From Christensenellaceae bacterium (lineage in GTDB: Bacteria; Bacillota; Clostridia; Christensenellales; Christensenellaceae): a stretch of 64,000 nucleotides of DNA. Location of the stretch: contig AP025580.1 of assembly GCA_022846035.1 (NCBI GenBank), positions 1,860,001 to 1,924,000 of the forward strand. The letters are read 5' to 3'. Positions 1 to 64,000 of the stretch are shown here, one piece after another. Under the pieces are notes generated by a model. That model was not told the origin of the DNA and made no database searches. It worked only from the letters and a program-made list of their open reading frames with translations. Every line of letters begins with the position of its first letter. The first letter of the stretch is position 1. A program made the translations under genes and the position numbers.

Positions 1-830
1 AGCGCCTTAGCCGCTTTTCTTCCTGCGCTGTCGTTATCAAAATGGATATGAATTTGCCGGATATGCGGCTTTTCTTCAAGGTATCGCACAAGGGCGGCGG
101 GGGTAGTGCTGTCCTCGATTTTCTCTTTCGGAAGGTAAACGCCCGCAAGGGAAACAAGGTTTTCCTGCCGCCAGTCCCTGCCGGACAGCTTGGAAAGTGT
201 TGCGTAGGAAAGCAGGTCAATGGCACATTCAAAAAGGTGTACCTCGCTGCTTGCACTGTCTGCTAACCGAAAAGAATAGTGCTTATCGCTGCCGGAGCAG
301 TCGCCCAAAATACGGCGGCTGTTGGTCGCACGGAAAGCGGCGTATTTCGGTTTTTGCTTTTCATCAAAGCCTACGAAAACAATGTTATGGTAGGGCAGGC
401 TCTCAAAGATAACGCCTTTTTTGATACATTCATCAGTAATTGTTCCGTCAATCCCTCTGCTAAAAAGGTAGTCCCTGATTTTATCGGTCGTTTTGCTTTT
501 TTCGGGCAGTAGGAGAATTTTCGGCTTTTCCTCCCGCTTTGGTCTGACGGTCAACGTAGGCATAACCGCCGCCTTGCCCATCAATGTCTCAACCGCCTCC
601 ACAAAAGAAATGCCCCTGACTTTCACAAGATAGTCAAGGGCGTTATATCCGCCGATCCGCTGCGACCACCACATCCATTTGCCGTTTGAAATCTTTAAGC
701 TGTCGTGGGTACGGGTAGTGTAGTTGTTGCCTGAAATCCGTACCAGCTCGTGCGGCTCACAGTTTTGCAGATAGGTCAAAAGGTCAATCTGCCGAGCCTG
801 CTCGATTACCTCCGGTGCTATATATGGCAC
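1..830 (-). CDS. Toprim/DUF3991-type ICE protein (3' end beyond window)
   Basis: About 276 codons are visible before the left edge cuts the gene. It reads as the same family as the complete gene at 54471-55433: an N-terminal DUF3991-like region (ISGNNYTTRTHDSLKIS, then a WMWW stretch) followed by a toprim-like core with a FECAIDLLSYATL acidic motif and an HFDNDSAGRKA Asp-x-Asp motif. Toprim folds bind metal and act on DNA in primases and topoisomerases. Here a role in processing or priming transferred DNA is inferred only. The start is GTG at 830, aligned with the ATG of the right-hand copy. It sits 4 bp after the DUF3848 gene, so the two are probably cotranscribed. Confidence 0.8.
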   Translation of the reverse strand, partial: MPYIAPEVIEQARQIDLLTYLQNCEPHELVRISGNNYTTRTHDSLKISNGKWMWWSQRIGGYNALDYLVKVRGISFVEAVETLMGKAAVMPTLTVRPKREEKPKILLLPEKSKTTDKIRDYLFSRGIDGTITDECIKKGVIFESLPYHNIVFVGFDEKQKPKYAAFRATNSRRILGDCSGSDKHYSFRLADSASSEVHLFECAIDLLSYATLSKLSGRDWRQENLVSLAGVYLPKEKIEDSTTPAALVRYLEEKPHIRQIHIHFDNDSAGRKAAKA

Positions 831-834
831 AAGA

Positions 835-1164
835 TCACCTGCTTTCTCTGCTTTTATCCCGCTTGAGTACATCATTTGCCCGTGTTTCAATGGAATCACG
901 GATGGTATCCATATGCTCCACTTCTCTGTCCCTAAACTCTTTATAGACATCATCAAGCGGACACGGGGAGCGTAGCAAAGCCTTTGCCTGTTTCGGAGAA
1001 AGCTCCATTTCTTCCATACACATCACGATGTCCTCTCTCATCGTGTACTCGTAGGTATGATTCAGAATTTCCTCCGGCGGCTGAGCAAGCAGCCAATCTC
1101 TGTACTTGTCCTGCTCGGCTTTCATCTTGTCGTAGAGCAGGGCGTTGTAGTCTGTTTCGCCCAT
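835..1164 (-). CDS. DUF3848 family ICE protein, intact copy
   Basis: A 109-residue, largely helical, charged protein of the DUF3848 type found in Tn1549-like conjugative elements. Function is unknown. The ATG at 1164 is preferred over the longer open frame because AGGAGGTG lies just upstream. Typical family segments are RDWLLAQPPEEIL near residue 25 and LLRSPCPLDDVYKEF near residue 62. It lies between the cargo cassettes and the toprim gene, presumably in one transcript with the latter. This copy has the complete N-terminus, which makes it the reference for the chimeric copy at 55438-56025, where the first ~47 residues are replaced. Confidence 0.8.
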   Translation of the reverse strand: MGETDYNALLYDKMKAEQDKYRDWLLAQPPEEILNHTYEYTMREDIVMCMEEMELSPKQAKALLRSPCPLDDVYKEFRDREVEHMDTIRDSIETRANDVLKRDKSRESR

Positions 1165-1188
1165 AAGCGAACACCTCCTTAAACAAAA

Positions 1189-1230
1189 ATATAGCCGCCT
1201 GATTTTTTCTAAAACCAAGCGGCTATGTAA
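1189..1230 (-). terminator. Hairpin repeat copy A, likely terminator of SnoaL cargo
   Basis: ATAGCCGC (1191-1198) pairs with GCGGCTAT (1219-1226). On the minus strand the stem is followed by ATTTTTG, which fits an intrinsic terminator for the cargo genes upstream. The 42-bp block is repeated at 2523-2564 with a single mismatch, far more than two unrelated terminators should share. Confidence 0.6.
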
Positions 1231-1369
1231 CGGTATTTGTTATTTGATAATGCCTTGCTATACTTGTTTGACGAACGCAATAAAGGTAAATACGTCCAGT
1301 TTTTTTATCATCTACTATATATTTCCTTTATTAAATTCGTGACAGAAATCTGCCACGATAATCAACATA

Positions 1370-1789
1370 TCAAAACCAATTTGCCTTTTCATCTCTAAAT
1401 CGAGGTTGATCGCCATATTGATACGGATTATAGTTATTACGGTTGCAGCCAAATTCTTTTAAAGACTTAATTTTGTTATCATCCGTCCACTCTACAAGTG
1501 AAATGCCGTCAAATTCTTCTACGCTTCCAGAATTCATTTCATTTTTGAAGTACCATTCCACGATAGTCTGATTACCTTTATGGAAAAACTGCTTAATGTC
1601 CCAAATAAGGACTTTGCCCCGTGTATTCCACTCATCAAACCAATGCTTAACAGTTTTTCGATCCTGATATTTTGGACTCCAGCTTTCTGTATAAACCACA
1701 TCTTCTGTAAAAATATCGTCTATGCCCAAGTTCTGTTGTTTCAGCCACATATCAAACCATTTACGGATAATGTTTTCCCTCTCATTCAT
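1370..1789 (-). CDS. SnoaL/NTF2-like small protein (cargo)
   Basis: A 139-residue protein with the pattern of the SnoaL-like/NTF2-fold superfamily: an N-terminal helix (ENIIRKWFDMWLKQQ), then Trp- and Tyr-rich strands (VEWYFKNEM, DGISLVEWTDDNKI). Such domains are often ligand-binding pockets or small isomerases, and no substrate can be named here. I chose ATG 1789 because an AGGT ribosome site lies about 8 bases upstream. Longer frames overlap the hydrolase stop. It follows the alpha/beta hydrolase directly, so the pair forms a two-gene cassette. It is not a conjugation gene and is not present in the equivalent interval of the right ICE. Confidence 0.65.
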   Translation of the reverse strand: MNERENIIRKWFDMWLKQQNLGIDDIFTEDVVYTESWSPKYQDRKTVKHWFDEWNTRGKVLIWDIKQFFHKGNQTIVEWYFKNEMNSGSVEEFDGISLVEWTDDNKIKSLKEFGCNRNNYNPYQYGDQPRFRDEKANWF

Positions 1790-1806
1790 TATTAAAAACC
1801 TCATCT

Positions 1807-2430
1807 CTATCTTTCTGCCCAAAAGTTTTGTAAAATACTGACCAACTCATTCGGATTATCTTTGTTGACTTCGTGACCGGAATCATCTACAATGACCAGC
1901 TTACTGTTTTTCATTGATTCGTGAAACCTCTTTGCGCTCTCCATATTCGTTTTATCCTTTGCACCGCAAAGAATAAGGGCAGGACACTCAAGTGCCGCCG
2001 ACTCCATAAAATTGAGATTAGCCATTGATTTGCTCAAACGAATAAAGTCTTTTTTACTTACGCCCATATTTTGAAATACAGATTTGGGCATAAACTTAAA
2101 CACAAAGTTTTGGAGCTTCAGAAATCCTTTAGGTATTTCATACGGCGTTCCAATCAGGACAAGAGAGTTTATTTTCTTCGGATGCTCAATAGCATAATTG
2201 AGCGCAAGCAATCCCCCAAGCGAAAGCCCACAAAGATTTAGTTTGTCTTTGAAAGACTCGCACAGCTCGCTAAACACCTGATATACTATGGGATAGTTTA
2301 ATTCCCTGCCTTTTGCAAGGTCAAATAAATCAGGAGCGATAGAGGAAATTTCCCTCGTTTCCAACTCGTTTTTAATGGTATCCCAATCCTTGCTGTTTTG
2401 TCCCAAGCCGTGAATCAAAATATTTTTCAT
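1807..2430 (-). CDS. Alpha/beta hydrolase (cargo)
   Basis: A 207-residue alpha/beta-hydrolase-fold enzyme. The oxyanion-hole region is near the N-terminus (ILIHGLGQ), the nucleophile elbow is GLSLGG, the probable acid is in CGAKDKTN and the catalytic His is in DSGHEV. There is no signal peptide, so it is cytoplasmic. The substrate cannot be predicted: esterase, lactonase and C-C hydrolase activities all occur in the family. I start at ATG 2430, behind GAGGT. A TTG six bases earlier is possible. It is transcribed from the conserved box at 2480-2521 together with the downstream SnoaL gene. Confidence 0.75.
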   Translation of the reverse strand: MKNILIHGLGQNSKDWDTIKNELETREISSIAPDLFDLAKGRELNYPIVYQVFSELCESFKDKLNLCGLSLGGLLALNYAIEHPKKINSLVLIGTPYEIPKGFLKLQNFVFKFMPKSVFQNMGVSKKDFIRLSKSMANLNFMESAALECPALILCGAKDKTNMESAKRFHESMKNSKLVIVDDSGHEVNKDNPNELVSILQNFWAER

Positions 2431-2479
2431 AGGCAAATAACCTCAGCTTTCTTGACATTGACTCTCAAAGAGCCACTTT

Positions 2480-2521
2480 ATTATATCACTTTACTCTGTC
2501 TTTTTCCACCATGCCGTGATA
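2480..2521 (-). promoter_or_regulatory. Cargo promoter box, copy 1 (extended -10)
   Basis: On the minus strand a TATCACGGC...GGTGGAAA block is followed after 14 bases by TGATATAAT, an extended -10 (TATAAT at 2480-2485), about 50 bases before the hydrolase ATG. The same block with the same 14-base spacing recurs upstream of the TIGR04076 gene. TATCAC and GTGATA form an inverted repeat across the element, suggesting an operator. Confidence 0.55.
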
Positions 2522-2522
2522 G

Positions 2523-2564
2523 ATATAGCCGCCTGATTTTTTGTAAAACCAAGCGGCTATGTAA
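2523..2564 (-). terminator. Hairpin repeat copy B, likely terminator of TIGR04076 gene
   Basis: ATAGCCGC (2525-2532) pairs with GCGGCTAT (2553-2560). The 42-bp block matches copy A at 1189-1230 in 41 positions. It lies just downstream of the TIGR04076 stop and abuts the promoter box of the next cassette. Confidence 0.55.
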
Positions 2565-2591
2565 AAGTTATTCAGTTCAACAAACTGGGAT

Positions 2592-2942
2592 TTATCTAAC
2601 GGGCGTATAACTGATTTTTGAGATTTCTTCTGTTGCTTCTAACTTGAAGATAACAGGTCTTAATCCGTCATTACAACTACAAATTGCAACACCGGGTTTT
2701 CTAATCCAATCTCCGTAATAAAATAAATCATTATCTGCTCCATGTGCCAAGGCAAACACATACTGATAAATAGCTTTCCATGCTTCATCACAAAAGCCTT
2801 CAGGTTTTGCGTAATCCGCATAGAATATCTGTCCCTCTTTCATCATTGGGCAAGCGGTTAATCCGACTGCCCCATATTCTTCAACTAATTCTTTGTCTAA
2901 AGTTGTTTTTAACACTGTGATTTTTACTTTTTTCACTGGCAT
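2592..2942 (-). CDS. TIGR04076 family protein (cargo)
   Basis: A 116-residue protein I recognise as the TIGR04076 family: KKVKITVLKTT at the start, then GLTACPMMKEGQ, EGFCDEAWKAIYQYVFALAHG and a FYYGDWIRKPGVAICSCNDGLRPV block with conserved cysteines. The family's biochemical role is unknown. The conserved Cys residues suggest metal binding or redox chemistry. It begins at ATG 2942 behind GGAAAGGA. It has its own promoter-like box (3022-3064) and its own 3' hairpin (2523-2564), so it is a self-contained cassette beside the helicase gene. Confidence 0.8.
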   Translation of the reverse strand: MPVKKVKITVLKTTLDKELVEEYGAVGLTACPMMKEGQIFYADYAKPEGFCDEAWKAIYQYVFALAHGADNDLFYYGDWIRKPGVAICSCNDGLRPVIFKLEATEEISKISYTPVR

Positions 2943-3021
2943 ATCGTCCTTTCCTGCAAATTTTTTCTTCCAACTTATCTCATATAAACGTTTTCATAAC
3001 TTCTAATTTGTTATTTTTAGT

Positions 3022-3064
3022 TATTATATCACAGCAATATGAAGATTTCCACCTTGCCGTGATA
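3022..3064 (-). promoter_or_regulatory. Cargo promoter box, copy 2 (extended -10)
   Basis: The minus strand reads TATCACGGC, GGTGGAAA, 14 unrelated bases, then TGATATAATAA (TATAAT at 3023-3028). This matches the box at 2480-2521 in both sequence and spacing. It lies about 80 bases upstream of the TIGR04076 start. Confidence 0.55.
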
Positions 3065-3070
3065 TGTAAA

Positions 3071-3096
3071 GGCGGTATGAGATTCTCCCATACCGC
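3071..3096 (-). terminator. Hairpin after the split helicase gene
   Basis: A perfect 8-bp stem (GCGGTATG/CATACCGC) lies just beyond the helicase stop at 3106. The following T tract is short, so termination may be weak. Confidence 0.5.
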
Positions 3097-3105
3097 AAAA
3101 AGAGG

Positions 3106-5492
3106 TTAGCGCTCATAAACCTTTGCTTTTGGAACAGGAAGGCTGTCGCCCTCGTCGGGCGCACCGTCCACAAGCTCATTTTCCCGTTTGTCCACATTGA
3201 GCAAACCGTTCAGGACATTGAGACGATTTGTTTTTTCGGTCAGTTCTTCTTCCTTATCAAATGGCTTTTCAACCTCTTTTTTCGCAGTTGCGAACTGCTG
3301 CTCGACATTTTTTAGCTCCTGTTTTTTCTCCTCCAGCCGTTCGGGGATTTTCTCAATGGCATTGTCGATTCGGGTGATGTTTCCCACAGCGTCCGTACCC
3401 AAAGAAACAGTACGGGTAATGCTGCCCTTGATTTTTACCTGATAAGCCTTTTCAAAAGGCTCAAAGGAAAGCTCCAAATCAAAGCCTCTGTACTTGCCGA
3501 GCGGGACAGGATCGGGAGAGGTCATTTCTTTGCAGGCGTCGATGATTTTCTGTCCGCCTTTTGCCTTTTCGGTATAAGAAACACCCTTGACCTCAATGCC
3601 GACAAAGGTATCGTCAAGAGGCTTCGGGTGTTCTTTTGCAATCAATATATCCTTTTCCAGTCCCGCAATCGTCTCTTTCGTCCGAGCGATTGTTTTCGGG
3701 TAGTATTTAATGATTTTATCCTCCAACTCGTATTTTTCAGACAGATAATTGGACTTCAAAAGCCGCAGTTTCTGCACTTGAATATCCAAATCCATCTTTT
3801 CCTTGATGTGCGGATTGTCCGCCGCAAGCATTTTAATTTCCGCATAGGAGAGGGCAGTAGCGTCCACATCTTCACAGGAACGCACGGGCGATTTGCTCGT
3901 CATAATCTGACTTGCAAACTTCTGCTTTCCCTCTACGAGCTGCCAGCAGTATGCGTCAAAAGTGCCTTCCGTAACATATCGGTACAAACCAACCTTTGGG
4001 TTTTCGTTGCCCTGCCGCACCGTCCGTCCGGCTCGCTGCTCCAGATCGGCAGGTCGCCACGGACAGTCAAGGTCGTGGGAAGCGATAATCTTATTCTGCA
4101 CATTCGTGCCTGCGCCCATTTTCTGCGTGCTGCCCATCAGGATTCGCACTTCGCCACGGCGCACCTTTTTGAAAAGCTCCTGCTTCTTCGTTTCGGTATC
4201 CGCCTCGTGGATAAACTTGATTTCCGATTCAGGAATACCTCGCTCAATCAGCTTCTTTCGTATGTCCGTGTAAACGGAAAACTCGCCTGCCGATTTTGGG
4301 GTGGAGAGGTCGCAAAAAAGAAGCTGCGTCAGCTTTTTATCGCTGTTTTCTTTCCATATACGGAACACTTCGTTTACGCAGGCGTTGACTTTACTGCCTT
4401 CCTCATCGGGCAGCATAGGATTCATCATTCGCTGGTCAAGAGCGAGTTTTCGCCCGTCGTTTGTAACTTTCAGCATATTATCCACGCTGGAATCCACACC
4501 GCCGCCCCTTATTTTTTCGGCTCGTTCGCCGAGAGAGACGACCATTTCTTTTTGTATCTGTGACGGCTTCACAGCGATATTGTGGTATTCCACTTCCGGT
4601 ACGGGAAGATCGAGCATATCCGCCGTTTTAATATCCGCCACTTCTTTGAACATCGCCATCAGTTCGGGCAGGTTATTGAATTTCGCAAAGCGTGTTTTTG
4701 CTCGGTATCCTGTTCCTTCGGGTGTAAGCTCCACCGCCGTAACCGTCTCGCCGAAGCTCGAAGCCCAAGCGTCAAAGTGCTGTAAATCGTGGTCTTGCAG
4801 CGTTTTGTACTGCAAATACCGCTGGATGGTATAAAGCTCCACCATACTGTTTGAAATCGGCGTACCCGTTGCAAATACAACGCCACGACCTCCGGTAATC
4901 TCGTCCAGATAGCGGCACTTCATAAAGAGGTCGGAAGATTTCTGCGCTTCCGTTTGGGCAATGCCGCCCACATTCCGCATTTTCGTGTAGAGATACAAAT
5001 TCTTATAGTAGTGAGATTCGTCGATAAAAAGACGGTCTATGCCCAGTTCTTCAAAGGTTACCACATCATCCTTTCTTGATTGATCGTTGAGCTTTTGCAG
5101 CTTTGTCTCCAGCGAACGCTTTGTCTTTTCAAGCTGTTTGACGGAAAAACGGTCGCCACGGTTGTGCTTCATATCCGCAATTCCTAAGACAATATCGTCA
5201 AGCTGCTGCTGCAAAACGGCTCTCTGCCGTTCAATGCTCATCGGGATTTTCTCAAACTGCGAGTGACCGATAATCACAGCGTCATAATCGCCTGTGGCAA
5301 TCCTGCCGCAGAAGCGTTTGCGGTTTTTCATCTCAAAATCTTTTTTGGTAGCGACCAAGATATTCGCCGCAGGATAAAGCTGCAAGAACTCCGCCGCCCA
5401 CTGCTCCGTCAGATGATTGGGTACAACAAAGAGGGATTTATTGCACAGTCCGAGCCGTTTTGACTCCATAGCGGCGGCGGTCATTTCAAAGG
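3106..5492 (-). CDS. Methylase/helicase, exon 2 (SNF2 helicase C-terminal part)
   Basis: This is the second exon of the giant gene whose first exon is 8289-14136. Removing the intron 5493-8288 joins AAG-A to CC, giving AAG ACC (Lys-Thr) of the Walker A motif. The total is then 8235 nt, or 2744 codons plus a stop. Exon 2 holds the superfamily 2 helicase core: FVVPNHLTEQW, a DEAH-like DRLFIDESHYYKN box, GTPISNSMVELYTIQRYL and a motif VI QRAGRTVRQGNE. A charged coiled-coil-like tail follows. Any in-frame start inside the intron 3' end would be an artefact. It parallels the intact right copy at 58610-64000 along its whole length. Confidence 0.85.
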
Positions 5493-5570
5493 ATAGCGAT
5501 AGGTAATCCTTTGGTCGGGATATGCAGCCGTAGGCTGCATATCCGTTCCTCCAGATTTTCCCCCGCTCCA

Positions 5571-5602
5571 AACCGTGCGTGACAGTTTCCCATCACACGG
5601 CT
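5571..5602 (-). ncRNA. Group II intron domain V
   Basis: On the minus strand the hairpin begins AGCCGTG and closes with CACGGTT around a GAAA tetraloop. The AGC triad and the bulge are typical of catalytic domain V. Domain VI and the 3' splice site follow toward 5493. Confidence 0.85.
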
Positions 5603-5654
5603 TTCCATCGTCAGCACTTTTTATGACGATCTATACATCAAACAGATTCACCCT

Positions 5655-7538
5655 TTAGAAAGCGAGTTCCGGCATTTCTGCCATCACACGAAGTTTGTTG
5701 AGTTTAGCCAACTGCTTTTTGTCTGGCTTTAACACTTCCAGATATTTTCGGATGGTACGCTCATTACTGGTATGGATGAGAATATGAACTACATCGGAAA
5801 CAATAATCAGGTTTTGGTAGCTATCATTACCACCCAACACCAACGGCTTTTTGTGGTGACAGTCCACCTGATTTGCTTCCAGTTCCACACCGGACACTGC
5901 ACATTTCCCTTTCTGCGCAACATGGAGCGCAATGCGGTTGTCGTTATACTCCACACTCTGCTTACCGCACGGGTTATTCATCAGGTGATAGAGCACTGCC
6001 ATATTGACGCCTACAAGATTCTTATGAATCTCAACCCGTCCTTCTGGCGTGTACTTGTTTACCCGACTTTTCTTGTCCATGGGTACTCTATGCTGAACAT
6101 AGGCAATCGGGACGATGGCGTGACCGTTCAGATAACGCACCTCCCGGCTTGTGCCGTACTTTTCCTTAATATACCTGTTTGTGATTTGACCGTTCTTTTG
6201 CAGTCTGTGCTTTAATCTGTTGTAAAGGCTCTTTTTGACATCGAAAGCGATTTTATGAAAGTCGATATTCACATGAGTTGCTATGCTGTAATAGTTATGA
6301 ACGCCTATGACATAGGAGTTGTACTTCTGTATCAGACGATATTCCATTCCAGGGTCATAGGTCTGCCGTATCTGCCCAATGATTTCTTTGCTTTTTTCCC
6401 GGATTTTCAGCAATGCCTTATCCTTGATATGCGCTTCTACTACATACCGCGGCTGTCCATCTGGCTTTTTCCCCTTTGTTCGGACTTTCAGCTTAAAGCC
6501 CAGAAACTCCGAGTAGTGGCGTTTCAGGTTCACGATTTTTGACTTCTCCGGGCTGATTTCCAGTCCCAGACGATCCAAAAGCCATTGTTTTGTCGCCTCA
6601 AACAGCTTGACTGCATCTGACCGCTTTTTGCAGAAAATTTTAAAATCGTCTGCATAGCGGACAACATAGCATTCTTTCAGATTCGTGTAGCTGCGCAGGG
6701 TACGGATGGTACTGCTTTTGTCTGGAGTTCCGTTTGCATATACCCTGTGTACATAGTTCCTGTGGGTGGGCATTTCTTCCCATTGGTTGACAATCCACCA
6801 GTCCAGTTCATTCAGGACGATGTTTGACAGCAGAGGGGAAATGATACCGCCCTGCGGCGTACCTTTTTCGGGGAAGCCGATTCCTGCCACCTCTGTCTTT
6901 AGCATGGCAGAAATGATGGACAACAGCTTTTTATCCCGGATGCCGAGCGTCCACATCTGTTTCAGCAGTTTTCCGTGGTTCACATTGTCAAAGAAGGACT
7001 TAATATCTATATCAATGACATAGTGACAACCGACGTTCTGTATCATTCTTTCTGCTTGGGCGATGGCATTTTCCGCACTGTGGTTTGGTCTGAAGCCATT
7101 GCTGCGCTTGAAGAATTTTGCTTCACAGATAGGTTCTAATACTTGCAGAATACATTGCTGAATGAGCCTGTCCATAATCGTAGGGATTCCGAGAGGACGG
7201 GTTTTTCCGTTATCCTTTGGAATTTCCACTCTGCGGACAGCATTGGGAATATACCAGTCCAGCTTGCGCTGAACATGGGCAACCAAGGCATTTTCGTTCC
7301 ATTTGTTCAAATCACTTATTGTCTTGTTATCCACGCCCGCCGTCCGACTGCCGCTGTTTTTTCGGATATTTCTATATGCCAGCTTGATGTTTTCAGGACG
7401 CTGTATCAGTTCCACGAGATTGCAGAACCGCTGCCCCTTGACACTTGCGGCATACAGTTCATCGAAAACGAGCTGCATATCGTAGTATTCGGAGTTGCGG
7501 ATTTTCTGTTTCTTTAAGGGTTTCTTCTTGTTAGCCAA
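5655..7538 (-). CDS. ltrA: Group II intron reverse transcriptase/maturase with HNH endonuclease
   Basis: A 627-residue multifunctional intron protein. The reverse transcriptase domain covers about residues 40-370, including RPLGIPTIMDRLIQQ, GTPQGGIISPLLSNI and the catalytic YADD at about 295-298. A maturase/thumb region follows. The C-terminal HNH domain (from about residue 560) has C-x2-SGVELE, a CHHKKPL motif and a terminal His-containing helix. It promotes splicing of its own intron RNA and retrohoming by target-primed reverse transcription. All RT and HNH motifs look intact, so mobility is plausible. Confidence 0.95.
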   Translation of the reverse strand: MANKKKPLKKQKIRNSEYYDMQLVFDELYAASVKGQRFCNLVELIQRPENIKLAYRNIRKNSGSRTAGVDNKTISDLNKWNENALVAHVQRKLDWYIPNAVRRVEIPKDNGKTRPLGIPTIMDRLIQQCILQVLEPICEAKFFKRSNGFRPNHSAENAIAQAERMIQNVGCHYVIDIDIKSFFDNVNHGKLLKQMWTLGIRDKKLLSIISAMLKTEVAGIGFPEKGTPQGGIISPLLSNIVLNELDWWIVNQWEEMPTHRNYVHRVYANGTPDKSSTIRTLRSYTNLKECYVVRYADDFKIFCKKRSDAVKLFEATKQWLLDRLGLEISPEKSKIVNLKRHYSEFLGFKLKVRTKGKKPDGQPRYVVEAHIKDKALLKIREKSKEIIGQIRQTYDPGMEYRLIQKYNSYVIGVHNYYSIATHVNIDFHKIAFDVKKSLYNRLKHRLQKNGQITNRYIKEKYGTSREVRYLNGHAIVPIAYVQHRVPMDKKSRVNKYTPEGRVEIHKNLVGVNMAVLYHLMNNPCGKQSVEYNDNRIALHVAQKGKCAVSGVELEANQVDCHHKKPLVLGGNDSYQNLIIVSDVVHILIHTSNERTIRKYLEVLKPDKKQLAKLNKLRVMAEMPELAF

Positions 7539-8288
7539 AGTCAGGTACTTTCCTCCTTATGAGAGGATTTCGCTTTTCTTAGTCATACTCGAACCTTTGT
7601 GTCTGTATAGTTTTCAATTTATTGATTGCTGACGACTAATGGCCATCCCTCCGCCGTGTTTCTACGGCTTCATCGGTACTGTGCCATCTCTCTCAACTGG
7701 ATAAAGGATTGTTATACGCAAGGCGATTTCCAATCCAACACCTCATAGCCTGTAACCGGCTCCGTGTTCCAGCCTTTCCACGTTCCAATATTCCTATCTG
7801 TACATATCTGCCCTTAGGTGTCCCTCTGAGCCTGTATGCTGGGCGATGCCTGTAACACCGCAAGGACTTTCATAGTAAAAATTCTTACTCATCCTCACAT
7901 ACTTCCGTAATCGGAAAGGAACATTTCTGCTCCTGCGCCTTTTAGACCCGTACATTCGGGATTTCGTCAGTCATCCATGACATTCTGACCATAGGCAGTT
8001 TATAGACCTCCGGCGTATCATACGCATACCTCACCTCTGAGGCACTTTTCACAGCTTGACCTGTTTGGGCATACTTCCGCCGACTTTGGCGAGCGTTACA
8101 CCGCAGCCCCTGTTACATAGAGCTGCCGCATATCGCAGTTTGTAAGGTAGGCGTTTCAGGGCGTTACCCCATCATTCCACCTATCAGAATATTAGTTCTC
8201 CAAGTCTGTTTCAGGGACTCCTTTCCAGTTCCCAATTCTATTGTTAGCTGACTTGTGCGTAACCTTTTCAGTTACGAACGTGTCGCAC
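7539..8288 (-). ncRNA. Group II intron RNA domains I-IV upstream part
   Basis: There are 750 nt without a credible protein between the intron 5' end and the maturase start. The position and size match the ribozyme domains I-III plus the proximal part of IV. Exon-binding sequences should lie here but were not assigned. Confidence 0.75.
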
Positions 8289-11200
8289 TCTTGCCTGCAC
8301 CCACGGCGTGCGCCAAGAGGGTGTTGCCGCCGTAAAGGATATGGGCGACCGCATTTTTCTGATGTTTCCGAAGCTCAATTTCAGGATTCATACCGCTGAA
8401 AACAATATGGCTCCCATCATACTCACGGGGACGGATACTGTTGAACTTGTCGTTATACAGCCGCACCAGCTTTTCCCGTCTTGCCGGATCACGCCACACC
8501 CAGTCCTGAAAGCCCTGCTTGATAAGCTCCTGCTTGGATTGAGCGATAGCGGTTTCCTTTTTATTGAGAACAGCTTTCTTTTTCCCCTCATCGTCCTCGA
8601 TATAGTCGAAAACACGAACATCTTTCATATTGAGCGTTTCTTCGATAATCTTGTAGGCGTTTACCCGTTTTGTGCCGTAGGTGTTGTAGGCTTTCAGATT
8701 GCCACGGTCATAGGATTTACCCTCTACATTCCATTCGCCCGTCAGTTTCGAGTAGTGGACTTTGATGTTCCACCTCGCATAAACGGGTGTATCCAAAAAC
8801 TCGTACATAAACTGCTGTGCGATTTCTTCCGGCAGCCAAGTCGTGCCGAGCTGCACGAAAATCTCGCTGGCGGTCAGGTCTTTCGGCTGCACCTTTTCCA
8901 GCGCCTCCACATTGATTTTGTAATCTTCGGGATAGACTTCGGCGGATTTTTTCGCCCAAGCGAGCTTTTCCCGCACATTGCCGGAGAGATATTCGTCCGC
9001 CATCAGGTACTTTTGCTCATCGCTGTTGCCGTAGCCGTACATCGGGTTTAGGAAAATAACGTCCTTCAATTCCTCGTAGATTTCCTGCTCAGGCTTGCCT
9101 GTAAGGGAACACATATATTCCATATCCACGCACGCTTTTTCTCCCATAGATACGGCAAGCGCCTCACTGGCGGTATCCACCGAAGTAACGGGGGTGTGCG
9201 GTTTGATCGTCCGTTTTGTGAACATATCCGCCTTGCGCTCCAGCTCGCCGTTTTCGTCCAGCACCTCCAGTGCGGAAAGCAGGGCAAAGGAGCTGTCCTG
9301 CGAAAAAGCGGATATATTCGCACGGGAATTGATCAGTCCGTATTTCTTAGAGAAGGTGTCGTAAAGCGTATTGAGCTTTTGTTGTTCTCTTTCGACTTCA
9401 TAATCGGGATAACCTGCGGTCTGCATTTCAATCAGACTGCGAACGCTGTCCCGTATGGCAATCATACCCTTAATGCGGTTTTCCGCCGTAGCCGAACACT
9501 CTACCGGAGCCATTCGGGAGTTTTCACGGTAATAAATCTTATCGTCCACAACCGTATAGGAAAAGTTGCGGACTTCAGGATCGGCTGGAATAGAGTTGTC
9601 TTCTTCGGTCAGTTCCTCGTCCAGCTCATAATCGGTAATCTCGGCGTGGATATTGGAAATCGCTTCGTCCAAAAGCGCCGAAAGGTCAGCGTTCTCATAG
9701 GGTACGACCGTGTTTTCCTCACCGAATCTACCGGATACGGTTTTCCAAACGCCCAGTACCATTTCTGGGTGATCGACAAAATAGGAATTCATTTTTACAC
9801 CGTTTTCATCGGTATTTAAGTGTACCCAATCCGGCTCAAGGTCGATGAGCCTGTCCCGTTTTTGCAAAATGAGAATATCCGAAACGACCTCCGTTCCGGC
9901 GTTTCCCTTAAAGGTGTTGTTCGGCAGACGGATTGCGCCGAGTAGATCGGCTCTCTGTGCGATATACCTCCGCACGGCGGGATTTTCCTTATCCATCGTG
10001 CCTTTGCTTGTAATCAGCGCCATCACGCCGCCCGGTCTGAGCTTATCCAGCGACTTCGCAAAAAAGTAGTCGTGGATTAAAAAATTATGCTTGTTATACC
10101 TTCTGTCATTGACTCGAATATCCCCAAACGGCACATTGCCGATTACAGCGTCAAAAAAGCTGTCGGGAATCACCGCTTCCTCAAACGGCTGCGCTGCTAT
10201 CGAGGTTTTCTGGTAAAGCTGCTGTGCGATCCCCGCCGAAATCTTATCAATCTCCACGCCGTAAATCTTGCTGTCTTTCATCGTATCGGGCAGCATACCG
10301 ATAAAATTGCCGATCCCGCAGGACGGCTCTAAGATGTTGCCCTCCTTAAATCCCATCTGCTCCATTGCCTTGTAGATCGAGGAAATGACAACAGGCGGGG
10401 TATAGAAAGCGGTCAGGGTGCTTGCCCTTGCGCTTTCGTACTCATCGGGTGAAAGGGCGGCGTAAAGCTCGGTAAACTCGTCCGCCCACGAGGAATTATT
10501 TTCGTCAAAGGCTTCGGGAATACCGCCCCAACCGACATACTGCGAAAGGATTTCCTGTTCTTCGGGCGTCGCAAAGCGGTTCTCAAACTCACATTCTTTC
10601 AGTACCCTGATAGCCTCCATATTCCTGCGGAAGCGTTCTTTTTTCCCTGCCTCCGGCACCTCGTGGGAAGCAAGGTCAAAGGTGTGCCGCTCGGACATAG
10701 GCACATCAGGGTGCAGATCAAAACTCTGTACCCGTGGGCGCTTCGGCTGCTTAAACGCAGGCGTTAGCGGCTCCGCCTCTTGATTTTTTATTTCAGGCGG
10801 ATTGTCAGGCGTATCTTGCTTTGCCCGTTCCACATAAAGCCATTCGGCAGCTTCCTTTTCGGAAACAGATTTCTTGACCTGTTCCAAGTAGTCGTTTGCC
10901 TGCCACTCGCTCTTAAACTCCTCGCTGACGCCCTCGTCGTCGATATAGATCGCTTCCGTCAAATCGTCCCAAATAGCATAGCCTTCATCGGTTTCAATGA
11001 CGAAAAATCTCTCGTCGGGCGGGAGTGTATTTTCTGCCGCAATCTGCTCCGCCTGTCTGAGCATTTCATCTGCTCTATCGTTTGCAAGATAGGGAGAATC
11101 CATGATTTCTATGCCCTGCGGCGGCGGATCAAGATGTTCGGCAAAATCCCGTGATATGGTATTGCCTTCCTTGTCTTTATAAAAAATTACCTTGAAAGGC

Positions 11201-14136
11201 ACACCGTAATACGCTTCTTCCCGAATATCAGTTGCAAACTGATACGGGCTTGTGTATTCAACGCTTTCCCGCACCGTTCCGTCCGTGTGCAGATAATCAA
11301 TCCTGCCGACTGGCTGCGACTGCACCGGATCTTCCTTATTGCTTGATATGAGGTTTTTGGTAACACGCTGCCCGTTTTCAATGGAAGAAACCGCCACATC
11401 AAAGCCACGGTCAAGCAGCATATTGACATAGGTTTCCAAGCGGTTTGCCGGAAAGCCGCACATCTGTGTTCGCTGATTGTTTCCAATAAAGCGAGAGGTC
11501 AGATTCAGCTCCAACGCTTCGCTGACAGTCTGTGCATCCTCTCCGTAGGCTTCAAAGAAATCGCCCATTTGATACAGCACAAGGCTGTCGGGATTTTCCT
11601 GCTTGATTTCGCTGTACTCACGGTAAGCCCCCGTAAAGCGGCTGTTTTCCTTTTCCCGTTCGGCAGCCCGTTCAATCTGAGAAATTACATCTTCAGGCAG
11701 ACCGTCCGCATAGTAGTGGATTTCGCCCCCGTTACTGATATGGGCGATAGTTTGATAATCGCCGTTTTCTTCCACGGCTCTGTTCCAAACGGTAAGACCG
11801 TTGCCGAGATACCCCATACCGATGTCAAAAGCCGGAGCTTCGTCTGCTTTTTCTTCGGTTGGTAAGTCTTTGACCTTCAGATGGTCGTTCATCGGGTTTT
11901 CCCGCACCTTGCGGTCGAACTCGGCTCTATCCATTTCCTTTTGGAACAACGGGTACTGCATATCGTGAAGCACAACACGCTCATCGTCAAAGGCAAGGAT
12001 TTCATATTCGTCAGCGCCCATATACACCGTGTCACCGAGATGATAGGCATACTGCGCTTCCTGCTGCGGCTCGCTTTCAGCCGCCCGTTCCGATTCCTGT
12101 TCAGGCGGAGCAGAGGAGAGGATTTCACGGTTTCTCCGTTCTTCGGCAAGCTCGGCTCGCCGTTCCTCCTGCTTTTCAAGCCACTGCGGATAAATTTCTT
12201 TTTCTTTCGGGTTGAGATAACGGTCAAGGCGTATCAGCTCTTTTATCCGCTTTTCAACCTGAGTCCAATTCAGCCGGATATGGGGTTTATCGTCCCCGAT
12301 ACCCTTAGAAATCAGTATTCCTTTTCCGTCGTGCTGCTCGTCAATGCCTGCGCCGATTATTACAGGATAAGCGCCGCCCCAACCGTATTCATTTTTCAAG
12401 AAATCGGCGTTTTCCTTAGCCGACAGGCTCTTTTCAAACTGCTCATAGATACGGAATTTTCCCTCGGATATACCGCTTCCACGAGTTAAAACAGCGTCGA
12501 TGATCTCTTGAGAAAAAGAAAAGGCAGAGGTTTTTTCCTCTGCCAAAGCGTTAAACATTTCCATTTGACCGTCAACAGACGGTAAAGGTTTCATTGTATC
12601 CTGCAATTCGCCGAGCAGCCGCATTGCTTCAAAATACTGTGCGATCACGCCCCAATCATAGAAGCTCTGCTTTGTACGGGAAGAATAACTGCCCTCCCAA
12701 AGCTGAAGCACATTCTGATAGGTTTTGTACCCGACTCGCCGCCCGTCATTCAAGATTACCTCGGTATAATCATTATTGAAAATGCCCTTGATATATTCGG
12801 TGCGGGCGGCGTCATCGGGATTGCTCTCATAAAAGGCTCTGATTTCATCTTTTGAAGCCTTCAGGTGCGGCGTTGTGCCGAGGATTTCACGGATGGTATC
12901 ATCCTCGCCGAAAAACGGTAGGCTGGTATCTTCGTGGCTCCTGTCATAATAGTCTAAGCGAAGATTACTTCCGCTTTCACGATCTCCTGTACTCTGTTCT
13001 TCAGATTGTTCATTTCCTGCACCCACTTCATCATATCCGCCGCTTTCAGGCTCTCTGTCAAGCCCTCCTGCGCCGCCATCTGCTTCATCAGGGTTTCTTC
13101 CAGTTCCATCGCCCGCTGCTCGACCTCCGCCAGATGCTGTGTCAGGGTGCAGCTCGTCAGAAGATTGTAGTACCGGATTTTGTGGTGTTCCCTCAGAAAT
13201 TTCCGTCTCATCTGAGCGTACCTGCCCAAAGTCACTTCCGGCTGCTGCGGTATTGTTAAGTTCGGCAGGTTGTAATCGCCCTGCATTGTGTATGTGATTT
13301 CGTTCATCGCCAAAGCTCCTTTCGCTTTTAGTTTCAGCCCTATTGTAATCGGGTTTTTCTCTGTCTGCAATGATGCGATTTTGTCTGTCGTGGGCAAGAA
13401 TGGTGCGGGAGATTTCCCCAAGCCCCATCTCCGCTATATCGCTTGCCGCAATACCGAGAGCGTTTAAGGCTTCCGGCGTATTGAAATTTGTAACGACGGT
13501 AAAATCCTCCGGTTCAAAAAAAGGCTCGGTATCTATCCCAAGCCTTGTCATCATCATATACGCCACGCTGTTTGTTACCGCTTTTTTATACACAGAGGCA
13601 ATCATATCCTCCGAAAGACCGTAGAGGAAGCTATCGTCTGCGGCATACATCAGATCGCTCAAATAATCGGGTATATTATCCTCCACGGCGTTTTTAGCGG
13701 CGCTCATTACTGCGTCCGCAAGGCTATCTGTATTTTCCAGCTCTCCGAAGGTGTTTTCAAGTGTCTCAATCACATCGTCCGTATATTCCGGCTTCATATT
13801 CCAAATCGGGACGGGGCGGGAATAGCGGCTCCCGTGGGTATCGGAAATATCAAAGTAATGGATTAAGCGCTGTGTGTTTCGGTCAGCATCCTCAAATACG
13901 GCGATTCCCTTTGCACCACGGTTTACCCATCGACCGAATTTGCCATACCACCGCTCAATTTCCAAAACCGCCGTTGCGTCCGGTCTTTGGGCGTAGATGA
14001 GAAGCTGCTCGTCAAAACGCAGACGATAGTTCCGGCAGGCACAGCGCAGAAAGGCTTGCCAGTTCTCCACATCGGACACAACAGCGTGTGCAGTACGGCG
14101 GTACAGCTCGGAAATCAGGTCGTACTTTCGTGCCAT
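8289..14136 (-). CDS. Methylase/helicase, exon 1 (N-terminal part)
   Basis: The first 1949 codons plus one base of a 2744-residue ICE protein. The N-terminus is an ArdC/LPD-like region (WQAFLRCACRNYRLRFDEQLLIYAQRP). The middle includes a MutS domain I-like stretch (SLVLYQMGDFFEAYGEDA, residues ~860-960). Then comes an N6-adenine methylase-type domain (LEPSCGIGNFIGMLP, then a DAVIGNVPFGD motif matching the NPPY position). The exon ends in the helicase Walker A at AVGAGK. Such fused methylase-helicases are hallmarks of Tn1549-type ICEs, where they may protect or process transferred DNA. That role is inferred. The ATG at 14136 follows a GGAGGTG ribosome site. Confidence 0.85.
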
Positions 14137-14150
14137 CGGTTATGCACCTC

Positions 14151-15092
14151 CTATCTTTCATAGTCTTTCTGTTTCGGTTTTACGGGAATACCGTTTTTAT
14201 CATAACTTTTCGGATCGGCGGCAGGGGTATCCCAACCGAACATTGAGCCTGCCTTCATCGCCTCTGCCTGTCCTTTTGACAAGCCAAGCTTTTCGTTTCT
14301 CTCATTCACAAGGGCGTTTGTTTCACTGGGCTTTCCGCCCCGAATATCCGTGCGGTAAAATCCGCTTTCGCCCTTTTTGACAATGCCGACGCAGTTTTCC
14401 GTCTGCACGAACACATAGCACTGCTCCGGCAGAGATGAACGGAGCGGAATCACGGTATTGCCGTTTTGCTCCATCCGTTCGGCGAACTCGCAGATATGAT
14501 AGAGGTTACTGCCAACCTCTAAATGATAGTCGTCAATATATCGGCAGGTGCGGTCAAGCTGTTCTCCATCGCTCAGGATAATGCGAATTTTATCCCCGTC
14601 GGGGATTCGGAACTTTTCTTTGTAATCCGGCGTGATAAAGCGGATTCCACGGCTTGCTTTTTCCATATGGCGGTCGAGCCATTCCCGCACATAGCAGTAG
14701 CAGTAAAAATTGTAGTCCCCACGGGTAGGATTGCACCGTACCAAGAAAGCGTGTTTTTCGGTATCGGCACGAAATCCGTACTCTGTCGCATAATTGCCCT
14801 GAAAAGCGCTGTCGGGATATTTCCCCGCATACTGCGCCATAGCCGTGCGGCTCTTTAACATCCCGTATTCTTCCGAACGCAGGGCGTTGATAACTTCGTC
14901 CAGCTCGCTTTTGAACTCGTCCGTTTTCAAATCCCGCCTGTGGTCAAACCAAGAGGAAAAGAACTCTTTGCCGCCTGCGCCGAAGTCGCCACGAAGATAC
15001 CCAATGCTTCCGGTCTGTCCCTCGATCTGCGTACTCTGCCTGTAAGTGTATTTCTGCTCGTCAGAATAAAGCGGTCGAATTGTAAAAGCCAT
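14151..15092 (-). CDS. Conserved ICE protein of unknown function
   Basis: A 313-residue soluble protein that I recognise only as a regular neighbour of the methylase/helicase gene in Tn1549-like elements. Visible features are an N-terminal GYLRGDFGAGGKEFFSSW segment, a GDYNFYCYCYVREWLDRH block rich in Tyr and Cys, an EVGSNLYHICEFAERM helix and a Lys-rich tail. There is no signal peptide or membrane segment. It ends 14 bp before the helicase start, so the two are probably translated from one message. It may be a helicase accessory factor, with no direct evidence. Confidence 0.7.
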   Translation of the reverse strand: MAFTIRPLYSDEQKYTYRQSTQIEGQTGSIGYLRGDFGAGGKEFFSSWFDHRRDLKTDEFKSELDEVINALRSEEYGMLKSRTAMAQYAGKYPDSAFQGNYATEYGFRADTEKHAFLVRCNPTRGDYNFYCYCYVREWLDRHMEKASRGIRFITPDYKEKFRIPDGDKIRIILSDGEQLDRTCRYIDDYHLEVGSNLYHICEFAERMEQNGNTVIPLRSSLPEQCYVFVQTENCVGIVKKGESGFYRTDIRGGKPSETNALVNERNEKLGLSKGQAEAMKAGSMFGWDTPAADPKSYDKNGIPVKPKQKDYER

Positions 15093-15115
15093 TTCTGTCT
15101 GCTCCTTTCCTTTGC

Positions 15116-15370
15116 CTAAATCGTGTTTTCCTCTGACTTCTGCTCATCATCAGCACCTCCCAAATAGGAAAAGAGCCTGTTTTTTGTGATCTGCTCCTGA
15201 AGCTCTGTGATAACCGTCATATCGGGAACAGATATATCGGGGATTTTCAAAATGCTTTGCAGGCTCAGCGCCTTCAAATCCTTTTCTGTTTTACAGCCGG
15301 AATCATAGAGCTTCGCCAGCACCTTTACTTTCTGCTGCAAAGCGGCGTTTGCGCTTTTCTTCGCTGCCAT
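15116..15370 (-). CDS. Small conserved ICE protein
   Basis: An 84-residue protein with a basic, helical N-terminus (AAKKSANAALQQKVKVLAKLYDSG) and an acidic C-terminus. I do not recognise a named family. The ATG lies behind a GGGAGGTAAAAG ribosome site. It sits in the operon between two other small ICE genes, 18 bp after the preceding stop. A DNA-binding or structural role is possible but unproven. Confidence 0.65.
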   Translation of the reverse strand: MAAKKSANAALQQKVKVLAKLYDSGCKTEKDLKALSLQSILKIPDISVPDMTVITELQEQITKNRLFSYLGGADDEQKSEENTI

Positions 15371-15388
15371 TTTCTTTTACCTCCCATC

Positions 15389-15700
15389 TTAGGTTTTAGC
15401 GTAGTCGGAATAGACACGCTGCATTTTGTGCCTTGCCCTGCGTACTTCGGGGGAACAGCCGAGTTCAGGATATTTCGCCTGAATCTTCTGTCTTGTCCTT
15501 CGGATACTCTCAAAGCAGGGGATACCGTAAGCCTTGTAATTGCTCATCACATCTTCAAAGCTGAAATGGTTGATACCGTGGGTATCATAAATACACGCCT
15601 TGCTGACGAGCAGATACAGCTTCATATCGTCATTTCGTGCTTCGGGGTGTTCCTTTAACACCGCAAGCACTCGGTTTTCAATCGTTTTAAGGTTTCTCAT
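15389..15700 (-). CDS. Conserved ICE/phage-type protein, HTH-like
   Basis: A 103-residue basic protein. It opens with KTIENRVLAVLKEHPEARNDDMKLYL, resembling a winged-helix start, and a later part has FESIRRTRQKIQAKYPELGCSPEVRRAR, resembling replication-associated phage proteins. Similar proteins occur in Clostridial phages and ICEs without an assigned function. It is the first gene after the strong terminator at 15715-15749, so it should have its own promoter or depend on read-through. Confidence 0.65.
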   Translation of the reverse strand: MRNLKTIENRVLAVLKEHPEARNDDMKLYLLVSKACIYDTHGINHFSFEDVMSNYKAYGIPCFESIRRTRQKIQAKYPELGCSPEVRRARHKMQRVYSDYAKT

Positions 15701-15714
15701 TTAAGCCTCCCAAA

Positions 15715-15749
15715 ATAGAAAAAGGGGCGGAGTTTTTATCCTCCGCCCC
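15715..15749 (-). terminator. Intrinsic terminator after adhesin operon
   Basis: GGGGCGGAG (15724-15732) pairs with CTCCGCCCC (15741-15749). On the minus strand the stem is followed by TTTTTCTATTTT. It ends the adhesin and small-membrane-protein transcript. Confidence 0.85.
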
Positions 15750-15755
15750 AAGCAG

Positions 15756-15848
15756 TTACTTTTTCTTTCTGTTTCGGATCTGCAAAAAAATAAAGCCGCC
15801 TACGATAAAGGCGACCAAAGCAATTCCGATGATCGCTTTCAGTTCCAT
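15756..15848 (-). CDS. 30-residue single-pass membrane protein
   Basis: A tiny gene whose ATG overlaps the TGA stop of the adhesin by one base (TGATG), the arrangement of translational coupling. The product starts MELKAIIG, has one hydrophobic helix of about 18 residues (residues 6-22) and ends in a basic RNRKKK tail, which predicts an N-out/C-in membrane anchor. It lies immediately before the terminator. A role in adhesin export or sorting is inferred from the coupling alone. Confidence 0.6.
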   Translation of the reverse strand: MELKAIIGIALVAFIVGGFIFLQIRNRKKK

Positions 15849-18800
15849 CAGTTATCCTCCTTTTTCTTCTTTCTCTTAAAGCCGAGAATGCCGCAGGCTG
15901 CTATGCCGGCTGCCGATACGCCCGCAAGAGCAAGCCAAAGACCGAGTTTGCTGTTATCTCCGGTTTTCGGCGTATCCCTCAGCTCGTTGTGCATTTCCAC
16001 GACCGTGGTAGAGCCTGTTTTTACAGTTGCCTCCTTATCGGCAGGCAGGATATACATAGCGGAAGCGGAATTGCTCACTTCGGAAATCTGGTACTCGCCG
16101 ATCCGCAGCCCCTCAAGGAAAATCTCGCCGTTTTCGTCCGTTTCGAGGGTAACATCATAGCCGTTTGCTCCGGTAATGCGGAAAGCGAAGCCTTCCACCT
16201 TTCCGTCAGTTGATGTTTTTACGATTTTCAGGTTTCCACGCATAGGCTCGTTTGCAAAGCCTTTGCCCTCCGTGTTTTCGACCTGATAGGTCTTTCCGTC
16301 GGTGTCAATAAACACTTCATACACGCCTTCGTCCGGCGTGAAGCCCTCCGGCGCTTTTGTCTCTTTCACAAAATAGCGTCCGTAGAGCAGATCTTTCATT
16401 TCATACTGTCCGACTTCCTTTTCGGTCAGTGTGCCGATCAGCTCGTCCTCGCTGTCCAGCTCGCCGTTATCGTTGGAATCTTTGTAAACCTCAAACACAG
16501 CGCCCGTCAACTTCGTATCGGTATATTCAGCGTCCACCTTTGTAAGAGCGATATTGCCACGCACCAGTTTATTGACAATTTCAATCTCAACGATTTGTTC
16601 ATTCTCGGAGATGTTCACATCGTAGACGGTTTCATCCAGCACGAAGCCTGTCGGCTGCTCGATCTCACGGATATACCAGTTCCCGTAAGGCACATTCTCA
16701 AAGGAGAAGCTGCCATCCTCGCCGGATACGGCGGTCATCAGGGCGTTTTCTTCGGTAAATTCCACATCATCGCTCTTAAACAGACCAATGAGCGCACCGC
16801 CGAGTCCCTCGCCGTTCTCGTCCACCTTTTTGCCGGAAACCGAGCCATAGATCAGCTTGTTTTCCATCGGCTCTCCGTCATTGACGGCAATCACAACCGT
16901 TGCGGCTTCCTGTCCCGCATACTCAAATACAACGGGATATTTCTCGCCGCTGAGCTGATAATGCTCGTCTGTCGCCAACTCTTTTACATAATAGCTGCCC
17001 AAAGGCAGGTCAGTCCCTACGGTCGCTCTGCCGTTTTCATCAAGCGTGATGATTTCAAGCAGACCGTCTTTCGGAATGGAAGTGCCGCTTGCGGACACAA
17101 GCTCCTCATCGGCGAACAAGCCGAAGCTGATATTTTTGATTTCTCCATTATTGCCGATACCAAACAGTTCGTTTGTCTCCAGCGCTTTTTCAAGGCTTAC
17201 CTCAACCTTCTGCCGCTCGTTAACAAAGGAAGTCGCCGTTTCGGTCACGGCTACATCCTGTCCGGCGTAAATCAGTTCTACGGTATGGACTTCATCGCTT
17301 AATACCATCCCATAGCCCGCCTTAACCTCTTTTACCTCGTATTTTCCGAGGTAGAGTTCCTTGCTCTTTGCAAAACCGCTTTCATCGGTCGTAACCGTAT
17401 CGACCAGCTCGCCCTTACTGTAACGGAGCGTACCGTCGGGTGTTACCACATTTTCGGCGGCACGGATTTCATAAACGGTATCCGGCAGTCCCTGTGTTTC
17501 ATAAACCGGCTGATAGAGTACGGGAAGCTCCTGCCCGTTTTCATCTGTTCCGCCGCTTACCGAAACGCCGAAGAACACCTCGCCCGTTTTTTCAATGCTG
17601 ATCGTGCCTTTCTGCGGCATATTTGTTTTCTCTACTTTAATCACTGTTACCCCGCTTTCCTCAGAAGAATTTTCTTCCGCTACATCAAAATAGACGGGTG
17701 TGGAATCAAGGACATAACCATAAGGGCTCTGCACCTCAACGATAGAAAATCCCTGACCGTATGGCAGCTTTTCCGGCGTGACGAGCGAGCCGTTCGAGTC
17801 GGTATAGAAAGTATCAACGGTCGTCGGGGTAGGATAGGTAAACTGCATTGTTACAAGATTGCCGGACGGATCATAAATCTGGAATCCTGCGCCCGCATAG
17901 GGGATGGTCTTGCCCGTTTCTGCGTCCACCTTGACCACTTGGATATAGCTTTCAAAATTGCTGTTGTTAATCAGGTAGCGGTAGGTCTGAGCGTCCTTTG
18001 CGATGAACACATCAAAATCGTCCATAAGCTCTCTGCCTTCCCAGCCGGATACCTGATGGACGGTATATGTGCCGTAAGGCATATCCTTTGTCTGTGCAAA
18101 GCCATTCTCATCACAGATGAGCGTATCACGCTCGGATTCCTTTGCGTTCGCAAAAGAGCCTGCGGATTTGAGATACACTTCAAAAACTGCGCCTTCTTCG
18201 GGCGTTTCAATCTGTGTTTCGCCATCGTCCGTATGTTTGATAATGGCGATATTGCCCTTGACGACCTGTTCGTTTACATCATTTGCGGTCTGATTATGCT
18301 CGATGGTATAAAGCTCCGGCTCTGCGCCGACCTTATGGACGGTCGGATCGAGCAAATAACCTTCGCTCGGCTCCAGTTCCTTGATTGTCCAGTCCGCACC
18401 GCAGACATATTCTTTCGTGGTAAACTGCCCGTTTTCATCGGTGTAGTATTCGTCAATAAGCTGTTCGCCTTTGAAAATCCCGTATTTTGCGCCTGCAAGC
18501 GAGGCGTTTCCCTGCGCCGTTCCCGTTTCGGCGTCACTCTTGGTCACGGTAACGGTAAACTTTTTCAGGATATTGGTGAAATTGCGGGTAGTAACCTCAT
18601 TCCATTTGACGGGTGCGGTCTGATCTTCGGGTATGACATAACGGATTGCGGTATCCACTTCCTCAATGGTGTACGGCGCTGTGCCGCTGATCAGAACATC
18701 CTCAAAGGTCGCCACACCGTTTTTATCTGTAACGGCATACTCGTCCACGGCAATACCGGAGAGCGATGTGCCGTAAAGGTGAAAGGTCACGCCCTCATTG

Positions 18801-20107
18801 AAGTTATCCTCCGAGGATTTGATAACCTCAATATCTCCACGCTTGAGCGTGTTGTTGAAATTTACCGTTGCGACCTGTCCTGCGACAACGGTAACTCGGC
18901 GTGTTTCCTGCGGCTCATAGCGGTCGTATTCCTGCTCGGTTACGGTATATACCCCCGGCATTAGGTTATCCACCTGAATCTGACCGCCGTTTTCTGTTTT
19001 AACGGTTTTATCAATGCCGTTGCCCTGAATACGGAAGGAGATACCGTCCACCTTTCCGTCCTCGCTGGTTTTCACAATCTTCGCCGAGCCGTAGGATACC
19101 TTCAGCTTGACAAATCCCTTGACCGGATCGTTGACAGTCTGTGCATAGGTTACGGTATCCTGCACACCGCCGTTCGGTCCATAGATACCGTCTGTCCAAG
19201 TGATAACGCCTTTTCTCTGCGCCGTTTTCTCTGCGGTAATCGTCAGCCCGTCGCTCGGCGCTTTTTCGGCAGTAATCGTCAGCTTGTTTCCGCTTACGGA
19301 GAACTGAACGCCCGAATCATTGGACGAAAACTTATATCCCGAAAGGACATTGTTGCTGTCCGTCAGCGTAACCGTGTACTTAGAGCCATCCCATTCAAGC
19401 TCGATTTCCTGTGCGCTTCCCGGCGTTTTGGAAAGGAAGCTCGGCAGCTTGGAGTGCTTCTGCACACTTGCCGCCATTGAGTTGTAGTAGCTCATAATCT
19501 TGTCATAAAGCGGGTGACTGCGGCTGATCTGATCCAAAACAGCGTCCTTGCCGCCTGTGCTGACCTTGTTAAAGTTCTCATCACGCTCGCCGATGACGGT
19601 TTCCCAAATGAGAAGCTGTGTAGCGACTGCGTGAGCCAGCTTATCGCCGCCCTCGTTCTGAGAACGCCACGAGGTTGAGATTGTTCCCGTGTAGCCGTAC
19701 TGGAAGATACGACCGATGAACAGCTTAATATCGTCAGGAGAAATGGTGCTGTTATAGGACGAAGGGTAGTTGTCCCAAAAATCCTCGCCCTTTTTGGTAA
19801 AGCTGTCTCCGGTTTGCTGCGGGACGCCGATCTCAATACAGTAGCAGATATTTCCGTTGTACGATCCCATCGCACGGACGGTTGTAAAACGGGAATTGCC
19901 TGTTTTCCAGCCGTTCATAAAGGTAAGGCTGCCGTGTCCCCATTCAGCGTTGTAATTCGAGTCCCCGTCACGGGGATATGAGATAAGGTACACATCGTCC
20001 GTTTCCTCTGCGGCATAGGCAGTCGTACCAATCCCTACAAGGGAAGTCACGCACATCAGCGCCGCAAGAAACAGCGACATAATGCGCTTTGGTTTCTTAA
20101 TTTTCAT
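15848..20107 (-). CDS. Giant cell-wall adhesin, thioester domain plus ten CnaB repeats
   Basis: A 1419-residue secreted surface protein. A signal peptide (KRIMSLFLAALMCVTSL, cleavage near AYA) is followed by a thioester domain with CIE at Cys90 and the partner Gln164 (ATQLLIWE). About ten SpaA/CnaB-type repeats follow, each ending in an E-box such as YTIEEV, WTIKEL, FSIVEV, YEVKEV, WYIREI or YFVKET. The fourth has Gln in place of the Glu (YTVHQV) and may lack its isopeptide bond. The C-terminus is TPKTG, a hydrophobic helix and a KRKKKK tail, a sortase signal. It probably mediates host or mating-pair contact through a covalent thioester bond. Confidence 0.9.
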   Translation of the reverse strand: MKIKKPKRIMSLFLAALMCVTSLVGIGTTAYAAEETDDVYLISYPRDGDSNYNAEWGHGSLTFMNGWKTGNSRFTTVRAMGSYNGNICYCIEIGVPQQTGDSFTKKGEDFWDNYPSSYNSTISPDDIKLFIGRIFQYGYTGTISTSWRSQNEGGDKLAHAVATQLLIWETVIGERDENFNKVSTGGKDAVLDQISRSHPLYDKIMSYYNSMAASVQKHSKLPSFLSKTPGSAQEIELEWDGSKYTVTLTDSNNVLSGYKFSSNDSGVQFSVSGNKLTITAEKAPSDGLTITAEKTAQRKGVITWTDGIYGPNGGVQDTVTYAQTVNDPVKGFVKLKVSYGSAKIVKTSEDGKVDGISFRIQGNGIDKTVKTENGGQIQVDNLMPGVYTVTEQEYDRYEPQETRRVTVVAGQVATVNFNNTLKRGDIEVIKSSEDNFNEGVTFHLYGTSLSGIAVDEYAVTDKNGVATFEDVLISGTAPYTIEEVDTAIRYVIPEDQTAPVKWNEVTTRNFTNILKKFTVTVTKSDAETGTAQGNASLAGAKYGIFKGEQLIDEYYTDENGQFTTKEYVCGADWTIKELEPSEGYLLDPTVHKVGAEPELYTIEHNQTANDVNEQVVKGNIAIIKHTDDGETQIETPEEGAVFEVYLKSAGSFANAKESERDTLICDENGFAQTKDMPYGTYTVHQVSGWEGRELMDDFDVFIAKDAQTYRYLINNSNFESYIQVVKVDAETGKTIPYAGAGFQIYDPSGNLVTMQFTYPTPTTVDTFYTDSNGSLVTPEKLPYGQGFSIVEVQSPYGYVLDSTPVYFDVAEENSSEESGVTVIKVEKTNMPQKGTISIEKTGEVFFGVSVSGGTDENGQELPVLYQPVYETQGLPDTVYEIRAAENVVTPDGTLRYSKGELVDTVTTDESGFAKSKELYLGKYEVKEVKAGYGMVLSDEVHTVELIYAGQDVAVTETATSFVNERQKVEVSLEKALETNELFGIGNNGEIKNISFGLFADEELVSASGTSIPKDGLLEIITLDENGRATVGTDLPLGSYYVKELATDEHYQLSGEKYPVVFEYAGQEAATVVIAVNDGEPMENKLIYGSVSGKKVDENGEGLGGALIGLFKSDDVEFTEENALMTAVSGEDGSFSFENVPYGNWYIREIEQPTGFVLDETVYDVNISENEQIVEIEIVNKLVRGNIALTKVDAEYTDTKLTGAVFEVYKDSNDNGELDSEDELIGTLTEKEVGQYEMKDLLYGRYFVKETKAPEGFTPDEGVYEVFIDTDGKTYQVENTEGKGFANEPMRGNLKIVKTSTDGKVEGFAFRITGANGYDVTLETDENGEIFLEGLRIGEYQISEVSNSASAMYILPADKEATVKTGSTTVVEMHNELRDTPKTGDNSKLGLWLALAGVSAAGIAACGILGFKRKKKKEDN

Positions 20108-20127
20108 CTGAAATCCTCCTTGAAAAT

Positions 20128-20156
20128 GAAAAAACGCACCGTTTTTTTCGGTGCGT
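20128..20156 (-). terminator. Terminator immediately upstream of the adhesin ribosome site
   Basis: ACGCACCG (20134-20141) pairs with CGGTGCGT (20149-20156), and on the minus strand TTTTTT follows. It lies after the lipoprotein gene and only about 20 bases before the adhesin start, leaving no room for a separate adhesin promoter downstream of it. Confidence 0.75.
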
Positions 20157-20177
20157 CCTCAAAATGGAATATTAAAT

Positions 20178-20822
20178 TTAAGCATAGCCGATATAAATGT
20201 CATAGATTCCGTCAGAGACTTCCTCCGCCCAAATCCATACGGCTGTGATTTCTTCATCAGCCTTGTACCGATCCAAGCGGCTGTGAATATCCCTTGCAAG
20301 ATATTTACAGTGCGCTCCGGCACGGATCGGATTATCCCAACAATAAATTGCCTCGCTGTCTAACAGAAGCCCCACGCTCTGAGCGTAACCTTTTGCAAAG
20401 GAAATCCAGTAGTCAATGTCAAAGTCAGTTTCGGTTTCGCTCGTCGTTTCTTCCGTTTCAGGCGGCGCAGGCGTTTCGCTTTCCTTTGGAATATCCGGCT
20501 GTGGTGTGGATACGGAATGTTCGGTCTTGTCCGCTTTATCGGATTGTTCGGCGGGCTGTGCCGCCTGCCCGGTTTCAGAAACAGTCTGAGGCTGTTCGGA
20601 GCTGACCGTATCCGTTTCCGTCGTTACTTCCTGCACGGCTTCAGGCGTTGTTTCAACCTCCTTGCTTTCCTTTCCCGCAGGCGTTTCGGATTCGGGAGCG
20701 CTTTGATTACTCTCCGAAAAAGAAAACGGCTGCGGCTCATCTTGATTCGGCGGGGCATTGTTGCAGCCTGCAAGCACAATCAGCATAAAAGCCGCTAAAA
20801 CAGGAATTGCTTTTAATTTCAT
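20178..20822 (-). CDS. Lipoprotein with Glu/Pro/Thr-rich linker, ICE-conserved C-terminus
   Basis: A 214-residue lipoprotein. I start at ATG 20822 (GGAG ribosome site) because it gives a clean lipoprotein signal, MKLKAIPVLAAFMLIVLAGC, with Cys20 as the lipid anchor. Residues 22-130 are a low-complexity linker rich in Glu, Thr, Pro and Ser. A folded C-terminal part (DYWISFAKGYAQSVGL, CKYLARDIHSRLDRY, VWIWAEEV) ends the protein. I do not recognise the domain. It lies between parB and the adhesin and probably sits on the outer membrane face, perhaps assisting mating or adhesin display. Confidence 0.7.
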   Translation of the reverse strand: MKLKAIPVLAAFMLIVLAGCNNAPPNQDEPQPFSFSESNQSAPESETPAGKESKEVETTPEAVQEVTTETDTVSSEQPQTVSETGQAAQPAEQSDKADKTEHSVSTPQPDIPKESETPAPPETEETTSETETDFDIDYWISFAKGYAQSVGLLLDSEAIYCWDNPIRAGAHCKYLARDIHSRLDRYKADEEITAVWIWAEEVSDGIYDIYIGYA

Positions 20823-20951
20823 CTGCGCTTCACTCCTTTGCTTTTCTGCCGCTATTGTAAAGCGAAACAGCGCCTTAGACAAAGGTGCGAAACAAAGGGT
20901 AATCTTAAATCATAAGGCATACCTCCTGTACTTTGGAATGGTGCGTTTCTT

Positions 20952-20998
20952 GAGATAGATTGAGTTAGATGAGATAGCTGTAATCAGGAGAGATAGAT
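20952..20998. repeat. Four GAGATAGAT-like direct repeats beside parB
   Basis: GAGATAGAT occurs at 20952-20960 and 20990-20998, with variants GAGTTAGAT at 20962 and GAGATAGCT at 20971. Copies are spaced 10, 9 and 19 bases apart in an otherwise empty interval between parB and the lipoprotein gene. They could be iterons, a centromere-like ParB site or operator copies. Confidence 0.4.
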
Positions 20999-21072
20999 TT
21001 ATTCTTTCGGATAGTCAGGTAGTTTCAGGGGTTGGAGTGTGAGGAAGGGGAAGAAGAAAAACACACTCCGCC

Positions 21073-22026
21073 TTACCTGCTGTCACGCTCAGCACGGTTT
21101 CGCAAAAACCTGTTGTAATGCTCCAGCGCCTTGCAGACATACTCCTCCGTTTGGTTAATGGGGATATTTTTCGGGATCAGGCTTCGCACCCTGTCCCCAC
21201 GCAAAACAATCTTCTCACGCTGATTCGGCTTTTCCTCGCTCATAATCGCAGAAATAGCTTCGGTTGTCAGCTTGCCTTCTTCAAAAAACTTCCGCATACG
21301 GATTGCCTGATCGTGGGACGGGGTACAGTCGTTTAAGTCGATTTCGTCTACCAAATCCCTTTGGCAGTCCTCGTTCAGATAGGACAGCTCAACGGCAGGG
21401 CGCATTTTGATTCTGCCCTCGTCCACAAATTCAAGCAGCTCAGGCACAAGGTTTGTAAGGCGGATATATTTTCTGATTTGTTCGTGACTTTCTCCGCTTT
21501 CTGCGGCGAGAATTTCACGACTTTTTTTACCTTGTAAATGGGGCAACACTGTTGCACCATTTTCTTTTCTCGGTCTGCCTGCCTGTCTTTTCATAGCGTC
21601 AAGCCGCATTTTATATGCGTGGGCTTTCTCCGAGGGAAGTATCTGCGACCGTTGGAAGTTGCTTTCGACCATTAAAATTGTCGCTTCATCACGGTCGAGG
21701 TCTACCACCTCACATCTGAGCGTTTCAAATCCGGCAAGCTCGCAAGCCTTTTTTCGCCTGTGTCCTGAGACAAGCTCGTATCTGCCGTCCTCCTTCTGCC
21801 TTACGGTAGCGGGAGTAATCACGCCACGCTCTTTGATACTTTCCACAAGCTGAAACATATCCTCATCTTCCCGCACCTGAAACGGGTGGTCGGGGAAATC
21901 GTCGATTTCCTCAAGCGGAATATCCCTGATTTTTGACAGCTTCGCTTCGTTCCTTTCCTCCTGAGATGAGAACAATTCATCGAGCGTGTTCGTGGGCAGC
22001 GTGAAGTCGCTCTTTCTGCCTGCCAT
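21073..22026 (-). CDS. parB: ParB/Spo0J-type partition protein
   Basis: A 317-residue centromere-binding protein. The N-terminal ParB/sulfiredoxin-like domain (residues ~40-130) has IPLEEIDDFPDHPFQVRED, GVITPATVR, VSGHRRKKACELAG and a DEATILMVESNFQRSQILPSEKA box. A helix-turn-helix region follows (KKSREILAAESGESHEQIRKYIRL). It acts with ParA on a parS-like site to stabilise the element, probably in its excised circular form. The start overlaps the end of parA by about 50 bp, so the two are cotranslated. The extra C-terminal ~80 residues are family-variable. Confidence 0.92.
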   Translation of the reverse strand: MAGRKSDFTLPTNTLDELFSSQEERNEAKLSKIRDIPLEEIDDFPDHPFQVREDEDMFQLVESIKERGVITPATVRQKEDGRYELVSGHRRKKACELAGFETLRCEVVDLDRDEATILMVESNFQRSQILPSEKAHAYKMRLDAMKRQAGRPRKENGATVLPHLQGKKSREILAAESGESHEQIRKYIRLTNLVPELLEFVDEGRIKMRPAVELSYLNEDCQRDLVDEIDLNDCTPSHDQAIRMRKFFEEGKLTTEAISAIMSEEKPNQREKIVLRGDRVRSLIPKNIPINQTEEYVCKALEHYNRFLRNRAERDSR

Positions 22027-22807
22027 CGGCTAACACCTCCTTTGTGAAATTGGCGTAAGCCTTAGACACCGGACTGTTCGGCTCATAGGCGTAGATACTT
22101 GTGCCTTTAGAAGATACCTCTGCGGCTTTTACGGCTGCCGGAATCATTGATCTATATATCCTGATATGGCTGCCGAAATTCTCCCTGAGCGCTTCCACTG
22201 TGCTTTTCGCAAGATTTGTCCTTCCGTCCACAAGCGTCAGCAGAATACCGTCGATTTTCAAATCGGTGTTTGTATGTTTCCTCACTTTCGCAATCGTCCC
22301 CAAAAGCTGCGTCATTCCCTTAGCGGGAAGATACTGCGCCTGAACGGGGATAATCACGCTGTCCGCCGCCGTTAGAGCGTTGAAGGTAATCATACCCAAG
22401 CTCGGCATACAGTCAATAAGGACATAATCGTACTTGTCTTTTACAAGGCTCAGATAGTCCTTCAGGACACGCTCACGGCTCATCGCCGTTACAAGCGTCA
22501 TTTCCAATGAAGATAGGCTGAGATTGGACGGTACAAGGTCTACTTTTTCTTTATGTTGCAGAATACCGTCAAAGGGATTTTGCTCCTGCTCTGATATGAT
22601 CGTCTGTAATTTCTCTGTCAGCGTTACGGAAAGGATGTCGGTATCCCTCCAGCCGAGGCAGGTCGTTAAATCGCCCTGCGGATCAGCGTCAACCAGAAGC
22701 ACCTTTTTCCCTTGCATAGCAAGTCCGACGCCCAAATTGACCGTAGTCGTGGTCTTGCCCACACCGCCTTTTTGATTGCATACCGCAATCGTTTTGCAGT
22801 TTGACAT
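21977..22807 (-). CDS. parA: ParA/Soj-type partition ATPase
   Basis: A 276-residue deviant Walker-type ATPase. The P-loop KGGVGKTT is at residues ~13-20, LVDADPQGDLTTCLG follows, and VLIDCMPSLGMITFNAL is the Walker B/switch region. It is a full-length member without the N-terminal HTH of plasmid P1-type ParA. It drives ATP-dependent segregation with ParB. The start is set by GGAGG a few bases upstream of ATG 22807. A 645-bp structured leader precedes it, which suggests post-transcriptional or antitermination control. Confidence 0.93.
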   Translation of the reverse strand: MSNCKTIAVCNQKGGVGKTTTTVNLGVGLAMQGKKVLLVDADPQGDLTTCLGWRDTDILSVTLTEKLQTIISEQEQNPFDGILQHKEKVDLVPSNLSLSSLEMTLVTAMSRERVLKDYLSLVKDKYDYVLIDCMPSLGMITFNALTAADSVIIPVQAQYLPAKGMTQLLGTIAKVRKHTNTDLKIDGILLTLVDGRTNLAKSTVEALRENFGSHIRIYRSMIPAAVKAAEVSSKGTSIYAYEPNSPVSKAYANFTKEVLADGRQKERLHAAHEHAR

Positions 22808-22935
22808 CTCCGGCTTTACCTCCTTTCATAGATTTCACAGCCTGCCTCAATAAGAGACGGCTATGTAAAGACCGCAGTATTTGTTCTCAACGCCCCCTGC
22901 GGAAAGCGATTCACTTTGTACGGGAAGCGCTAAGG

Positions 22936-23028
22936 TTACAGTTTGCGAAACCGTATCATAGGAATCTCACCTCTGCCGGGTACTCCGCCAGCTCCGTAGA
23001 GAAGTATCATTATCATTCTGACTGTCAT
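22936..23028 (-). CDS. Possible 30-residue leader ORF
   Basis: A 31-codon open frame in the parA leader. The product starts MTVRMIMILLYGAGG and ends IRFRKL, with a hydrophobic front and basic tail. There is no clear Shine-Dalgarno, so translation is uncertain. It follows the two shorter leader ORFs and precedes parA. Confidence 0.3.
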   Translation of the reverse strand: MTVRMIMILLYGAGGVPGRGEIPMIRFRKL

Positions 23029-23053
23029 CGCCGTTTCAGTAGCAAGCTGAATT

Positions 23054-23092
23054 TCAGGTCGGGGATTCTCGCTGCGTCGTCGCAAGTTTCAT
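23054..23092 (-). CDS. Possible 12-residue leader peptide 2
   Basis: The ATG overlaps the stop of leader peptide 1 (ATATGA). The product would be MKLATTQRESPT. It could only be translated by coupling, since it has no ribosome site of its own. Confidence 0.3.
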   Translation of the reverse strand: MKLATTQRESPT

Positions 23093-23130
23093 ATCGCTCG
23101 TTTCCGTGTAAACACGAAAAGCTCACTCAT
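23089..23130 (-). CDS. Possible 13-residue leader peptide 1
   Basis: A 13-codon ORF (MSELFVFTRKRAI) lies behind AAAAGGAGGAG with 7-8 bases spacing, the best ribosome site in the region. It directly follows the CCCGAAAAGTC hairpin. A strong site driving such a short peptide suggests a regulatory leader rather than a functional protein. Confidence 0.45.
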   Translation of the reverse strand: MSELFVFTRKRAI

Positions 23131-23394
23131 TACACTGCTCCTCCTTTTCCCAAAAAGTCTAACGACTTTTCGGGAACCCTAAGAGGCAACGGTCACGGCG
23201 TACCCACCTTCGGGCTATTCATCAGAACTAATGTCCTTAGCGCCTGTATATTCAATTTTCAAGGTACTGTGAAGGGGGAAATCCCTTGCGGAGAAATAAC
23301 CCCTTCACTTATTTGGAATTGGAGTGCCAAAACGCAACCTGTTTTGACCAAAAAAAATGAAAAAAATTTTTTTGACCTTGAAAATTGCTATGAA

Positions 23395-23438
23395 AACGAA
23401 AAAAAGCCGCCTGCTTCTCCGTAGAGAAACAAGCGGCT
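23395..23438 (-). terminator. Intrinsic terminator after the small YHI protein
   Basis: The minus strand has AGCCGC...GCGGCT enclosing a second TTCTC/GAGAA stem, followed by TTTTTT. Its outer arms resemble those of the cargo hairpins at 1189 and 2523. Confidence 0.75.
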
Positions 23439-23452
23439 GCGCTGCGTATTAT

Positions 23453-23632
23453 TTAATTGTAGTGAACGGTTATTTTTTTCTTCCTTGCCTTCGTTATTTT
23501 AATGAGGACATCATTTACTGCGTCCGTATATCTGCCTTGTGCTGTAAGACTGTTCTTGAGTTCAATAAGAGATTGGATCACTGCAAAGCGTTCCTGTTCG
23601 CTTAAATAGATATGGTACTTATCGTTCTTCAT
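23453..23632 (-). CDS. Small conserved ICE protein (YHIYLSEQE type)
   Basis: A 59-residue protein starting at ATG 23632 behind AAAGGAGG. It is visibly homologous to the protein at 49653-49859 of the right ICE: both have Y-H-I, a VI-x-SL/AL helix, a TDxVxDxLIK segment and an AxKKKxxV end. The family function is unknown. Its duplication, one copy beside parA and one beside virD4, helps assign the two halves of the window to separate elements. A terminator follows. Confidence 0.7.
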   Translation of the reverse strand: MKNDKYHIYLSEQERFAVIQSLIELKNSLTAQGRYTDAVNDVLIKITKARKKKITVHYN

Positions 23633-23645
23633 TGGGCAGCCTCCT

Positions 23646-25046
23646 TTATTTTCTCTGTTCTTTTCTCCACTCGAAAAACCTCTGCCGGATAAACGCTGTA
23701 TCTTCATCTTCATTCGAGGTTATGAAAATATGTAAGCTGCGAAACGCCTTTTTGATTTTCATAGCGAAGTCGATTTCGCTGCTTTCTAATGTATATGGGA
23801 TTTTAATCAGTTTGATCTCCCGTTTCCTGCAAAGGTATGCTTTCAAGGTTTCTACATTCTCTGTCTGACTAACCGTTTCAATCACTGCTTTTTCTTCAGG
23901 CAAATACATTTCAAGCGGTATGCCGATAATCTTATCCGTATCCGTCTGTACCTTTATGCGCTTCTTCGCTGCATAATACATAACAGCCAGCTTCGGAAAA
24001 ACCGTCAGATAGTCTTTTTCGCACACCTTACAACCTTTTCCTTCAATCGTTCTTTCTGAAACTTTTGCTTTCCAAGAATGTCCAAGTGAACATTTCCACC
24101 ACACGCTCTGCATTGAGTGCCTTGATATTTTGTTTGGGGAAATATCTTTGTTCTTTTCGTAGTCCCATTCCGAAAGAAGATGTGCGTCCGTCGTTGCTAA
24201 ATCATTATACCCTTCCATAACCGCCCGATCCGCACAAACAGGGCATACCGTTCCTTTTACACGAGAATAGACAACAGACTGCCACTCATACCCGCACTCT
24301 CTACACTTCCACCAGACATTTCTGTGGGACTTTTCGTTTATCATATCAGGCGTAAGGGGCAGATTCCGATCCGACCATTCCTGTGCAAGCTGAGGGTGTG
24401 TCGTAGCGAAATCATTAAATCCTTTCAGCAGAAGTTGACCGCTGCAATAAGGGCACCCGCTTCCGCCTGAACGAGTGGAAATGAGGGTGTTCCATTCGTG
24501 ACCTTTGCTGCACCGCCACCACACTTTCCGATTTGCAAAAACTGTAACCATATCAGGCTTTAGCGGATAATTTCTTTCAGACCATTCAGAAGCGATTTCA
24601 GGGCGCTGTGAGGCAAGATCATTAAATCCAACTAAAATTTTATTATGAGAGCAATACGGGCAGCCTGTGCCGCTTATAGCCCTGCTTTTAACCGTTGCCG
24701 TCCATTCGTGACCATATTTATCTTGCCAAATCACTTTCTTATGAGAGCCTATTGTTACCATTGTCGGTTTTAGCGGATCGTTCTTACTCGACCATTCATC
24801 AGCCAGCTCCGGCTTCAGCGTTGCCAAATCATTGATACCCACTATCACTCTTGCACCTGAGCAGATTGGACAGTTTTCGCCGTTTGAACGAGCCTTAACA
24901 CTCGTCTGCCATCTGTGACCGCAAGCGCCTTTCCACCAAACTACTTTGTTTGAGCCATATGTAATCTTGTCAGGTGTAAGCGGAAGATTTTTATCCGACC
25001 ACTCTGAAATAAGCTCAGGATGTACCTCTGATAAAAGATTGCTCAT
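23646..25046 (-). CDS. Five-repeat zinc-ribbon protein with degenerate nuclease-like tail (copy 1)
   Basis: 466 residues. Residues ~1-345 are five tandem repeats of ~69 residues of the probable zinc-ribbon (PF14311/DUF4379) type. Each has a P-E/H-L-x-x-EWS start, L-x-P-D-x-x-T, a VWWKC-x-x-GHxW motif and a CPxCS knuckle. The tail (~residues 350-466) has IPLEMYLPEEKAVIETVS and LKAYLCRKREIKLIKIPY. This resembles the strand-helix pattern of Vsr-like endonucleases, but the usual acidic active-site residue is not in place. I infer a nucleic-acid-binding protein, possibly an inactive nuclease. Ribosome site GAGGAGGGG. The IS110 element lies directly upstream. Confidence 0.75.
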   Translation of the reverse strand: MSNLLSEVHPELISEWSDKNLPLTPDKITYGSNKVVWWKGACGHRWQTSVKARSNGENCPICSGARVIVGINDLATLKPELADEWSSKNDPLKPTMVTIGSHKKVIWQDKYGHEWTATVKSRAISGTGCPYCSHNKILVGFNDLASQRPEIASEWSERNYPLKPDMVTVFANRKVWWRCSKGHEWNTLISTRSGGSGCPYCSGQLLLKGFNDFATTHPQLAQEWSDRNLPLTPDMINEKSHRNVWWKCRECGYEWQSVVYSRVKGTVCPVCADRAVMEGYNDLATTDAHLLSEWDYEKNKDISPNKISRHSMQSVWWKCSLGHSWKAKVSERTIEGKGCKVCEKDYLTVFPKLAVMYYAAKKRIKVQTDTDKIIGIPLEMYLPEEKAVIETVSQTENVETLKAYLCRKREIKLIKIPYTLESSEIDFAMKIKKAFRSLHIFITSNEDEDTAFIRQRFFEWRKEQRK

Positions 25047-25089
25047 ATCAAATCCCCTCCTCGTATAATAAGTTTCAAAGTTAATAGTT

Positions 25090-25380
25090 TCAGGTATCAG
25101 CAGGCTTAGAGATGCCCGTGATACAATAGCTGTAGGACAGCAGGGTCAAGTTCTATCACCTCCAGTTGAGCCGCAAGGCTGCTTCAAAGGAAGTCCGTTC
25201 CCCTGTTCCGGAAGTCAGCTGCAAACTCATTGGCTGTTTGCCAGAGGTAAGACCGCCCTTTCAGCAGTGAGGGATATCGCATTGGTCTTCTCTGGAATGA
25301 TTCTGATACGCGAGGTTGCGGATGCTCCGGTTATCATGGGTATCTCAAAGCCTGCTGGCCTGAAATCTCCATGCGGGGAG
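25090..25380 (+). ncRNA. Candidate IS110 bridge RNA region
   Basis: This is the non-coding stretch between the presumed left end and the transposase start. Members of the IS110 group are known to transcribe a bridge RNA here that pairs with donor and target DNA. The length fits. The hairpin loops were not resolved by eye. Confidence 0.35.
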
Positions 25381-25389
25381 GTGAAAATT

Positions 25390-26613
25390 GTGAATCCACT
25401 TTTTGTAGGCATTGATGTGAGCAGCAGAAACAATGTGGCCTACCTGATGAAACCGGACGGCAGCAAGCACTCCAGCTTTTCCGTGCAGAATAACCTTGGC
25501 GGTGCTAAACTGTTGTCAGAGAGAATCGTGTCGGCACTGGAGGCCATGCAGCTCAGCGATGTGGTGATTGGCCTGGAGGCCACCTCCATCTACGGGAATA
25601 GCCTTGTCTATGCCCTCCGGGAGGATGGCAGCCTTGGCCGGTTCCAACGGAAGATCCATGTTCTGAATCCCAAGCAGGTACGGAAGTTCAAAGAAGCCTA
25701 CCCAGACCTACCCAAGAACGATTTCGTGGACGCCTTTGTGATTGCCGACCATCTCCGTTTCGGCAGGATTGCCAAGGAGGTCTATATGGACGACTACCGC
25801 TACCAGGCGCTCAAGACCCTCACCAGAGCCAGATTTGACGTTATCCAAAATCTGACCCGAGAGAAGCAGCGGTTTGCCAACTACTTATTCCTGAAATGCT
25901 CCGGTATGGCACAGGACAAAGACATTCAAAATACCAGCGCCACTACCATTGCGCTTATGGAGCGTTTTGAGACCGTGGATGACCTGGCGAATGCTGATCT
26001 GGACGAACTGACTGCTTTCCTTGATGAAAAGGGCAGGAACTTTGCTGATCCGGCAGCCAAAGCAAAAGCGATTCGGGCCGCTGCAAGAGATTCCTACCGC
26101 CTGCCTGTTACTGTGAACAATTCTGTAAATCAGGCGATGGCAGTCTCTATTGCTTCCATGCGGGCTTTGGAAAAGCAGGTCAAGGTACTGGATAAGGCTA
26201 TTGAACAGCAATTTGAAATTATCCCAAACACGCTGACGTCTATCCCTGGCATTGGCAAGGTCTATTCCGCCGGTATTATCGCCGAGATTGGCGACATTCG
26301 CCGCTTCAATTCCCAAGCCTCTGTCGCCAAGTTCGCTGGTCTTGTCTGGCACAAAAATCAGTCCGGTGAATTTGAAGCGGAGCATTCCCAAATGATTAAA
26401 TCCGGCAACCGATATCTCCGCTACTACCTGCTGGAAGCTGCCAACTCTGTGAGAAGATGCGACTCCGAATTCCGGCGCTACTATGACCTCAAATTCAAAG
26501 AGGTCAACAAGTACCAGCACAAACGCGCACTCGCTTTAACTGCCAGAAAACTGGTTCGGTTAGTCTTTCGGCTGCTGAAGGACAACCGCCTGTATATCCC
26601 GCCGGAGGGCTAA
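25390..26613 (+). CDS. IS110-family DEDD transposase
   Basis: 407 residues from GTG 25390, which has GGGGAGG 7-8 bases upstream. The longer open frame begins inside the non-coding leader. The N-terminal RuvC-like domain carries Asp9 (VGIDVSS), Glu63 (GLEATSIYG) and Asp111/Asp114 (KNDFVDAFVIADHLR). The C-terminal transposase_20 region has LTSIPGIGKVYSAGIIAEIGD with a helix-hairpin-helix look, and a KSGNRYLRYYLLEAA motif around the conserved Ser. All catalytic positions are present, so the element may be active. It inserts without classical inverted repeats, guided by bridge RNA in studied relatives. Confidence 0.93.
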   Translation: MNPLFVGIDVSSRNNVAYLMKPDGSKHSSFSVQNNLGGAKLLSERIVSALEAMQLSDVVIGLEATSIYGNSLVYALREDGSLGRFQRKIHVLNPKQVRKFKEAYPDLPKNDFVDAFVIADHLRFGRIAKEVYMDDYRYQALKTLTRARFDVIQNLTREKQRFANYLFLKCSGMAQDKDIQNTSATTIALMERFETVDDLANADLDELTAFLDEKGRNFADPAAKAKAIRAAARDSYRLPVTVNNSVNQAMAVSIASMRALEKQVKVLDKAIEQQFEIIPNTLTSIPGIGKVYSAGIIAEIGDIRRFNSQASVAKFAGLVWHKNQSGEFEAEHSQMIKSGNRYLRYYLLEAANSVRRCDSEFRRYYDLKFKEVNKYQHKRALALTARKLVRLVFRLLKDNRLYIPPEG

Positions 26614-26829
26614 GCATATCGCTTGCCGTTCTGACGTTTAGGCCCTGTTTCAAAAAACTCCGGGGCAGGGCTTTGGTTGGTGTTGCCTTTTTGCTGCCTA
26701 CTTAGCTGTTTCCATACTGTTTTACTCAAATTTTTCTTGTGTCACCCTCTTGATTTATTACCATTGGACTTCCTTTGTTTTTATTATATGAAGAAAAAGT
26801 ACTTGTCCCAAGTTTGCGAATAAGCGTGT

Positions 26830-26870
26830 AAAAAAATCCCTTTAAGAAAGGTTGTTCCTCTCTCAAAGGG
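26830..26870 (-). terminator. Strong intrinsic terminator after merR gene
   Basis: A 14-bp stem with two G-U pairs lies at 26838-26870. On the minus strand ATTTTTTT follows. It sits 12 bp beyond the merR stop. Confidence 0.85.
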
Positions 26871-26881
26871 TAATTAAACTT

Positions 26882-27766
26882 TTACTTAGAATTATCCTTT
26901 TTTATAACTAAGTTGTAGTTGCTATCATAATGCAGACCAAGTTCTCTACACATTCTATCATTCACCTTATCTAATGCTTCCTTATATTCTGCATACTGCG
27001 GAGATAGCGCCATCAAGTTAGGAATAAATATATCGTTATATCCTTTATCTTGGAACTCTTTCTGCATTTTTCTCTGTGCAACAAACGACGGGTGATATTT
27101 CATAATGCCAGTTTTTATTTTAGCACCTTTCAATACCATTTCTTTTAATCTTTCATATTCGCTTTCACTCATATCACGATAATAGGAAATCATTTCCTCT
27201 GCGGTTCTTGTTTCTTGAACAATCCCGTGCGCCATCTTCACACCTAATCCCATAATAAAAGGAACTTTCAATGTTGTATTATCACAATACTCTAAGATAT
27301 TCCGTAAGGCTTGCTTCTGCTCCGGAGTCTTTAACCTTACATTAAGAAATGGTTTGAAATGACTTTTTAAATATTCTCCCCATTCCTTTCCCGGTAGCAA
27401 AGACTCAATCGCATTTTCAACTGTTTGATAATCAAGTAACTCATTTGCTTTGTCCGCATTACCATCATCTATAAATTGCTTCAAAGCTTCGAGTTCTGAG
27501 TCTTGTAAAACTTTTTCCTGCAATTTTTCTTGATAAATACGAAGAAGAATGCTTTTATCGCCAGTTTTCAAAAGGCTCTGTATGTCTTTAATACCAATAC
27601 CGAGTTTTCTATATACTGAAATCTTTTTTAAAGTTTCAACATCTTGTGCAGAGTAGTTACGATAACCATTGCTATCTTTATCTACTGACAACAATCCTTT
27701 TTCTTCATAATACTTAACTGCACGCTTAGTCATTCCGACTTCATTTATAATCTCATTCAATAACAT
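26882..27766 (-). CDS. MerR-family transcriptional regulator (copy 1)
   Basis: 294 residues. I start at ATG 27766 (MLLNEIINEVGMTKRAVKYYEEKG) behind GGGAGGTG rather than at the longer frame. The N-terminal winged helix covers residues 1-70. A coiled-coil helix follows, then a ~190-residue effector-type domain ending in GYNDIFIPNLMALSPQYAEY. The same architecture is seen in the protein at 38011-38862, so these are paralogues. The gene is preceded by a MerR-type promoter with a 19-bp spacer and palindrome, implying self-regulation. No target gene lies next to it, and the ligand is unknown. Confidence 0.85.
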   Translation of the reverse strand: MLLNEIINEVGMTKRAVKYYEEKGLLSVDKDSNGYRNYSAQDVETLKKISVYRKLGIGIKDIQSLLKTGDKSILLRIYQEKLQEKVLQDSELEALKQFIDDGNADKANELLDYQTVENAIESLLPGKEWGEYLKSHFKPFLNVRLKTPEQKQALRNILEYCDNTTLKVPFIMGLGVKMAHGIVQETRTAEEMISYYRDMSESEYERLKEMVLKGAKIKTGIMKYHPSFVAQRKMQKEFQDKGYNDIFIPNLMALSPQYAEYKEALDKVNDRMCRELGLHYDSNYNLVIKKDNSK

Positions 27767-27789
27767 CGGATACACCTCCCTGTGATGAT

Positions 27790-27820
27790 AGTATAAGCGT
27801 GTACGCTGCGTACAGGTCAA
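27790..27820 (-). promoter_or_regulatory. MerR-type promoter, 19-bp spacer with palindrome
   Basis: On the minus strand TTGACC (27815-27820), a 19-base spacer and TATACT (27790-27795). The spacer holds TGTACGC-A-GCGTACA, a perfect 7-bp inverted repeat. An overlong spacer with a central palindrome is the classic MerR-activated design. Confidence 0.85.
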
Positions 27821-27841
27821 GAGTTTTTTCGTATTTCTTCT

Positions 27842-27874
27842 AAAAATGGACAATCCCCATTTAAGGGATTGCCC
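27842..27874 (-). terminator. Intrinsic terminator downstream of the metG remnant
   Basis: GGACAATCCC pairs with GGGATTGCCC (27848-27874) with one mismatch, and on the minus strand TTTTTA follows. Confidence 0.65.
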
Positions 27875-27929
27875 ATTTATTCCGTTAACTATGCGATTTT
27901 TTAGGCACTGCATACTTTCCTGCACCAAA

Positions 27930-27949
27930 TGATGTAAATTTGATGTAAA
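27930..27949. repeat. Direct repeat TGATGTAAA x2
   Basis: TGATGTAAA occurs at 27930-27938 and 27941-27949, 11 bases apart, in the gene-free strip between merR and the metG remnant. A further inverted repeat, CCGTTTTG/CAAAACGG, lies near 27986-28005. Paired short repeats like these occur at tyrosine-recombinase attachment regions. That assignment is only an inference. Confidence 0.3.
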
Positions 27950-28015
27950 AGTGTACTTTTGAGGCTTTTTCCGACTATGAAGTACATCCCGTTTTGCAAC
28001 CCAAAACGGTACATC

Positions 28016-28486
28016 TTAATATAGCTTTGCGCCTGCCGGAATGTGATTGTCCACCATCAGAAGATGGAGCTTTTCTTTGCCTTCCTCACTGTGTACTGCC
28101 GAAATCAGCATACCGCAGGAGTCGATGCCCATCATCGGTCTTGGCGGCAGGTTGACGATTGCGATACAGGTCTTGCCGACCAGCTCCTCCGGCTCATAAT
28201 AGGCGTGGATACCGCTTAAAATAACCCTTTCTTCGCCTGTACCGTCGTCCAGCGTGAACTTCAAAAGCTTTTTTGACTTCGGCACAACTTCGCAGGCAAG
28301 TACCTTGACTGCTCTGAAATCAGACTTACTGAAAGTCTCAAAATCCACGAAATCCTTGAACAAAGGCTCGATTTCCACTTTGGAAAAGTCGATCTTTTCA
28401 GGCTCTGCCTTTACATCATTTGAGACGGTTTCAGGAGTATTATTTACTACATCATTTCCCGCATTTACATCTTTCAAGGGTTTCAT
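28016..28486 (-). pseudogene. metG: Methionyl-tRNA synthetase C-terminal fragment
   Basis: A 156-codon frame encodes only the end of MetRS. It has a linker (PEKIDFSKVEIEPLFKDF) and the C-terminal tRNA-binding OB-fold (FRAVKVLACEVVPKSKKLLKF, EERVILSGIHAYYEPEELVGK, PMMGIDSCGMLISA). The catalytic Rossmann domain with HIGH and KMSKS is absent. The reading frame stays open a little further upstream with plausible MetRS residues (LRLVTKIPTM) and then meets a stop at 28532-28534. This fits truncation by the adjoining element end. A free-standing tRNA-binding protein is the alternative, but no ribosome site supports the ATG. Confidence 0.7.
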
Positions 28487-28566
28487 TGTGGGGATTTTCG
28501 TGACCAGTCTTAGATAAGCTCCGCTTAGCGTCTATAAGTCCCGACCGGCATCTACTCATTTGAAGC

Positions 28567-28643
28567 TGGGGTAAGCTCAGTTACGCCTAATTCAGATGGC
28601 GGAAAATCTAATGGCGTAAGCCGTGGAGTAAGCTGGCGTAAGG
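28567..28643. repeat. Four TGGNGTAAG direct repeats, possible integrase arm sites
   Basis: TGGGGTAAG is at 28567, TGGCGTAAG at 28612, TGGAGTAAG at 28624 and TGGCGTAAG at 28634. They lie between the metG break and the zinc-ribbon terminator, on the integrase side of the right ICE. Tn916-type integrases bind short direct repeats near element ends through their N-terminal domain. Confidence 0.45.
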
Positions 28644-28664
28644 TGGCTTCATTTTTTTGAAAAC

Positions 28665-28716
28665 AAGCCGTGTGCTATACTGAAACTAATCGCTAAAACA
28701 GTATAACACACGGCTT
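28665..28716 (-). terminator. Long inverted repeat terminator after zinc-ribbon copy 2
   Basis: Two 18-nt arms (28665-28682 and 28699-28716) pair with one mismatch, starting AAGCCGTGTG. The arm length is unusual for a simple terminator. It lies 8 bp beyond the zinc-ribbon stop. Confidence 0.65.
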
Positions 28717-28724
28717 AACAAAAC

Positions 28725-30146
28725 TCAATATTTTCCGTTCAGTTCACAAACATTTCGATTTTTCCATTCTAAAAACCTCTCTCGAAGCACTTGAACATCG
28801 TGCTCGGAATCCGTATGGAGGTAGATATGATTGCGGATAAATAGCGTTTTGATTTCCGCCGCCATTTGCGAAGTATCCGTAGTTCTTTTAATAAGGTAGT
28901 AACTCAGCCGGTTACTTTGACATATGTGAGCTTTCACGCTTTGCTCTCTTTTCTCTGTCACGGTTGCTCCGGCAATATCGACCGCACAATGTAATTCAGG
29001 GAGGTATGCAACAAGTCGCATTCCAAGCTCCGAGTCGCTATTGCTTTTGACCGTAATGCCGTTCTGTGCTCCATACATCATTATCAGCATCTGCGGGAGA
29101 GCCTGTTGAAACTCCGCTTCACATTGAGGGCAACCCTTTTGCTCAATAGTTCTATCTGTGATTTTGGCACGGTAAGAGTGTCCTGCCCCGCATTTCCACC
29201 AAACGACCTTCATTGAGTTTCTCGATACATTGCTCGGTGTCCACTTGGCGTTCTTTTCATAGTCCCATTCTGAGAGTAAGTGAGGATCAGTTGTTCCAAA
29301 ATCATTATAGCCTTGCAGAACGGCTCTCTCAGCACAAACAGGACACATACCGCCTTTGACCCGTGCTTTGACGACGGCTTTCCATTCATAGCCGCAGGTA
29401 TTGCATTTCCACCAAACATTCTTAGTTGACTTCTCATTGACCGCATCGGGAGTTAACGGCAGGTTTTTATCCGACCACTCTATGGCAAGCGACGGGAACT
29501 TCGTTTGCAGGTCATTAAAGCCTTTGAGTAGCTTTATCCCACTACAATAGGGACACTGACTTCCTCCTGCACGGGTTGAAATCAATGTGTTCCATTCGTG
29601 ACCCAAGTGACATTTCCACCAAACTTTAATATTCTTGAAAGCCGTAACCTGATCCGGCGTCAGCGGAAGATTGCGCTCTGACCACTCCGCAGCGATTTCA
29701 GGGAAACGGCTTGCCAAGTCGTTGAAGCCCGGTAGCACAAAGTTGTGTGAGCAGTAGGGACAACCCGTACCGTTCACCGTCCGGCTTTTCACGGATGCCG
29801 TCCATTCGTGTCCGAGCTTGCACTGCCATATTACCTTCCTGTGCGTAGCCGCTGTAATCATCGACGGTCTTAGCGGCTCATTCTTGGGCGACCATTCCTT
29901 CGCAAGCTCAGGGAACTTACTTTCAAAGTCGTTATAACCTCGAAGCACCCTCGCTCCCGAACATATTGGACATTGCTCGCCTGCGGAGCGAGCTTTAATG
30001 CTTGTCTGCCATTCGTGACCGCAAACCCCTTTCCACCACACAGTTTTATTAGACCCAAAGGTCACTGTATCAGGAGTCAACGGGAAGTTCTTTTCTGACC
30101 ATTCTGATACAAGATGCGGTCGCATCCTGCTTAAACTATTCTCCAT
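28725..30146 (-). CDS. Five-repeat zinc-ribbon protein with degenerate nuclease-like tail (copy 2)
   Basis: 473 residues, paralogous to 23646-25046. Five ~69-residue PF14311-type repeats each carry an EWS start, a VWWKC-x-x-GHxW motif and a CPxC knuckle. A ~120-residue tail follows, with LGMRLVAYLPELHCAVDIAG and HICQSNRLSYYLIKR, again like a Vsr-type fold with altered acidic residues. ATG 30146 has GGAG nine bases upstream. An ATG five codons earlier is possible. It sits between integrase and presumed element end, the usual place for accessory cargo. Its partner lies at the matching side of the neighbouring ICE. Confidence 0.75.
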   Translation of the reverse strand: MENSLSRMRPHLVSEWSEKNFPLTPDTVTFGSNKTVWWKGVCGHEWQTSIKARSAGEQCPICSGARVLRGYNDFESKFPELAKEWSPKNEPLRPSMITAATHRKVIWQCKLGHEWTASVKSRTVNGTGCPYCSHNFVLPGFNDLASRFPEIAAEWSERNLPLTPDQVTAFKNIKVWWKCHLGHEWNTLISTRAGGSQCPYCSGIKLLKGFNDLQTKFPSLAIEWSDKNLPLTPDAVNEKSTKNVWWKCNTCGYEWKAVVKARVKGGMCPVCAERAVLQGYNDFGTTDPHLLSEWDYEKNAKWTPSNVSRNSMKVVWWKCGAGHSYRAKITDRTIEQKGCPQCEAEFQQALPQMLIMMYGAQNGITVKSNSDSELGMRLVAYLPELHCAVDIAGATVTEKREQSVKAHICQSNRLSYYLIKRTTDTSQMAAEIKTLFIRNHIYLHTDSEHDVQVLRERFLEWKNRNVCELNGKY

Positions 30147-30214
30147 ATCTGAACGCTCCATTTCTCATTACTGCTTATAGTATAATTTCCATCCTCAGTT
30201 TTGAGAAATGTGCG

Positions 30215-30258
30215 AAAAAGGGAAAGCACTCTGCGAATTACTCACAGAGTGCTTTCCC
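30215..30258 (-). terminator. Intrinsic terminator of the integrase gene
   Basis: A perfect 14-bp stem (30220-30233 with 30245-30258, GGGAAAGCACTCTG type) abuts the integrase stop, and TTTTT follows on the minus strand. Confidence 0.9.
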
Positions 30259-30259
30259 T

Positions 30260-31513
30260 TCAAGTTTCCAGCTTGGTTGTCATATAGTCGTCAAAGGCGG
30301 TGATCTCTTTCTTTTTCAGAGCGTCGGTCACATCAACATAGATATTCATCGTCGTCGATACATCAGCGTGTCCCAAGATGCTCTGAATGAATTTGAGGTT
30401 TGCTCCCGACTCACATAGCCTTGTTGCGAATGTGTGCCGGAGAATGTGGCAACTGAACTGTGGCAGCAGAACCGGATCAGAGTCTGCTCCATATTTTTCG
30501 AGGATTTCATCATTACAATCTCGCATCATACGACGGAGTGCTTTGTTGAGGTTTCCTTGATTTTGAACATCCCCGTAACGGTTGACAAAAATAAAGTCGT
30601 CATAGCCGTCCACTCGGCTCTTGCTGCTGATTTCAGCCTGAGATTGAAACTCTCGCTCCATTAAGAAGGCTTGTTTCACCCCCTCTGTCATCGGGATTTC
30701 TCGCTCACCGGCTTTTGTCTTGGGCGTGTTGATGGAGAAGTAGCAGCCCTTTTCGTCACGGTGATTATAATAGACAAGCGTGTGGTTGACTCGGATAATG
30801 CCCTTTTTCAAGTCAATGTCGCTCCAGCGAAGCCCGGTGATCTCACCAACTCGCATCCCCGTGTTTGCCATAACATAGAACACGGGATACCAATGGGTGT
30901 CTTTGGGGTGGCTGAGCATATAGTCAAAGAACAATTTCTGCTGAGCCACGGTCAATGCCTCTTTCTTCTCACGCTCAAAGCCGTGGGAGAGCTTCAGTTC
31001 TTTGAGCATATTGTCTGTTGGGTTTTGTCGAATCATTCCATCATCGACTGCCACTTGAAAGACTTGATGGAGTACATTATGGACATTATCTATCGTGGCA
31101 ATCTTCAGAACCTTGCCGTCAGCAAGGGAGTTGTAGAACTTCCGCACATCAGACTTTTTTACTTGGACAAGTCGGTTCTTTCCGAAAGACGGTTTTACAA
31201 ACAGCTCATACATATAAATATAATTCTTGAATGTGCTATCCTTGATTCCCCTTTTGAGCTGACACCAAAGATCGAACATCTCATTTACAGTGATGCTTTT
31301 GACATCCGACCGTATTCCGTCGTGCTTGTCCACGATGATCTGTTCTTCCTGCTCTCTTAGCTTTTCCAGCGTCGGAGCATAAATAGAATGCCTTTTTCCG
31401 TCAGGCGTTGACCAACGGTACGCATAAGTGCCGTTGGGACGCTGGGTTTCTCCTGTTTTAAGTCGGGTACGGTTGCTGTCGAACCTTACGCCGACCTGTT
31501 TCTTTTTAGTCAT
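30260..31513 (-). CDS. int: Tyrosine integrase (Tn916-type)
   Basis: 417 residues. The N-terminal arm-binding domain covers residues ~1-75 (RWSTPDGKRHSIYAPTLEKLREQE). A SAM-like core-binding domain spans ~80-175. The catalytic domain has Arg in NTGMRVGEITGLRW (~219), HILRHTFATR (~358) and the nucleophile Tyr in MNIYVDV (~390). It catalyses excision and integration of the right ICE. Two excisionase genes lie directly upstream with 14-bp spacing, and a terminator follows. All active-site residues are present. Confidence 0.96.
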   Translation of the reverse strand: MTKKKQVGVRFDSNRTRLKTGETQRPNGTYAYRWSTPDGKRHSIYAPTLEKLREQEEQIIVDKHDGIRSDVKSITVNEMFDLWCQLKRGIKDSTFKNYIYMYELFVKPSFGKNRLVQVKKSDVRKFYNSLADGKVLKIATIDNVHNVLHQVFQVAVDDGMIRQNPTDNMLKELKLSHGFEREKKEALTVAQQKLFFDYMLSHPKDTHWYPVFYVMANTGMRVGEITGLRWSDIDLKKGIIRVNHTLVYYNHRDEKGCYFSINTPKTKAGEREIPMTEGVKQAFLMEREFQSQAEISSKSRVDGYDDFIFVNRYGDVQNQGNLNKALRRMMRDCNDEILEKYGADSDPVLLPQFSCHILRHTFATRLCESGANLKFIQSILGHADVSTTMNIYVDVTDALKKKEITAFDDYMTTKLET

Positions 31514-31527
31514 AGTAACCTCCTGTT

Positions 31528-31740
31528 TTAGATTGAGAAGCTCTTAATCAGGAACTCCTCTAATTGCTTGCGCTTTAGAAGCCTTTTTGTACCGACCCAT
31601 AGAACGAAGTCACACGACTCACGATTCGACAACTCACGAAGTTTATCCGTTCCGATACCAGTGTAAGCGGCGGCTTCTTCTAAAGTCAGGTTCATTCTCT
31701 CCCAAAGGGGAACTCGGTTATCTTTTTCCTGCTTGGTCAT
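31528..31740 (-). CDS. xis: Excisionase, copy 2 (int-proximal)
   Basis: A 70-residue Tn916-Xis-like winged-helix protein starting at ATG 31740 behind GGAGG. The longer frame upstream is less likely. The core is VPLWERMNLTLEEAAAYTGIG, KLRELSNRE and TKRLLKRKQLEEFL. Excisionases bend DNA at element ends to favour excision. It is a close paralogue of the neighbour at 31834-32046, with the same motifs in the same order, showing a tandem gene duplication. Confidence 0.85.
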   Translation of the reverse strand: MTKQEKDNRVPLWERMNLTLEEAAAYTGIGTDKLRELSNRESCDFVLWVGTKRLLKRKQLEEFLIKSFSI

Positions 31741-31799
31741 ATCGGTTTCCTCCTTCATTTTCGTTTGGCTTTAGGATACCGATAACCACCGTTTGGGAC

Positions 31800-31828
31800 A
31801 ACGATGCGATTTTGCGAATCGCATCGTT
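31800..31828. other. Perfect 12-bp hairpin between the two xis genes
   Basis: AACGATGCGATT (31800-31811) and AATCGCATCGTT (31817-31828) around a 5-base loop. There is no T tract on the minus strand, so it is more likely an RNA-stabilising or processing hairpin than a terminator. Confidence 0.5.
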
Positions 31829-31833
31829 GATTA

Positions 31834-32046
31834 TTAGATTGAATATGCTCTTTCCAAAAACTCATCGAGCTTTTTCCTTTTGATGAGCCGCTTTGTGCCG
31901 TTCCACAAGACAAACTCGCAATCCTCTCTATCGGACAGCTCTCGTAGCTTATCTGCTCCAATCCCTGAGTAGGCTGCCGCTTCATAAACGGTGAGGTTTG
32001 TTTTTTCCCAAAGAGGAACGGCATAGTCCTTACTGGGCTTTCCCAT
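31834..32046 (-). CDS. xis: Excisionase, copy 1
   Basis: A 70-residue Xis-like protein: VPLWEKTNLTVYEAAAYSGIG, KLRELSDREDCEFVLWNGTKRLIKRKKLDEFL. It overlaps the end of the upstream gene (32030-32521) by 17 bp, indicating coupling. It is paired with a second excisionase nearer to int. The two may bind opposite ends, or one may be a redundant or regulatory copy. Confidence 0.85.
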   Translation of the reverse strand: MGKPSKDYAVPLWEKTNLTVYEAAAYSGIGADKLRELSDREDCEFVLWNGTKRLIKRKKLDEFLERAYSI

Positions 32047-32521
32047 TCGTGCCGCCCTCCTTATGCTTCATAGCCTTGCGTAACTCCGAAAGGTTTGAAT
32101 AACGATATTCTCGACTGTTGTACTCATCGGATTTGTAGAAAGCTGCGGTGACTCCATCAAAAATTCGAAGTAAAGCACCCTCATTCAGATCTTCGGTTGC
32201 AAGGATTTCCCTTACGGTCACTCCACTTAAAGGCTGGTGTTTCTTTTTCCATTCCCGATACGAGAAATACTGGTCGATCTCGTCGTTATAAATACCTTCG
32301 TCAATCCGTCTGTCCGGCTGGAGAAGGTGGTAAATACAAAGAAGCATTTCTTCAGCCCTATTATTATTGATGCGGCTAATGTTCAGCAGGTCGAATACAC
32401 GCAAGTCAACGACATCCTTGACCTGACGAAAACCGACATCAACAAACGGGTTTGCGACCTTATACTCATCAACCTTTCTCCATTTTGGAGAGTCGAATTT
32501 GACCATCATTACTTGTTTCAT
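32030..32521 (-). CDS. Conserved ICE protein upstream of xis
   Basis: 163 residues starting at ATG 32521 behind GGAG. I do not recognise a named domain. Visible features are KWRKVDEYKVANPFVDVGFRQVKDVVDLRVFDLL, a Tyr-rich DEIDQYFSYREWKKKH helix and a GALLRIFDGVTAAFYKSDEYN segment. There is no signal or membrane helix. It sits in the recombination operon between the sigma-like gene and the excisionases. A regulatory or recombination accessory role is inferred from position only. Confidence 0.6.
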   Translation of the reverse strand: MKQVMMVKFDSPKWRKVDEYKVANPFVDVGFRQVKDVVDLRVFDLLNISRINNNRAEEMLLCIYHLLQPDRRIDEGIYNDEIDQYFSYREWKKKHQPLSGVTVREILATEDLNEGALLRIFDGVTAAFYKSDEYNSREYRYSNLSELRKAMKHKEGGTNGKAQ

Positions 32522-32602
32522 TATCTATGCTCCTATCTGTTTGCGTTTTTTGCTCTCTACTAACCAACTGGGAAATTTTTTTCGATTTGTACGAAGCAAA
32601 TT

Positions 32603-33166
32603 TTAATTTGGGAGCATTTTTTTGAGTTTTTTCAGGGCAACAGTCAGTTGATGATTAATTGTCGTTACAGCTACTCCGTGGCGCCGTGCATATTCTCGCT
32701 GTCCTATGGGGTCATCACAAAGATATAAACTGGTCATCAAGTTAATCTCGGCAGGTGACAATTTTGCCACGGCTGCGTAGAGGGTGCTTTTCTCCTCCTT
32801 TTTGAGAATGGCATCAATGACGGAACAATCTTGATCCACCAGCAGTTCCTCGCCAGACATATCATCTTCTGTGGTTGTCTGTGTGTTATAGGAAAACACC
32901 GTCATCCCGGACTGTTTCTCGATTGACGCAAGATAATCGTGTCTATCCTTTTCAGATCGCCACTGTTTTGCGGTTTCGGTTCCACATTCTGCGATGATGA
33001 TCACATCGTCAACAGAGCAAGCGTCTAACTGCCCAAAACGATCTCTTCGTTTCTGCCCTTCCGGGGTCTGAATGAAGTTCATAAACTCGAAGCTGTTCAT
33101 TACGAGCCAGTTATTGCCGTCAGCGGGCAGTTCGGGGTTCTTTTTGACAAGGTATATTTTTCTCAT
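32603..33166 (-). CDS. Sigma-70 region 4-like regulator
   Basis: 187 residues. The C-terminal ~60 residues read as a sigma region-4 helix-turn-helix (KLSPAEINLMTSLYLCDDPIGQREYARRHGVAVTTINHQLTVALKKLKK). The N-terminal part (RKIYLVKKNPELPADGNNWLVMNSFEFMNFIQTPEG) is family-specific and lacks region 2, so it probably does not replace the housekeeping sigma alone. Similar sigma-like ORFs sit before xis/int in Tn916 relatives and help control excision. GGAGATT lies before ATG 33166. Two tandem terminators upstream make its expression conditional. Confidence 0.8.
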   Translation of the reverse strand: MRKIYLVKKNPELPADGNNWLVMNSFEFMNFIQTPEGQKRRDRFGQLDACSVDDVIIIAECGTETAKQWRSEKDRHDYLASIEKQSGMTVFSYNTQTTTEDDMSGEELLVDQDCSVIDAILKKEEKSTLYAAVAKLSPAEINLMTSLYLCDDPIGQREYARRHGVAVTTINHQLTVALKKLKKMLPN

Positions 33167-33264
33167 TACCGTAATCTCCTTTGAATTTTGAATTTGGTGT
33201 TCGGGTTCAAAATTCGGAGATCACGGATATTCAGCGATATAGCAGAGCCACTTGTTCAACATAG

Positions 33265-33302
33265 AAAAAGGCTTCCTTTCAGAGATTTCTCTGCCGGAAG
33301 CC
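33265..33302 (-). terminator. Tandem terminator 2 upstream of sigma-like gene
   Basis: GGCTTCC (33270-33276) pairs with GGAAGCC (33296-33302), with an inner AGAG/CTCT stem. TTTTTCTATG follows on the minus strand. Confidence 0.7.
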
Positions 33303-33323
33303 CTTGGTCGGTTGTTCTTGCCG

Positions 33324-33382
33324 AAAAAAAGAAGCCACCGGCAAGACAGGGTAAGCCTATGGCTTACTGTCTTGTCGGTGGC
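33324..33382 (-). terminator. Tandem terminator 1 upstream of sigma-like gene (very long stem)
   Basis: Arms at 33334-33357 and 33361-33382 form a stem of about 22-24 bp beginning GCCACCG with only a few mismatches and a TAT loop. TTTTTTT follows on the minus strand. It lies between the zinc-finger gene and the sigma-like gene. Confidence 0.85.
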
Positions 33383-33512
33383 CTCTCATATCTGCATAGC
33401 AAGTTTGGTTTAACCAACCGAAGTGTTCAAAGCAAGTGACCTGGAGATGGAATTACGCAGTCTGTTTCACCTCAACCATTCCGTCGTTTTGCCGTATTCA
33501 GTTTTTAGCCGA

Positions 33513-33764
33513 TCAATAGTATCGGATTTGCCCTTCCGGGGCATAGAGGTCAATCTTGTCGTGTCGTCGTCCTTTTTGGACTCGAACCGCTATGGTTCCG
33601 CACCTTTTGCACTCATACTTGATTTTCCCCTCATCATTTCTATAACCGTAAAGTAATTCTCCGCAGTTGGAGCAGTACATCGGTATAGGTGTCCAATTAT
33701 CATTTGTCACGCACATCACCTCATTAAGTTCCTTGACGCTCTCAGGGCTGATGAATGGTGGCAT
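33513..33764 (-). CDS. Small zinc-ribbon protein
   Basis: 83 residues from ATG 33764 (MPPFISPESVKEL). Two CxxC knuckles, MYCSNCGELL and YECKRCGTIAV, make a single zinc ribbon. A basic patch follows. It starts directly after the stop of the gene upstream (TAAGGATG) and is the last gene of the PolY operon before the tandem terminators. It is possibly a nucleic-acid-binding accessory of the repair/regulation operon. Function is not known. Confidence 0.65.
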   Translation of the reverse strand: MPPFISPESVKELNEVMCVTNDNWTPIPMYCSNCGELLYGYRNDEGKIKYECKRCGTIAVRVQKGRRHDKIDLYAPEGQIRYY

Positions 33765-33766
33765 CC

Positions 33767-34030
33767 TTAGAGAACTGCTCTTTTCTTGCCTTCTACAAAC
33801 CACTTTCCGTTTTCTTCATCGAAAAGGAAGGTTTCCGTGCCGCATATCATCACCGTGTAACGAAGCCCTGTTCCACCGACCTTGGTCGATGCCGCACGAC
33901 AGCAGTGCCTTACACGGTCAATCTCGTAGACCTCACCATCTTCAAATTTGATTTTTCGGGGTCGAGCCGTTCCATCCGTCTTATGGGTAACATCGACTTC
34001 CACATATACCTTGCGCCGTTCTTCTTCCAT
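33767..34030 (-). CDS. Conserved small protein of the PolY operon
   Basis: 87 residues, beta-rich in appearance: RRKVYVEVDVTHKTDGTARPRKIKFEDGEVYEIDRV, then GLRYTVMICGTETFLFDEENGKWFVE. Similar short proteins accompany dinB-like genes in Gram-positive mobile elements. Their function is unknown. The ATG lies 2 bases beyond the upstream stop and behind AGGTGTAAGG, so translation is tightly coupled to the UmuD-like gene. Confidence 0.65.
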   Translation of the reverse strand: MEEERRKVYVEVDVTHKTDGTARPRKIKFEDGEVYEIDRVRHCCRAASTKVGGTGLRYTVMICGTETFLFDEENGKWFVEGKKRAVL

Positions 34031-34032
34031 CC

Positions 34033-34365
34033 TTACACCTCATAATTCTTCATACTGGCAACCAGCCTACCAAAATGACGGTAGCCATCCAATGGCTTGT
34101 CAGAAACTTTGAACTTAGGACGATCATCGCCGGAATTGTTCAGATAGCAGGAAAGGTGTCCGTCCTTAAAATCTTTGCTGACATCAAAGATAAGAAACAT
34201 TCCCTCATAAATACCGTAGTGGGTGAAATGGTTTCCTCCATCTGCACGGAAAATAATCAGATCATTACTGCACCCCTGCAACAAACAGGACGGCATCGAA
34301 ACATAGGTTTCGATCTCATCGGGCACAACAATTTCATCAATCTTGTTACTGCTTGTACTAATCAT
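34033..34365 (-). CDS. S24/UmuD-like protein without obvious catalytic serine
   Basis: 110 residues from ATG 34365 (AAGGAGGT seven bases upstream; the longer frame runs into polY). The central pattern NDLIIFRADGGNHFTHYGIYEGMFLIFDVS matches the beta-sheet of LexA/UmuD S24 domains, where a GDSM serine would normally stand. Here the segment has no serine. A Lys of the dyad is also not apparent. It lies between polY and small operon genes, so it may be a non-cleaving UmuD-type partner of the polymerase. The fold assignment is by pattern only. Confidence 0.55.
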   Translation of the reverse strand: MISTSSNKIDEIVVPDEIETYVSMPSCLLQGCSNDLIIFRADGGNHFTHYGIYEGMFLIFDVSKDFKDGHLSCYLNNSGDDRPKFKVSDKPLDGYRHFGRLVASMKNYEV

Positions 34366-34375
34366 ACTGACCTCC

Positions 34376-35611
34376 TTAACAAAGCACCCCGGTCGGCATA
34401 GTAATCTCAGGCTTTTCACTCGGCATCCGGAGATTTTGAAAAAGAATGCCGTTGCGGATGCTGTTCTTGCCGAACCGCTGGCGAATGGTTTCAATGCACT
34501 GGTCGAGCCTTTCTGCTTTCTCAATCTTTTCGATATTCATAAACAAATCGACTTGTCGGGGCGTGTCCTGTGGCACCAAGTTGATTGCCTGAATCGTGAC
34601 TGAGCGAATCGGGTTCCTCCAGTCGTATCTTTTTTCAAAGAGGGCAAAAGCCGCTTTTGCGATCAGCATTGGGGATTGTGTGGGCATATCCAATGCCGTT
34701 TGCCATTGCTTTGAAAAAAGTGTGTTGTCCCGTATGTGAATGGCGACTCCATCCGCACACTTTTTGTGGACACGGAGTTTATGTCCGATGTCCTGCGTCA
34801 ATTCAAGAAAGACGGGCCACACCTGCTCGTCGTTCTCCAAATCTTCGATGGTAGTAATTCCGTGTCCCACGCTCTTAACCGGAGAAACAAAGTCGGCGTT
34901 CATAACACGGGATCGGTCATTACCGTTTGCATACTGCCAAAGGGCAATTCCGTTTTTACCGAGCCGTCGGTTCAGAAAGTCAGGATCGGTCTTAGCTAAA
35001 TCGCCAATGGTTCTAATGCAATAGCTATCTAATACACGCTGCGTTGCCCGTCCCACACCGAGCAAGTCCGCTGCGGGGAGTCCCCATATTTTGTCTCGGA
35101 AAGTGTCTTTCGGTATGACCGTCACAGCATCCGGCTTTTTCATATCCGAGCCGAGTTTGGCAAATATCTTATTGAAAGACACGCCGACTGAGATGGTCAA
35201 CCCCAGCTCAAACTTGATTGTTTCTCTTATGTCATTTGCCACCTTTTCAGGGGAACCAAAGGTGTAGTCTGTTCCGCTGATGTCAAGCCAGCACTCATCC
35301 ATCCCATACGGCTCAACTTGATCTGTGTAGCGCTGGTAGACATTTCTTGCCAGCTTGGAATATTTGATGTACTCCTCAAAGTGCGGAGGCACAACAACAA
35401 GATTTCTGCACTTCTGCTTCGCTTGCCACACTGCATCACCTGTTTTTACATCAAATGCTTTGGCGGCATAGTTTTTGGCGAGGACTATACCGTGCCTTTC
35501 TTCCACCGAGCCGCAGACAGCGACCGGATACTTTCTCAAAGCTGGGTCGAGCATACATTCAACGCTGGCATAGAAGTTATTCATATCACAATGCAGTATT
35601 GATCTGCTCAA
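34376..35611 (-). CDS. Y-family DNA polymerase (UmuC/DinB-like)
   Basis: 411 residues starting at TTG 35611 with AAGGTGA upstream. The palm motif HCDMNNFYASVE carries Asp9. The second metal site is YGMDECWLD (Asp~104, Glu~105). SVGVSFNKIFAKLGSDMKKPD follows, then a helix-hairpin-helix LLGVGRATQRVL and a little-finger domain. It performs error-prone lesion bypass. In ICEs it may help copy damaged single-stranded DNA after transfer. Its promoter overlaps operator boxes of the divergently encoded repressor, so it is expected to be induced by DNA damage or cell-state signals through ImmA. Confidence 0.93.
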   Translation of the reverse strand: MSRSILHCDMNNFYASVECMLDPALRKYPVAVCGSVEERHGIVLAKNYAAKAFDVKTGDAVWQAKQKCRNLVVVPPHFEEYIKYSKLARNVYQRYTDQVEPYGMDECWLDISGTDYTFGSPEKVANDIRETIKFELGLTISVGVSFNKIFAKLGSDMKKPDAVTVIPKDTFRDKIWGLPAADLLGVGRATQRVLDSYCIRTIGDLAKTDPDFLNRRLGKNGIALWQYANGNDRSRVMNADFVSPVKSVGHGITTIEDLENDEQVWPVFLELTQDIGHKLRVHKKCADGVAIHIRDNTLFSKQWQTALDMPTQSPMLIAKAAFALFEKRYDWRNPIRSVTIQAINLVPQDTPRQVDLFMNIEKIEKAERLDQCIETIRQRFGKNSIRNGILFQNLRMPSEKPEITMPTGVLC

Positions 35612-35649
35612 CTAAATCACCTTATTTCTTGGAAATTCTGCGAAACCTC

Positions 35650-35769
35650 TTGACAAACCAAAGTGTCGTGTTGTATCATATGAACACGACATAAGTGTCG
35701 TTGTTGTGATTCAGATTATAGCACGACACCAATGTCGTGTCAATAAGAAGTGACGAAAAAAGTGTCGTG
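35650..35769. promoter_or_regulatory. Divergent polY/immR control region with six operator half-sites
   Basis: For polY (minus strand), TTGACA (35738-35743), 17 bp and TATAAT (35715-35720) form a full-consensus promoter. For the repressor (plus strand), TTGACA (35650-35655), 18 bp and TATCAT (35674-35679). GTGTCGTG or CACGACAC half-sites occur at 35663, 35685, 35695, 35722, 35732 and 35762. The 35722/35732 pair fills the polY spacer and 35663 lies in the repressor promoter spacer. Confidence 0.85.
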
Positions 35770-35805
35770 TTGCTAAAAATAGAAATCTTATGGAGGGAAT
35801 TGATA

Positions 35806-36222
35806 ATGAAGTTCAGCGACAGATTAAAAGGGCTGAGAGAAAAAAATGATATGACGCAGGAGCAGCTTGCAAAGGTTTCCGGTGTTTCCCCCCGTACCAT
35901 ACAGAGATACGAATGTGGAACCTCTCGTCCTCGCTTGGATGCAGCGGAGAAGCTGGCAATGGCACTTAATATTTCCGTGGATCAGCTTCTCGGTACGGAT
36001 GGTTTGCTCGTTGCTCAGGCTGCGGAGCAGTATGGCGCACGAGGTGCCAAGCAAGCGCAACAGCTCACAGATGAAGTAACCGGTTTGTTTACCGGCGGCG
36101 AGTTGGCACAGGATGATATGGATGTTATGATGCAAGCCATTATGGATGCCTATTGGCTTGCGAAAGAGAAAAACAAAAAGTACACCCCAAAAAAGTACCG
36201 TTCTAAGGGCAAGCAGGACTGA
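35806..36222 (+). CDS. immR: XRE-family ICE repressor (ImmR-like)
   Basis: 138 residues from ATG 35806 (GGAGGG nine bases upstream). The helix-turn-helix covers residues ~1-65: LKGLREKNDMTQEQLAKVSGVSPRTIQRYECGT. A helical C-terminus follows (GGELAQDDMDVMMQAIMDAYWLAKEK). It lacks an S24 self-cleavage domain, so relief of repression probably depends on the protease encoded next. It is divergent from the polY operon across the six-box operator region and is expected to repress both that operon and itself, as ImmR does in ICEBs1. Confidence 0.88.
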   Translation: MKFSDRLKGLREKNDMTQEQLAKVSGVSPRTIQRYECGTSRPRLDAAEKLAMALNISVDQLLGTDGLLVAQAAEQYGARGAKQAQQLTDEVTGLFTGGELAQDDMDVMMQAIMDAYWLAKEKNKKYTPKKYRSKGKQD

Positions 36223-36289
36223 GTCCCGTTTATAGGACACATTGTATGTTAGAATGGAAACAGGAACAAGCTGAAAAGGGGTGAAGCCG

Positions 36290-36814
36290 ATGTATGTAAG
36301 CACTTCGGAAATCGTACAAAAAGCAAACTCCATCGTTGCTCAATGCGGAACCCGTGATCCTCTCAGAATAGCAAGGGACTTAGGAATCGAGGTAATGTAT
36401 TATCCGTTCAATGAACAGCGTGGAGCATATAAAGTCTTGATGCGTAATCGCTTCATCTTTATCAAAAATGATCTGCATCCGGTTATGGAGAACATCGTGC
36501 TACTTCACGAATTAGGGCACGATGCTTTACACCGGGAGGAAGCCACGAAAGTCGGTGGCTTCAAAGAGTTTGAGATCTTCAATATGCGGGACAACCGTAT
36601 GGAGTACGAAGCCAATCTCTTTGCCGCACAGATTTCCCTATCAGATGAGGACTTCCTTGAACTTGCGGAAAGAGGATACGACACGCAGCAAATCGCACGG
36701 ACATTGAATTCAGATATTAACCTTGTCGCTCTAAAAGCCGATACGCTGATTTCTCAGGGCTACCGTTTGCGCCAGCAGGAACACTGTAACGATTTTCTAA
36801 GATACGACAAATAA
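36290..36814 (+). CDS. immA: ImmA/IrrE-family metallopeptidase
   Basis: 174 residues from ATG 36290 behind AAGGGGTG. An N-terminal helical region precedes the zinc-protease motif in NIVLLHELGHDALH (HExxH), with a downstream Glu in RMEYEANLFAA as the likely third ligand. In ICEBs1 and phages the homologue cleaves the repressor after DNA damage or quorum signals. The gene is paired with the repressor and ends at a plus-strand terminator. Its last 18 codons recur, diverged, at 38867-38920. Confidence 0.92.
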   Translation: MYVSTSEIVQKANSIVAQCGTRDPLRIARDLGIEVMYYPFNEQRGAYKVLMRNRFIFIKNDLHPVMENIVLLHELGHDALHREEATKVGGFKEFEIFNMRDNRMEYEANLFAAQISLSDEDFLELAERGYDTQQIARTLNSDINLVALKADTLISQGYRLRQQEHCNDFLRYDK

Positions 36815-36816
36815 CT

Positions 36817-36848
36817 AAGATGCCACCCTTTCGGATGGCATCTTTTTT
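36817..36848 (+). terminator. Intrinsic terminator after immA
   Basis: An AAGATGCC.../...GGCATCTT stem around CCTTTCGG is followed by TTTTTT, three bases beyond the stop. Confidence 0.85.
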
Positions 36849-36883
36849 ATCACCTTTAATCAGCGTAAGCCGGTTTTGTTTTT

Positions 36884-36988
36884 TTAGCTCAAACCCGAAA
36901 GAGAGCGCATCACCAAGTCGATGTCTTTGTTTTCAAGTTCCTGAATGATGTGCAGGTAGGTTTTTTGCGAGGCAGCGAAAAAGTGCGG
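36884..36988 (-). pseudogene. Orphan 3' gene remnant
   Basis: A 33-codon open tail reads FFAASQKTYLHIIQELENKD and ends VMRSLSGLS before TAA. An upstream frame (ALCLFYERRT) would join it after a one-base shift. It looks like the frameshifted end of a lost ICE gene on the strand opposite to the cargo. I cannot name the family. Confidence 0.4.
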
Positions 36989-37027
36989 CGTTCATAGAAA
37001 AGACACAGGGCGGTAAGATAATTGTGC

Positions 37028-37073
37028 TTGACAAGTTTACTTGGCATTGATATAATAATGACAAGAAAACTTG
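37028..37073 (+). promoter_or_regulatory. Cargo operon promoter with two palindromic operators
   Basis: TTGACA (37028-37033), 17 bp and TATAAT (37051-37056). CAAG-TTTA-CTTG (37032-37043) overlaps the -35 and CAAG-AAAA-CTTG (37062-37073) lies just after the -10. The identical arms 30 bp apart suggest a repressor binding both, most likely the XRE protein of the same operon. Confidence 0.85.
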
Positions 37074-37093
37074 GAAAGGAGCGATTCTGTTCA

Positions 37094-37423
37094 ATGAATA
37101 AAGAGAAGATTTTGGAAAGCAGCCGCAGAGAGAACAAAAACAGGGATTTGGCGGAGATGGAAGTAACCGCGCAGGCAGGAAACAGTGCCGGTCGTGTCGG
37201 TGCTGCGGTCTGCGTTGTTCTCACGCTTATCTTTCGTATCTTTACAAAAACATACTTTCTGAGTCCGTGGGTTGTTTATTTCAGCATTCTTACCACCCAC
37301 ACTCTTGTAAAGTATGCAAGGCTAAAGAGAAAAACCGACTTGATCCTCGGTATTCTCTATTTAGCGATGTGCCTTACATTTCTTGCCTTTTTTGTCCTGC
37401 GGCTTGTGGAGGTCAAGGGATGA
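37094..37423 (+). CDS. DUF6442-type membrane protein
   Basis: 109 residues from ATG 37094 (MNKEKILESSRRENKNRDLAEMEV). A charged N-terminal helix typical of this small membrane family is followed by three hydrophobic helices (VGAAVCVVLTLIF, YFLSPWVVYFSILTTHTLV and LILGILYLAMCLTFLAFFVL). It is the first gene of a four-base-overlap operon with an XRE regulator and a second membrane protein. Such trios are common small cargo in Bacillota. Function is unknown. Confidence 0.75.
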   Translation: MNKEKILESSRRENKNRDLAEMEVTAQAGNSAGRVGAAVCVVLTLIFRIFTKTYFLSPWVVYFSILTTHTLVKYARLKRKTDLILGILYLAMCLTFLAFFVLRLVEVKG

Positions 37424-37626
37424 ATGACGAACTGAAATTGAAAAACAACCTCAAGGAAGCACGCACAGAGAAAAAGCTATCCCAAACACAACTGGCGGAA
37501 ATGATTGGTGTATCGAGAAACACAATCAGTTCCATTGAAACGGGGCAATTCAATCCAACCGCAAAGCTGGCATTGATCCTCTGCATTGCTCTGGACAAGA
37601 AATTTGAAGAACTGTTTTATTTTTAA
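37420..37626 (+). CDS. Small XRE regulator (YozG/Cro-like)
   Basis: 68 residues. ATG overlaps the preceding stop (ATGA). Almost the whole protein is one helix-turn-helix: LKEARTEKKLSQTQLAEMIGVSRNTISSIETGQFNPTAKLAL, ending KFEELFYF. It probably binds the two CAAG-N4-CTTG palindromes at the operon promoter for autoregulation. It belongs to the group of tiny regulators that accompany membrane proteins of the DUF3784/DUF6442 kinds. Confidence 0.88.
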   Translation: MNDELKLKNNLKEARTEKKLSQTQLAEMIGVSRNTISSIETGQFNPTAKLALILCIALDKKFEELFYF

Positions 37627-37637
37627 GGAGGAAGCGA

Positions 37638-37940
37638 ATGGATAATATCGCTCTGTTGATCTTAGGCATATTCATCTCCGTTATTGGAATCGTGAATATG
37701 ACTGGAAATATCAGCACAATACATTCCTACAACCGAAGAAAGGTCAAGGAAGAAGATGTACCGAAGTATGGGAGAGCCGTCGGCACAGGTACGCTTATCA
37801 TCGGTGTATCTTTGATAGCGGCATTTGTCACAACTTTCTGGAGCGAAAAGGCAATGTCTTTCATTGTTATTCCGGCGCTCGTCATCGGCTTGGGCTTTAT
37901 CTTGTATGCACAGTTCAAGTACAATAAGGGAATCTTCTAA
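37638..37940 (+). CDS. DUF3784-type membrane protein
   Basis: 100 residues with three predicted membrane helices (IALLILGIFISVIGIVNMTG, GTLIIGVSLIAAFVTTFW and FIVIPALVIGLGFILYAQF) and a basic loop (SYNRRKVKEEDVPKYGRAVG). The pattern fits DUF3784. It is third gene of the operon, 11 bp after the regulator, behind AAGGAGG. Function is unknown. The regulator-membrane pairing suggests envelope stress or immunity-type roles, as inference. Confidence 0.75.
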   Translation: MDNIALLILGIFISVIGIVNMTGNISTIHSYNRRKVKEEDVPKYGRAVGTGTLIIGVSLIAAFVTTFWSEKAMSFIVIPALVIGLGFILYAQFKYNKGIF

Positions 37941-37960
37941 CTCATTTTTTTGAAAACCTA

Positions 37961-37991
37961 TTGACTGGCACCTTGGGGGATAGCTTATCCT
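37961..37991 (+). promoter_or_regulatory. MerR-type promoter, 19-bp spacer
   Basis: TTGACT (37961-37966), a 19-base spacer and TATCCT (37986-37991), 19 bp upstream of merR copy 2. A GGATA-GCT-TATCC palindrome overlaps the -10 region. The overlong spacer marks a MerR-controlled promoter. Confidence 0.8.
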
Positions 37992-38010
37992 ATATGTGGA
38001 GGTGAGAACA

Positions 38011-38862
38011 ATGCTCATAAATGAAGTATGCAAAGAATGTAACCTGACCAAAAAAGCAGTTGAGTATTACACAGAACAGGGACTAATCCAGCCAAGGATA
38101 AAAGAAAACGGGTATCGGCAGTTCTCCGAGACAGATACTTTGAAGCTCAAGCGAATTGCAGTTTTGCGCGGGCTTGGCTTTTCCGTTCCAGAGATTCGCA
38201 CAATTCTTGAGAATGATAGCCGTACAGCAATTTACGATGTCCTCAACAGGAAAGAGATTGAAATCGTCGAGCTGCAAACAAAGCAGGCATTGATAAAACA
38301 ACTTGCGGAAAGCGGCGATTGGGAGCAAATTGAAGGACAAGTGGAGGCGCTTCAAAACAAGCAATCCATATTGAACCGTATCCTTGATAAGTTTCCGGGC
38401 TTCTATGGAAAATTCGTATGCTTGCACTTCGCTCCGTTTTTGAGCGAAGCAATCACAACGGATGAGCAGAGGGAAGCGTTTGAAACGATCATCCGATACT
38501 TGGACGGCATTTCAATAGCCGTTCCCAGCGATGTGCAGCAGTATCTTGATGAGATTAGAGAAAATGCTGATGCTGCTGTGACGCAAAGCGCATCTGCTGC
38601 ACTTGCGGCAGCTATGGCAGACCCGGAAAAGTATATTCACGACAACAAGGAAATGCTCAAACAATATCGAACAGTTGCGGAATCGGAGGAATATAAGGCA
38701 TCTCCCGCCTACCGGCTGCAAGAGTATCTAAAGCAATTCCAAAGGGAGAGCGGCTATAACGATGTATTCATTCCCGCAATGCAGAGGCTTAGCCCCGCTT
38801 ACTGCGAGTATCACAAATCCCTGCAAGCAGCGAATGAAGTTTTCCTGCGACACTTTCTTTAA
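38011..38862 (+). CDS. MerR-family transcriptional regulator (copy 2)
   Basis: 283 residues from ATG 38011 behind GGAGGTGAG. The N-terminal winged helix is INEVCKECNLTKKAVEYYTEQG with the wing GYRQFSETDTLKLKRI. A dimerisation coil follows, then a ~190-residue effector domain ending GYNDVFIPAMQRLSPAYCEYH, the same ending as merR copy 1. The promoter with 19-bp spacer directly upstream implies autoregulation. The target may be the DUF6442/DUF3784 operon or only itself. The ligand is unknown. Confidence 0.87.
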   Translation: MLINEVCKECNLTKKAVEYYTEQGLIQPRIKENGYRQFSETDTLKLKRIAVLRGLGFSVPEIRTILENDSRTAIYDVLNRKEIEIVELQTKQALIKQLAESGDWEQIEGQVEALQNKQSILNRILDKFPGFYGKFVCLHFAPFLSEAITTDEQREAFETIIRYLDGISIAVPSDVQQYLDEIRENADAAVTQSASAALAAAMADPEKYIHDNKEMLKQYRTVAESEEYKASPAYRLQEYLKQFQRESGYNDVFIPAMQRLSPAYCEYHKSLQAANEVFLRHFL

Positions 38863-38866
38863 TGTG

Positions 38867-38920
38867 TATCGCTTGCGCCAGCAGGAACACTGTAACGAGT
38901 TTCTTAGATATGACAAGTAA
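38867..38920 (+). pseudogene. Second, diverged immA 3' tail
   Basis: 18 codons including stop match the immA end at 36761-36814. All six differences over 54 nt fall in third codon positions, five silent and one Asp to Glu. It is therefore the tail of a related immA gene, not a slipped copy, and marks the far end of the inserted cargo island. Confidence 0.85.
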
Positions 38921-38958
38921 AAAAGCACCTGCGCTCAAATTGAAGCGCAGGTGCTTTC
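38921..38958. terminator. Bidirectional terminator at cargo island end
   Basis: AAGCACCTGCGCT pairs with AGCGCAGGTGCTT across a short loop, with A and T flanks. Confidence 0.75.
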
Positions 38959-38999
38959 GCGTCCACAGATTGCTACCTTTAATTGGATTCCATCAGCAA

Positions 39000-39032
39000 G
39001 GATAACCCTATTGTTCGCCAATAGGGTTATCC
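39000..39032 (-). terminator. Hairpin downstream of the lipoprotein gene
   Basis: GGATAACCCTATTG (39000-39013) pairs perfectly with CAATAGGGTTATCC (39019-39032). No good T tract follows on the minus strand, so it may stabilise the mRNA end rather than terminate. Confidence 0.5.
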
Positions 39033-39095
39033 TTTCCCACCTGTATTTTCACTTTGTTTTGTTGCACGATACACGTAATATGCTTTTGAAATGTG

Positions 39096-39812
39096 TTACT
39101 CCACCACGAACGGAATTCCATACTCCTTGGCAAAGGATTCAATATAGCTGTCTGCCGAACCGTAGATGGTGAGGTTGTCGCAACCGTAAAAATTTTCTTC
39201 GTCATCAATACTGGTTAGTGCATCTGTAAAGTGGAGTTCCATTAACCGGCAGCAGTTGGTAAATGTACCAATACCTACTAATTCCTGCACATTCTCGCCG
39301 AGAATGACTTGACACAGGTTAGAGCAATCCCCAAAAGTCAGTCCTCTGAATATGGTTACACCCTCACAGATTACAAGTTCCACTGATTCATTGAGCGTAA
39401 ATACTTGTTCTAATTCTTTTACGCTTTCCGGGATCAATACCGCACGCACAGGGTTATCGTTAGCAAAAACGTAATCATAGAAACCCGTAACCGGCTTGCC
39501 CTCAATCTCTTCAGGGATGACAACAACGGTATCGCTGCCCGTATAGCTTCTGATTTTGATACCATCATCCTCTACATCATAGGTGAAGTCTTCTGCCGGA
39601 GCGACTGCATGGTTGCGAAGCATTTCTTCGGTGATTGGGGAATTAGGGTCAACCTTGGTGTTCTGCGTCTTGTGATCTTCCTCTTCTGCGGTCACAGTGT
39701 TGTCCGTACTGCCGGTCGTGCCATCCGTGGTCTTGCCGCCGCAGGCCGTCATACCCAGCACCAGAACAAGTGTCAGAAACAGCACTGGAAGCTTCTTATT
39801 CATTTTGCTCAT
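39096..39812 (-). CDS. BspA-type leucine-rich repeat lipoprotein
   Basis: 238 residues. The signal peptide KLPVLFLTLVLVLGMTAC has its lipobox Cys at about residue 24. A Gly/Thr/Asn-rich linker follows, then irregular leucine-rich repeats of the LRR_5/BspA kind (VVVIPEEIEGKPVTGFYDYVF, AVLIPESVKELEQVF, CQVILGENVQELVGIG, LTIYGSADSYIESFAKE). It is probably anchored on the cell surface and could mediate adhesion. AAGGAGAAAAT precedes ATG 39812. It stands alone between cargo and transfer module, so it may be captured cargo. Confidence 0.8.
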   Translation of the reverse strand: MSKMNKKLPVLFLTLVLVLGMTACGGKTTDGTTGSTDNTVTAEEEDHKTQNTKVDPNSPITEEMLRNHAVAPAEDFTYDVEDDGIKIRSYTGSDTVVVIPEEIEGKPVTGFYDYVFANDNPVRAVLIPESVKELEQVFTLNESVELVICEGVTIFRGLTFGDCSNLCQVILGENVQELVGIGTFTNCCRLMELHFTDALTSIDDEENFYGCDNLTIYGSADSYIESFAKEYGIPFVVE

Positions 39813-40664
39813 GATATTTTCTCCTTTTTGGGATAAGTTTTAAAAAATCAGGAAACACCGCAAATAGGGCCAGAAAACGTTCGATCCAATTACATCTTCC
39901 GAAATTCTTGCACCTCCGTTCCAAAGTAACCGGATAAATAATAACGCCAGCTGAAAATAGTTTTGTCGGGATCATTCATTAAATATTCCCAGTATAGGCT
40001 CCAAATTACCCACGACGCTTCTTCCGATTCGTTGCGTTTGTTAATGCAGATTACGCACAACATGCATTAGATTTGCAACTTCCATATCCGCTCTCAGATA
40101 CGCATCCGTCATAAATGCAGGCAAATCTCTGTAGCACTGGTAAATGTACGGGGTGGAGAGTCCACATCAATACGCCGATTTCAAAAAATATGTCAATATT
40201 TTTTGCAGAGTTTGCCACTCTATGTGAGAGCCTGACTGCTATACTCGAAAACATTATAGCATTTGGATGGACAAAAATCAATATCAACTAATAGAAAAAA
40301 TGAAAGAAAAATCCGAAATTCGTCGTCATATCATACTTTCGTGTGTCTTGGAGCGACACATTTCTCCACAGTGCATATATCAGCGCTGTCAAATACGCAG
40401 TCAACAATGGATTTACCAATCAAGTAAAATAGGTTAGATCGATATGTCCACGCATCTATGGAACTAAAGTGAGCGAATATGAGCAAGCTGGCTGCGGCGG
40501 GGTTTTAATCTCCGCAGTCAAACTTGTGTGCCTATCTAGCTCTCCAGCGCCGGTTTTCCTTTGTAATACAAGCATTTACAATTTCCTTGTAGCAGAGTGG
40601 CAAACTCTGCGAAAAGTGATATAAAATAAAGGTGCCATCTCGCGCATGCAAGATGGCACCTTTT
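39813..40664. other. Gene-poor interval of about 850 bp
   Basis: No credible coding sequence was found. The short minus-strand frame at 40051-40287 lacks a ribosome site and looks random. The interval holds the inverted repeat pair at 40205 and 40594 and ends in the transfer-operon terminator. It may be the scar of a lost cargo gene. Confidence 0.6.
40205..40610. repeat. 17-bp inverted repeats bounding a 400-bp non-coding block
   Basis: GCAGAGTTTGCCACTCT (40205-40221) is the exact reverse complement of 40594-40610. Each arm is itself a small hairpin (AGAGT/ACTCT). The enclosed sequence is non-coding, as in miniature inverted-repeat elements. No target-site duplication was recognised. Confidence 0.45.
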
Positions 40665-40667
40665 TTA
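40631..40667. terminator. Terminator at the end of the transfer operon
   Basis: GGTGCCATCT (40631-40640) pairs with AGATGGCACC (40651-40660). A TTTTTT run follows on the plus strand and TTTATTTTAT on the minus strand, so it works in both directions. Confidence 0.88.
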
Positions 40668-42386
40668 ATATTGAGGCACTCCGTATCCGAGGATTTCGTA
40701 GTGACCTACGCTGTACTGGTTTACCCGACAGCTATCACCGGAGTTTCCCTCAACGGTATAAACGATACCGTTTTCTACTTTTTGAACAATACCGGTGTGG
40801 TCGGATTGTCCGTCCTGCGGACCGGAGCTGCCTATGTTATCCCAATCGAAGAAAATGATCATTCCGGGGACAGGCTCGGCAGAGCCGTCTATCCACTGTC
40901 CACGATCTTTAAACCACTGGACGCCGTTCACGCAGCCCGCATATTTCGGAACAACCCCAGTGTCGATATAGCCGCACTGATCGGCACACCAGCTTACAAA
41001 ACAAGCACACCATTCCACACGGCTTCCGAAACCATACCAAGACCAGTACGGTTCGCCGCCTATATTGCCGACCTGTGAAAGTGCCACGGTGACGATCTGA
41101 TCGTCGCTGTATCGGATACCGTAAAGTACCGCTGCCCAAATAGAGTTGTTCTCATCCTTGAGCAGCTCGGCAAGATACTCCCGCTGTTCTGCGTCAAAGC
41201 CGTATAGGTCAGCCATTTCGTCCACCGTCAAATGAGAAACGGTGATATAAAGCGTTGTCTTTGTAACCGTCGTTTCCGTCTGAACAATGTTGCCGTTTCC
41301 GTCGTCCGTTTCGGTGATCTCCGTTTCCGAGTGGCTTTCACTGCGGGAAGATATGGAGTTCATCTCCCAAAAGATGTCCGAGAGGATCTGCTTCTTGCTC
41401 TCGTCCATCGTGGCAACCTCCTGCGGATTGTTCTTGTCGGTGTTCGTCTTGACTGCATAGACCGCAAGCACATCCTTCCACACGGCTCGACCGCCGCTGA
41501 TCTCCATATTATCATAAGCTACCGAGTTTTTCTCCGCTTCCATCTTGGCATCGTAATCAGCATTGATTTCCTGCACGGCTGTCTGCATCGACATTCCTGT
41601 GCCGGAATCCTCACCGGAAAAGAATATCCCGAAAACCGAGCCGCAAATCAGGGCAATCAGGCAAATCACGACAATGACCGCAACGGCAACCCAGCCGCCT
41701 GCGGCGATAGCAGCGACCAATGCTTTGGTCGCCGCTATGATTGCTTTGACTGCGGCAATCGTTGCTTTAACGGCAGCTTTTACACCGGCAACCGCTGCCT
41801 TGGCTGTGGCTTTGGCGGCTTGTGCAGCTTTTTGCGATGCTTTCACCGTAGCCTGTGCGGTTTTCTGCGCCGTCTTTGCAGCCTGCTGCGTGGTCTTGAT
41901 TGCCGTTTTCGTGGTCTTGACCGACCTCTGTGCGGCTTTGGCTGCACCTTTCCCGGCAGTCTTGATGGTTTTCTTACCGGCAGACCTGGCAGACTGTTTG
42001 ATCGTCTTTTCCGTTTGCTCGACCGCCTTGATGGTCTTATTCCCGGAGGTACGGACAGTCTGCCTTTTTATCGACTCAGCCGCCCGCTTTTCCCGGAACC
42101 TCTGAACACCGTCCTTTGCTTTGGACACATTCCGTTTCGTTTCTTCCAGCCCCTTGCGCCCCTGCTTATCAAACTGGTGCGCCGCTTCGTGCGTGATACG
42201 GTCAACGCCGCCTTCCACTCGGTCAGAGGCGTACTCCTCGGCATTATGCTCATCCGGGTGCGTTGTGTGTTCTGCCTTTTCCTTCGCCTGCACATAGGCG
42301 GAGCGCATACGGTCTGCGGCGATTGCCGCTTTGTCGATCTTCTTGATTGTGCCTTTCACGACATCTCTCGTTTTAATATCAGCCAT
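40665..42386 (-). CDS. CHAP-domain cell-wall hydrolase of the conjugation apparatus
   Basis: 573 residues from ATG 42386 behind GGAGGG. The N-terminal ~230 residues are Lys/Ala/Thr-rich and probably coiled or cytoplasmic. One membrane helix follows ([21 protein letters not shown], ~240-262). The extracellular part ends in a CHAP amidase domain with Cys in [11 protein letters not shown] (~460), His in SDHTGIV (~528) and a downstream Asn/Glu site. It resembles the CD1108-type mobile element proteins and would open peptidoglycan locally for the mating channel. The extreme Ala/Lys repeats may drive oligomerisation. Confidence 0.88.
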
Positions 42387-42423
42387 TGAACCCTCCTTTC
42401 CGGGGCGTACCAAAACACCCCTA

Positions 42424-42464
42424 AATTAAAAATGAGGGGTAAAGGTATAAACACCTTACCCCTC
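42424..42464 (-). terminator. Hairpin between Cys-rich gene and CHAP gene
   Basis: GAGGGGTAAAGGT and ACCTTACCCCTC form a stem, and on the minus strand ATTTTTAATTT follows. It would reduce transcription into the hydrolase gene, perhaps limiting wall damage. Confidence 0.7.
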
Positions 42465-42504
42465 AAAGTGCGGGAGCTGAAAAGCCTTGATATTGCTGGC
42501 TTTT

Positions 42505-42867
42505 TCAGCGCCTATTTTTCGACTCTGCCCGTTTTCTTCTTGCGTACTCTGCCTGCTGAGCTTTGTAAGCTCTTTGAGCGCACTTCTCGCAATATTTCTT
42601 TCGGTTGCCCTTCTTGATAATAGGCGCACCGCAGGACACGCACTTTTCAAAGCGTGTGCCAAGAATATCCGCTTCCAGCAAAGGCTCTGCCGGCAAAACA
42701 GCTTTGCGGAAATACTTGCAGAGAAGTGAGTATGAGATGCTCTGCACACAGGCGCAGGGTTCTCCGTCATCCAGCGCAAGGCAGTTGCCGTTGTCATAAT
42801 TGGCACAAAGGCGCTTAATTAGGGCGTTCGCCCTCTGCCGTTGCTTCGGCGTGAGGCTTGGCAGCAT
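42505..42867 (-). CDS. Cysteine-rich VLP-type ICE protein
   Basis: 120 residues. It has LTPKQRQRANALIKRLCANYDNGNCL, an ACVQSISYSLLCKYFRKAVLP stretch and a zinc-finger-like VSCGAPI...KKYCEKC pair, then a very basic tail. This matches the Cys_rich_VLP family of Tn1549-like elements. The Val-Leu-Pro motif is visible. I start at ATG 42867. A GTG three codons earlier has slightly better ribosome-site spacing. It overlaps the sortase gene end by about 50 bp. A DNA- or RNA-binding role is inferred. Confidence 0.75.
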   Translation of the reverse strand: MLPSLTPKQRQRANALIKRLCANYDNGNCLALDDGEPCACVQSISYSLLCKYFRKAVLPAEPLLEADILGTRFEKCVSCGAPIIKKGNRKKYCEKCAQRAYKAQQAEYARRKRAESKNRR

Positions 42868-43663
42868 CTGCACCACCGTCCTCCGTTATGTGCTTCGCCA
42901 CGACCACAAGACGGCTGTTGTTGCGGCTGTACTCACAGGTAGACAGCGTAATGAGCTTATCGCCGTATTCGGCGGTCACGCCGGTATCATAGAAAGACAG
43001 CTCCTTGCACTTGGCAATGAAGTCGTCAAACTCATTGGCACTCTCTGCGTCTATAAAGCGATAAAACTTGAATGCTTCGGGACTGTCGGTGTAGACCACC
43101 GTGCGGAATACGGCAACGATCTCATACTCCTGCCTATCCGTCAGTGTGTTGAAGGTGATCATCCGATGCTCGCTCCAAAAGTCTTTGCTCTTGAATTTTT
43201 CAAGGTGGGCAAACATCGAACCGTTGGACATATGGTGTCCATAGATGACAAGATTGTCGGACGGCTCCTGCACATCGCAATCCTCCTGCACATAGGGACA
43301 GCCATAGTCGGAGTATTCCTTATCAAAGCCGTGCTTTAGATAGAAATTCGGCTCATTCACCGACTGCATTACGGGATAATTGATGTTGGTATCTGCAATG
43401 CTGATCCAGCCCACCAAATCGCCGTTCTGCTGATAAAGCTCTGCAAGCTCCGGCAGAAGCATCTTTTCCTCGGAGTATGGAATCTGCTCCGTCGGTTCCG
43501 TTGCAGCATCCGTCTGTGCCGCAGCGTCTACAAGTTCAGCCAGCTCGCCATAAAGCGCAGCTTGCTTATTCGACTCCTTGTAGTGATCGATAATAAAATA
43601 GGTGCTTGTGCCGAGAACAGCTACAAGCACCGCAACAAGAATCATACAGATTTTCTTTTTCAT
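42815..43663 (-). CDS. srtB: Class B sortase
   Basis: 282 residues with an N-terminal membrane anchor (KKKICMILVAVLVAVLGTSTYFIID) and an extracellular sortase fold. The catalytic His is in VIYGHHMSNGSMF (~143), Cys in LSTCEYSRNNSR (~243) and Arg six residues later. Class B enzymes attach proteins with NPxTG/LPxTG-like signals. ICE copies probably anchor the element's own surface proteins, such as CnaB adhesins like the left ICE one (TPKTG). It sits directly downstream of virB4 in the transfer operon. Confidence 0.92.
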   Translation of the reverse strand: MKKKICMILVAVLVAVLGTSTYFIIDHYKESNKQAALYGELAELVDAAAQTDAATEPTEQIPYSEEKMLLPELAELYQQNGDLVGWISIADTNINYPVMQSVNEPNFYLKHGFDKEYSDYGCPYVQEDCDVQEPSDNLVIYGHHMSNGSMFAHLEKFKSKDFWSEHRMITFNTLTDRQEYEIVAVFRTVVYTDSPEAFKFYRFIDAESANEFDDFIAKCKELSFYDTGVTAEYGDKLITLSTCEYSRNNSRLVVVAKHITEDGGADAAKPHAEATAEGERPN

Positions 43664-43695
43664 TGAATTTCCTTTCTTGACGCCAAAGGCGAGGG

Positions 43696-46029
43696 TTAAG
43701 CACCCTCGCCCGGTTTGGTGGTCATCAGCTTATAGAGCTTCGTGTTCTTGGGGAATTTATTGGCAAACGGTACAAGGCTGGAGCCGACCTTGATCAGTCC
43801 GTGACCGGCATCCACATTGGTGATATAGGAAAGCTGGGTGTCCGAGATGTTCAGCAGTTTTGCAAGCTCCAATCTGTCCGTGGATGCCTGATTGAGCATA
43901 ACAATGAACTCGGAGTTTGCCAGCATCGTTCTTGCCGTGTGGGACTGAAGCAGGTCGTCCACATTCTGCGTGATGCCCGTGGCATAAGCACCGTACTTTC
44001 GCACACGCTTCCAAAGGGTGAACAGGAAGTTTGCGCTGTACTCGTGCTGGAACAGAAGGTAGATTTCATCAATGAAGATGAAGGTGTTCTTGCCCTTAGC
44101 TCGGTTCTGCGTAATACGGTTCAGAATAGAGTCGAGGACGACCAGCATACCGATGGGCATAAGCTGCTTGCCGAGGTCAAGGATGTCATAGCAGATCAGG
44201 CGGTTATCCGTGTCCACATTGGTTTTCTTTGCAAAGGTGTTCAGAGAGCCGTTTGTAAACAGCTCAATGGCAAGAGCGATTTCCTGCGCTTCGGGTTCGG
44301 ATTGCTTGAGAAGCTCCGCTCGGAAGTCCTGCAAAGTCGGCACCTCGCCGGTGTAGTTGTTCTGCTGATAGGCGCGGTAGACGCTTGCCGTACAGCGGTC
44401 AATGATAGACTTCTGCACTGCGCCGAGGTTGTTGCCGCCGATGAGCTGCTCGCACAGGGACATAATAAACTCGGATTTCAGAATAACAGGGTTTGCTCCG
44501 TCACCGTATTCCCGGTTCATATCCATCGCATTGATATGGGTGGGAGAAGTGGCAGAGATGTTGATGATCTCGCCGCCAAGTGCTCGAACAAGGGGCAAAT
44601 ATTCTCGCTCCGGGTCAATGATAATGATGTCTGCGTTGCCGGCAAGCACCTGATTGATGACCTCGCCTTTTGCGGTAAAGGACTTACCACCACCCGAAAC
44701 ACCGAGAATAAACTCGTTGCCGTTGAGGAGCTGTCTGCGGTCTGCGATGATCATATTCTTGGAAATAACATTCTGACCGTAGTAAACGCCGTTGGTATGG
44801 CAAATATCCTGCACTCGGAACGGGATAAAGACCGCAAGGCTCTCTGTGGTCAGAGTACGGAACGACTCAATCTTGCGGACACCGAAAGGCATCGCCGTAT
44901 TCAGCCCATCAAGCTGCTGAAACTTGAGAACACCGAACTGACACAGGTGCTTTCTTGCCGTAGTGAGCAGAGCCTCAGTGTCGTTGTCAAGCTGCTCCTT
45001 GGTGTCCGCCGTGTGAACCATCGTCAGAACGGCAAACATCATTCGCTGGTCACGGGTCGTCAGGTCATCAAGGAACTCCTTCATTTCCTTGCGCTGTTGT
45101 TCAATGTCGTAGGGAAGCTGGGCAGAAAAGTTGTTGTTGGCGTTCTGCCGACGCTGCCAGTTGGTCGCATTGGTTTCCACGCCGAGCAAACGGCTTTCAG
45201 CTTCCCTCACGGCTTCATCCGTGGGTACGGGGATAACATCAATGGACATCATCAGATTGCGGTTGAGATCGGTCATTTCGGCAACCATACTGTCCTTGAT
45301 ATAGGAAGCGTACTCCCGCAGGAACAGCACTCTGCCGTATCGCTCACCGATCTTGAAATAGTCGCCCGTGAACTCCATCGAATCAGGGCAGATGAAATCC
45401 TTGAAGTCGTGACCCTTTCTGCGGGTTTCCTTGATGTCGAAGCGAAACTCCGTTTCTTCACCGGCACGGTAAAAGTCGTGGAAAATGCGGAGCCGTTCGT
45501 CCGGCTCCAGCTCCACGCACTTACTGCCGAGTCGCCCGAAGTGGGCGATCAGGTCAGCACCCACACGGGCAAAGTAGTTTCTCGCTTCCTCCACATTCTT
45601 CTTGCATACCGAAATGGTGATGTACTTCTCCTGAATGATAGCGTTTGCGCCGGTTGCTTTATCAAGGAGCATTCGATTGTACTCCTCACGGTACTCGTCA
45701 AGAGCATCGCCCTTCAGGGGGAGAAGAATGGTTTTCTCAAAGTTTACACGGTTCAAACGACGGTTGTTAATGGTGATCTTGGTGGTTGCGCCGCTGTCAA
45801 GGCTGTTGAGCAGCTCCGAATATTCAAGGAACATAGCTTCCTTATCCTCACGACTGGCGACAGCATAGTTGATGTCGCTGAACTTATAGGTCTTGGAGAA
45901 CTTATCTCTGCCCACCTGAAAAATACCGTCGTCGTAAATCGCCTTGATGGGGATTACATCCTGGACGCCCCTCGGCACAACAAATCGTTCTTTATCCTGC
46001 TTGAGCAGGTTGCGAAGCGTTTTAATCAT
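43696..46029 (-). CDS. virB4: VirB4/TraE-type conjugation ATPase
   Basis: 777 residues. The N-terminal half is the VirB4-specific domain. The ATPase half has Walker A GVSGGGKSFTAKGEV (~445), a DPEREYLPLVRALGGE segment, Walker B TFIFIDEIYLLFQHEYS (~650) and a late ITQNVDDLLQS switch. It powers assembly of the type IV channel and substrate movement at the cytoplasmic membrane. The start overlaps the prgI-like gene by 8 bp. All NTPase motifs are intact. Confidence 0.95.
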   Translation of the reverse strand: MIKTLRNLLKQDKERFVVPRGVQDVIPIKAIYDDGIFQVGRDKFSKTYKFSDINYAVASREDKEAMFLEYSELLNSLDSGATTKITINNRRLNRVNFEKTILLPLKGDALDEYREEYNRMLLDKATGANAIIQEKYITISVCKKNVEEARNYFARVGADLIAHFGRLGSKCVELEPDERLRIFHDFYRAGEETEFRFDIKETRRKGHDFKDFICPDSMEFTGDYFKIGERYGRVLFLREYASYIKDSMVAEMTDLNRNLMMSIDVIPVPTDEAVREAESRLLGVETNATNWQRRQNANNNFSAQLPYDIEQQRKEMKEFLDDLTTRDQRMMFAVLTMVHTADTKEQLDNDTEALLTTARKHLCQFGVLKFQQLDGLNTAMPFGVRKIESFRTLTTESLAVFIPFRVQDICHTNGVYYGQNVISKNMIIADRRQLLNGNEFILGVSGGGKSFTAKGEVINQVLAGNADIIIIDPEREYLPLVRALGGEIINISATSPTHINAMDMNREYGDGANPVILKSEFIMSLCEQLIGGNNLGAVQKSIIDRCTASVYRAYQQNNYTGEVPTLQDFRAELLKQSEPEAQEIALAIELFTNGSLNTFAKKTNVDTDNRLICYDILDLGKQLMPIGMLVVLDSILNRITQNRAKGKNTFIFIDEIYLLFQHEYSANFLFTLWKRVRKYGAYATGITQNVDDLLQSHTARTMLANSEFIVMLNQASTDRLELAKLLNISDTQLSYITNVDAGHGLIKVGSSLVPFANKFPKNTKLYKLMTTKPGEGA

Positions 46030-46387
46030 TGGCTTTTGATACCTCCTTCTGCTTGTGTTCCATTCCCGGCTTCATCATCTCGTAGTAGGTGTTGGTAGAA
46101 CGGAAGGTCAGTTTCTTTGGCATCAGAAACTCGGATTTGAACCAAGCCCATACGAACTTTTCTGCCGTCATTCCGTTGTATTTGATAAAGCCGAGAGCCG
46201 CAAAGGGTGTGGCTCCCAAAATGCACATCCACGATACGGTTTCCGTGCCGACATATGGCTTGAGCAGGAAATAGAGTCCCACTGCCACCACGCAGGCGCA
46301 GGCAGAAAAAATGAACTGTCGCATAGACAGTCCAAAGAACATTGCCTCCGTATAGTTGCGGATTTCTCGGTTGATTTTAACTTCCAT
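46022..46387 (-). CDS. PrgI-family conjugation membrane protein (VirB3 position)
   Basis: 121 residues from ATG 46387 behind AAAGGAG (longer frame rejected). After a short cytoplasmic start (EVKINREIRNYTEAMFFGLSMRQF) there are two membrane helices (FSACACVVAVGLYFLLK and ETVSWMCILGATPFAALGF) and a basic KTEFVWAWFKSEF-like segment. This matches PrgI of Gram-positive conjugation systems, equivalent in position and topology to VirB3. It is translationally coupled to virB4. Confidence 0.88.
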   Translation of the reverse strand: MEVKINREIRNYTEAMFFGLSMRQFIFSACACVVAVGLYFLLKPYVGTETVSWMCILGATPFAALGFIKYNGMTAEKFVWAWFKSEFLMPKKLTFRSTNTYYEMMKPGMEHKQKEVSKAND

Positions 46388-46571
46388 TGAAGCTCCTTTC
46401 TCTGCGATAGCTTTCCTTTGCCTGACGGATTTCCTCGACACAGACGCATTCATCCGCAAGGCAATTCACCTTGCCTTTGCGTCTACCGCCATAGTACAGG
46501 CAATACCGGCAATCGCAGTCCTCAAAGGTGAACCCCTTGAAGCGGTTATAGATTTTGGTGTTGTTTTTCAT
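46377..46571 (-). CDS. Small cysteine-rich ICE protein
   Basis: 64 residues: TFEDCDCRYCLYYGGRRKGKVNCLADECVCVEEIRQAKESYRRER. Seven Cys residues in C-x-C-x2-C and C-x4-C-x-C arrangements suggest a metal-binding knuckle. It overlaps the start of the PrgI-like gene by 11 bp. It occurs at the same operon position in related elements. Function is unknown. Confidence 0.7.
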   Translation of the reverse strand: MKNNTKIYNRFKGFTFEDCDCRYCLYYGGRRKGKVNCLADECVCVEEIRQAKESYRRERSFNGS

Positions 46572-46581
46572 AGTGCGCTCC

Positions 46582-47418
46582 TTACAGTCCCATCATCTCT
46601 CGGATAATGCGGTCGCTCATCTTGACCGAGCCAACGAGAACGAGCATATTAAAGAGCAGTTCGCCTATATAACTCCACACCTGCGTGACCGCCGCCGCAT
46701 CGGGGTTTACTACGGGCGGTGAAGACGCAAAGAGCGAGAAGATGATGCAGGACAGCACGATCACTGCCCCCTCCAAGCAAACGGCGCAGTAGCTTTTGAT
46801 GAAGGACTTGCCCACATTCTGACTCGGTTCACCGGCGAAGGTGGAAAGCGGAATGGGCGCAAGTGCCGTATACATATAGAGCTTGAAGAACCGCCCATAC
46901 ACGGTCATTATCAGGATGAATGACATTACGGTGATGAACAGCCCTCCGATGAGCGTGACCGCCCACAACGGGATGGACTCAAAGAAGCCGCAGTCCTCGA
47001 TGGTCGTTATCATTTCAGCCGGTAGAACCGTCTGTTGCGGTGAACCGAAGCCTGCCGAACTCATAATTGTCGAAATCGTTCCCTGCACAATATTGAACAG
47101 GGCAAGCATCAGCTCCATACCATAAGTGATAGCCCCCTTGGCAATGGCGAAGCGAACGAACAGCTTCAGAGCGTGTTCCGGTTTCTTGACTTCTGTGAAC
47201 GAGCCGCAGGTTTTGACCATACCGGCAACAAAGAACAGCACAAGGAGTGCAAGTCCGATAGACTGCACTGCGCCGTTGATGTTGACGATCACGCCCCATA
47301 TCCCACCGCCTTTGAAGTCCTGCGGCGTTGTCGTGATAAGCTGCCAAATCTCAGCCAGCTTCTCGTTCCAAGTTTCCAGTGCGTTTTGAAGATTTTGTAC
47401 GACCCAGTTGTCGCTCAC
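46582..47418 (-). CDS. VirB6/TrbL-like channel membrane protein
   Basis: 278 residues. I start at GTG 47418 because AAAGGAGG is then 8 bases away. A GTG nine bases upstream overlaps it. About six hydrophobic helices are present (SIGLALLVLFFVAGMVKTCG, GMELMLALFNIVQGTIS, LIGGLFITVMSFILIMTVYG, AVCLEGAVIVLSCIIFSLF and others). A conserved APIPLSTFAGEPSQNVGKSFIKSY loop is typical of the CD0411/TrcD-like family. It forms part of the inner-membrane mating channel. Confidence 0.85.
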   Translation of the reverse strand: MSDNWVVQNLQNALETWNEKLAEIWQLITTTPQDFKGGGIWGVIVNINGAVQSIGLALLVLFFVAGMVKTCGSFTEVKKPEHALKLFVRFAIAKGAITYGMELMLALFNIVQGTISTIMSSAGFGSPQQTVLPAEMITTIEDCGFFESIPLWAVTLIGGLFITVMSFILIMTVYGRFFKLYMYTALAPIPLSTFAGEPSQNVGKSFIKSYCAVCLEGAVIVLSCIIFSLFASSPPVVNPDAAAVTQVWSYIGELLFNMLVLVGSVKMSDRIIREMMGL

Positions 47419-47443
47419 GAAAAGCACCTCCTTTCAAAGAATA

Positions 47444-47475
47444 AGGGGTGCTCCCGATTTTTCGGGAACACCCCT
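47444..47475 (-). terminator. Hairpin between Maff2 gene and VirB6-like gene
   Basis: AGGGGTG..CCCGA pairs with CGGG..CACCCCT, and the minus strand then reads TTATTCTTT. It may act as an attenuator that makes the Maff2 product more abundant than downstream channel proteins. Confidence 0.65.
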
Positions 47476-47489
47476 CGGTGTGAAATTTC

Positions 47490-47846
47490 TTAGCCGACAA
47501 TCAGGTCAAGGATTTCCTTTGCAAAGGTGATGATGACGCCGCCCGCAAGGGTCAGGAAACCGTTTGCTCGCTGAGAGGGGTCGTGGGACTTCAGGGACAG
47601 ACCGACCTGCACAACGCCAAAGCCCAGCAGGATGAGTCCAATCGCACGGATCAGACCAAAAATAAAGGTGGACAGGTTATTGATAACGGTAATGGGGTCG
47701 TTGGCGGCAAAAGCCGTGACCGAAGTACCGAGGACGAGTGCTGCACCCATAATGGCAGTGCAGTAAATGCGGAAGCCCTTCTTGACCTTGCCGGTCATAG
47801 GCAGCTTTTCGGTATGCTTCTCGTTTTTCTTCTTGAAAATGTTCAT
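47490..47846 (-). CDS. Maff2-family pilin-like membrane protein
   Basis: 118 residues. A basic N-terminus is followed by a signal-like helix ending in AFAAN and two further hydrophobic helices (FIFGLIRAIGLILLGFGVVQVGL and FLTLAGGVIITFAKEILDLIVG). This is the Maff2 family of mobile elements. The signal peptide plus two helices is the topology of VirB2/TrbC pilins, so I infer the conjugative pilin or channel subunit. High demand would suit the terminator just downstream. Confidence 0.8.
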   Translation of the reverse strand: MNIFKKKNEKHTEKLPMTGKVKKGFRIYCTAIMGAALVLGTSVTAFAANDPITVINNLSTFIFGLIRAIGLILLGFGVVQVGLSLKSHDPSQRANGFLTLAGGVIITFAKEILDLIVG

Positions 47847-47851
47847 ATTAG

Positions 47852-49666
47852 TTACCTCCGTAATTTTGTTGTATTGTTGTTCGTTTCCGAGTTGAAATCC
47901 TCATCGGACAGCAGCTCATAGGTGGTTTCCGATACCTTTGTATCCGGCAGAGTATCGGGGTCGAGGTACTGCACCTCAATGGTCGCAACATTACTTGTGA
48001 CCTTGCCGTGCTGATAGACGCCGCCTTTTCCGTCGGCAGTCAGGTCAACGGCGGGGTGCTTGAGAATGTCGTATTTTAAGTCCATCACGGGGAGTTCCCC
48101 TCGGATGAACAGAATGGCGTAGCGGTTATCAAGCATACGAACCTCATCGGGAGTCAGAAGCTCTCGACCGCTGATTTGATAGTTGGTGGAATAGTTTCCG
48201 CTTCGCCCGGAACTCTTTCCGTAAGTGTTCGTGTCGATGGTTTCCTTGCCCAGCAATTCGCTTACATACTTATGGGTGGACTGCTCGTTGCCACCCAAGT
48301 AGAGGAACTCATCGCAGTTGCCGACGATAGATTCCCACTGCTTTTCAAACAGTGCCTTGAGCTGTGCCAAGTTCTGAAGAATGATGGACACAAACACGCC
48401 ACGGGAACGCATAACGGAAAGGATCTTATCGAAGTCGTCCGGCAGGCTGACATTGGCGAACTCGTCCATTAGGAAGTGAACGGGAATTGGCAATGCGCCG
48501 CCGTGAATATGGTCAGCGGAAAAGAAAAGCTGCTGAAATAGCTGGGTATAAAGGATGCTGACCAAGAAATTGAAGCTCGAATCATTGTCCGGGATAATAG
48601 CGAACAGTGCCACTTTCCTTTCGCCCATAGAGGCAAGATCAAGCTCATCGGTACAGGTCAGTGCCGCCAAGCTCTCCAAGTTGAACTTTTCAAGCCTTGC
48701 GGCAAGGGTGATCTGAATGGATTTCAGCGTCTTTGCCGAACCAGTGTGGTAAGACCGATAGTATTTCAGAGCGATGTGGTCGGGTCTGTCCAACTCCAAA
48801 TCGGCAAACAGACAGTCCAGCGGCGAGGGTCGTGGATCTTCCTCATTGTCGATGGCGGCAGCTTGCAGCATCTCCATTACCATTGCAAAGTTCTGCTCAT
48901 CCTCCGGTGCTTCGTAGTGAAGATAGTAGACGAGAGCAGACAGCAGCATTGAAGCCGATGTATCCCAAAAAGGGTCGTTACTTTGTGACCCCTTTGGCGT
49001 TGTGCTCTTGAACAGATTTGTCACAAGCCGTTGCACATCGTTGTCCGAATGGAGATAGACAAACGGGTTGTAGCAGTGGCTCTTTTCCATTGAGATCAAG
49101 TCGAGAACTCTGATCTCATAGCCCTTTTTCTCCAGCAGATTTCCCACATCCCGGACGATCTCGCCCTTTGGGTCAAGAATCACGAAGCTGGTGTTTGCCT
49201 GCATCAGATTCGGCTTACAGTAAAAGCGGGTCTTACCGGCACCGGAACCGCCGCAGACAAGGGTGTTCAGATTGCGGCGGTGTTTCTTGCCGTTGAGCCC
49301 GATACGGACTGCCTGCGTCATCAGCTTGTTTTCGGAGGGTGGGTTCTGCCGGTATTTCTTGTCCACGGCTTTGGCATTGCCCCATTTTGCGCTGCCGTGT
49401 TCCTCCCGGCGTCGGTAGTTCCTGCGTGTAGAGAAGTAGATACCGATGCCCATTCCATAGCATAGAAGCAAAACGAGGACAGTTTTTACGCTGTCCTCGC
49501 AAAGCTCTATATGAAACGGGTCGCTCATCACATTCATCAAGCTCGGCAGTATCTCCGGCAAGCCACCCTTAACGGATGGTGCAATGAGAAGTCCGAGCCA
49601 CACAATCGGCAGGATGCCGAGTACGGCGAGAATGATGGAGGTCTGTCTGTCGTTATCTCGATTCAC
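47852..49666 (-). CDS. virD4: VirD4/TraG-type coupling protein
   Basis: 604 residues with two N-terminal membrane helices (SIILAVLGILPIVWLGLLI and TVLVLLLCYGMGIGIYF). The ATPase has Walker A VCGGSGAGKTRFYCKPN (~139), FVILDPKGEIVRDVG (~165) and Walker B IPVHFLMDEFANVSLPDDF (~400). It recruits the relaxase-DNA complex to the channel. GTG 49666 overlaps the end of the preceding small gene, so initiation is coupled. Confidence 0.95.
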   Translation of the reverse strand: MNRDNDRQTSIILAVLGILPIVWLGLLIAPSVKGGLPEILPSLMNVMSDPFHIELCEDSVKTVLVLLLCYGMGIGIYFSTRRNYRRREEHGSAKWGNAKAVDKKYRQNPPSENKLMTQAVRIGLNGKKHRRNLNTLVCGGSGAGKTRFYCKPNLMQANTSFVILDPKGEIVRDVGNLLEKKGYEIRVLDLISMEKSHCYNPFVYLHSDNDVQRLVTNLFKSTTPKGSQSNDPFWDTSASMLLSALVYYLHYEAPEDEQNFAMVMEMLQAAAIDNEEDPRPSPLDCLFADLELDRPDHIALKYYRSYHTGSAKTLKSIQITLAARLEKFNLESLAALTCTDELDLASMGERKVALFAIIPDNDSSFNFLVSILYTQLFQQLFFSADHIHGGALPIPVHFLMDEFANVSLPDDFDKILSVMRSRGVFVSIILQNLAQLKALFEKQWESIVGNCDEFLYLGGNEQSTHKYVSELLGKETIDTNTYGKSSGRSGNYSTNYQISGRELLTPDEVRMLDNRYAILFIRGELPVMDLKYDILKHPAVDLTADGKGGVYQHGKVTSNVATIEVQYLDPDTLPDTKVSETTYELLSDEDFNSETNNNTTKLRR

Positions 49667-49859
49667 GACAGGAGCAGTCCTTTCTTTCCACTACCTTGAA
49701 CTTTTTCTTTGGGGCATACCCGACCTTGATGATAAGATCGTCCACAACATCGGTGGATTTACCCTCATTCATCAGTTCGGTTTTGGTATCGTTCAAAGCT
49801 CGAATCACTACGCCGTGTTCATAATCGTCCAAGGCGATGTGATAGCGTTCCTCTTTCAT
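49653..49859 (-). CDS. Small conserved ICE protein (YHI type), right copy
   Basis: 68 residues: YHIALDDYEHGVVIRALNDTKTELMNEG, then TDVVDDLIIKVGYAPKKKFKVVER and a short Cys-containing tail. It is homologous to the protein at 23453-23632. The ribosome site is AGGTGTGAG. It lies between the ArdC-like and virD4 genes and overlaps the latter by 14 bp. Function is unknown. Confidence 0.75.
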   Translation of the reverse strand: MKEERYHIALDDYEHGVVIRALNDTKTELMNEGKSTDVVDDLIIKVGYAPKKKFKVVERKDCSCRESR

Positions 49860-49869
49860 CGCTCACACC

Positions 49870-50757
49870 TCATCTTTCCTGTTCCTTGTTTCTGTCAGCA
49901 CGGCGACGGTAGATTTCCTCCGACACACGGGAGCCAATCTCGCTCATCGCAGAACGGGTCTTGGAAAGCTCCGCACGAATTTCCTTGGGGGACTTGCCCG
50001 CCAGCTCCTCCGGGATACGGTCAATGGCGAAGCTCTTCGCATCCACTCCGAACTTGCGGCAGAGCATATAACCGACGCAAACGGCAGAGAAGCCCATATC
50101 CCTGCGGCTGTATGCTTCGCAGTTCATTGCAAGCTGAGCGTGACCAAGTTCCTGTGCCACGCACTGGCAGAGTGCCACGCTGTCCCCAATGTCCCGCTTG
50201 ATATAGAGGGTCTGATCCTCGTTCTTATAGAACGCCCCCATATTGGGAGAAGGAAGTTCCTCCACGGTCGTCACATCAATGGGAGCCGTGTCAAGCATAA
50301 TGGCAACGAGCTTTCGGGGGTCACGGTCAAGGGTCGGTGCGGCAGGCTTCTTTCCACTGGTCTGCGCCACATCGAATACTTTCTTGACATTGTAGGCAAT
50401 GCCGGTAGAACCGTCATTCTTTGTGTATTCCACAGGTTCAAGAATGGACAGGCTCTTAGCACCCTTGTTGACCTTCACGCCGTCCTCCTGCCAATCACGA
50501 AAATCCTTGAGTTGCGTCGCCTGCGGCTGCTGCTTATAAATGAGCAGAGCGTTGGCGGCAGAGTAGCGATCCATTCGTGCCTGCGTATCGAGATATGCCC
50601 TGAACTTGTCGGGGTCGCTGACGATCTCGGTTGCGGTATCGTCGATCATCTGATACACGGCATCCTTCTCCGCCTTTTTCTTGGCGGCGTATTCCTCCGG
50701 GGAGAGCTGCGGACGAGCCGAAGTCCCGGACTTCTTGGGAGTGAAATTGTTAGTCAT
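49870..50757 (-). CDS. ArdC-like antirestriction/ssDNA-binding protein
   Basis: 295 residues. An ArdC N-terminal ssDNA-binding-type domain (residues ~35-140: FRAYLDTQARMDRYSAANALLIYKQ, DWQEDGVKVNKGAKSLSILEPVEY) is followed by a zincin-like domain. Here the expected HExxH reads QELGH (VAQELGHAQLAMN), so the first zinc ligand is replaced and protease activity is doubtful. Related proteins shield incoming single strands from restriction. It lies in the transfer operon between PcfB and the YHI protein. Confidence 0.85.
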   Translation of the reverse strand: MTNNFTPKKSGTSARPQLSPEEYAAKKKAEKDAVYQMIDDTATEIVSDPDKFRAYLDTQARMDRYSAANALLIYKQQPQATQLKDFRDWQEDGVKVNKGAKSLSILEPVEYTKNDGSTGIAYNVKKVFDVAQTSGKKPAAPTLDRDPRKLVAIMLDTAPIDVTTVEELPSPNMGAFYKNEDQTLYIKRDIGDSVALCQCVAQELGHAQLAMNCEAYSRRDMGFSAVCVGYMLCRKFGVDAKSFAIDRIPEELAGKSPKEIRAELSKTRSAMSEIGSRVSEEIYRRRADRNKEQER

Positions 50758-50763
50758 AGCTGA

Positions 50764-51561
50764 TTACCTCTCTTTCGATTTCTTATGCTTTTTCGGCTGG
50801 GTGTGAACCGTCTGACGGTTCGGTTCTGGAGTCTTGCTTTTCTCCTTGGAAAGCGCAGGCTCGGCACGGTCTGCTTCCTTGTCAGCTTTTGCAGCAGTCT
50901 TGTAGCGCTCCAGCTTTTCTCTCACGGAAGGCTTCTTGTCTGCCTGCTTTGCTGTACCCCGGTCAGTAACCGTACCGCTGATCTCGGAGCTTCGCTCGGA
51001 CGGAGGGCTTTTTTCCGTCTTTGCGACCATAGGGTTTTCGTGGGACTGACCTTCTTTCTGCAAAGGCTTTCCCATTGCTTCCTCCACGATGATCTCGCCC
51101 TTGGTTTTGGTCGGCACTTCCAGTGCCACCGCTTCACGGTCAGCTTTGTCCTGCTCCGCCTGCGTGATAACGCCTGCCTTATCGACCTTGCCGATCTCGA
51201 AGCGTTCCACAATGCGCTGAATTTTGGAAGCGTCCTCTGCACGGGCGATAATATCCACGGGTACATCATCTCCCTTGGCGCTCTTATCTCTCAGTACACA
51301 ATAGAGAACGCCATAGCGTTTTGCCTGTTTGGTGAACTGTGCCAAGTCCTTGTTCGGGATAGAAAAGACTTTCAGTTCCTTGCCGGACTTGATCATATTG
51401 GTGAGCCGTGCCTTGCCTTTGGTCTGTTGTTCCTGCTTCAGCACGGACACGAGAAGCAGGGCGACATTCTTTGCCGCCGAGCCTGTAAGTTTTGCGGCAA
51501 CTTCAAAGCCTTCAAGCGAGAGCCTGACGACCTGCTCAGCCGCATCACCGCCGTTGTTCAT
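50764..51561 (-). CDS. pcfB: PcfB/DUF3801 relaxosome adaptor
   Basis: 265 residues from ATG 51561 (GGAG ten bases upstream, longer frame lies inside the relaxase gene). The DUF3801 core covers residues ~1-125: EQVVRLSLEGFEVAAKLTGSAAKNVA, ELKVFSIPNKDLAQFTKQAKRYGVLYCVL, DIIARAEDASKIQRI. A long charged, disordered, Lys/Glu-rich tail follows. In plasmid pCF10, PcfB links the relaxase to the coupling protein. It overlaps the relaxase end by 17 bp. Confidence 0.9.
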   Translation of the reverse strand: MNNGGDAAEQVVRLSLEGFEVAAKLTGSAAKNVALLLVSVLKQEQQTKGKARLTNMIKSGKELKVFSIPNKDLAQFTKQAKRYGVLYCVLRDKSAKGDDVPVDIIARAEDASKIQRIVERFEIGKVDKAGVITQAEQDKADREAVALEVPTKTKGEIIVEEAMGKPLQKEGQSHENPMVAKTEKSPPSERSSEISGTVTDRGTAKQADKKPSVREKLERYKTAAKADKEADRAEPALSKEKSKTPEPNRQTVHTQPKKHKKSKER

Positions 51562-52933
51562 AGTTGCGGTTCTCCTTTCGTTTTGATTTTTCTTCCTCTG
51601 CTCGGACTGCATCCACCTTTTCCTCGATAACCTTGGAACGGACAGCGATGTCCTGACAGAGTTTGACCTCCTTGCGGAGTTCTTTCAACTTCTCGCCGAG
51701 AAGCGAGATACTTGCCTTTGCCTGTGACAGCTCTGCATCTGTGATGTTCACTTTTCGTATTTCATTTCGGAGGTGCGTTCTGTCGGCAGTTAAGGTCTTG
51801 ATTTGCTCCTCGACCGAGTGCTGATATGAAAAAAGCTGCTCGTCTGTACCGATGTGGTGCTTGCCGAGCAGCATGACTTGTTTGGTGAGTTCATCTATCT
51901 TCATCAGATCTTCTTTGAAAAGGTAGTGGACTCGTGCGTGATTCTGTTGTCCTGCCTTGTACTTCGGCAGATAGCCGAGCCGGTAGCAGTAGTAAAGGTA
52001 CAGCCCATACAGACCGCCGACTTTTCCAATTCTGTCGCTCCGTGTTCTGAGCCGGTATTGCTTCGGTCGGTAGGTTTTAGGCTGAAGCGGCTCGAAGTCG
52101 ATGTTATCACGGTTTTCAATGAGGCGCTGTGTAATGCGCTCTTTGGTGTATTCCTCACCGAGCCTGTGCAATCGGATCGGGCGTTCATCACCCTTGCCCC
52201 TAATTGTCCAATACTTCCGCTTGGGATTGGAGCCGAGGGTGTATCCCATCTCAGACAGATGATATTCAAGCTGTCGAATATTGTGGCTCATTGCGATGGC
52301 TTCATCTAAGGCGGCACGGGCGAGGTTGTAGCGTGTAGGCATCCCGGCTTTATCCTTTTGCGTCAGGATGCGGGGTGACTGATAGGCTTCCGGGTTCTGT
52401 ACCACGGACAGTCCGTGCTCCAAGCAGACCTCATCGGCAATATGGCGGAAGTACCACCACGCTTTCTCTTTGTTCTGCAATCGCTTGCCGTCCCTGAACG
52501 AAACGGAGTTCACAACGAAGTGGCAGTGAAGATGCTCCGTATTCAGGTGAGTGGTCACAAGGACTTGAAAACGGTCGCCCCACATTCTTTCTGCGAACGC
52601 CATACCGACCTGCTGTGCAAGCTCCGGTGTGATGTCGGTTTCCTCAAAGCTGAGATAACCGTGATAGGCTTGGATGCCATCCGGCTTGTCGAATTGCTCT
52701 TTCACCGTGATGAACTGCTCACGGGCAGTTTGCGGGTTACAGTGGATGCCCTCACAAAATAACTCTCGTTCTGTTTTCTCTCCATCCTTTGCATAGGCGA
52801 CTACATCACGGAGTGCTTGATAATCGGCGTCGCTGTACTTCGACTTTGACTTTGTGGTTTTCTCAGGATTGGAAGCGTAGTCGAGAACGGTCGCAAGGCG
52901 AACCGTGACCGGCCACAGCTTACTTACTGCCAT
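51545..52933 (-). CDS. MOBP-type relaxase
   Basis: 462 residues. The N-terminal relaxase domain has FITVKEQFDKPDGIQAYHGYLSF, FAERMWGDRFQVLVTTHLNTEH and the metal-binding HLHCHFVVNSV histidine cluster (~129). A second part recognises DNA (RQLEYHLSEMGYTLGSN). The C-terminal third is a Lys/Glu-rich coiled coil. It nicks oriT and stays attached to the transferred strand. It is coupled to mobC (10-bp overlap), with the candidate oriT just upstream. Confidence 0.93.
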   Translation of the reverse strand: MAVSKLWPVTVRLATVLDYASNPEKTTKSKSKYSDADYQALRDVVAYAKDGEKTERELFCEGIHCNPQTAREQFITVKEQFDKPDGIQAYHGYLSFEETDITPELAQQVGMAFAERMWGDRFQVLVTTHLNTEHLHCHFVVNSVSFRDGKRLQNKEKAWWYFRHIADEVCLEHGLSVVQNPEAYQSPRILTQKDKAGMPTRYNLARAALDEAIAMSHNIRQLEYHLSEMGYTLGSNPKRKYWTIRGKGDERPIRLHRLGEEYTKERITQRLIENRDNIDFEPLQPKTYRPKQYRLRTRSDRIGKVGGLYGLYLYYCYRLGYLPKYKAGQQNHARVHYLFKEDLMKIDELTKQVMLLGKHHIGTDEQLFSYQHSVEEQIKTLTADRTHLRNEIRKVNITDAELSQAKASISLLGEKLKELRKEVKLCQDIAVRSKVIEEKVDAVRAEEEKSKRKENRNYEQRR

Positions 52934-53262
52934 TTCAGGTTGCTCTCGCCGGGTCGAAGAAACTGACGCTCCATATCTGCCTGAAACTTGTGCAGACGAT
53001 CCAACTCACTGTTCAGATTCTGCGTGTCGATAAAGCCGAGGGCGTTTGCCTTAACGGAGATCTGATGGATGTTATTGCCGATTGCGGAGAACTCCCGCAT
53101 CGCATCGTAGAAACGGTCATCGGGCTTCTCCTTCGGCTCATATCCACGGAGCAGCAGACGGACGAGTGCCGCTTCAGACAGGCAGGTTTTCTTTGCTTTC
53201 TTCTGCAAGTCCTGCGCTTCGTCACGGGAAAACCAAAACTGCTTCTTGATCGTTCTTTTCAT
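52924..53262 (-). CDS. mobC: MobC-type relaxosome protein
   Basis: 112 residues. The ribbon-helix-helix-like start (TIKKQFWFSRDEAQDLQKKAKKTCLSEAALVRLLLRGYEP) is followed by a helical MobC domain (YDAMREFSAIGNNIHQISVKANALG). It binds oriT and helps the relaxase open the strands. It is the first gene downstream of the nested palindromes at 53318-53412. The AGGATGAAATCC region supplies the ribosome site. Confidence 0.92.
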   Translation of the reverse strand: MKRTIKKQFWFSRDEAQDLQKKAKKTCLSEAALVRLLLRGYEPKEKPDDRFYDAMREFSAIGNNIHQISVKANALGFIDTQNLNSELDRLHKFQADMERQFLRPGESNLKWQ

Positions 53263-53317
53263 AAATGGATTTCATCCTTTCTCTTGAAATGTGTGGTGCT
53301 TCTTGCACGGGGTATTA

Positions 53318-53412
53318 GGGGGTTCCCCTAACGAGCGATTTACTGTTTTTGCCCGGTAGGAGTAAAAACAGTCTGCTCGTTAAGATAATACAGAGCGTTC
53401 GGGGGAACCCCG
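53318..53412. other. oriT: Candidate origin of transfer (oriT) with nested palindromes
   Basis: TAACGAGC (53329-53336) and GCTCGTTA (53375-53382) enclose ACTGTTTTT (53342-53350) and AAAAACAGT (53364-53372). Outside lie inverted copies of GGGGTTCCCC (53319-53329 and 53401-53411). The gene-free site next to mobC and relaxase is where MOBP oriTs are found. The nic position was not assigned. Confidence 0.65.
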
Positions 53413-53424
53413 TTCTCATTGAGA

Positions 53425-54474
53425 TCAGCGTTCTTTGTCCGCCCTGACGGGCTTAAAAGACACAGCTACGATCTCATTGTTGACTCTCATAAAGCGTTCG
53501 GGGTATTTGAATTTCTCACGGTATTTCTCCGCAAGGTCAGGCGGGAGGGACTGGAACCTCTCTGCATCGAAAGGTGCGTAAGTAATGAAAAACTTCCCGC
53601 AGATAATGTCCAGCATCTCACGGGAAGGCTCAATCATATAGCACTTTTCAATTTTCCAAGCGTTCTCGCCAAACATATAACCGTCCAGTCTGACGCACGG
53701 GTCAGTTCCGTCAAGGCACGACCCGAAGATGGAATAGCCACCCATTCCAGCCTGAAACGCCTTGTTGTTGGAGCTGACGCCATAGGTTCTTGACCTCTCA
53801 TCGTATGGCTTGTCAAAGCTGTCCTGCGTGAAAACGATATAGCCGGAAAGGTGTTCTTTGCCCTCATTTTCCGCTTCACAAAAGCGGCTACGCATCTCGG
53901 CAAAGGTCATTTCAACGGCTTGTGGCTCTCCATAAACCGCCCGATTCGGGGTCAGCCCATTGACCTTGCCCTCCTCATTGCAGATGATGGCGACCTCATC
54001 TTCAAAAGGCATATATTCCTCAATATCGCCGCCGACCACCTCCTGCATCGCTTCCAAGGTGTCATCGATCTCTATCATCTTGGGGTACTTGTTCGGCTCA
54101 AGAAGCAGGACGGAAATCTTTCCGTCGCTTGCTTTCACCGGCTCCTTGCAGAGTGATTTGTCGAAAGAAATCGACTTGAACCCGATACTGTCCACGAAGT
54201 AGAAGCCGGGATTCAGGGTGTCGCTCTCCCTGATTTCGACTACATCCGATACGGAAAGAGAGCGTCCCTTGTAGTCGGCAGGATGGTCAACATTGAACTT
54301 CTGATAGATGTTTTCGAGGGAGATGCAGTCCATTTTGCCGTCATAAACTCTGTCGTAAGCGGCTGCGTTGACTTCCTTAGTGCCTTTGATTTTTTCGAGG
54401 GATTCCATTCCGATGAAGCACACATTGGCGGTATCCCTGTCCACATTGATCTGATAAATGCTAAACTCAGTCAT
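53425..54474 (-). CDS. YodL plus DUF3846 ICE protein
   Basis: 349 residues. A YodL-like domain (residues ~1-105: FSIYQINVDRDTANVCFIGMESL, CISLENIYQKFNVDHPADYKGRSLSVSDVVEI, GFYFVDSIGF) is followed by a DUF3846-like domain (~115-200: ISVLLLEPNKYPKMIEIDDTLEAMQEVVGG, FEDEVAIICNEEGKVNGLTPNRAV). A conserved C-terminal part follows. These domains recur in Tn1549-type elements without a known function. The start overlaps the toprim gene stop by 4 bp. Confidence 0.82.
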   Translation of the reverse strand: MTEFSIYQINVDRDTANVCFIGMESLEKIKGTKEVNAAAYDRVYDGKMDCISLENIYQKFNVDHPADYKGRSLSVSDVVEIRESDTLNPGFYFVDSIGFKSISFDKSLCKEPVKASDGKISVLLLEPNKYPKMIEIDDTLEAMQEVVGGDIEEYMPFEDEVAIICNEEGKVNGLTPNRAVYGEPQAVEMTFAEMRSRFCEAENEGKEHLSGYIVFTQDSFDKPYDERSRTYGVSSNNKAFQAGMGGYSIFGSCLDGTDPCVRLDGYMFGENAWKIEKCYMIEPSREMLDIICGKFFITYAPFDAERFQSLPPDLAEKYREKFKYPERFMRVNNEIVAVSFKPVRADKER

Positions 54475-55433
54475 CGTTCATTCGTCCTTTCTTTGGTTTT
54501 GTTGCGGTGGATACCGAGCTGGAAACAAAGAAAGTCATTGTAGTCCTTGCCGCAGGGCGGAGGGCTGTCAATGACTTCATACTTGCTCGGCAATATGGTT
54601 TTCAGCGCAAGGCTGGCTTTTCTTCCGGCATTGTCGTTGTCGAAGTGCAGGAAGATTTTCTTGATCTGCGGCTTCTCATCGAGGTACTTCACAAGAGCCG
54701 CAGGGGTAGTGCTGTCCTCGATTCTCTCCTTGGGCAGATACACACCGGCGAGAGAAACGAGGTTGTCTTTCCGCCAATCCCTGCCCGCCATCTTTTCAAG
54801 CGTCGCATAGGAAAGCAGGTCAATGGCGCACTCAAAAAGGTGTACCGTGCCGCTGTCGCTGTCAGCGATCCGAAAAGAATAGTGCTTGTCACTGCCGGAA
54901 CAGTCACCCAAAACACGGCGGTCATTGGTCGCTCGGTAGGACGCATAGCGAGGGGTATTTTTCTCATCAAATCCTACGCACACAAGATTGTGATACGGTA
55001 GGCTCTCAAAAATCAGCCCCTTGTCAATGCAGTATTGGATGATGGTATAGTCGATGCCCCTGCCGAAAAGATACTCTGTAATTCTTTCTGTGGAAGCACT
55101 TTTATCCGGCAGAAGCAAGATCTTCGGCTCCGTTTTCTGCTTGGGTTTGACCGTCACCGACGGCATCACCGCCGCTTTTCCCATCAGCGTTTCGACCGCC
55201 TCTACAAAAGAACAGCCCTTGACTTTCACAAGATAGTCAAGGGCATTGTAGCCGCCGATGCGCTGTGACCACCACATCCACTTGCCGTTAGAAATCTTCA
55301 GGCTGTCGTGAGTGCGGGTGGTATAATTGTTGCCGGAAATGCGGACAAGCTCCTGCGGCTCACAGCTTTGCAGATAGGTCAGCAGGTCGATTTGCCGTGC
55401 CTGTTCCACCACCTCCGGTGGGATATACGGCAT
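54471..55433 (-). CDS. Toprim/DUF3991 ICE protein, complete copy
   Basis: 320 residues from ATG 55433. An N-terminal DUF3991-type region (residues ~20-110: ISGNNYTTRTHDSLKISNG, WMWWSQRIGGYNALDYLVKV) is followed by a toprim domain with Glu in LFECAIDLLSYATL and DNDNAGRKASLAL near the C-terminus. It shares most of its residues with the left-edge copy. It is probably a DNA-processing protein, primase-like in fold, but no primase zinc finger is present. It sits 4 bp after the chimeric DUF3848 gene. Confidence 0.85.
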   Translation of the reverse strand: MPYIPPEVVEQARQIDLLTYLQSCEPQELVRISGNNYTTRTHDSLKISNGKWMWWSQRIGGYNALDYLVKVKGCSFVEAVETLMGKAAVMPSVTVKPKQKTEPKILLLPDKSASTERITEYLFGRGIDYTIIQYCIDKGLIFESLPYHNLVCVGFDEKNTPRYASYRATNDRRVLGDCSGSDKHYSFRIADSDSGTVHLFECAIDLLSYATLEKMAGRDWRKDNLVSLAGVYLPKERIEDSTTPAALVKYLDEKPQIKKIFLHFDNDNAGRKASLALKTILPSKYEVIDSPPPCGKDYNDFLCFQLGIHRNKTKERTNER

Positions 55434-55437
55434 AAAA

Positions 55438-56025
55438 TCACCTGCTTTCCCGGTGCTGTTTCTTCTCCTGCCGTTGCAGGCTCTTATCCGCTTCCGTTTC
55501 GATGGAGTCCCGGATGGTATCCATATGCTCGGTTTCTCTGTCCCGGAACTCCTTATACACATCACTCAGAGGACAAGGGGAACGAAGCAAAGCCCTTGCC
55601 TTTTCCGGCTCAAGCTCCAGCTCCTCCATACACATTATCCGCCCACTCGTTTTCACCAGCGTGCCGCGGAAAGCAACGATGGCCTTTCCGTCCGGCTTGA
55701 CAAAACAGATGGCTTTCGTTTTTCCCGCGTCTCCGCCGTGCATGGCGGTACTCTCTCTGTCAATTTTCAGGGAGCAAAGGTTCGGATTATTCTTCATGCT
55801 CTGGATCATGGCAGCCCACTCATATCCACTCGTCAAGCCGCCGTCAACCGTCTGATCGCCGCATTGTATCAGCTTATCCATGACCTCCGGTGTGAATTGA
55901 TCCAGCATCTGTCCGACCGTTTTATAGCTGGCAATATCCAGGTCTTTTCCGATGGCTTCTCTGAAATTACTGTCAATATATGTCAAGTTTTCGAGCAGGA
56001 GGAGTTCTTCTACTGATATATCCAT
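55438..56025 (-). pseudogene. Chimera: truncated lipase-like N-terminus fused to DUF3848 tail
   Basis: 195 codons, open. Residues 1-130 look like the start of a Mbeg1/DUF2974-type lipase-fold effector (LLLENLTYIDSNFREAIGKDL, then AICFVKPDGKAIVAFRGT, the usual KAIVVFRGT strand). It stops before the GxSxG nucleophile. From residue 131 (MCMEELELEPEKARALL) it is the C-terminal ~65 residues of DUF3848, matching the intact copy at 835-1164 from its residue 48. The junction is near 55635. Both halves are incomplete, so neither enzyme nor normal DUF3848 activity is expected. Confidence 0.8.
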
Positions 56026-56063
56026 GCTATCACTCTTTTCTGTTCAAAACATCTTTCATTCTC

Positions 56064-56891
56064 TCAGACGATATCCACCGTCCCGCCTGTGCTCACCGTG
56101 CAGTGATATTGCAGCGTATATGTGTCCTCATTCAAATAGCTGTACTGATTGAATTCGGAGATTTCCTCCAATTTTTCCGAAGATTCCACCAACGTCACCA
56201 GATGGTCGCCGGAGTAACCATTTTCCGCACACCACGCACCGAACGCTTCGCAGAATTCTTTCATTTTTTCATCCGTCAGATTCAGATAAAAGTAAATATG
56301 ACAGCTTCCGCTGCAGTTTCCGGCGATCTTTCCGGCTGCCGCGTCATCCGTGCTTTCGAGCGTTGTTTTTACGGAATCCGGCCCGATGACCAGCACATTT
56401 CCCGACTGAAAATAGTCCTTTACATATTGCGCAATTGCTTCCTCATAATAAGGACGCACATATACTCCGATATAATTATCCGTAAACGTTCCATTTTCGT
56501 TATAACCCGCCGGACGCACCGTAACGATGTCCCTGCTGGAGGAACCGCCGCGAGGGTACACGGACAGCCACTCGGTATCAAAATAGCCCGCCGAATACTC
56601 CAGATAGCGGAACTCCACGCCGGGGTATTTTTCATCCAGATAGCACAGCATCTTTTCCATACGGCAAATCGCGCGCTTCTGCGTCTGTGTCAATTTGTCG
56701 TATTCCTGCGGCAGGTTCTCCTTTTTCAGAATCTCCCGCTGGCGCTCGGAGAGCTCCAGATGCTCCGGCGGTAAGTCCAGTCTGTTTGTCTTTGTATCCT
56801 CACGGTTATCCATTCTTCCGCTGCACCCCCATAATCCAAATAGGATAAGCCCTGCGCAGAAAAGCGCAAGCACTTTTTTATAATATCTCAT
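56064..56891 (-). CDS. Lipoprotein of the inserted cassette (possible immunity protein)
   Basis: 275 residues from ATG 56891 behind GGGAGGT. The lipoprotein signal MRYYKKVLALFCAGLILFGLWGC anchors Cys23. A charged linker follows, then RAICRMEKMLCYLDEKYPGVEFRYLEYSAGYF and a mixed alpha/beta domain rich in Tyr and Gly (GVYVRPYYEEAIAQYVKDYF, CSGSCHIYFYLNLTDEKMKEFCEAFG). I do not recognise the family. It sits between a WXG-like fragment and a truncated lipase, where immunity lipoproteins of secreted toxins are often encoded. Function is inferred from position. Confidence 0.65.
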   Translation of the reverse strand: MRYYKKVLALFCAGLILFGLWGCSGRMDNREDTKTNRLDLPPEHLELSERQREILKKENLPQEYDKLTQTQKRAICRMEKMLCYLDEKYPGVEFRYLEYSAGYFDTEWLSVYPRGGSSSRDIVTVRPAGYNENGTFTDNYIGVYVRPYYEEAIAQYVKDYFQSGNVLVIGPDSVKTTLESTDDAAAGKIAGNCSGSCHIYFYLNLTDEKMKEFCEAFGAWCAENGYSGDHLVTLVESSEKLEEISEFNQYSYLNEDTYTLQYHCTVSTGGTVDIV

Positions 56892-56934
56892 CGCGTCAAT
56901 ATACCTCCCTTCGTTCGCCCGACCACAGGTGCTG

Positions 56935-57087
56935 TCAACCCTTCCAGTCCTTTGCCGCACCGTTATCCGCCTGTTCAAACAGCAGGCTACCGGTTCGGAT
57001 GGCCTGTGCCGTCCTTTCAAACAGCTCTGCCATCGCCTCACCGAGCTTCTGCATATCTTCAGCGGCAGTCTGAAGCTCCTGCACCAT
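56935..57087 (-). pseudogene. C-terminal fragment of a WXG100/T7SS-chaperone-like protein
   Basis: The last 50 codons (VQELQTAAEDMQKLGEAMAE, then LFEQADNGAAKDW) form one amphipathic helix like the end of small type VII secretion partner proteins. The frame continues upstream into the hipA-like gene sequence, so the true 5' part is missing. The call is weak because helical fragments are easily matched. Confidence 0.4.
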
Positions 57088-58543
57088 TGCGCCCCTGGAG
57101 CTTGAAAGGGAAAGAGACAGCGTTCTGCAGCGAACCTGCCGGCTCATTTTTGCGCTTTGTATTTCTCTGAACCGGAATGGAGAGCAGCTCTCTTGTACGC
57201 TCTCCAAGTTGTTTTTCAATGGCTGTCAGCCGTTCTTCCGGCAAATTGAGGGACGGATGACGGGTGAACTTGAAGTCCACCATTCGCCGCAGCTGCGCTT
57301 TCTGCTTTGCACCCATTACCTCTTTGCACACATCCTCATAGGAAATGCGGTAGGGATTGGAACGGGTCTTTGCATACGCACTCAGGTTCTTGAAATCATC
57401 CGGCATTGCATAGTTGAACAGCGACAAGCCGTTATCGAAGATGGGTGCAGGGGCGATAATTTCACCCGTGTGATTGTTCCGCAGCAAGCCGAAGTTGCCG
57501 AAGTGTCTGTCCTCGTTGTAAATCAGGGCATCGAAAACCAGCATACTGCAAAGCTGCTCGTAGAACTCGTCGCCCAAGGTCTTGTAGTAATCCAGGCAGG
57601 CTTTCAGCGTCGTCTTGCGGAGAATACGCCCGATAGGGACGAAAGAGGTATCAATATCCGTGAACAGCCGGCACTTGGAAGCAAGAATGCCTTTCCAGTT
57701 TTCCAAGTCGTACTGTACGCAGCCGATGCCCATCTTGTCTGCGATCTGACAGGCATAATACTCGCTGTACGGCTCGTTTCCGGTGTTCGCAGCACCCTCC
57801 GTGCCGCCCTTATACAGATAGATGCCGTCGCCCTCCACAAAGCGCCAAGCCTTCCGCAGCATACCGTTGGTAGTCAGCTCCGGTGAGGTGGAGAATGCCT
57901 CCCGACTGCCGCCAACGCCGGTATAAGCCACCAGTGACAGCGCTTCGGAGAAGCGGTTTTCGTAAAGGTTGTAATCGGCATACTTGCCGTCAAAGTCGGC
58001 GGGGACGACCCAATAGCTGTCGTTGAGGGACAGCCCCATACAGACATCAATGATGCCCTTCGTGTTGTTTACGCTCAGCCCCAGCGTCTTTAAGATTTCA
58101 TCTACAAACTGCCGGTTCTTCGGAATCACCCGTCGTTCCAGCCACTTCACAACGCCCTCGTTTGTCAGCTCCAAGTCGAGGGGAAACAGCTTTTGCTTTG
58201 CCGTTTCGGTGTGAAGAATTGTCGCCTGCAAGCCCTCCAAGCCTCTTTCCTCCAGCGTGAAGGTCAGCAGTGTTTCATCATAAAGGCGCAGGCTATATAC
58301 TTTTTCCATTGTGCTGCTCCTTTCCTCAAGCATTACGGACACATCCTTGTCAAGTGCCTCTGCGATCTTGAGCATCAGGTCAAGGGAGAGGTTTTGCGTT
58401 CCTTTTTCAATGCGGCAGATGTTGGAACGCTGGGTTCCGATGCACTTTGCAAGCTGCTCCTGCGACAATCCTTTTTCCAGTCTTGCCTGCGTCAGCTTCT
58501 GCACAATGCTTTGCCTTGCCGCCAACAGTTCCTTTTCGGTCAT
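57059..58543 (-). CDS. HTH-HipA-like kinase fusion, altered C-terminus
   Basis: 494 residues from ATG 58543 (GGGAGGG upstream). Residues 1-70 are an XRE helix-turn-helix (LTQARLEKGLSQEQLAKCIGTQRSNICRIEKGT). From residue ~78 (MEKVYSLRLYDE, with its own internal GGAG site) it is a HipA-type Ser/Thr kinase: CMLVFD-like helix, LIYNEDRHFGNFGLL catalytic loop and APIFDNGLSLF metal site. HipBA pairs are normally two genes, so this is a fusion or a gene with internal start. The last ~20 residues run into the foreign cassette and are probably not native. Confidence 0.8.
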   Translation of the reverse strand: MTEKELLAARQSIVQKLTQARLEKGLSQEQLAKCIGTQRSNICRIEKGTQNLSLDLMLKIAEALDKDVSVMLEERSSTMEKVYSLRLYDETLLTFTLEERGLEGLQATILHTETAKQKLFPLDLELTNEGVVKWLERRVIPKNRQFVDEILKTLGLSVNNTKGIIDVCMGLSLNDSYWVVPADFDGKYADYNLYENRFSEALSLVAYTGVGGSREAFSTSPELTTNGMLRKAWRFVEGDGIYLYKGGTEGAANTGNEPYSEYYACQIADKMGIGCVQYDLENWKGILASKCRLFTDIDTSFVPIGRILRKTTLKACLDYYKTLGDEFYEQLCSMLVFDALIYNEDRHFGNFGLLRNNHTGEIIAPAPIFDNGLSLFNYAMPDDFKNLSAYAKTRSNPYRISYEDVCKEVMGAKQKAQLRRMVDFKFTRHPSLNLPEERLTAIEKQLGERTRELLSIPVQRNTKRKNEPAGSLQNAVSFPFKLQGRNGAGASDCR

Positions 58544-58565
58544 ACAAAACCCTCCCTTCCTATCC

Positions 58566-58600
58566 ATTATAATGTTATCATATATGATAACGATTGTCAA
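58566..58600 (-). promoter_or_regulatory. Promoter and 18-bp palindromic operator of the HTH-HipA gene
   Basis: GTTATCATATATGATAAC (58574-58591) is a perfect palindrome. On the minus strand TTGACA (58595-58600) precedes it. With 17-bp spacing TAACAT is the -10, and a TATAAT (58566-58571) lies slightly further downstream. It is a probable autoregulatory operator for the HTH domain. Confidence 0.75.
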
Positions 58601-58609
58601 GGGGTTCGG

Positions 58610-61600
58610 CTATCTTTCCAAGTCCCTCGGCTTCCTTCCGGGCGGTTCTTCACCCTCGTCGGGTTCACCGCCGACGATTTCATTCTCACGCTTATCCACA
58701 TTGAGCAGGGCGTTGAGTTCGTTAAGCCGGTCGGTCTTGGCTTTCAATTCTTCCTCCTGCGGGAACGGTCTTTCCACATCGACCTTCGCAGTTTCAAACT
58801 GCTTTTTGATGTTGTCAAGCTCCATTTCGTTCATCTCCAAACGCTTTGGAAGCCCCTCCAGCGCATTATCCAAGCGGGTGATATTACCGAAGGTGTCCGT
58901 GCCGAGGGTTACGGGATAGCCAAGCTCACCCTTGAGCCGCACCTTGTATTCTCTTGCTTCAAAGTACAGCTCCATCGTAAAGCCACGGTACTCACCGAGG
59001 GGGATGGGGTCGGGATTTGTCATTGCCTTACACTCCTCCAAAATGGCGTTGCCGGCATCCGCTTTCTCTGAATAGAAAGCACCCTTGACCGTCATACCCA
59101 CAAAGGTTTCATCAGACGGCTTCGGGTGCTCTGCCACTCTTTCAATATCGGATTTTAAGCCCGCAATTACATCCGCCCGCCGTGCGATCTCCTGCGGATA
59201 GAACTTGATGATCTTATCCTCCAAAGCATATTTTTCGGAGAGGAAGCTGGACTTTAAGAGCCGGAGCTTCTGAACCTGAATATCCAAGTCCATCTTCTCC
59301 TTGATGTGGGGATTGCCGGTCGCAAGCATCTTGATTTCAGCATAGGACAGTGCGGTTTCGTCAATATCCTCGCAGGAACGCACCGGCGATTTGCTGGTCA
59401 TTATCTGCGAAGCAAACTTCTGCTTGCCCTCCACGAGCTGATACAAATAGGCATCAAAGGTTTCTTCCGTTACGAAACGGTAGATGTGAACCTCTGTATT
59501 TTCGTTGCCTTGCCGGATACTTCTGCCGAGCCGCTGCTCCAAGTCAGAGGGTCGCCACGGGCAATCGAGATCGGAGGATGCGGCAAGTTTGTTCTGCACA
59601 TTCGTACCGGCTCCCATCTTCTGCGTACTGCCCATCAGGATGCGGACATCCCCTCGGCGTACCTTCTTGAACAGCTCCAGCTTCTTTGCTTCGGTATCTG
59701 CTTCGTGGATAAACTTTATCTCATCGGCGGGAACGCCACGGGCAATCAGCTTCTGCCGGATGTCATCATAAACATTGAAAGAGCCGTCGTTTTTCGGCGT
59801 AGAAAGGTCGCAGAAGAATAGCTGGGTCAGCCGCTTTTCACTGCCACGCTCCCAAGTTTCAAACATAGCGTCCACGCAGGCGTTGAGCTTGCTGTCCTCA
59901 AAATCAGGGAGCAACGGATTGATAAGCCGCTGATCAAGAGCCAGCTTTCTGCCGTCGTTGGTGATCTTGAGCATATTATCTTCCTTGGCGTCAACCATAC
60001 CGTTTCGTACCCTTTCGGCTCTCTCGGCAAGCTCGGCTACCATCTGCTTTTGGATTTCAGAGGGCTTCACCGAGATATTGTGAAAGACTGCTTTCGGCAC
60101 TGGCAAGTCGAGCATATCCGCTGTTTTGATGTCTGCGATTTCCTTAAACATCGCCATCAGCTCCGGTAAATTGTAGAAACGGGCAAAGCGTGTTTTGGCT
60201 CGGTATCCCGTTCCTTCGGGTGTAAGTTCTACTGCCGTAATGGTTTCTCCGAAGGTTGATGCCCAGGCATCGAAGTGCTGCAAGTTGTTCTGAACAAGGG
60301 TGTTGTACTGCAAGTATCGCTGAATGGTGTAAAGCTCCACCATAGAATTGGAGATTGGCGTTCCGGTTGCAAACACCGTACCACGACCGCCCGTAATCTC
60401 GTCAAGGTAGCGGCACTTCATAAAAAGGTCGCTGGATTTCTGTGCTTCGGTCTGTGCGATACCTCCGACATTCCTCATTTTGGTATAGAGGAAAAGGTTC
60501 TTGTAGTAGTGGCTCTCATCAATGAAAAGCCTGTCCACACCAAGTTCCTCAAAGGTCACAACATCGTCCTTTTTGGACTGGTCGTTGAGCTTATCGAGCT
60601 TCTGCTTGACAGATTTCTTTGTGCGCTCCAGTTGTTTTACGGAGAAGTTATCTCCACGGTTCTTTTTCAGTTCCGAAATGCCCTCCGTAACTTCATCAAG
60701 CTGCTGCTCAAGGATCGCCCGCTGCCGTTCAATGGACATTGGTATTTTCTCGAACTGCGAATGCCCGATAATGATGGCATCGTAATCACCGGTGGCAATT
60801 CTGCCGCAGAACTTTTTGCGGTTCTTGGTTTCAAAGTCTTTCTTCGTTGCCACCAAAATGTTGGCAGAGGGATAGAGCTGCAAGAACTCCGATGCCCACT
60901 GCTCGGTGAGGTGATTGGGTACGACAAACAGGGATTTACTGCACAATCCGAGCCGTTTGGACTCCATCGCCGCCGAAACCATCTCGAAGGTTTTACCTGC
61001 GCCCACGGCGTGTGCGAGCAGCGTGTTCCCGCCGTAAAGGATGTGTGCCACCGCATTTCTTTGGTGTTCCCGAAGCTCGATTTCCGGGTTCATACCGCTG
61101 AAAACGATGTGGCTTCCATCGTACTCACGAGGACGCAGGCTGTTGAATTTCTCGTTGTAAAGGATGCAAAGCTGTTCTCTGCGTTCGGGGTCAGACCATA
61201 CCCAATCCTGAAAGCCCTGCTTGATAAGCTCCTGCTTTGCCTGTGCGATTGCCGTTTCCTTCTTGTTCAGAATGGCTTTCTTTTTGCCGTCTGCGTCCTC
61301 TACATAGTCGAAGATGCGGACATCCTTCAGATTCAGGGTTTCCTCGATGATCTTGTAGGCGTTGATGCGCCCCGTACCGTAGGTGCTGTATGCCTTCACA
61401 TTGCTGCGGTCATAGGACTTGCCCTCAATATTCCACTCACCGGTATAGGCAGAGAAATGAACCTTGATGTTCCACTGTGCGTACCTCGGTGTACCCAAGA
61501 ACTCAAACATAAACTGTTCGACAATTTCGGTCGGCAACCAAGTAGCACCGAGCCGAACGGCGATCTCGCTGGCGGTCAGGTCTTTGGGCTGCACCCGTTC

Positions 61601-64000
61601 CAGTGCTTCCACATTGACGGTGTAATCTTCGGGGTAAAGCTCCGCCGACTTTCGGGCGAGTGCCAACTTTTCACGCACATTGCCGGAGAGGTATTCATCT
61701 GCCATCAGGTACTTTGCCTGTGCGGAATTGCCGTACCCGTGCATCGGATTCAGAAAGATAACACCCTTCAGGTCTGCAAAGATTTCTTCCTCGGTCTTAC
61801 CGGTCAGTTCGCACATATAATCCATATCCACACGGGCTTTTTCGCCCACAGAAACGGCAAGTGCTTCGCTGGAGGTATCTACGGAAGTGACCGGTGTGTG
61901 TGGCTTGATGGTTCGCTTGTAGAATATATCCGCCTTGCGTTCAAGTTGCCCTTCATCGCCCAAGACCTCAAGAGCCGAGAGCAGAGAAAAGGAGCTGTCC
62001 TGCGAAAATGCGGAGATGTTGGCACGGCTGTTGATGAGTCCGTACTGCTTGGAAAAGGCATCATAAAGAGCGTTTAATCGCTCCTGCTCCGCTTTAATTT
62101 CCAAGTCGGGGTAATCTTCCGTCTGCAATTCAATCAGCTTTCTGACCGAATCACGGATGCGGATCATACCCTTTATGCGGTTCTCTGCGGTAGCGGATAC
62201 CTCCACCGGAGCCATACGGCTGTTTTCTCGGAAGTAGATTTTATCGTCCAGCACCGTATAGGAGAAGTTACGGACGGTGGGATCTGCGGGAATGGAATTA
62301 TCCTCCTCTGCAAGCTCATCCTCCACCTCATATGCAGTCAGCTCACCGTGAATATTGGAAACGGCTTCGCTGAGTTGCTCGGCAAGGTCTGCTCCCTCGT
62401 AAGGGACGCAAGTGGCTTCGATACCGAAACGCCCCGACACCATTCTCATCTCTCCGAGTATCATTTCGGGATGCTCAACAAAGTAGCTGTTCATCAGGAT
62501 ACCGTTTTCATCCGTGCCAAGCTGTACCCAATCCGGCTCTATATCCACAATGCGGTCACGCTTTTGCAGAATAAGAATGTCCGAAACGACCTCCGTTCCG
62601 GCGTTACCCTTAAAGGTGTTGTTCGGCAAACGGATAGCACCAAGCAGGTCAGCTCGCTGAGCAATATACTTTCGGACAGCGGAGTTTTCCTTATCCATCG
62701 TTCCCTTGCTGGTGATGAGCGCCATTACGCCGCCCGGACGGAGCTTGTCCAAGGATTTGGCGAAGAAGTAGTCGTGAATGAGGAACTTGTGCTTGTCGTA
62801 ACGCTTGTCAGGAACCTTGAAATCCCCGAAGGGTACATTCCCCACAACGGCATCAAAGAAGCTGTCGGGGAGGTTGGTTCCCTCAAAGCCCTGTGCGGCG
62901 ATAGAGGACTTTTGATATAACTGCTGTGCGATACCGGCAGAAATTGTGTCCAGTTCTACACCGTAGATCTTGCTTTCCTTCATTTCTTCGGGAAGCATAC
63001 CGATAAAATGCCCGATGCCGCAGGACGGTTCCAAGATGTTGCCCTCACGGAAGCCAAGCTGTTTCATCACCTTATACACGGCATTGATAACCGTTGGCGG
63101 CGTGTAGAAAGCGGTCAGAGTGCTTTCTCTTGCGGAAGCGTATTCCTCCGGTGTCAGGATGTTTTTCAGCATCCCGAACTCTGTCTGCCAAGAAACGGCT
63201 CTCTCATCAAAGGCTTCGGGAATACCGCCCCAGCCAACATACTTGGAAAGAATGATCTGCTCGTCCGGTGTGGCGAAGCGGTTTTCTTCCTGACACCTTT
63301 TCAGAACGGTGATCGCCGCATAGTTGCGGTGGAAGCGTTCTTTCTTGTTGACCTCCTCGACCTCGTGAGAAGCAAGGTCAAAGGTATGCCGGTCTGCCAT
63401 TGGGATTTCGGGATGAATATCAAAGGTCTGCACCCGGCTTTTCTTCGGCTGCTCCCAAACAGGGGTAAGGGGTGCTTCCACCCGTGCCAGTTCTTCCTCG
63501 GAGAGATAAACAAGGTCGTCAAAGGACAGTGCTTGCAGTCCTTTTTCGGTCAGTTCTTCAAGGGATGCATACTGTTCACTGCGGACGACTTTTCCATCCA
63601 CAAGGGTTTCGATGCGAAAATCCACAAGATTGACCCTTGCCTGTATTTCGTGCTTGTCATCCTCGGTGGTGGTATAGGCGATCTCAACATTGGAAGGGTC
63701 GGAATAATCCGCACCATCCTCACGCTGATACTCCTCACGGCAAAAATCGTCAATGAGATGCTTCGCCTTGTCCAGAGGATTTTCCGGCAGATACGGGCTG
63801 TCGATGATCTCAAAGCCCTTGGGCGGTGGGTCAAGCTGGGTGATAAAACTGTGCGGAATGGTGTTGCCGTCCTTGTCCTTATACAGAACAATACTCATCG
63901 GCACACCGTAGTAGTTTTCCTCCTTGATGTCCTTCTCAAACTGATAAGGACTGGTGTACTCGATGCTTTCACCGACCTTGCCGTCCGTGCCGAGATAGTC
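58610..64000 (-). CDS. Methylase/SNF2 helicase, right ICE (5' end beyond window)
   Basis: 1796 codons are visible. The frame is open through the right edge. From that side it shows the end of the MutS-like middle region, the N6-methylase motifs (LEPSCGIGHFIGMLP, DAVVGNVPFGD), then the helicase: AHAVGAGKTFEMVSAAMESKR Walker A, DRLFIDESHYYKN, GTPISNSMVELYTIQRYL and QRLGRSIRQGNE. It aligns with the left gene throughout and has no intron at the Walker A Thr codon. A charged C-terminal coil ends GRKPRDLER. All catalytic motifs visible are intact. Confidence 0.93.
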   Translation of the reverse strand, partial: DYLGTDGKVGESIEYTSPYQFEKDIKEENYYGVPMSIVLYKDKDGNTIPHSFITQLDPPPKGFEIIDSPYLPENPLDKAKHLIDDFCREEYQREDGADYSDPSNVEIAYTTTEDDKHEIQARVNLVDFRIETLVDGKVVRSEQYASLEELTEKGLQALSFDDLVYLSEEELARVEAPLTPVWEQPKKSRVQTFDIHPEIPMADRHTFDLASHEVEEVNKKERFHRNYAAITVLKRCQEENRFATPDEQIILSKYVGWGGIPEAFDERAVSWQTEFGMLKNILTPEEYASARESTLTAFYTPPTVINAVYKVMKQLGFREGNILEPSCGIGHFIGMLPEEMKESKIYGVELDTISAGIAQQLYQKSSIAAQGFEGTNLPDSFFDAVVGNVPFGDFKVPDKRYDKHKFLIHDYFFAKSLDKLRPGGVMALITSKGTMDKENSAVRKYIAQRADLLGAIRLPNNTFKGNAGTEVVSDILILQKRDRIVDIEPDWVQLGTDENGILMNSYFVEHPEMILGEMRMVSGRFGIEATCVPYEGADLAEQLSEAVSNIHGELTAYEVEDELAEEDNSIPADPTVRNFSYTVLDDKIYFRENSRMAPVEVSATAENRIKGMIRIRDSVRKLIELQTEDYPDLEIKAEQERLNALYDAFSKQYGLINSRANISAFSQDSSFSLLSALEVLGDEGQLERKADIFYKRTIKPHTPVTSVDTSSEALAVSVGEKARVDMDYMCELTGKTEEEIFADLKGVIFLNPMHGYGNSAQAKYLMADEYLSGNVREKLALARKSAELYPEDYTVNVEALERVQPKDLTASEIAVRLGATWLPTEIVEQFMFEFLGTPRYAQWNIKVHFSAYTGEWNIEGKSYDRSNVKAYSTYGTGRINAYKIIEETLNLKDVRIFDYVEDADGKKKAILNKKETAIAQAKQELIKQGFQDWVWSDPERREQLCILYNEKFNSLRPREYDGSHIVFSGMNPEIELREHQRNAVAHILYGGNTLLAHAVGAGKTFEMVSAAMESKRLGLCSKSLFVVPNHLTEQWASEFLQLYPSANILVATKKDFETKNRKKFCGRIATGDYDAIIIGHSQFEKIPMSIERQRAILEQQLDEVTEGISELKKNRGDNFSVKQLERTKKSVKQKLDKLNDQSKKDDVVTFEELGVDRLFIDESHYYKNLFLYTKMRNVGGIAQTEAQKSSDLFMKCRYLDEITGGRGTVFATGTPISNSMVELYTIQRYLQYNTLVQNNLQHFDAWASTFGETITAVELTPEGTGYRAKTRFARFYNLPELMAMFKEIADIKTADMLDLPVPKAVFHNISVKPSEIQKQMVAELAERAERVRNGMVDAKEDNMLKITNDGRKLALDQRLINPLLPDFEDSKLNACVDAMFETWERGSEKRLTQLFFCDLSTPKNDGSFNVYDDIRQKLIARGVPADEIKFIHEADTEAKKLELFKKVRRGDVRILMGSTQKMGAGTNVQNKLAASSDLDCPWRPSDLEQRLGRSIRQGNENTEVHIYRFVTEETFDAYLYQLVEGKQKFASQIMTSKSPVRSCEDIDETALSYAEIKMLATGNPHIKEKMDLDIQVQKLRLLKSSFLSEKYALEDKIIKFYPQEIARRADVIAGLKSDIERVAEHPKPSDETFVGMTVKGAFYSEKADAGNAILEECKAMTNPDPIPLGEYRGFTMELYFEAREYKVRLKGELGYPVTLGTDTFGNITRLDNALEGLPKRLEMNEMELDNIKKQFETAKVDVERPFPQEEELKAKTDRLNELNALLNVDKRENEIVGGEPDEGEEPPGRKPRDLER

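Follow-up and report, generated by a model that had tools for sequence, protein, structure and literature searches.

The interval between the SNF2-helicase gene and the DUF3848 gene of an ICE in a Christensenellaceae bacterium is probably a cargo hotspot equipped with a conserved, built-in expression frame. This interval, hereafter named the slot, lies in a 64,000-nt stretch of DNA (the window), and its contents vary or are absent among related ICEs. The recurring frame reads hairpin 1, TACATA, box, cargo, TACATA, hairpin 2 and DUF3848. On the minus strand of the window, the SNF2-like helicase part is followed by hairpin 1, TACATA, box B1, a TIGR04076 gene, an inner copy of hairpin 2 and the bases ATC, and then by box B2, a hydrolase gene, a SnoaL_2 gene, an outer copy of hairpin 2 and the DUF3848 gene (Table 1), whose ATG lies 24 nt past the outer 42-nt hairpin unit. 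An earlier note on this DNA had described the same box upstream of both cassettes, two 42-nt hairpins identical at 41 of 42 positions, a hairpin and a box that adjoin, and unrelated cassette genes. All four observations were reproduced, hairpin and box adjoining at 2478-2564 and TIGR04076, Abhydrolase_1 and SnoaL_2 being unrelated families. In gene order the frame extends further left: hairpin 1 and the left TACATA also belong to it, as do the TACATA copies at the two copies of hairpin 2.

Table 1. Features of the slot and its two neighbouring genes (positions in the window).
Feature	Position	Strand	Remarks
3' part of the ICE methylase/SNF2-helicase gene, left slot neighbour	3106..5571	-	Helicase_C, SNF2-rel_dom
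Hairpin 1, GCGGTATG...CATACCGC, then short T-run	3072..3096	-	absent from terminator-scan list
Left TACATA	3063..3068	-	2-base overlap with box B1
Box B1, promoter-like	3021..3064	-	10/12
Cargo 1, TIGR04076 family protein	2592..2942	-	116 aa
Hairpin 2, inner copy	2523..2564	-	TACATA at 2563-2558; without T-tract
Box B2	2478..2521	-	linked to inner hairpin by ATC
Cargo 2a, alpha/beta hydrolase	1807..2436	-	Abhydrolase_1; ATG at 2430 as in L037
Cargo 2b, SnoaL_2-domain protein	1370..1822	-	SnoaL_2; start codon uncertain
Hairpin 2, outer copy	1189..1230	-	TACATA at 1229-1224; T-rich tail, terminator-like
DUF3848 gene, right slot neighbour	835..1164	-	

Judged from its sequence, the gene set around the slot fits an ICE. 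Genes for a relaxase (MobA/VirD2-type), a coupling protein, a VirB4-like ATPase and a Tn916-type integrase are found 1.5-35 kb past the window edge, and the transfer genes and the integrase all lie on the DUF3848 side of the slot (L158, L159). A group II intron with a reverse-transcriptase ORF (5493-8200, minus strand) lies inside the methylase/SNF2 gene and splits off its 3' part from the remaining gene. Both intron ends match Rfam, and at gathering thresholds the intron is the sole match in window positions 1-9000. A second group II intron protein is encoded amid the transfer genes of the same ICE (L158, 9175-11007, minus strand). The window also carries a second methylase-SNF2 gene with a slot of its own (55438-63904, minus strand), without TACATA or frame, which holds an HTH gene with a weak HipA_C match, a 325-aa ORF and an ORF ending in a C-terminal DUF3848 part; L115 looks like this second slot. 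Two proteins that are probably related (23646-25046 and 28725-30161, minus strand), each with five DUF4379 zinc-finger stretches, are encoded close to a MerR-type gene and a Tn916-type integrase.

Both boxes of the window have the form TATCACGGC-NN-GGTGGAAA-N14-TGATATAATAA on the minus strand. Box B1 corresponds to TGGAAA-N17-TATAAT, with TG before the -10 and arms TATCAC/GTGATA. The box core has two matches in the window, both exact even when three mismatches are allowed (chance mean 0.15), a count reached in 1 of 100 shuffles. The 42-nt hairpin likewise has two matches (chance mean 0.00). BLAST of the whole genome (2,768,446 bases, one contig) with the 111-nt joint returned nothing but the joint and the outer hairpin; box 1 was not among its matches, so this search is insensitive for boxes. 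A relaxed box pattern gave distinct matches in the slot only (160 sequences, 864,804 bases, overlaps included), a pattern that the divergent boxes of L110 and L041 (its first) escape. Among the relatives described below, the box follows the left TACATA in L038, L039 and L040 as in the window, and a divergent form does so in L041 and L110. In L037 it is present only behind the inner hairpin, the first cassette having none, and no box is recognisable in L111 and L122. A box match in L003 from the family search was set down to chance, its bases lying inside an L18-like ribosomal-protein gene.

The arms of the box follow the pattern ATAxCAC/GTGxTAT, in which the x pair is T/A in the window, L037 and L038, C/G in L039 and G/C in L040. 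These differences across loci look like co-change. Exceptions are the first L041 box and the L110 box, which are asymmetric, and the L040 arms, which are 21 nt apart and not 26. The dyad could be either an operator or a hairpin. Frpo of the F plasmid is a single-strand promoter; a box of this type was considered and dropped, as the -35 would lie in the loop and the arms have 7 bp. The suggestion in the earlier note that unrelated cargo shares its regulation is plausible, given the common promoter-like box, which the first cassette of L037 does not have.

That note had also called the hairpins terminators. This fits the outer copy of hairpin 2, the only one listed by the intrinsic-terminator scan (1226-1191), but not the inner copy, which is followed by ATC and a box with no T-tract. 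Because the T-run is short in hairpin 1 and absent from the inner hairpin 2, transcript insulation by these two is doubtful. For sixteen copies of hairpin 2, taken as 64-nt stretches, folding energies range from -16.5 to -31.4 kcal/mol. In an alignment of 15 copies, pairing is kept in 91.6% of cells vs 85.6% in shuffles. Two-sided changes occur at 4 of 16 pairs and covariation exceeds all 500 shuffles, scores that kinship of the copies can inflate and that include two visibly misaligned rows (L122, L043).

TACATA-hairpin units were also seen outside the slot. At window position 22859 (minus strand), TACATAGCCG precedes a possible small hairpin, a ribosome-binding site and then an ORF (22807-21977). 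In L060 and L082, the unit lies behind another gene, at about 760-820, as a large palindrome whose arms carry TTTACATAG and CTATGTAAA, behind the genes following DUF3848. In L017 (G267), TACATA-hairpin 2 stands directly before a toprim-like gene (1533, minus strand) with no DUF3848 between, and an unknown ORF and a DUF6664-like ORF lie upstream. The genome of L038 has two further copies 40-50 kb off, one behind LytTR and DUF3021 genes and one before a DUF3848-like ORF. A lone hairpin 2 was found in G310 behind a flavin-reductase-like gene.

A single DUF3848 scan of genome contigs yielded nine loci, eight of which have the SNF2 end upstream; in L042 it was not found within 8 kb. The first cassette within like borders is a TIGR04076 gene in the window, a DUF6664 gene in L037 (Blautia glucerasea) and another hydrolase gene in L038, and the SNF2 ends of these three are 87-93% identical. 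In L037, the DUF6664 gene is followed by a hydrolase and a SnoaL-like gene, a cassette homologous in DNA to that of the window, and by genes for a GNAT and a Vat/CatB-like acetyltransferase (250 bits vs a curated cut-off of 300). The slot can therefore hold candidate drug-resistance genes. L038 continues with a remnant of the window-type hydrolase gene and an HTH/zinc-ribbon gene. The slot of L039 (that of L008 in G261) encodes a 256-aa protein without family, meaning no match at 0.001 in Pfam, PADLOC or NCBIfam, that of L040 a DUF6664 protein and a 321-aa protein without family, and that of L041 an AlbA/HATPase protein and a 191-aa protein without family. A degenerate copy of the SNF2 end with hairpin 1, TACATA and box precedes the second L041 gene (4285-4392), as if the start of the slot had been duplicated or imported. 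In L043, L044 and L045, the SNF2-DUF3848 spacing is 114, 38 and no nt, respectively.

BLAST matches were also obtained in 34 of 391 genomes of the class sample, many of them short. Five loci were inspected (L008, L009, L010, L011, L017) and the frame is present in G261. DUF3848 relatives occur in four plasmid and four phage records, and hairpin matches in two plasmid records. One of these, a Vescimonas plasmid (L102), has hairpin 2 before a partial DUF3848; its order is an HTH protein (weak HipA_C match below cut-off), a hairpin 1-like repeat, LytTR, DUF3021, TACATA-hairpin 2 and the partial DUF3848, and part of the translation reads as an SNF2 tail. A scan of the Subdoligranulum plasmid stretch with a hairpin match showed no frame. 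On viral contigs, three pattern scans gave no matches and the DUF3848 scan no relative. A Vescimonas SnoaL gene (82% DNA identity) lies among conjugation genes without box, TACATAGCC or hairpin 2, so that the SnoaL gene also moves without the frame.

The distribution of the frame was then surveyed in 81 DUF3848 rows (80 with L070, which is the L039 genome, counted once), sampled unevenly since families had been picked for earlier matches in them. The succession hairpin-TACATA-cargo-TACATA-hairpin 2 is found in the window, in L037-L041 and in the distant L110, L111 and L122, whose DUF3848 proteins show 38, 33 and 56% identity (SNF2 is out of view in L111). L043 has both hairpins and one TACATA without cargo, L132 has hairpin 1 and TACATA without cargo, and L152 has a hairpin, one TACATA and a hairpin 2 behind an NYN-domain gene. 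TACATA occurs in 15 rows, namely 14 with hairpin 2 plus L132. The frame is thus scattered across very divergent DUF3848 members. Most of the surveyed DUF3848 loci are without frame or cargo, as in 52 rows the SNF2-DUF3848 junction is at most 82 nt long and free of TACATA. A junction of at least 400 nt without frame was seen in five rows: L135, L139 and L156 carry other ORFs, so cargo can occupy the slot without the frame, and the long gaps of L143 and L151 look like unaligned SNF2 tails. Nine rows were not assessable.

Comparison of the closest relatives locates the points of divergence. The window and L037 are 89.1% identical over 2.4 kb and diverge directly behind hairpin 1-TACATA (position 3063); homology resumes at 2573, 10 nt ahead of the next TACATA, with the TIGR04076 gene vs the DUF6664 gene in between. 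L037 and L038 (93.0% over 1.7 kb on the left and 94.9% over 8.4 kb on the right) also diverge behind hairpin 1-TACATA, and homology returns 1 nt before TACATA. The window and L038 share the box too, and homology returns about 15 nt before TACATA. The inner hairpin-ATC-box joint and its leader are homologous in all three elements, with a joint identity of 93.0% for L037-L038 and 93.7% for window-L038; for window-L037 it falls within a 1352-nt block at 90.8%. The hydrolase remnant of L038 indicates that its ancestor had the same second cassette and, together with the homologous joint, points to one two-cassette ancestor that was altered later. The two extra genes of L037 start some 20 nt ahead of the outer TACATA, and the change in L038 is internal to the hydrolase gene. 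The neighbourhood of the window is a mosaic, as its DUF3848 is nearest to that of L037 (93.3%; L039 88.8%) but its toprim gene is nearer to that of L039 (80% over 826 nt) than to that of L037 (72% over 247 nt). The earlier note had proposed gene swapping that uses the control elements as homology. The swapping is supported by the different genes inside the same borders in related ICEs, with three first cassettes, but the role given to the control elements is not: kilobase flanks at 80-95% identity suffice, and two rearrangements break beside or inside cargo genes.

In relatives without cargo, the SNF2 and DUF3848 genes mostly abut or overlap, which suggests that they form one operon. In the lineage of the window, the cargo site is bounded on the left by hairpin 1, TACATA and usually the promoter-like box, and on the right by TACATA and hairpin 2. 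We propose that the unrelated genes between these borders have been exchanged among ICEs, presumably through homologous recombination in the flanks. In an integrated ICE, cargo transcription would start from the box, and a hairpin 2 with T-tract would end the cargo transcript ahead of the transfer genes. As a terminator-like hairpin 24 nt before DUF3848 would cut the operon, polymerase read-through would be needed; DUF3848 might be reached by simple read-through, or the whole element might use antitermination as Tn916 does. The two cassettes shared by the window, L037 and L038 probably date from one event that fused hairpin 2 to a second box, the first cassette being replaced afterwards in different ways.

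Alternatively, TACATA and the hairpins could be a recombination or capture site, with cassettes passing between TACATA copies through an enzyme or short homology and the frame serving as the substrate. TACATA does flank cargo on both sides in the window, L037-L041, L110, L111 and L122; close elements diverge at the hairpin/TACATA marks; L043 shows what a precise loss would leave, and L132 keeps hairpin 1-TACATA cargo-free. However, no recombinase gene was recognised inside the scanned slots, the rearrangements of L037 and L038 lie off TACATA, conserved borders may reflect function and not recombination, and slots with a single TACATA may be ancestral. We therefore consider a capture site unlikely. 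Its fullest form, a dedicated capture-and-exchange site constituting a cassette system distinct from integrons, in which cassettes are expressed by the box, are stackable through the joint and leave one TACATA upon loss, is doubtful to a slightly greater degree.

A further possibility is that hairpins and TACATA together regulate the ICE operon at the RNA level, as an attenuator or antitermination target before DUF3848 that cargo merely tolerates. The cargo-free L043 retains hairpin 1, TACATA and hairpin 2, the covariation of hairpin 2 extends to loci whose DUF3848 proteins are as little as 33% identical, and there is no space behind it for a separate DUF3848 promoter. The element is nonetheless absent at the short junction of the 52 rows mentioned above, and the Rfam search of window positions 1-9000 matched the group II intron alone; this reading also appears improbable. 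If a unit of box, gene and hairpin had simply been duplicated in tandem within this one ICE, with no exchange of genes, the direct order of box and hairpin and the near-identity of the hairpins would be accounted for, but the cassette genes are unrelated, the same joint stands with other first cassettes in L037 and L038, and the inner hairpins of the three elements are closer to one another in the variable loop than to their own outer copies. The module is not confined to the window either: the joint recurs in L037 and L038, and L039, L040 and L041 have box and hairpin 2 but no inner joint. As the joint with its leader is one shared homologous unit beside differing cargo, separate tandem duplications do not explain it, and we regard such an origin as very improbable. 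Integron cassettes are unrelated genes with an imperfect hairpin behind each, as in the row seen here; attC-like cassettes are hardly credible in the slot, as both window cassettes carry a promoter-like box of their own, the hairpin keeps to a single ICE border across elements and no integron integrase was recognised among the scanned slot and neighbour proteins.

With the expression frame of an ICE hotspot as the preferred reading, the slot can be set beside known systems. A moron, in the classical definition, is a promoter-gene-terminator unit; in the window, the box is promoter-like (10/12) and the outer hairpin alone scores as a terminator. Phage morons and accessory loci are described as genes added between operon genes (PMC7067206). 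The genes added here, with promoter-like and terminator-like sequences between operon genes, resemble them, but lie in an ICE, in a single slot, and with the same promoter and hairpin for different genes. Hotspots of the SXT/R391 ICEs, which are mosaic elements, have identical borders, with few exceptions, around differing cargo (PMC2791158). The window family similarly holds differing cargo in the same backbone site of related ICEs; both borders are constant, except in distant relatives without frame, and some relatives are cargo-free. In contrast to SXT/R391, its borders are hairpins, a common TACATA and a promoter-like box, the joint holds a second cassette, and both host phylum and ICE family differ. 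Tn916 has terminators T1-T3 and canT, and processive antitermination lets its transfer operon be read (PMC11658703); the slot, by analogy, would place a terminator inside an ICE that needs read-through of its transfer operon. Methylase-SNF2 polyvalent proteins have been described for Tn1549-like ICEs, in a source whose covered part makes no mention of the slot (PMC5512222). The ICE of the window is likened to these by gene content, namely the methylase/SNF2 protein, relaxase, coupling protein, VirB4-like ATPase and Tn916-type integrase.

In the literature searched, DUF3848 was not mentioned, and the titles and abstract openings held no published description of the frame. As far as this search goes, the box and hairpin frame, the one hexamer at both borders and the joint holding a second cassette are new. 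On the preferred reading, the slot belongs to a known kind of cargo hotspot and stands out for the clarity and reuse of its control sequences. The succession hairpin 1-TACATA-box together with TACATA-hairpin 2 provides a signature with which cargo can be found and compared in conjugative elements of gut Clostridia, and the slot offers a testable case of how an ICE may express cargo without cutting its transfer operon.
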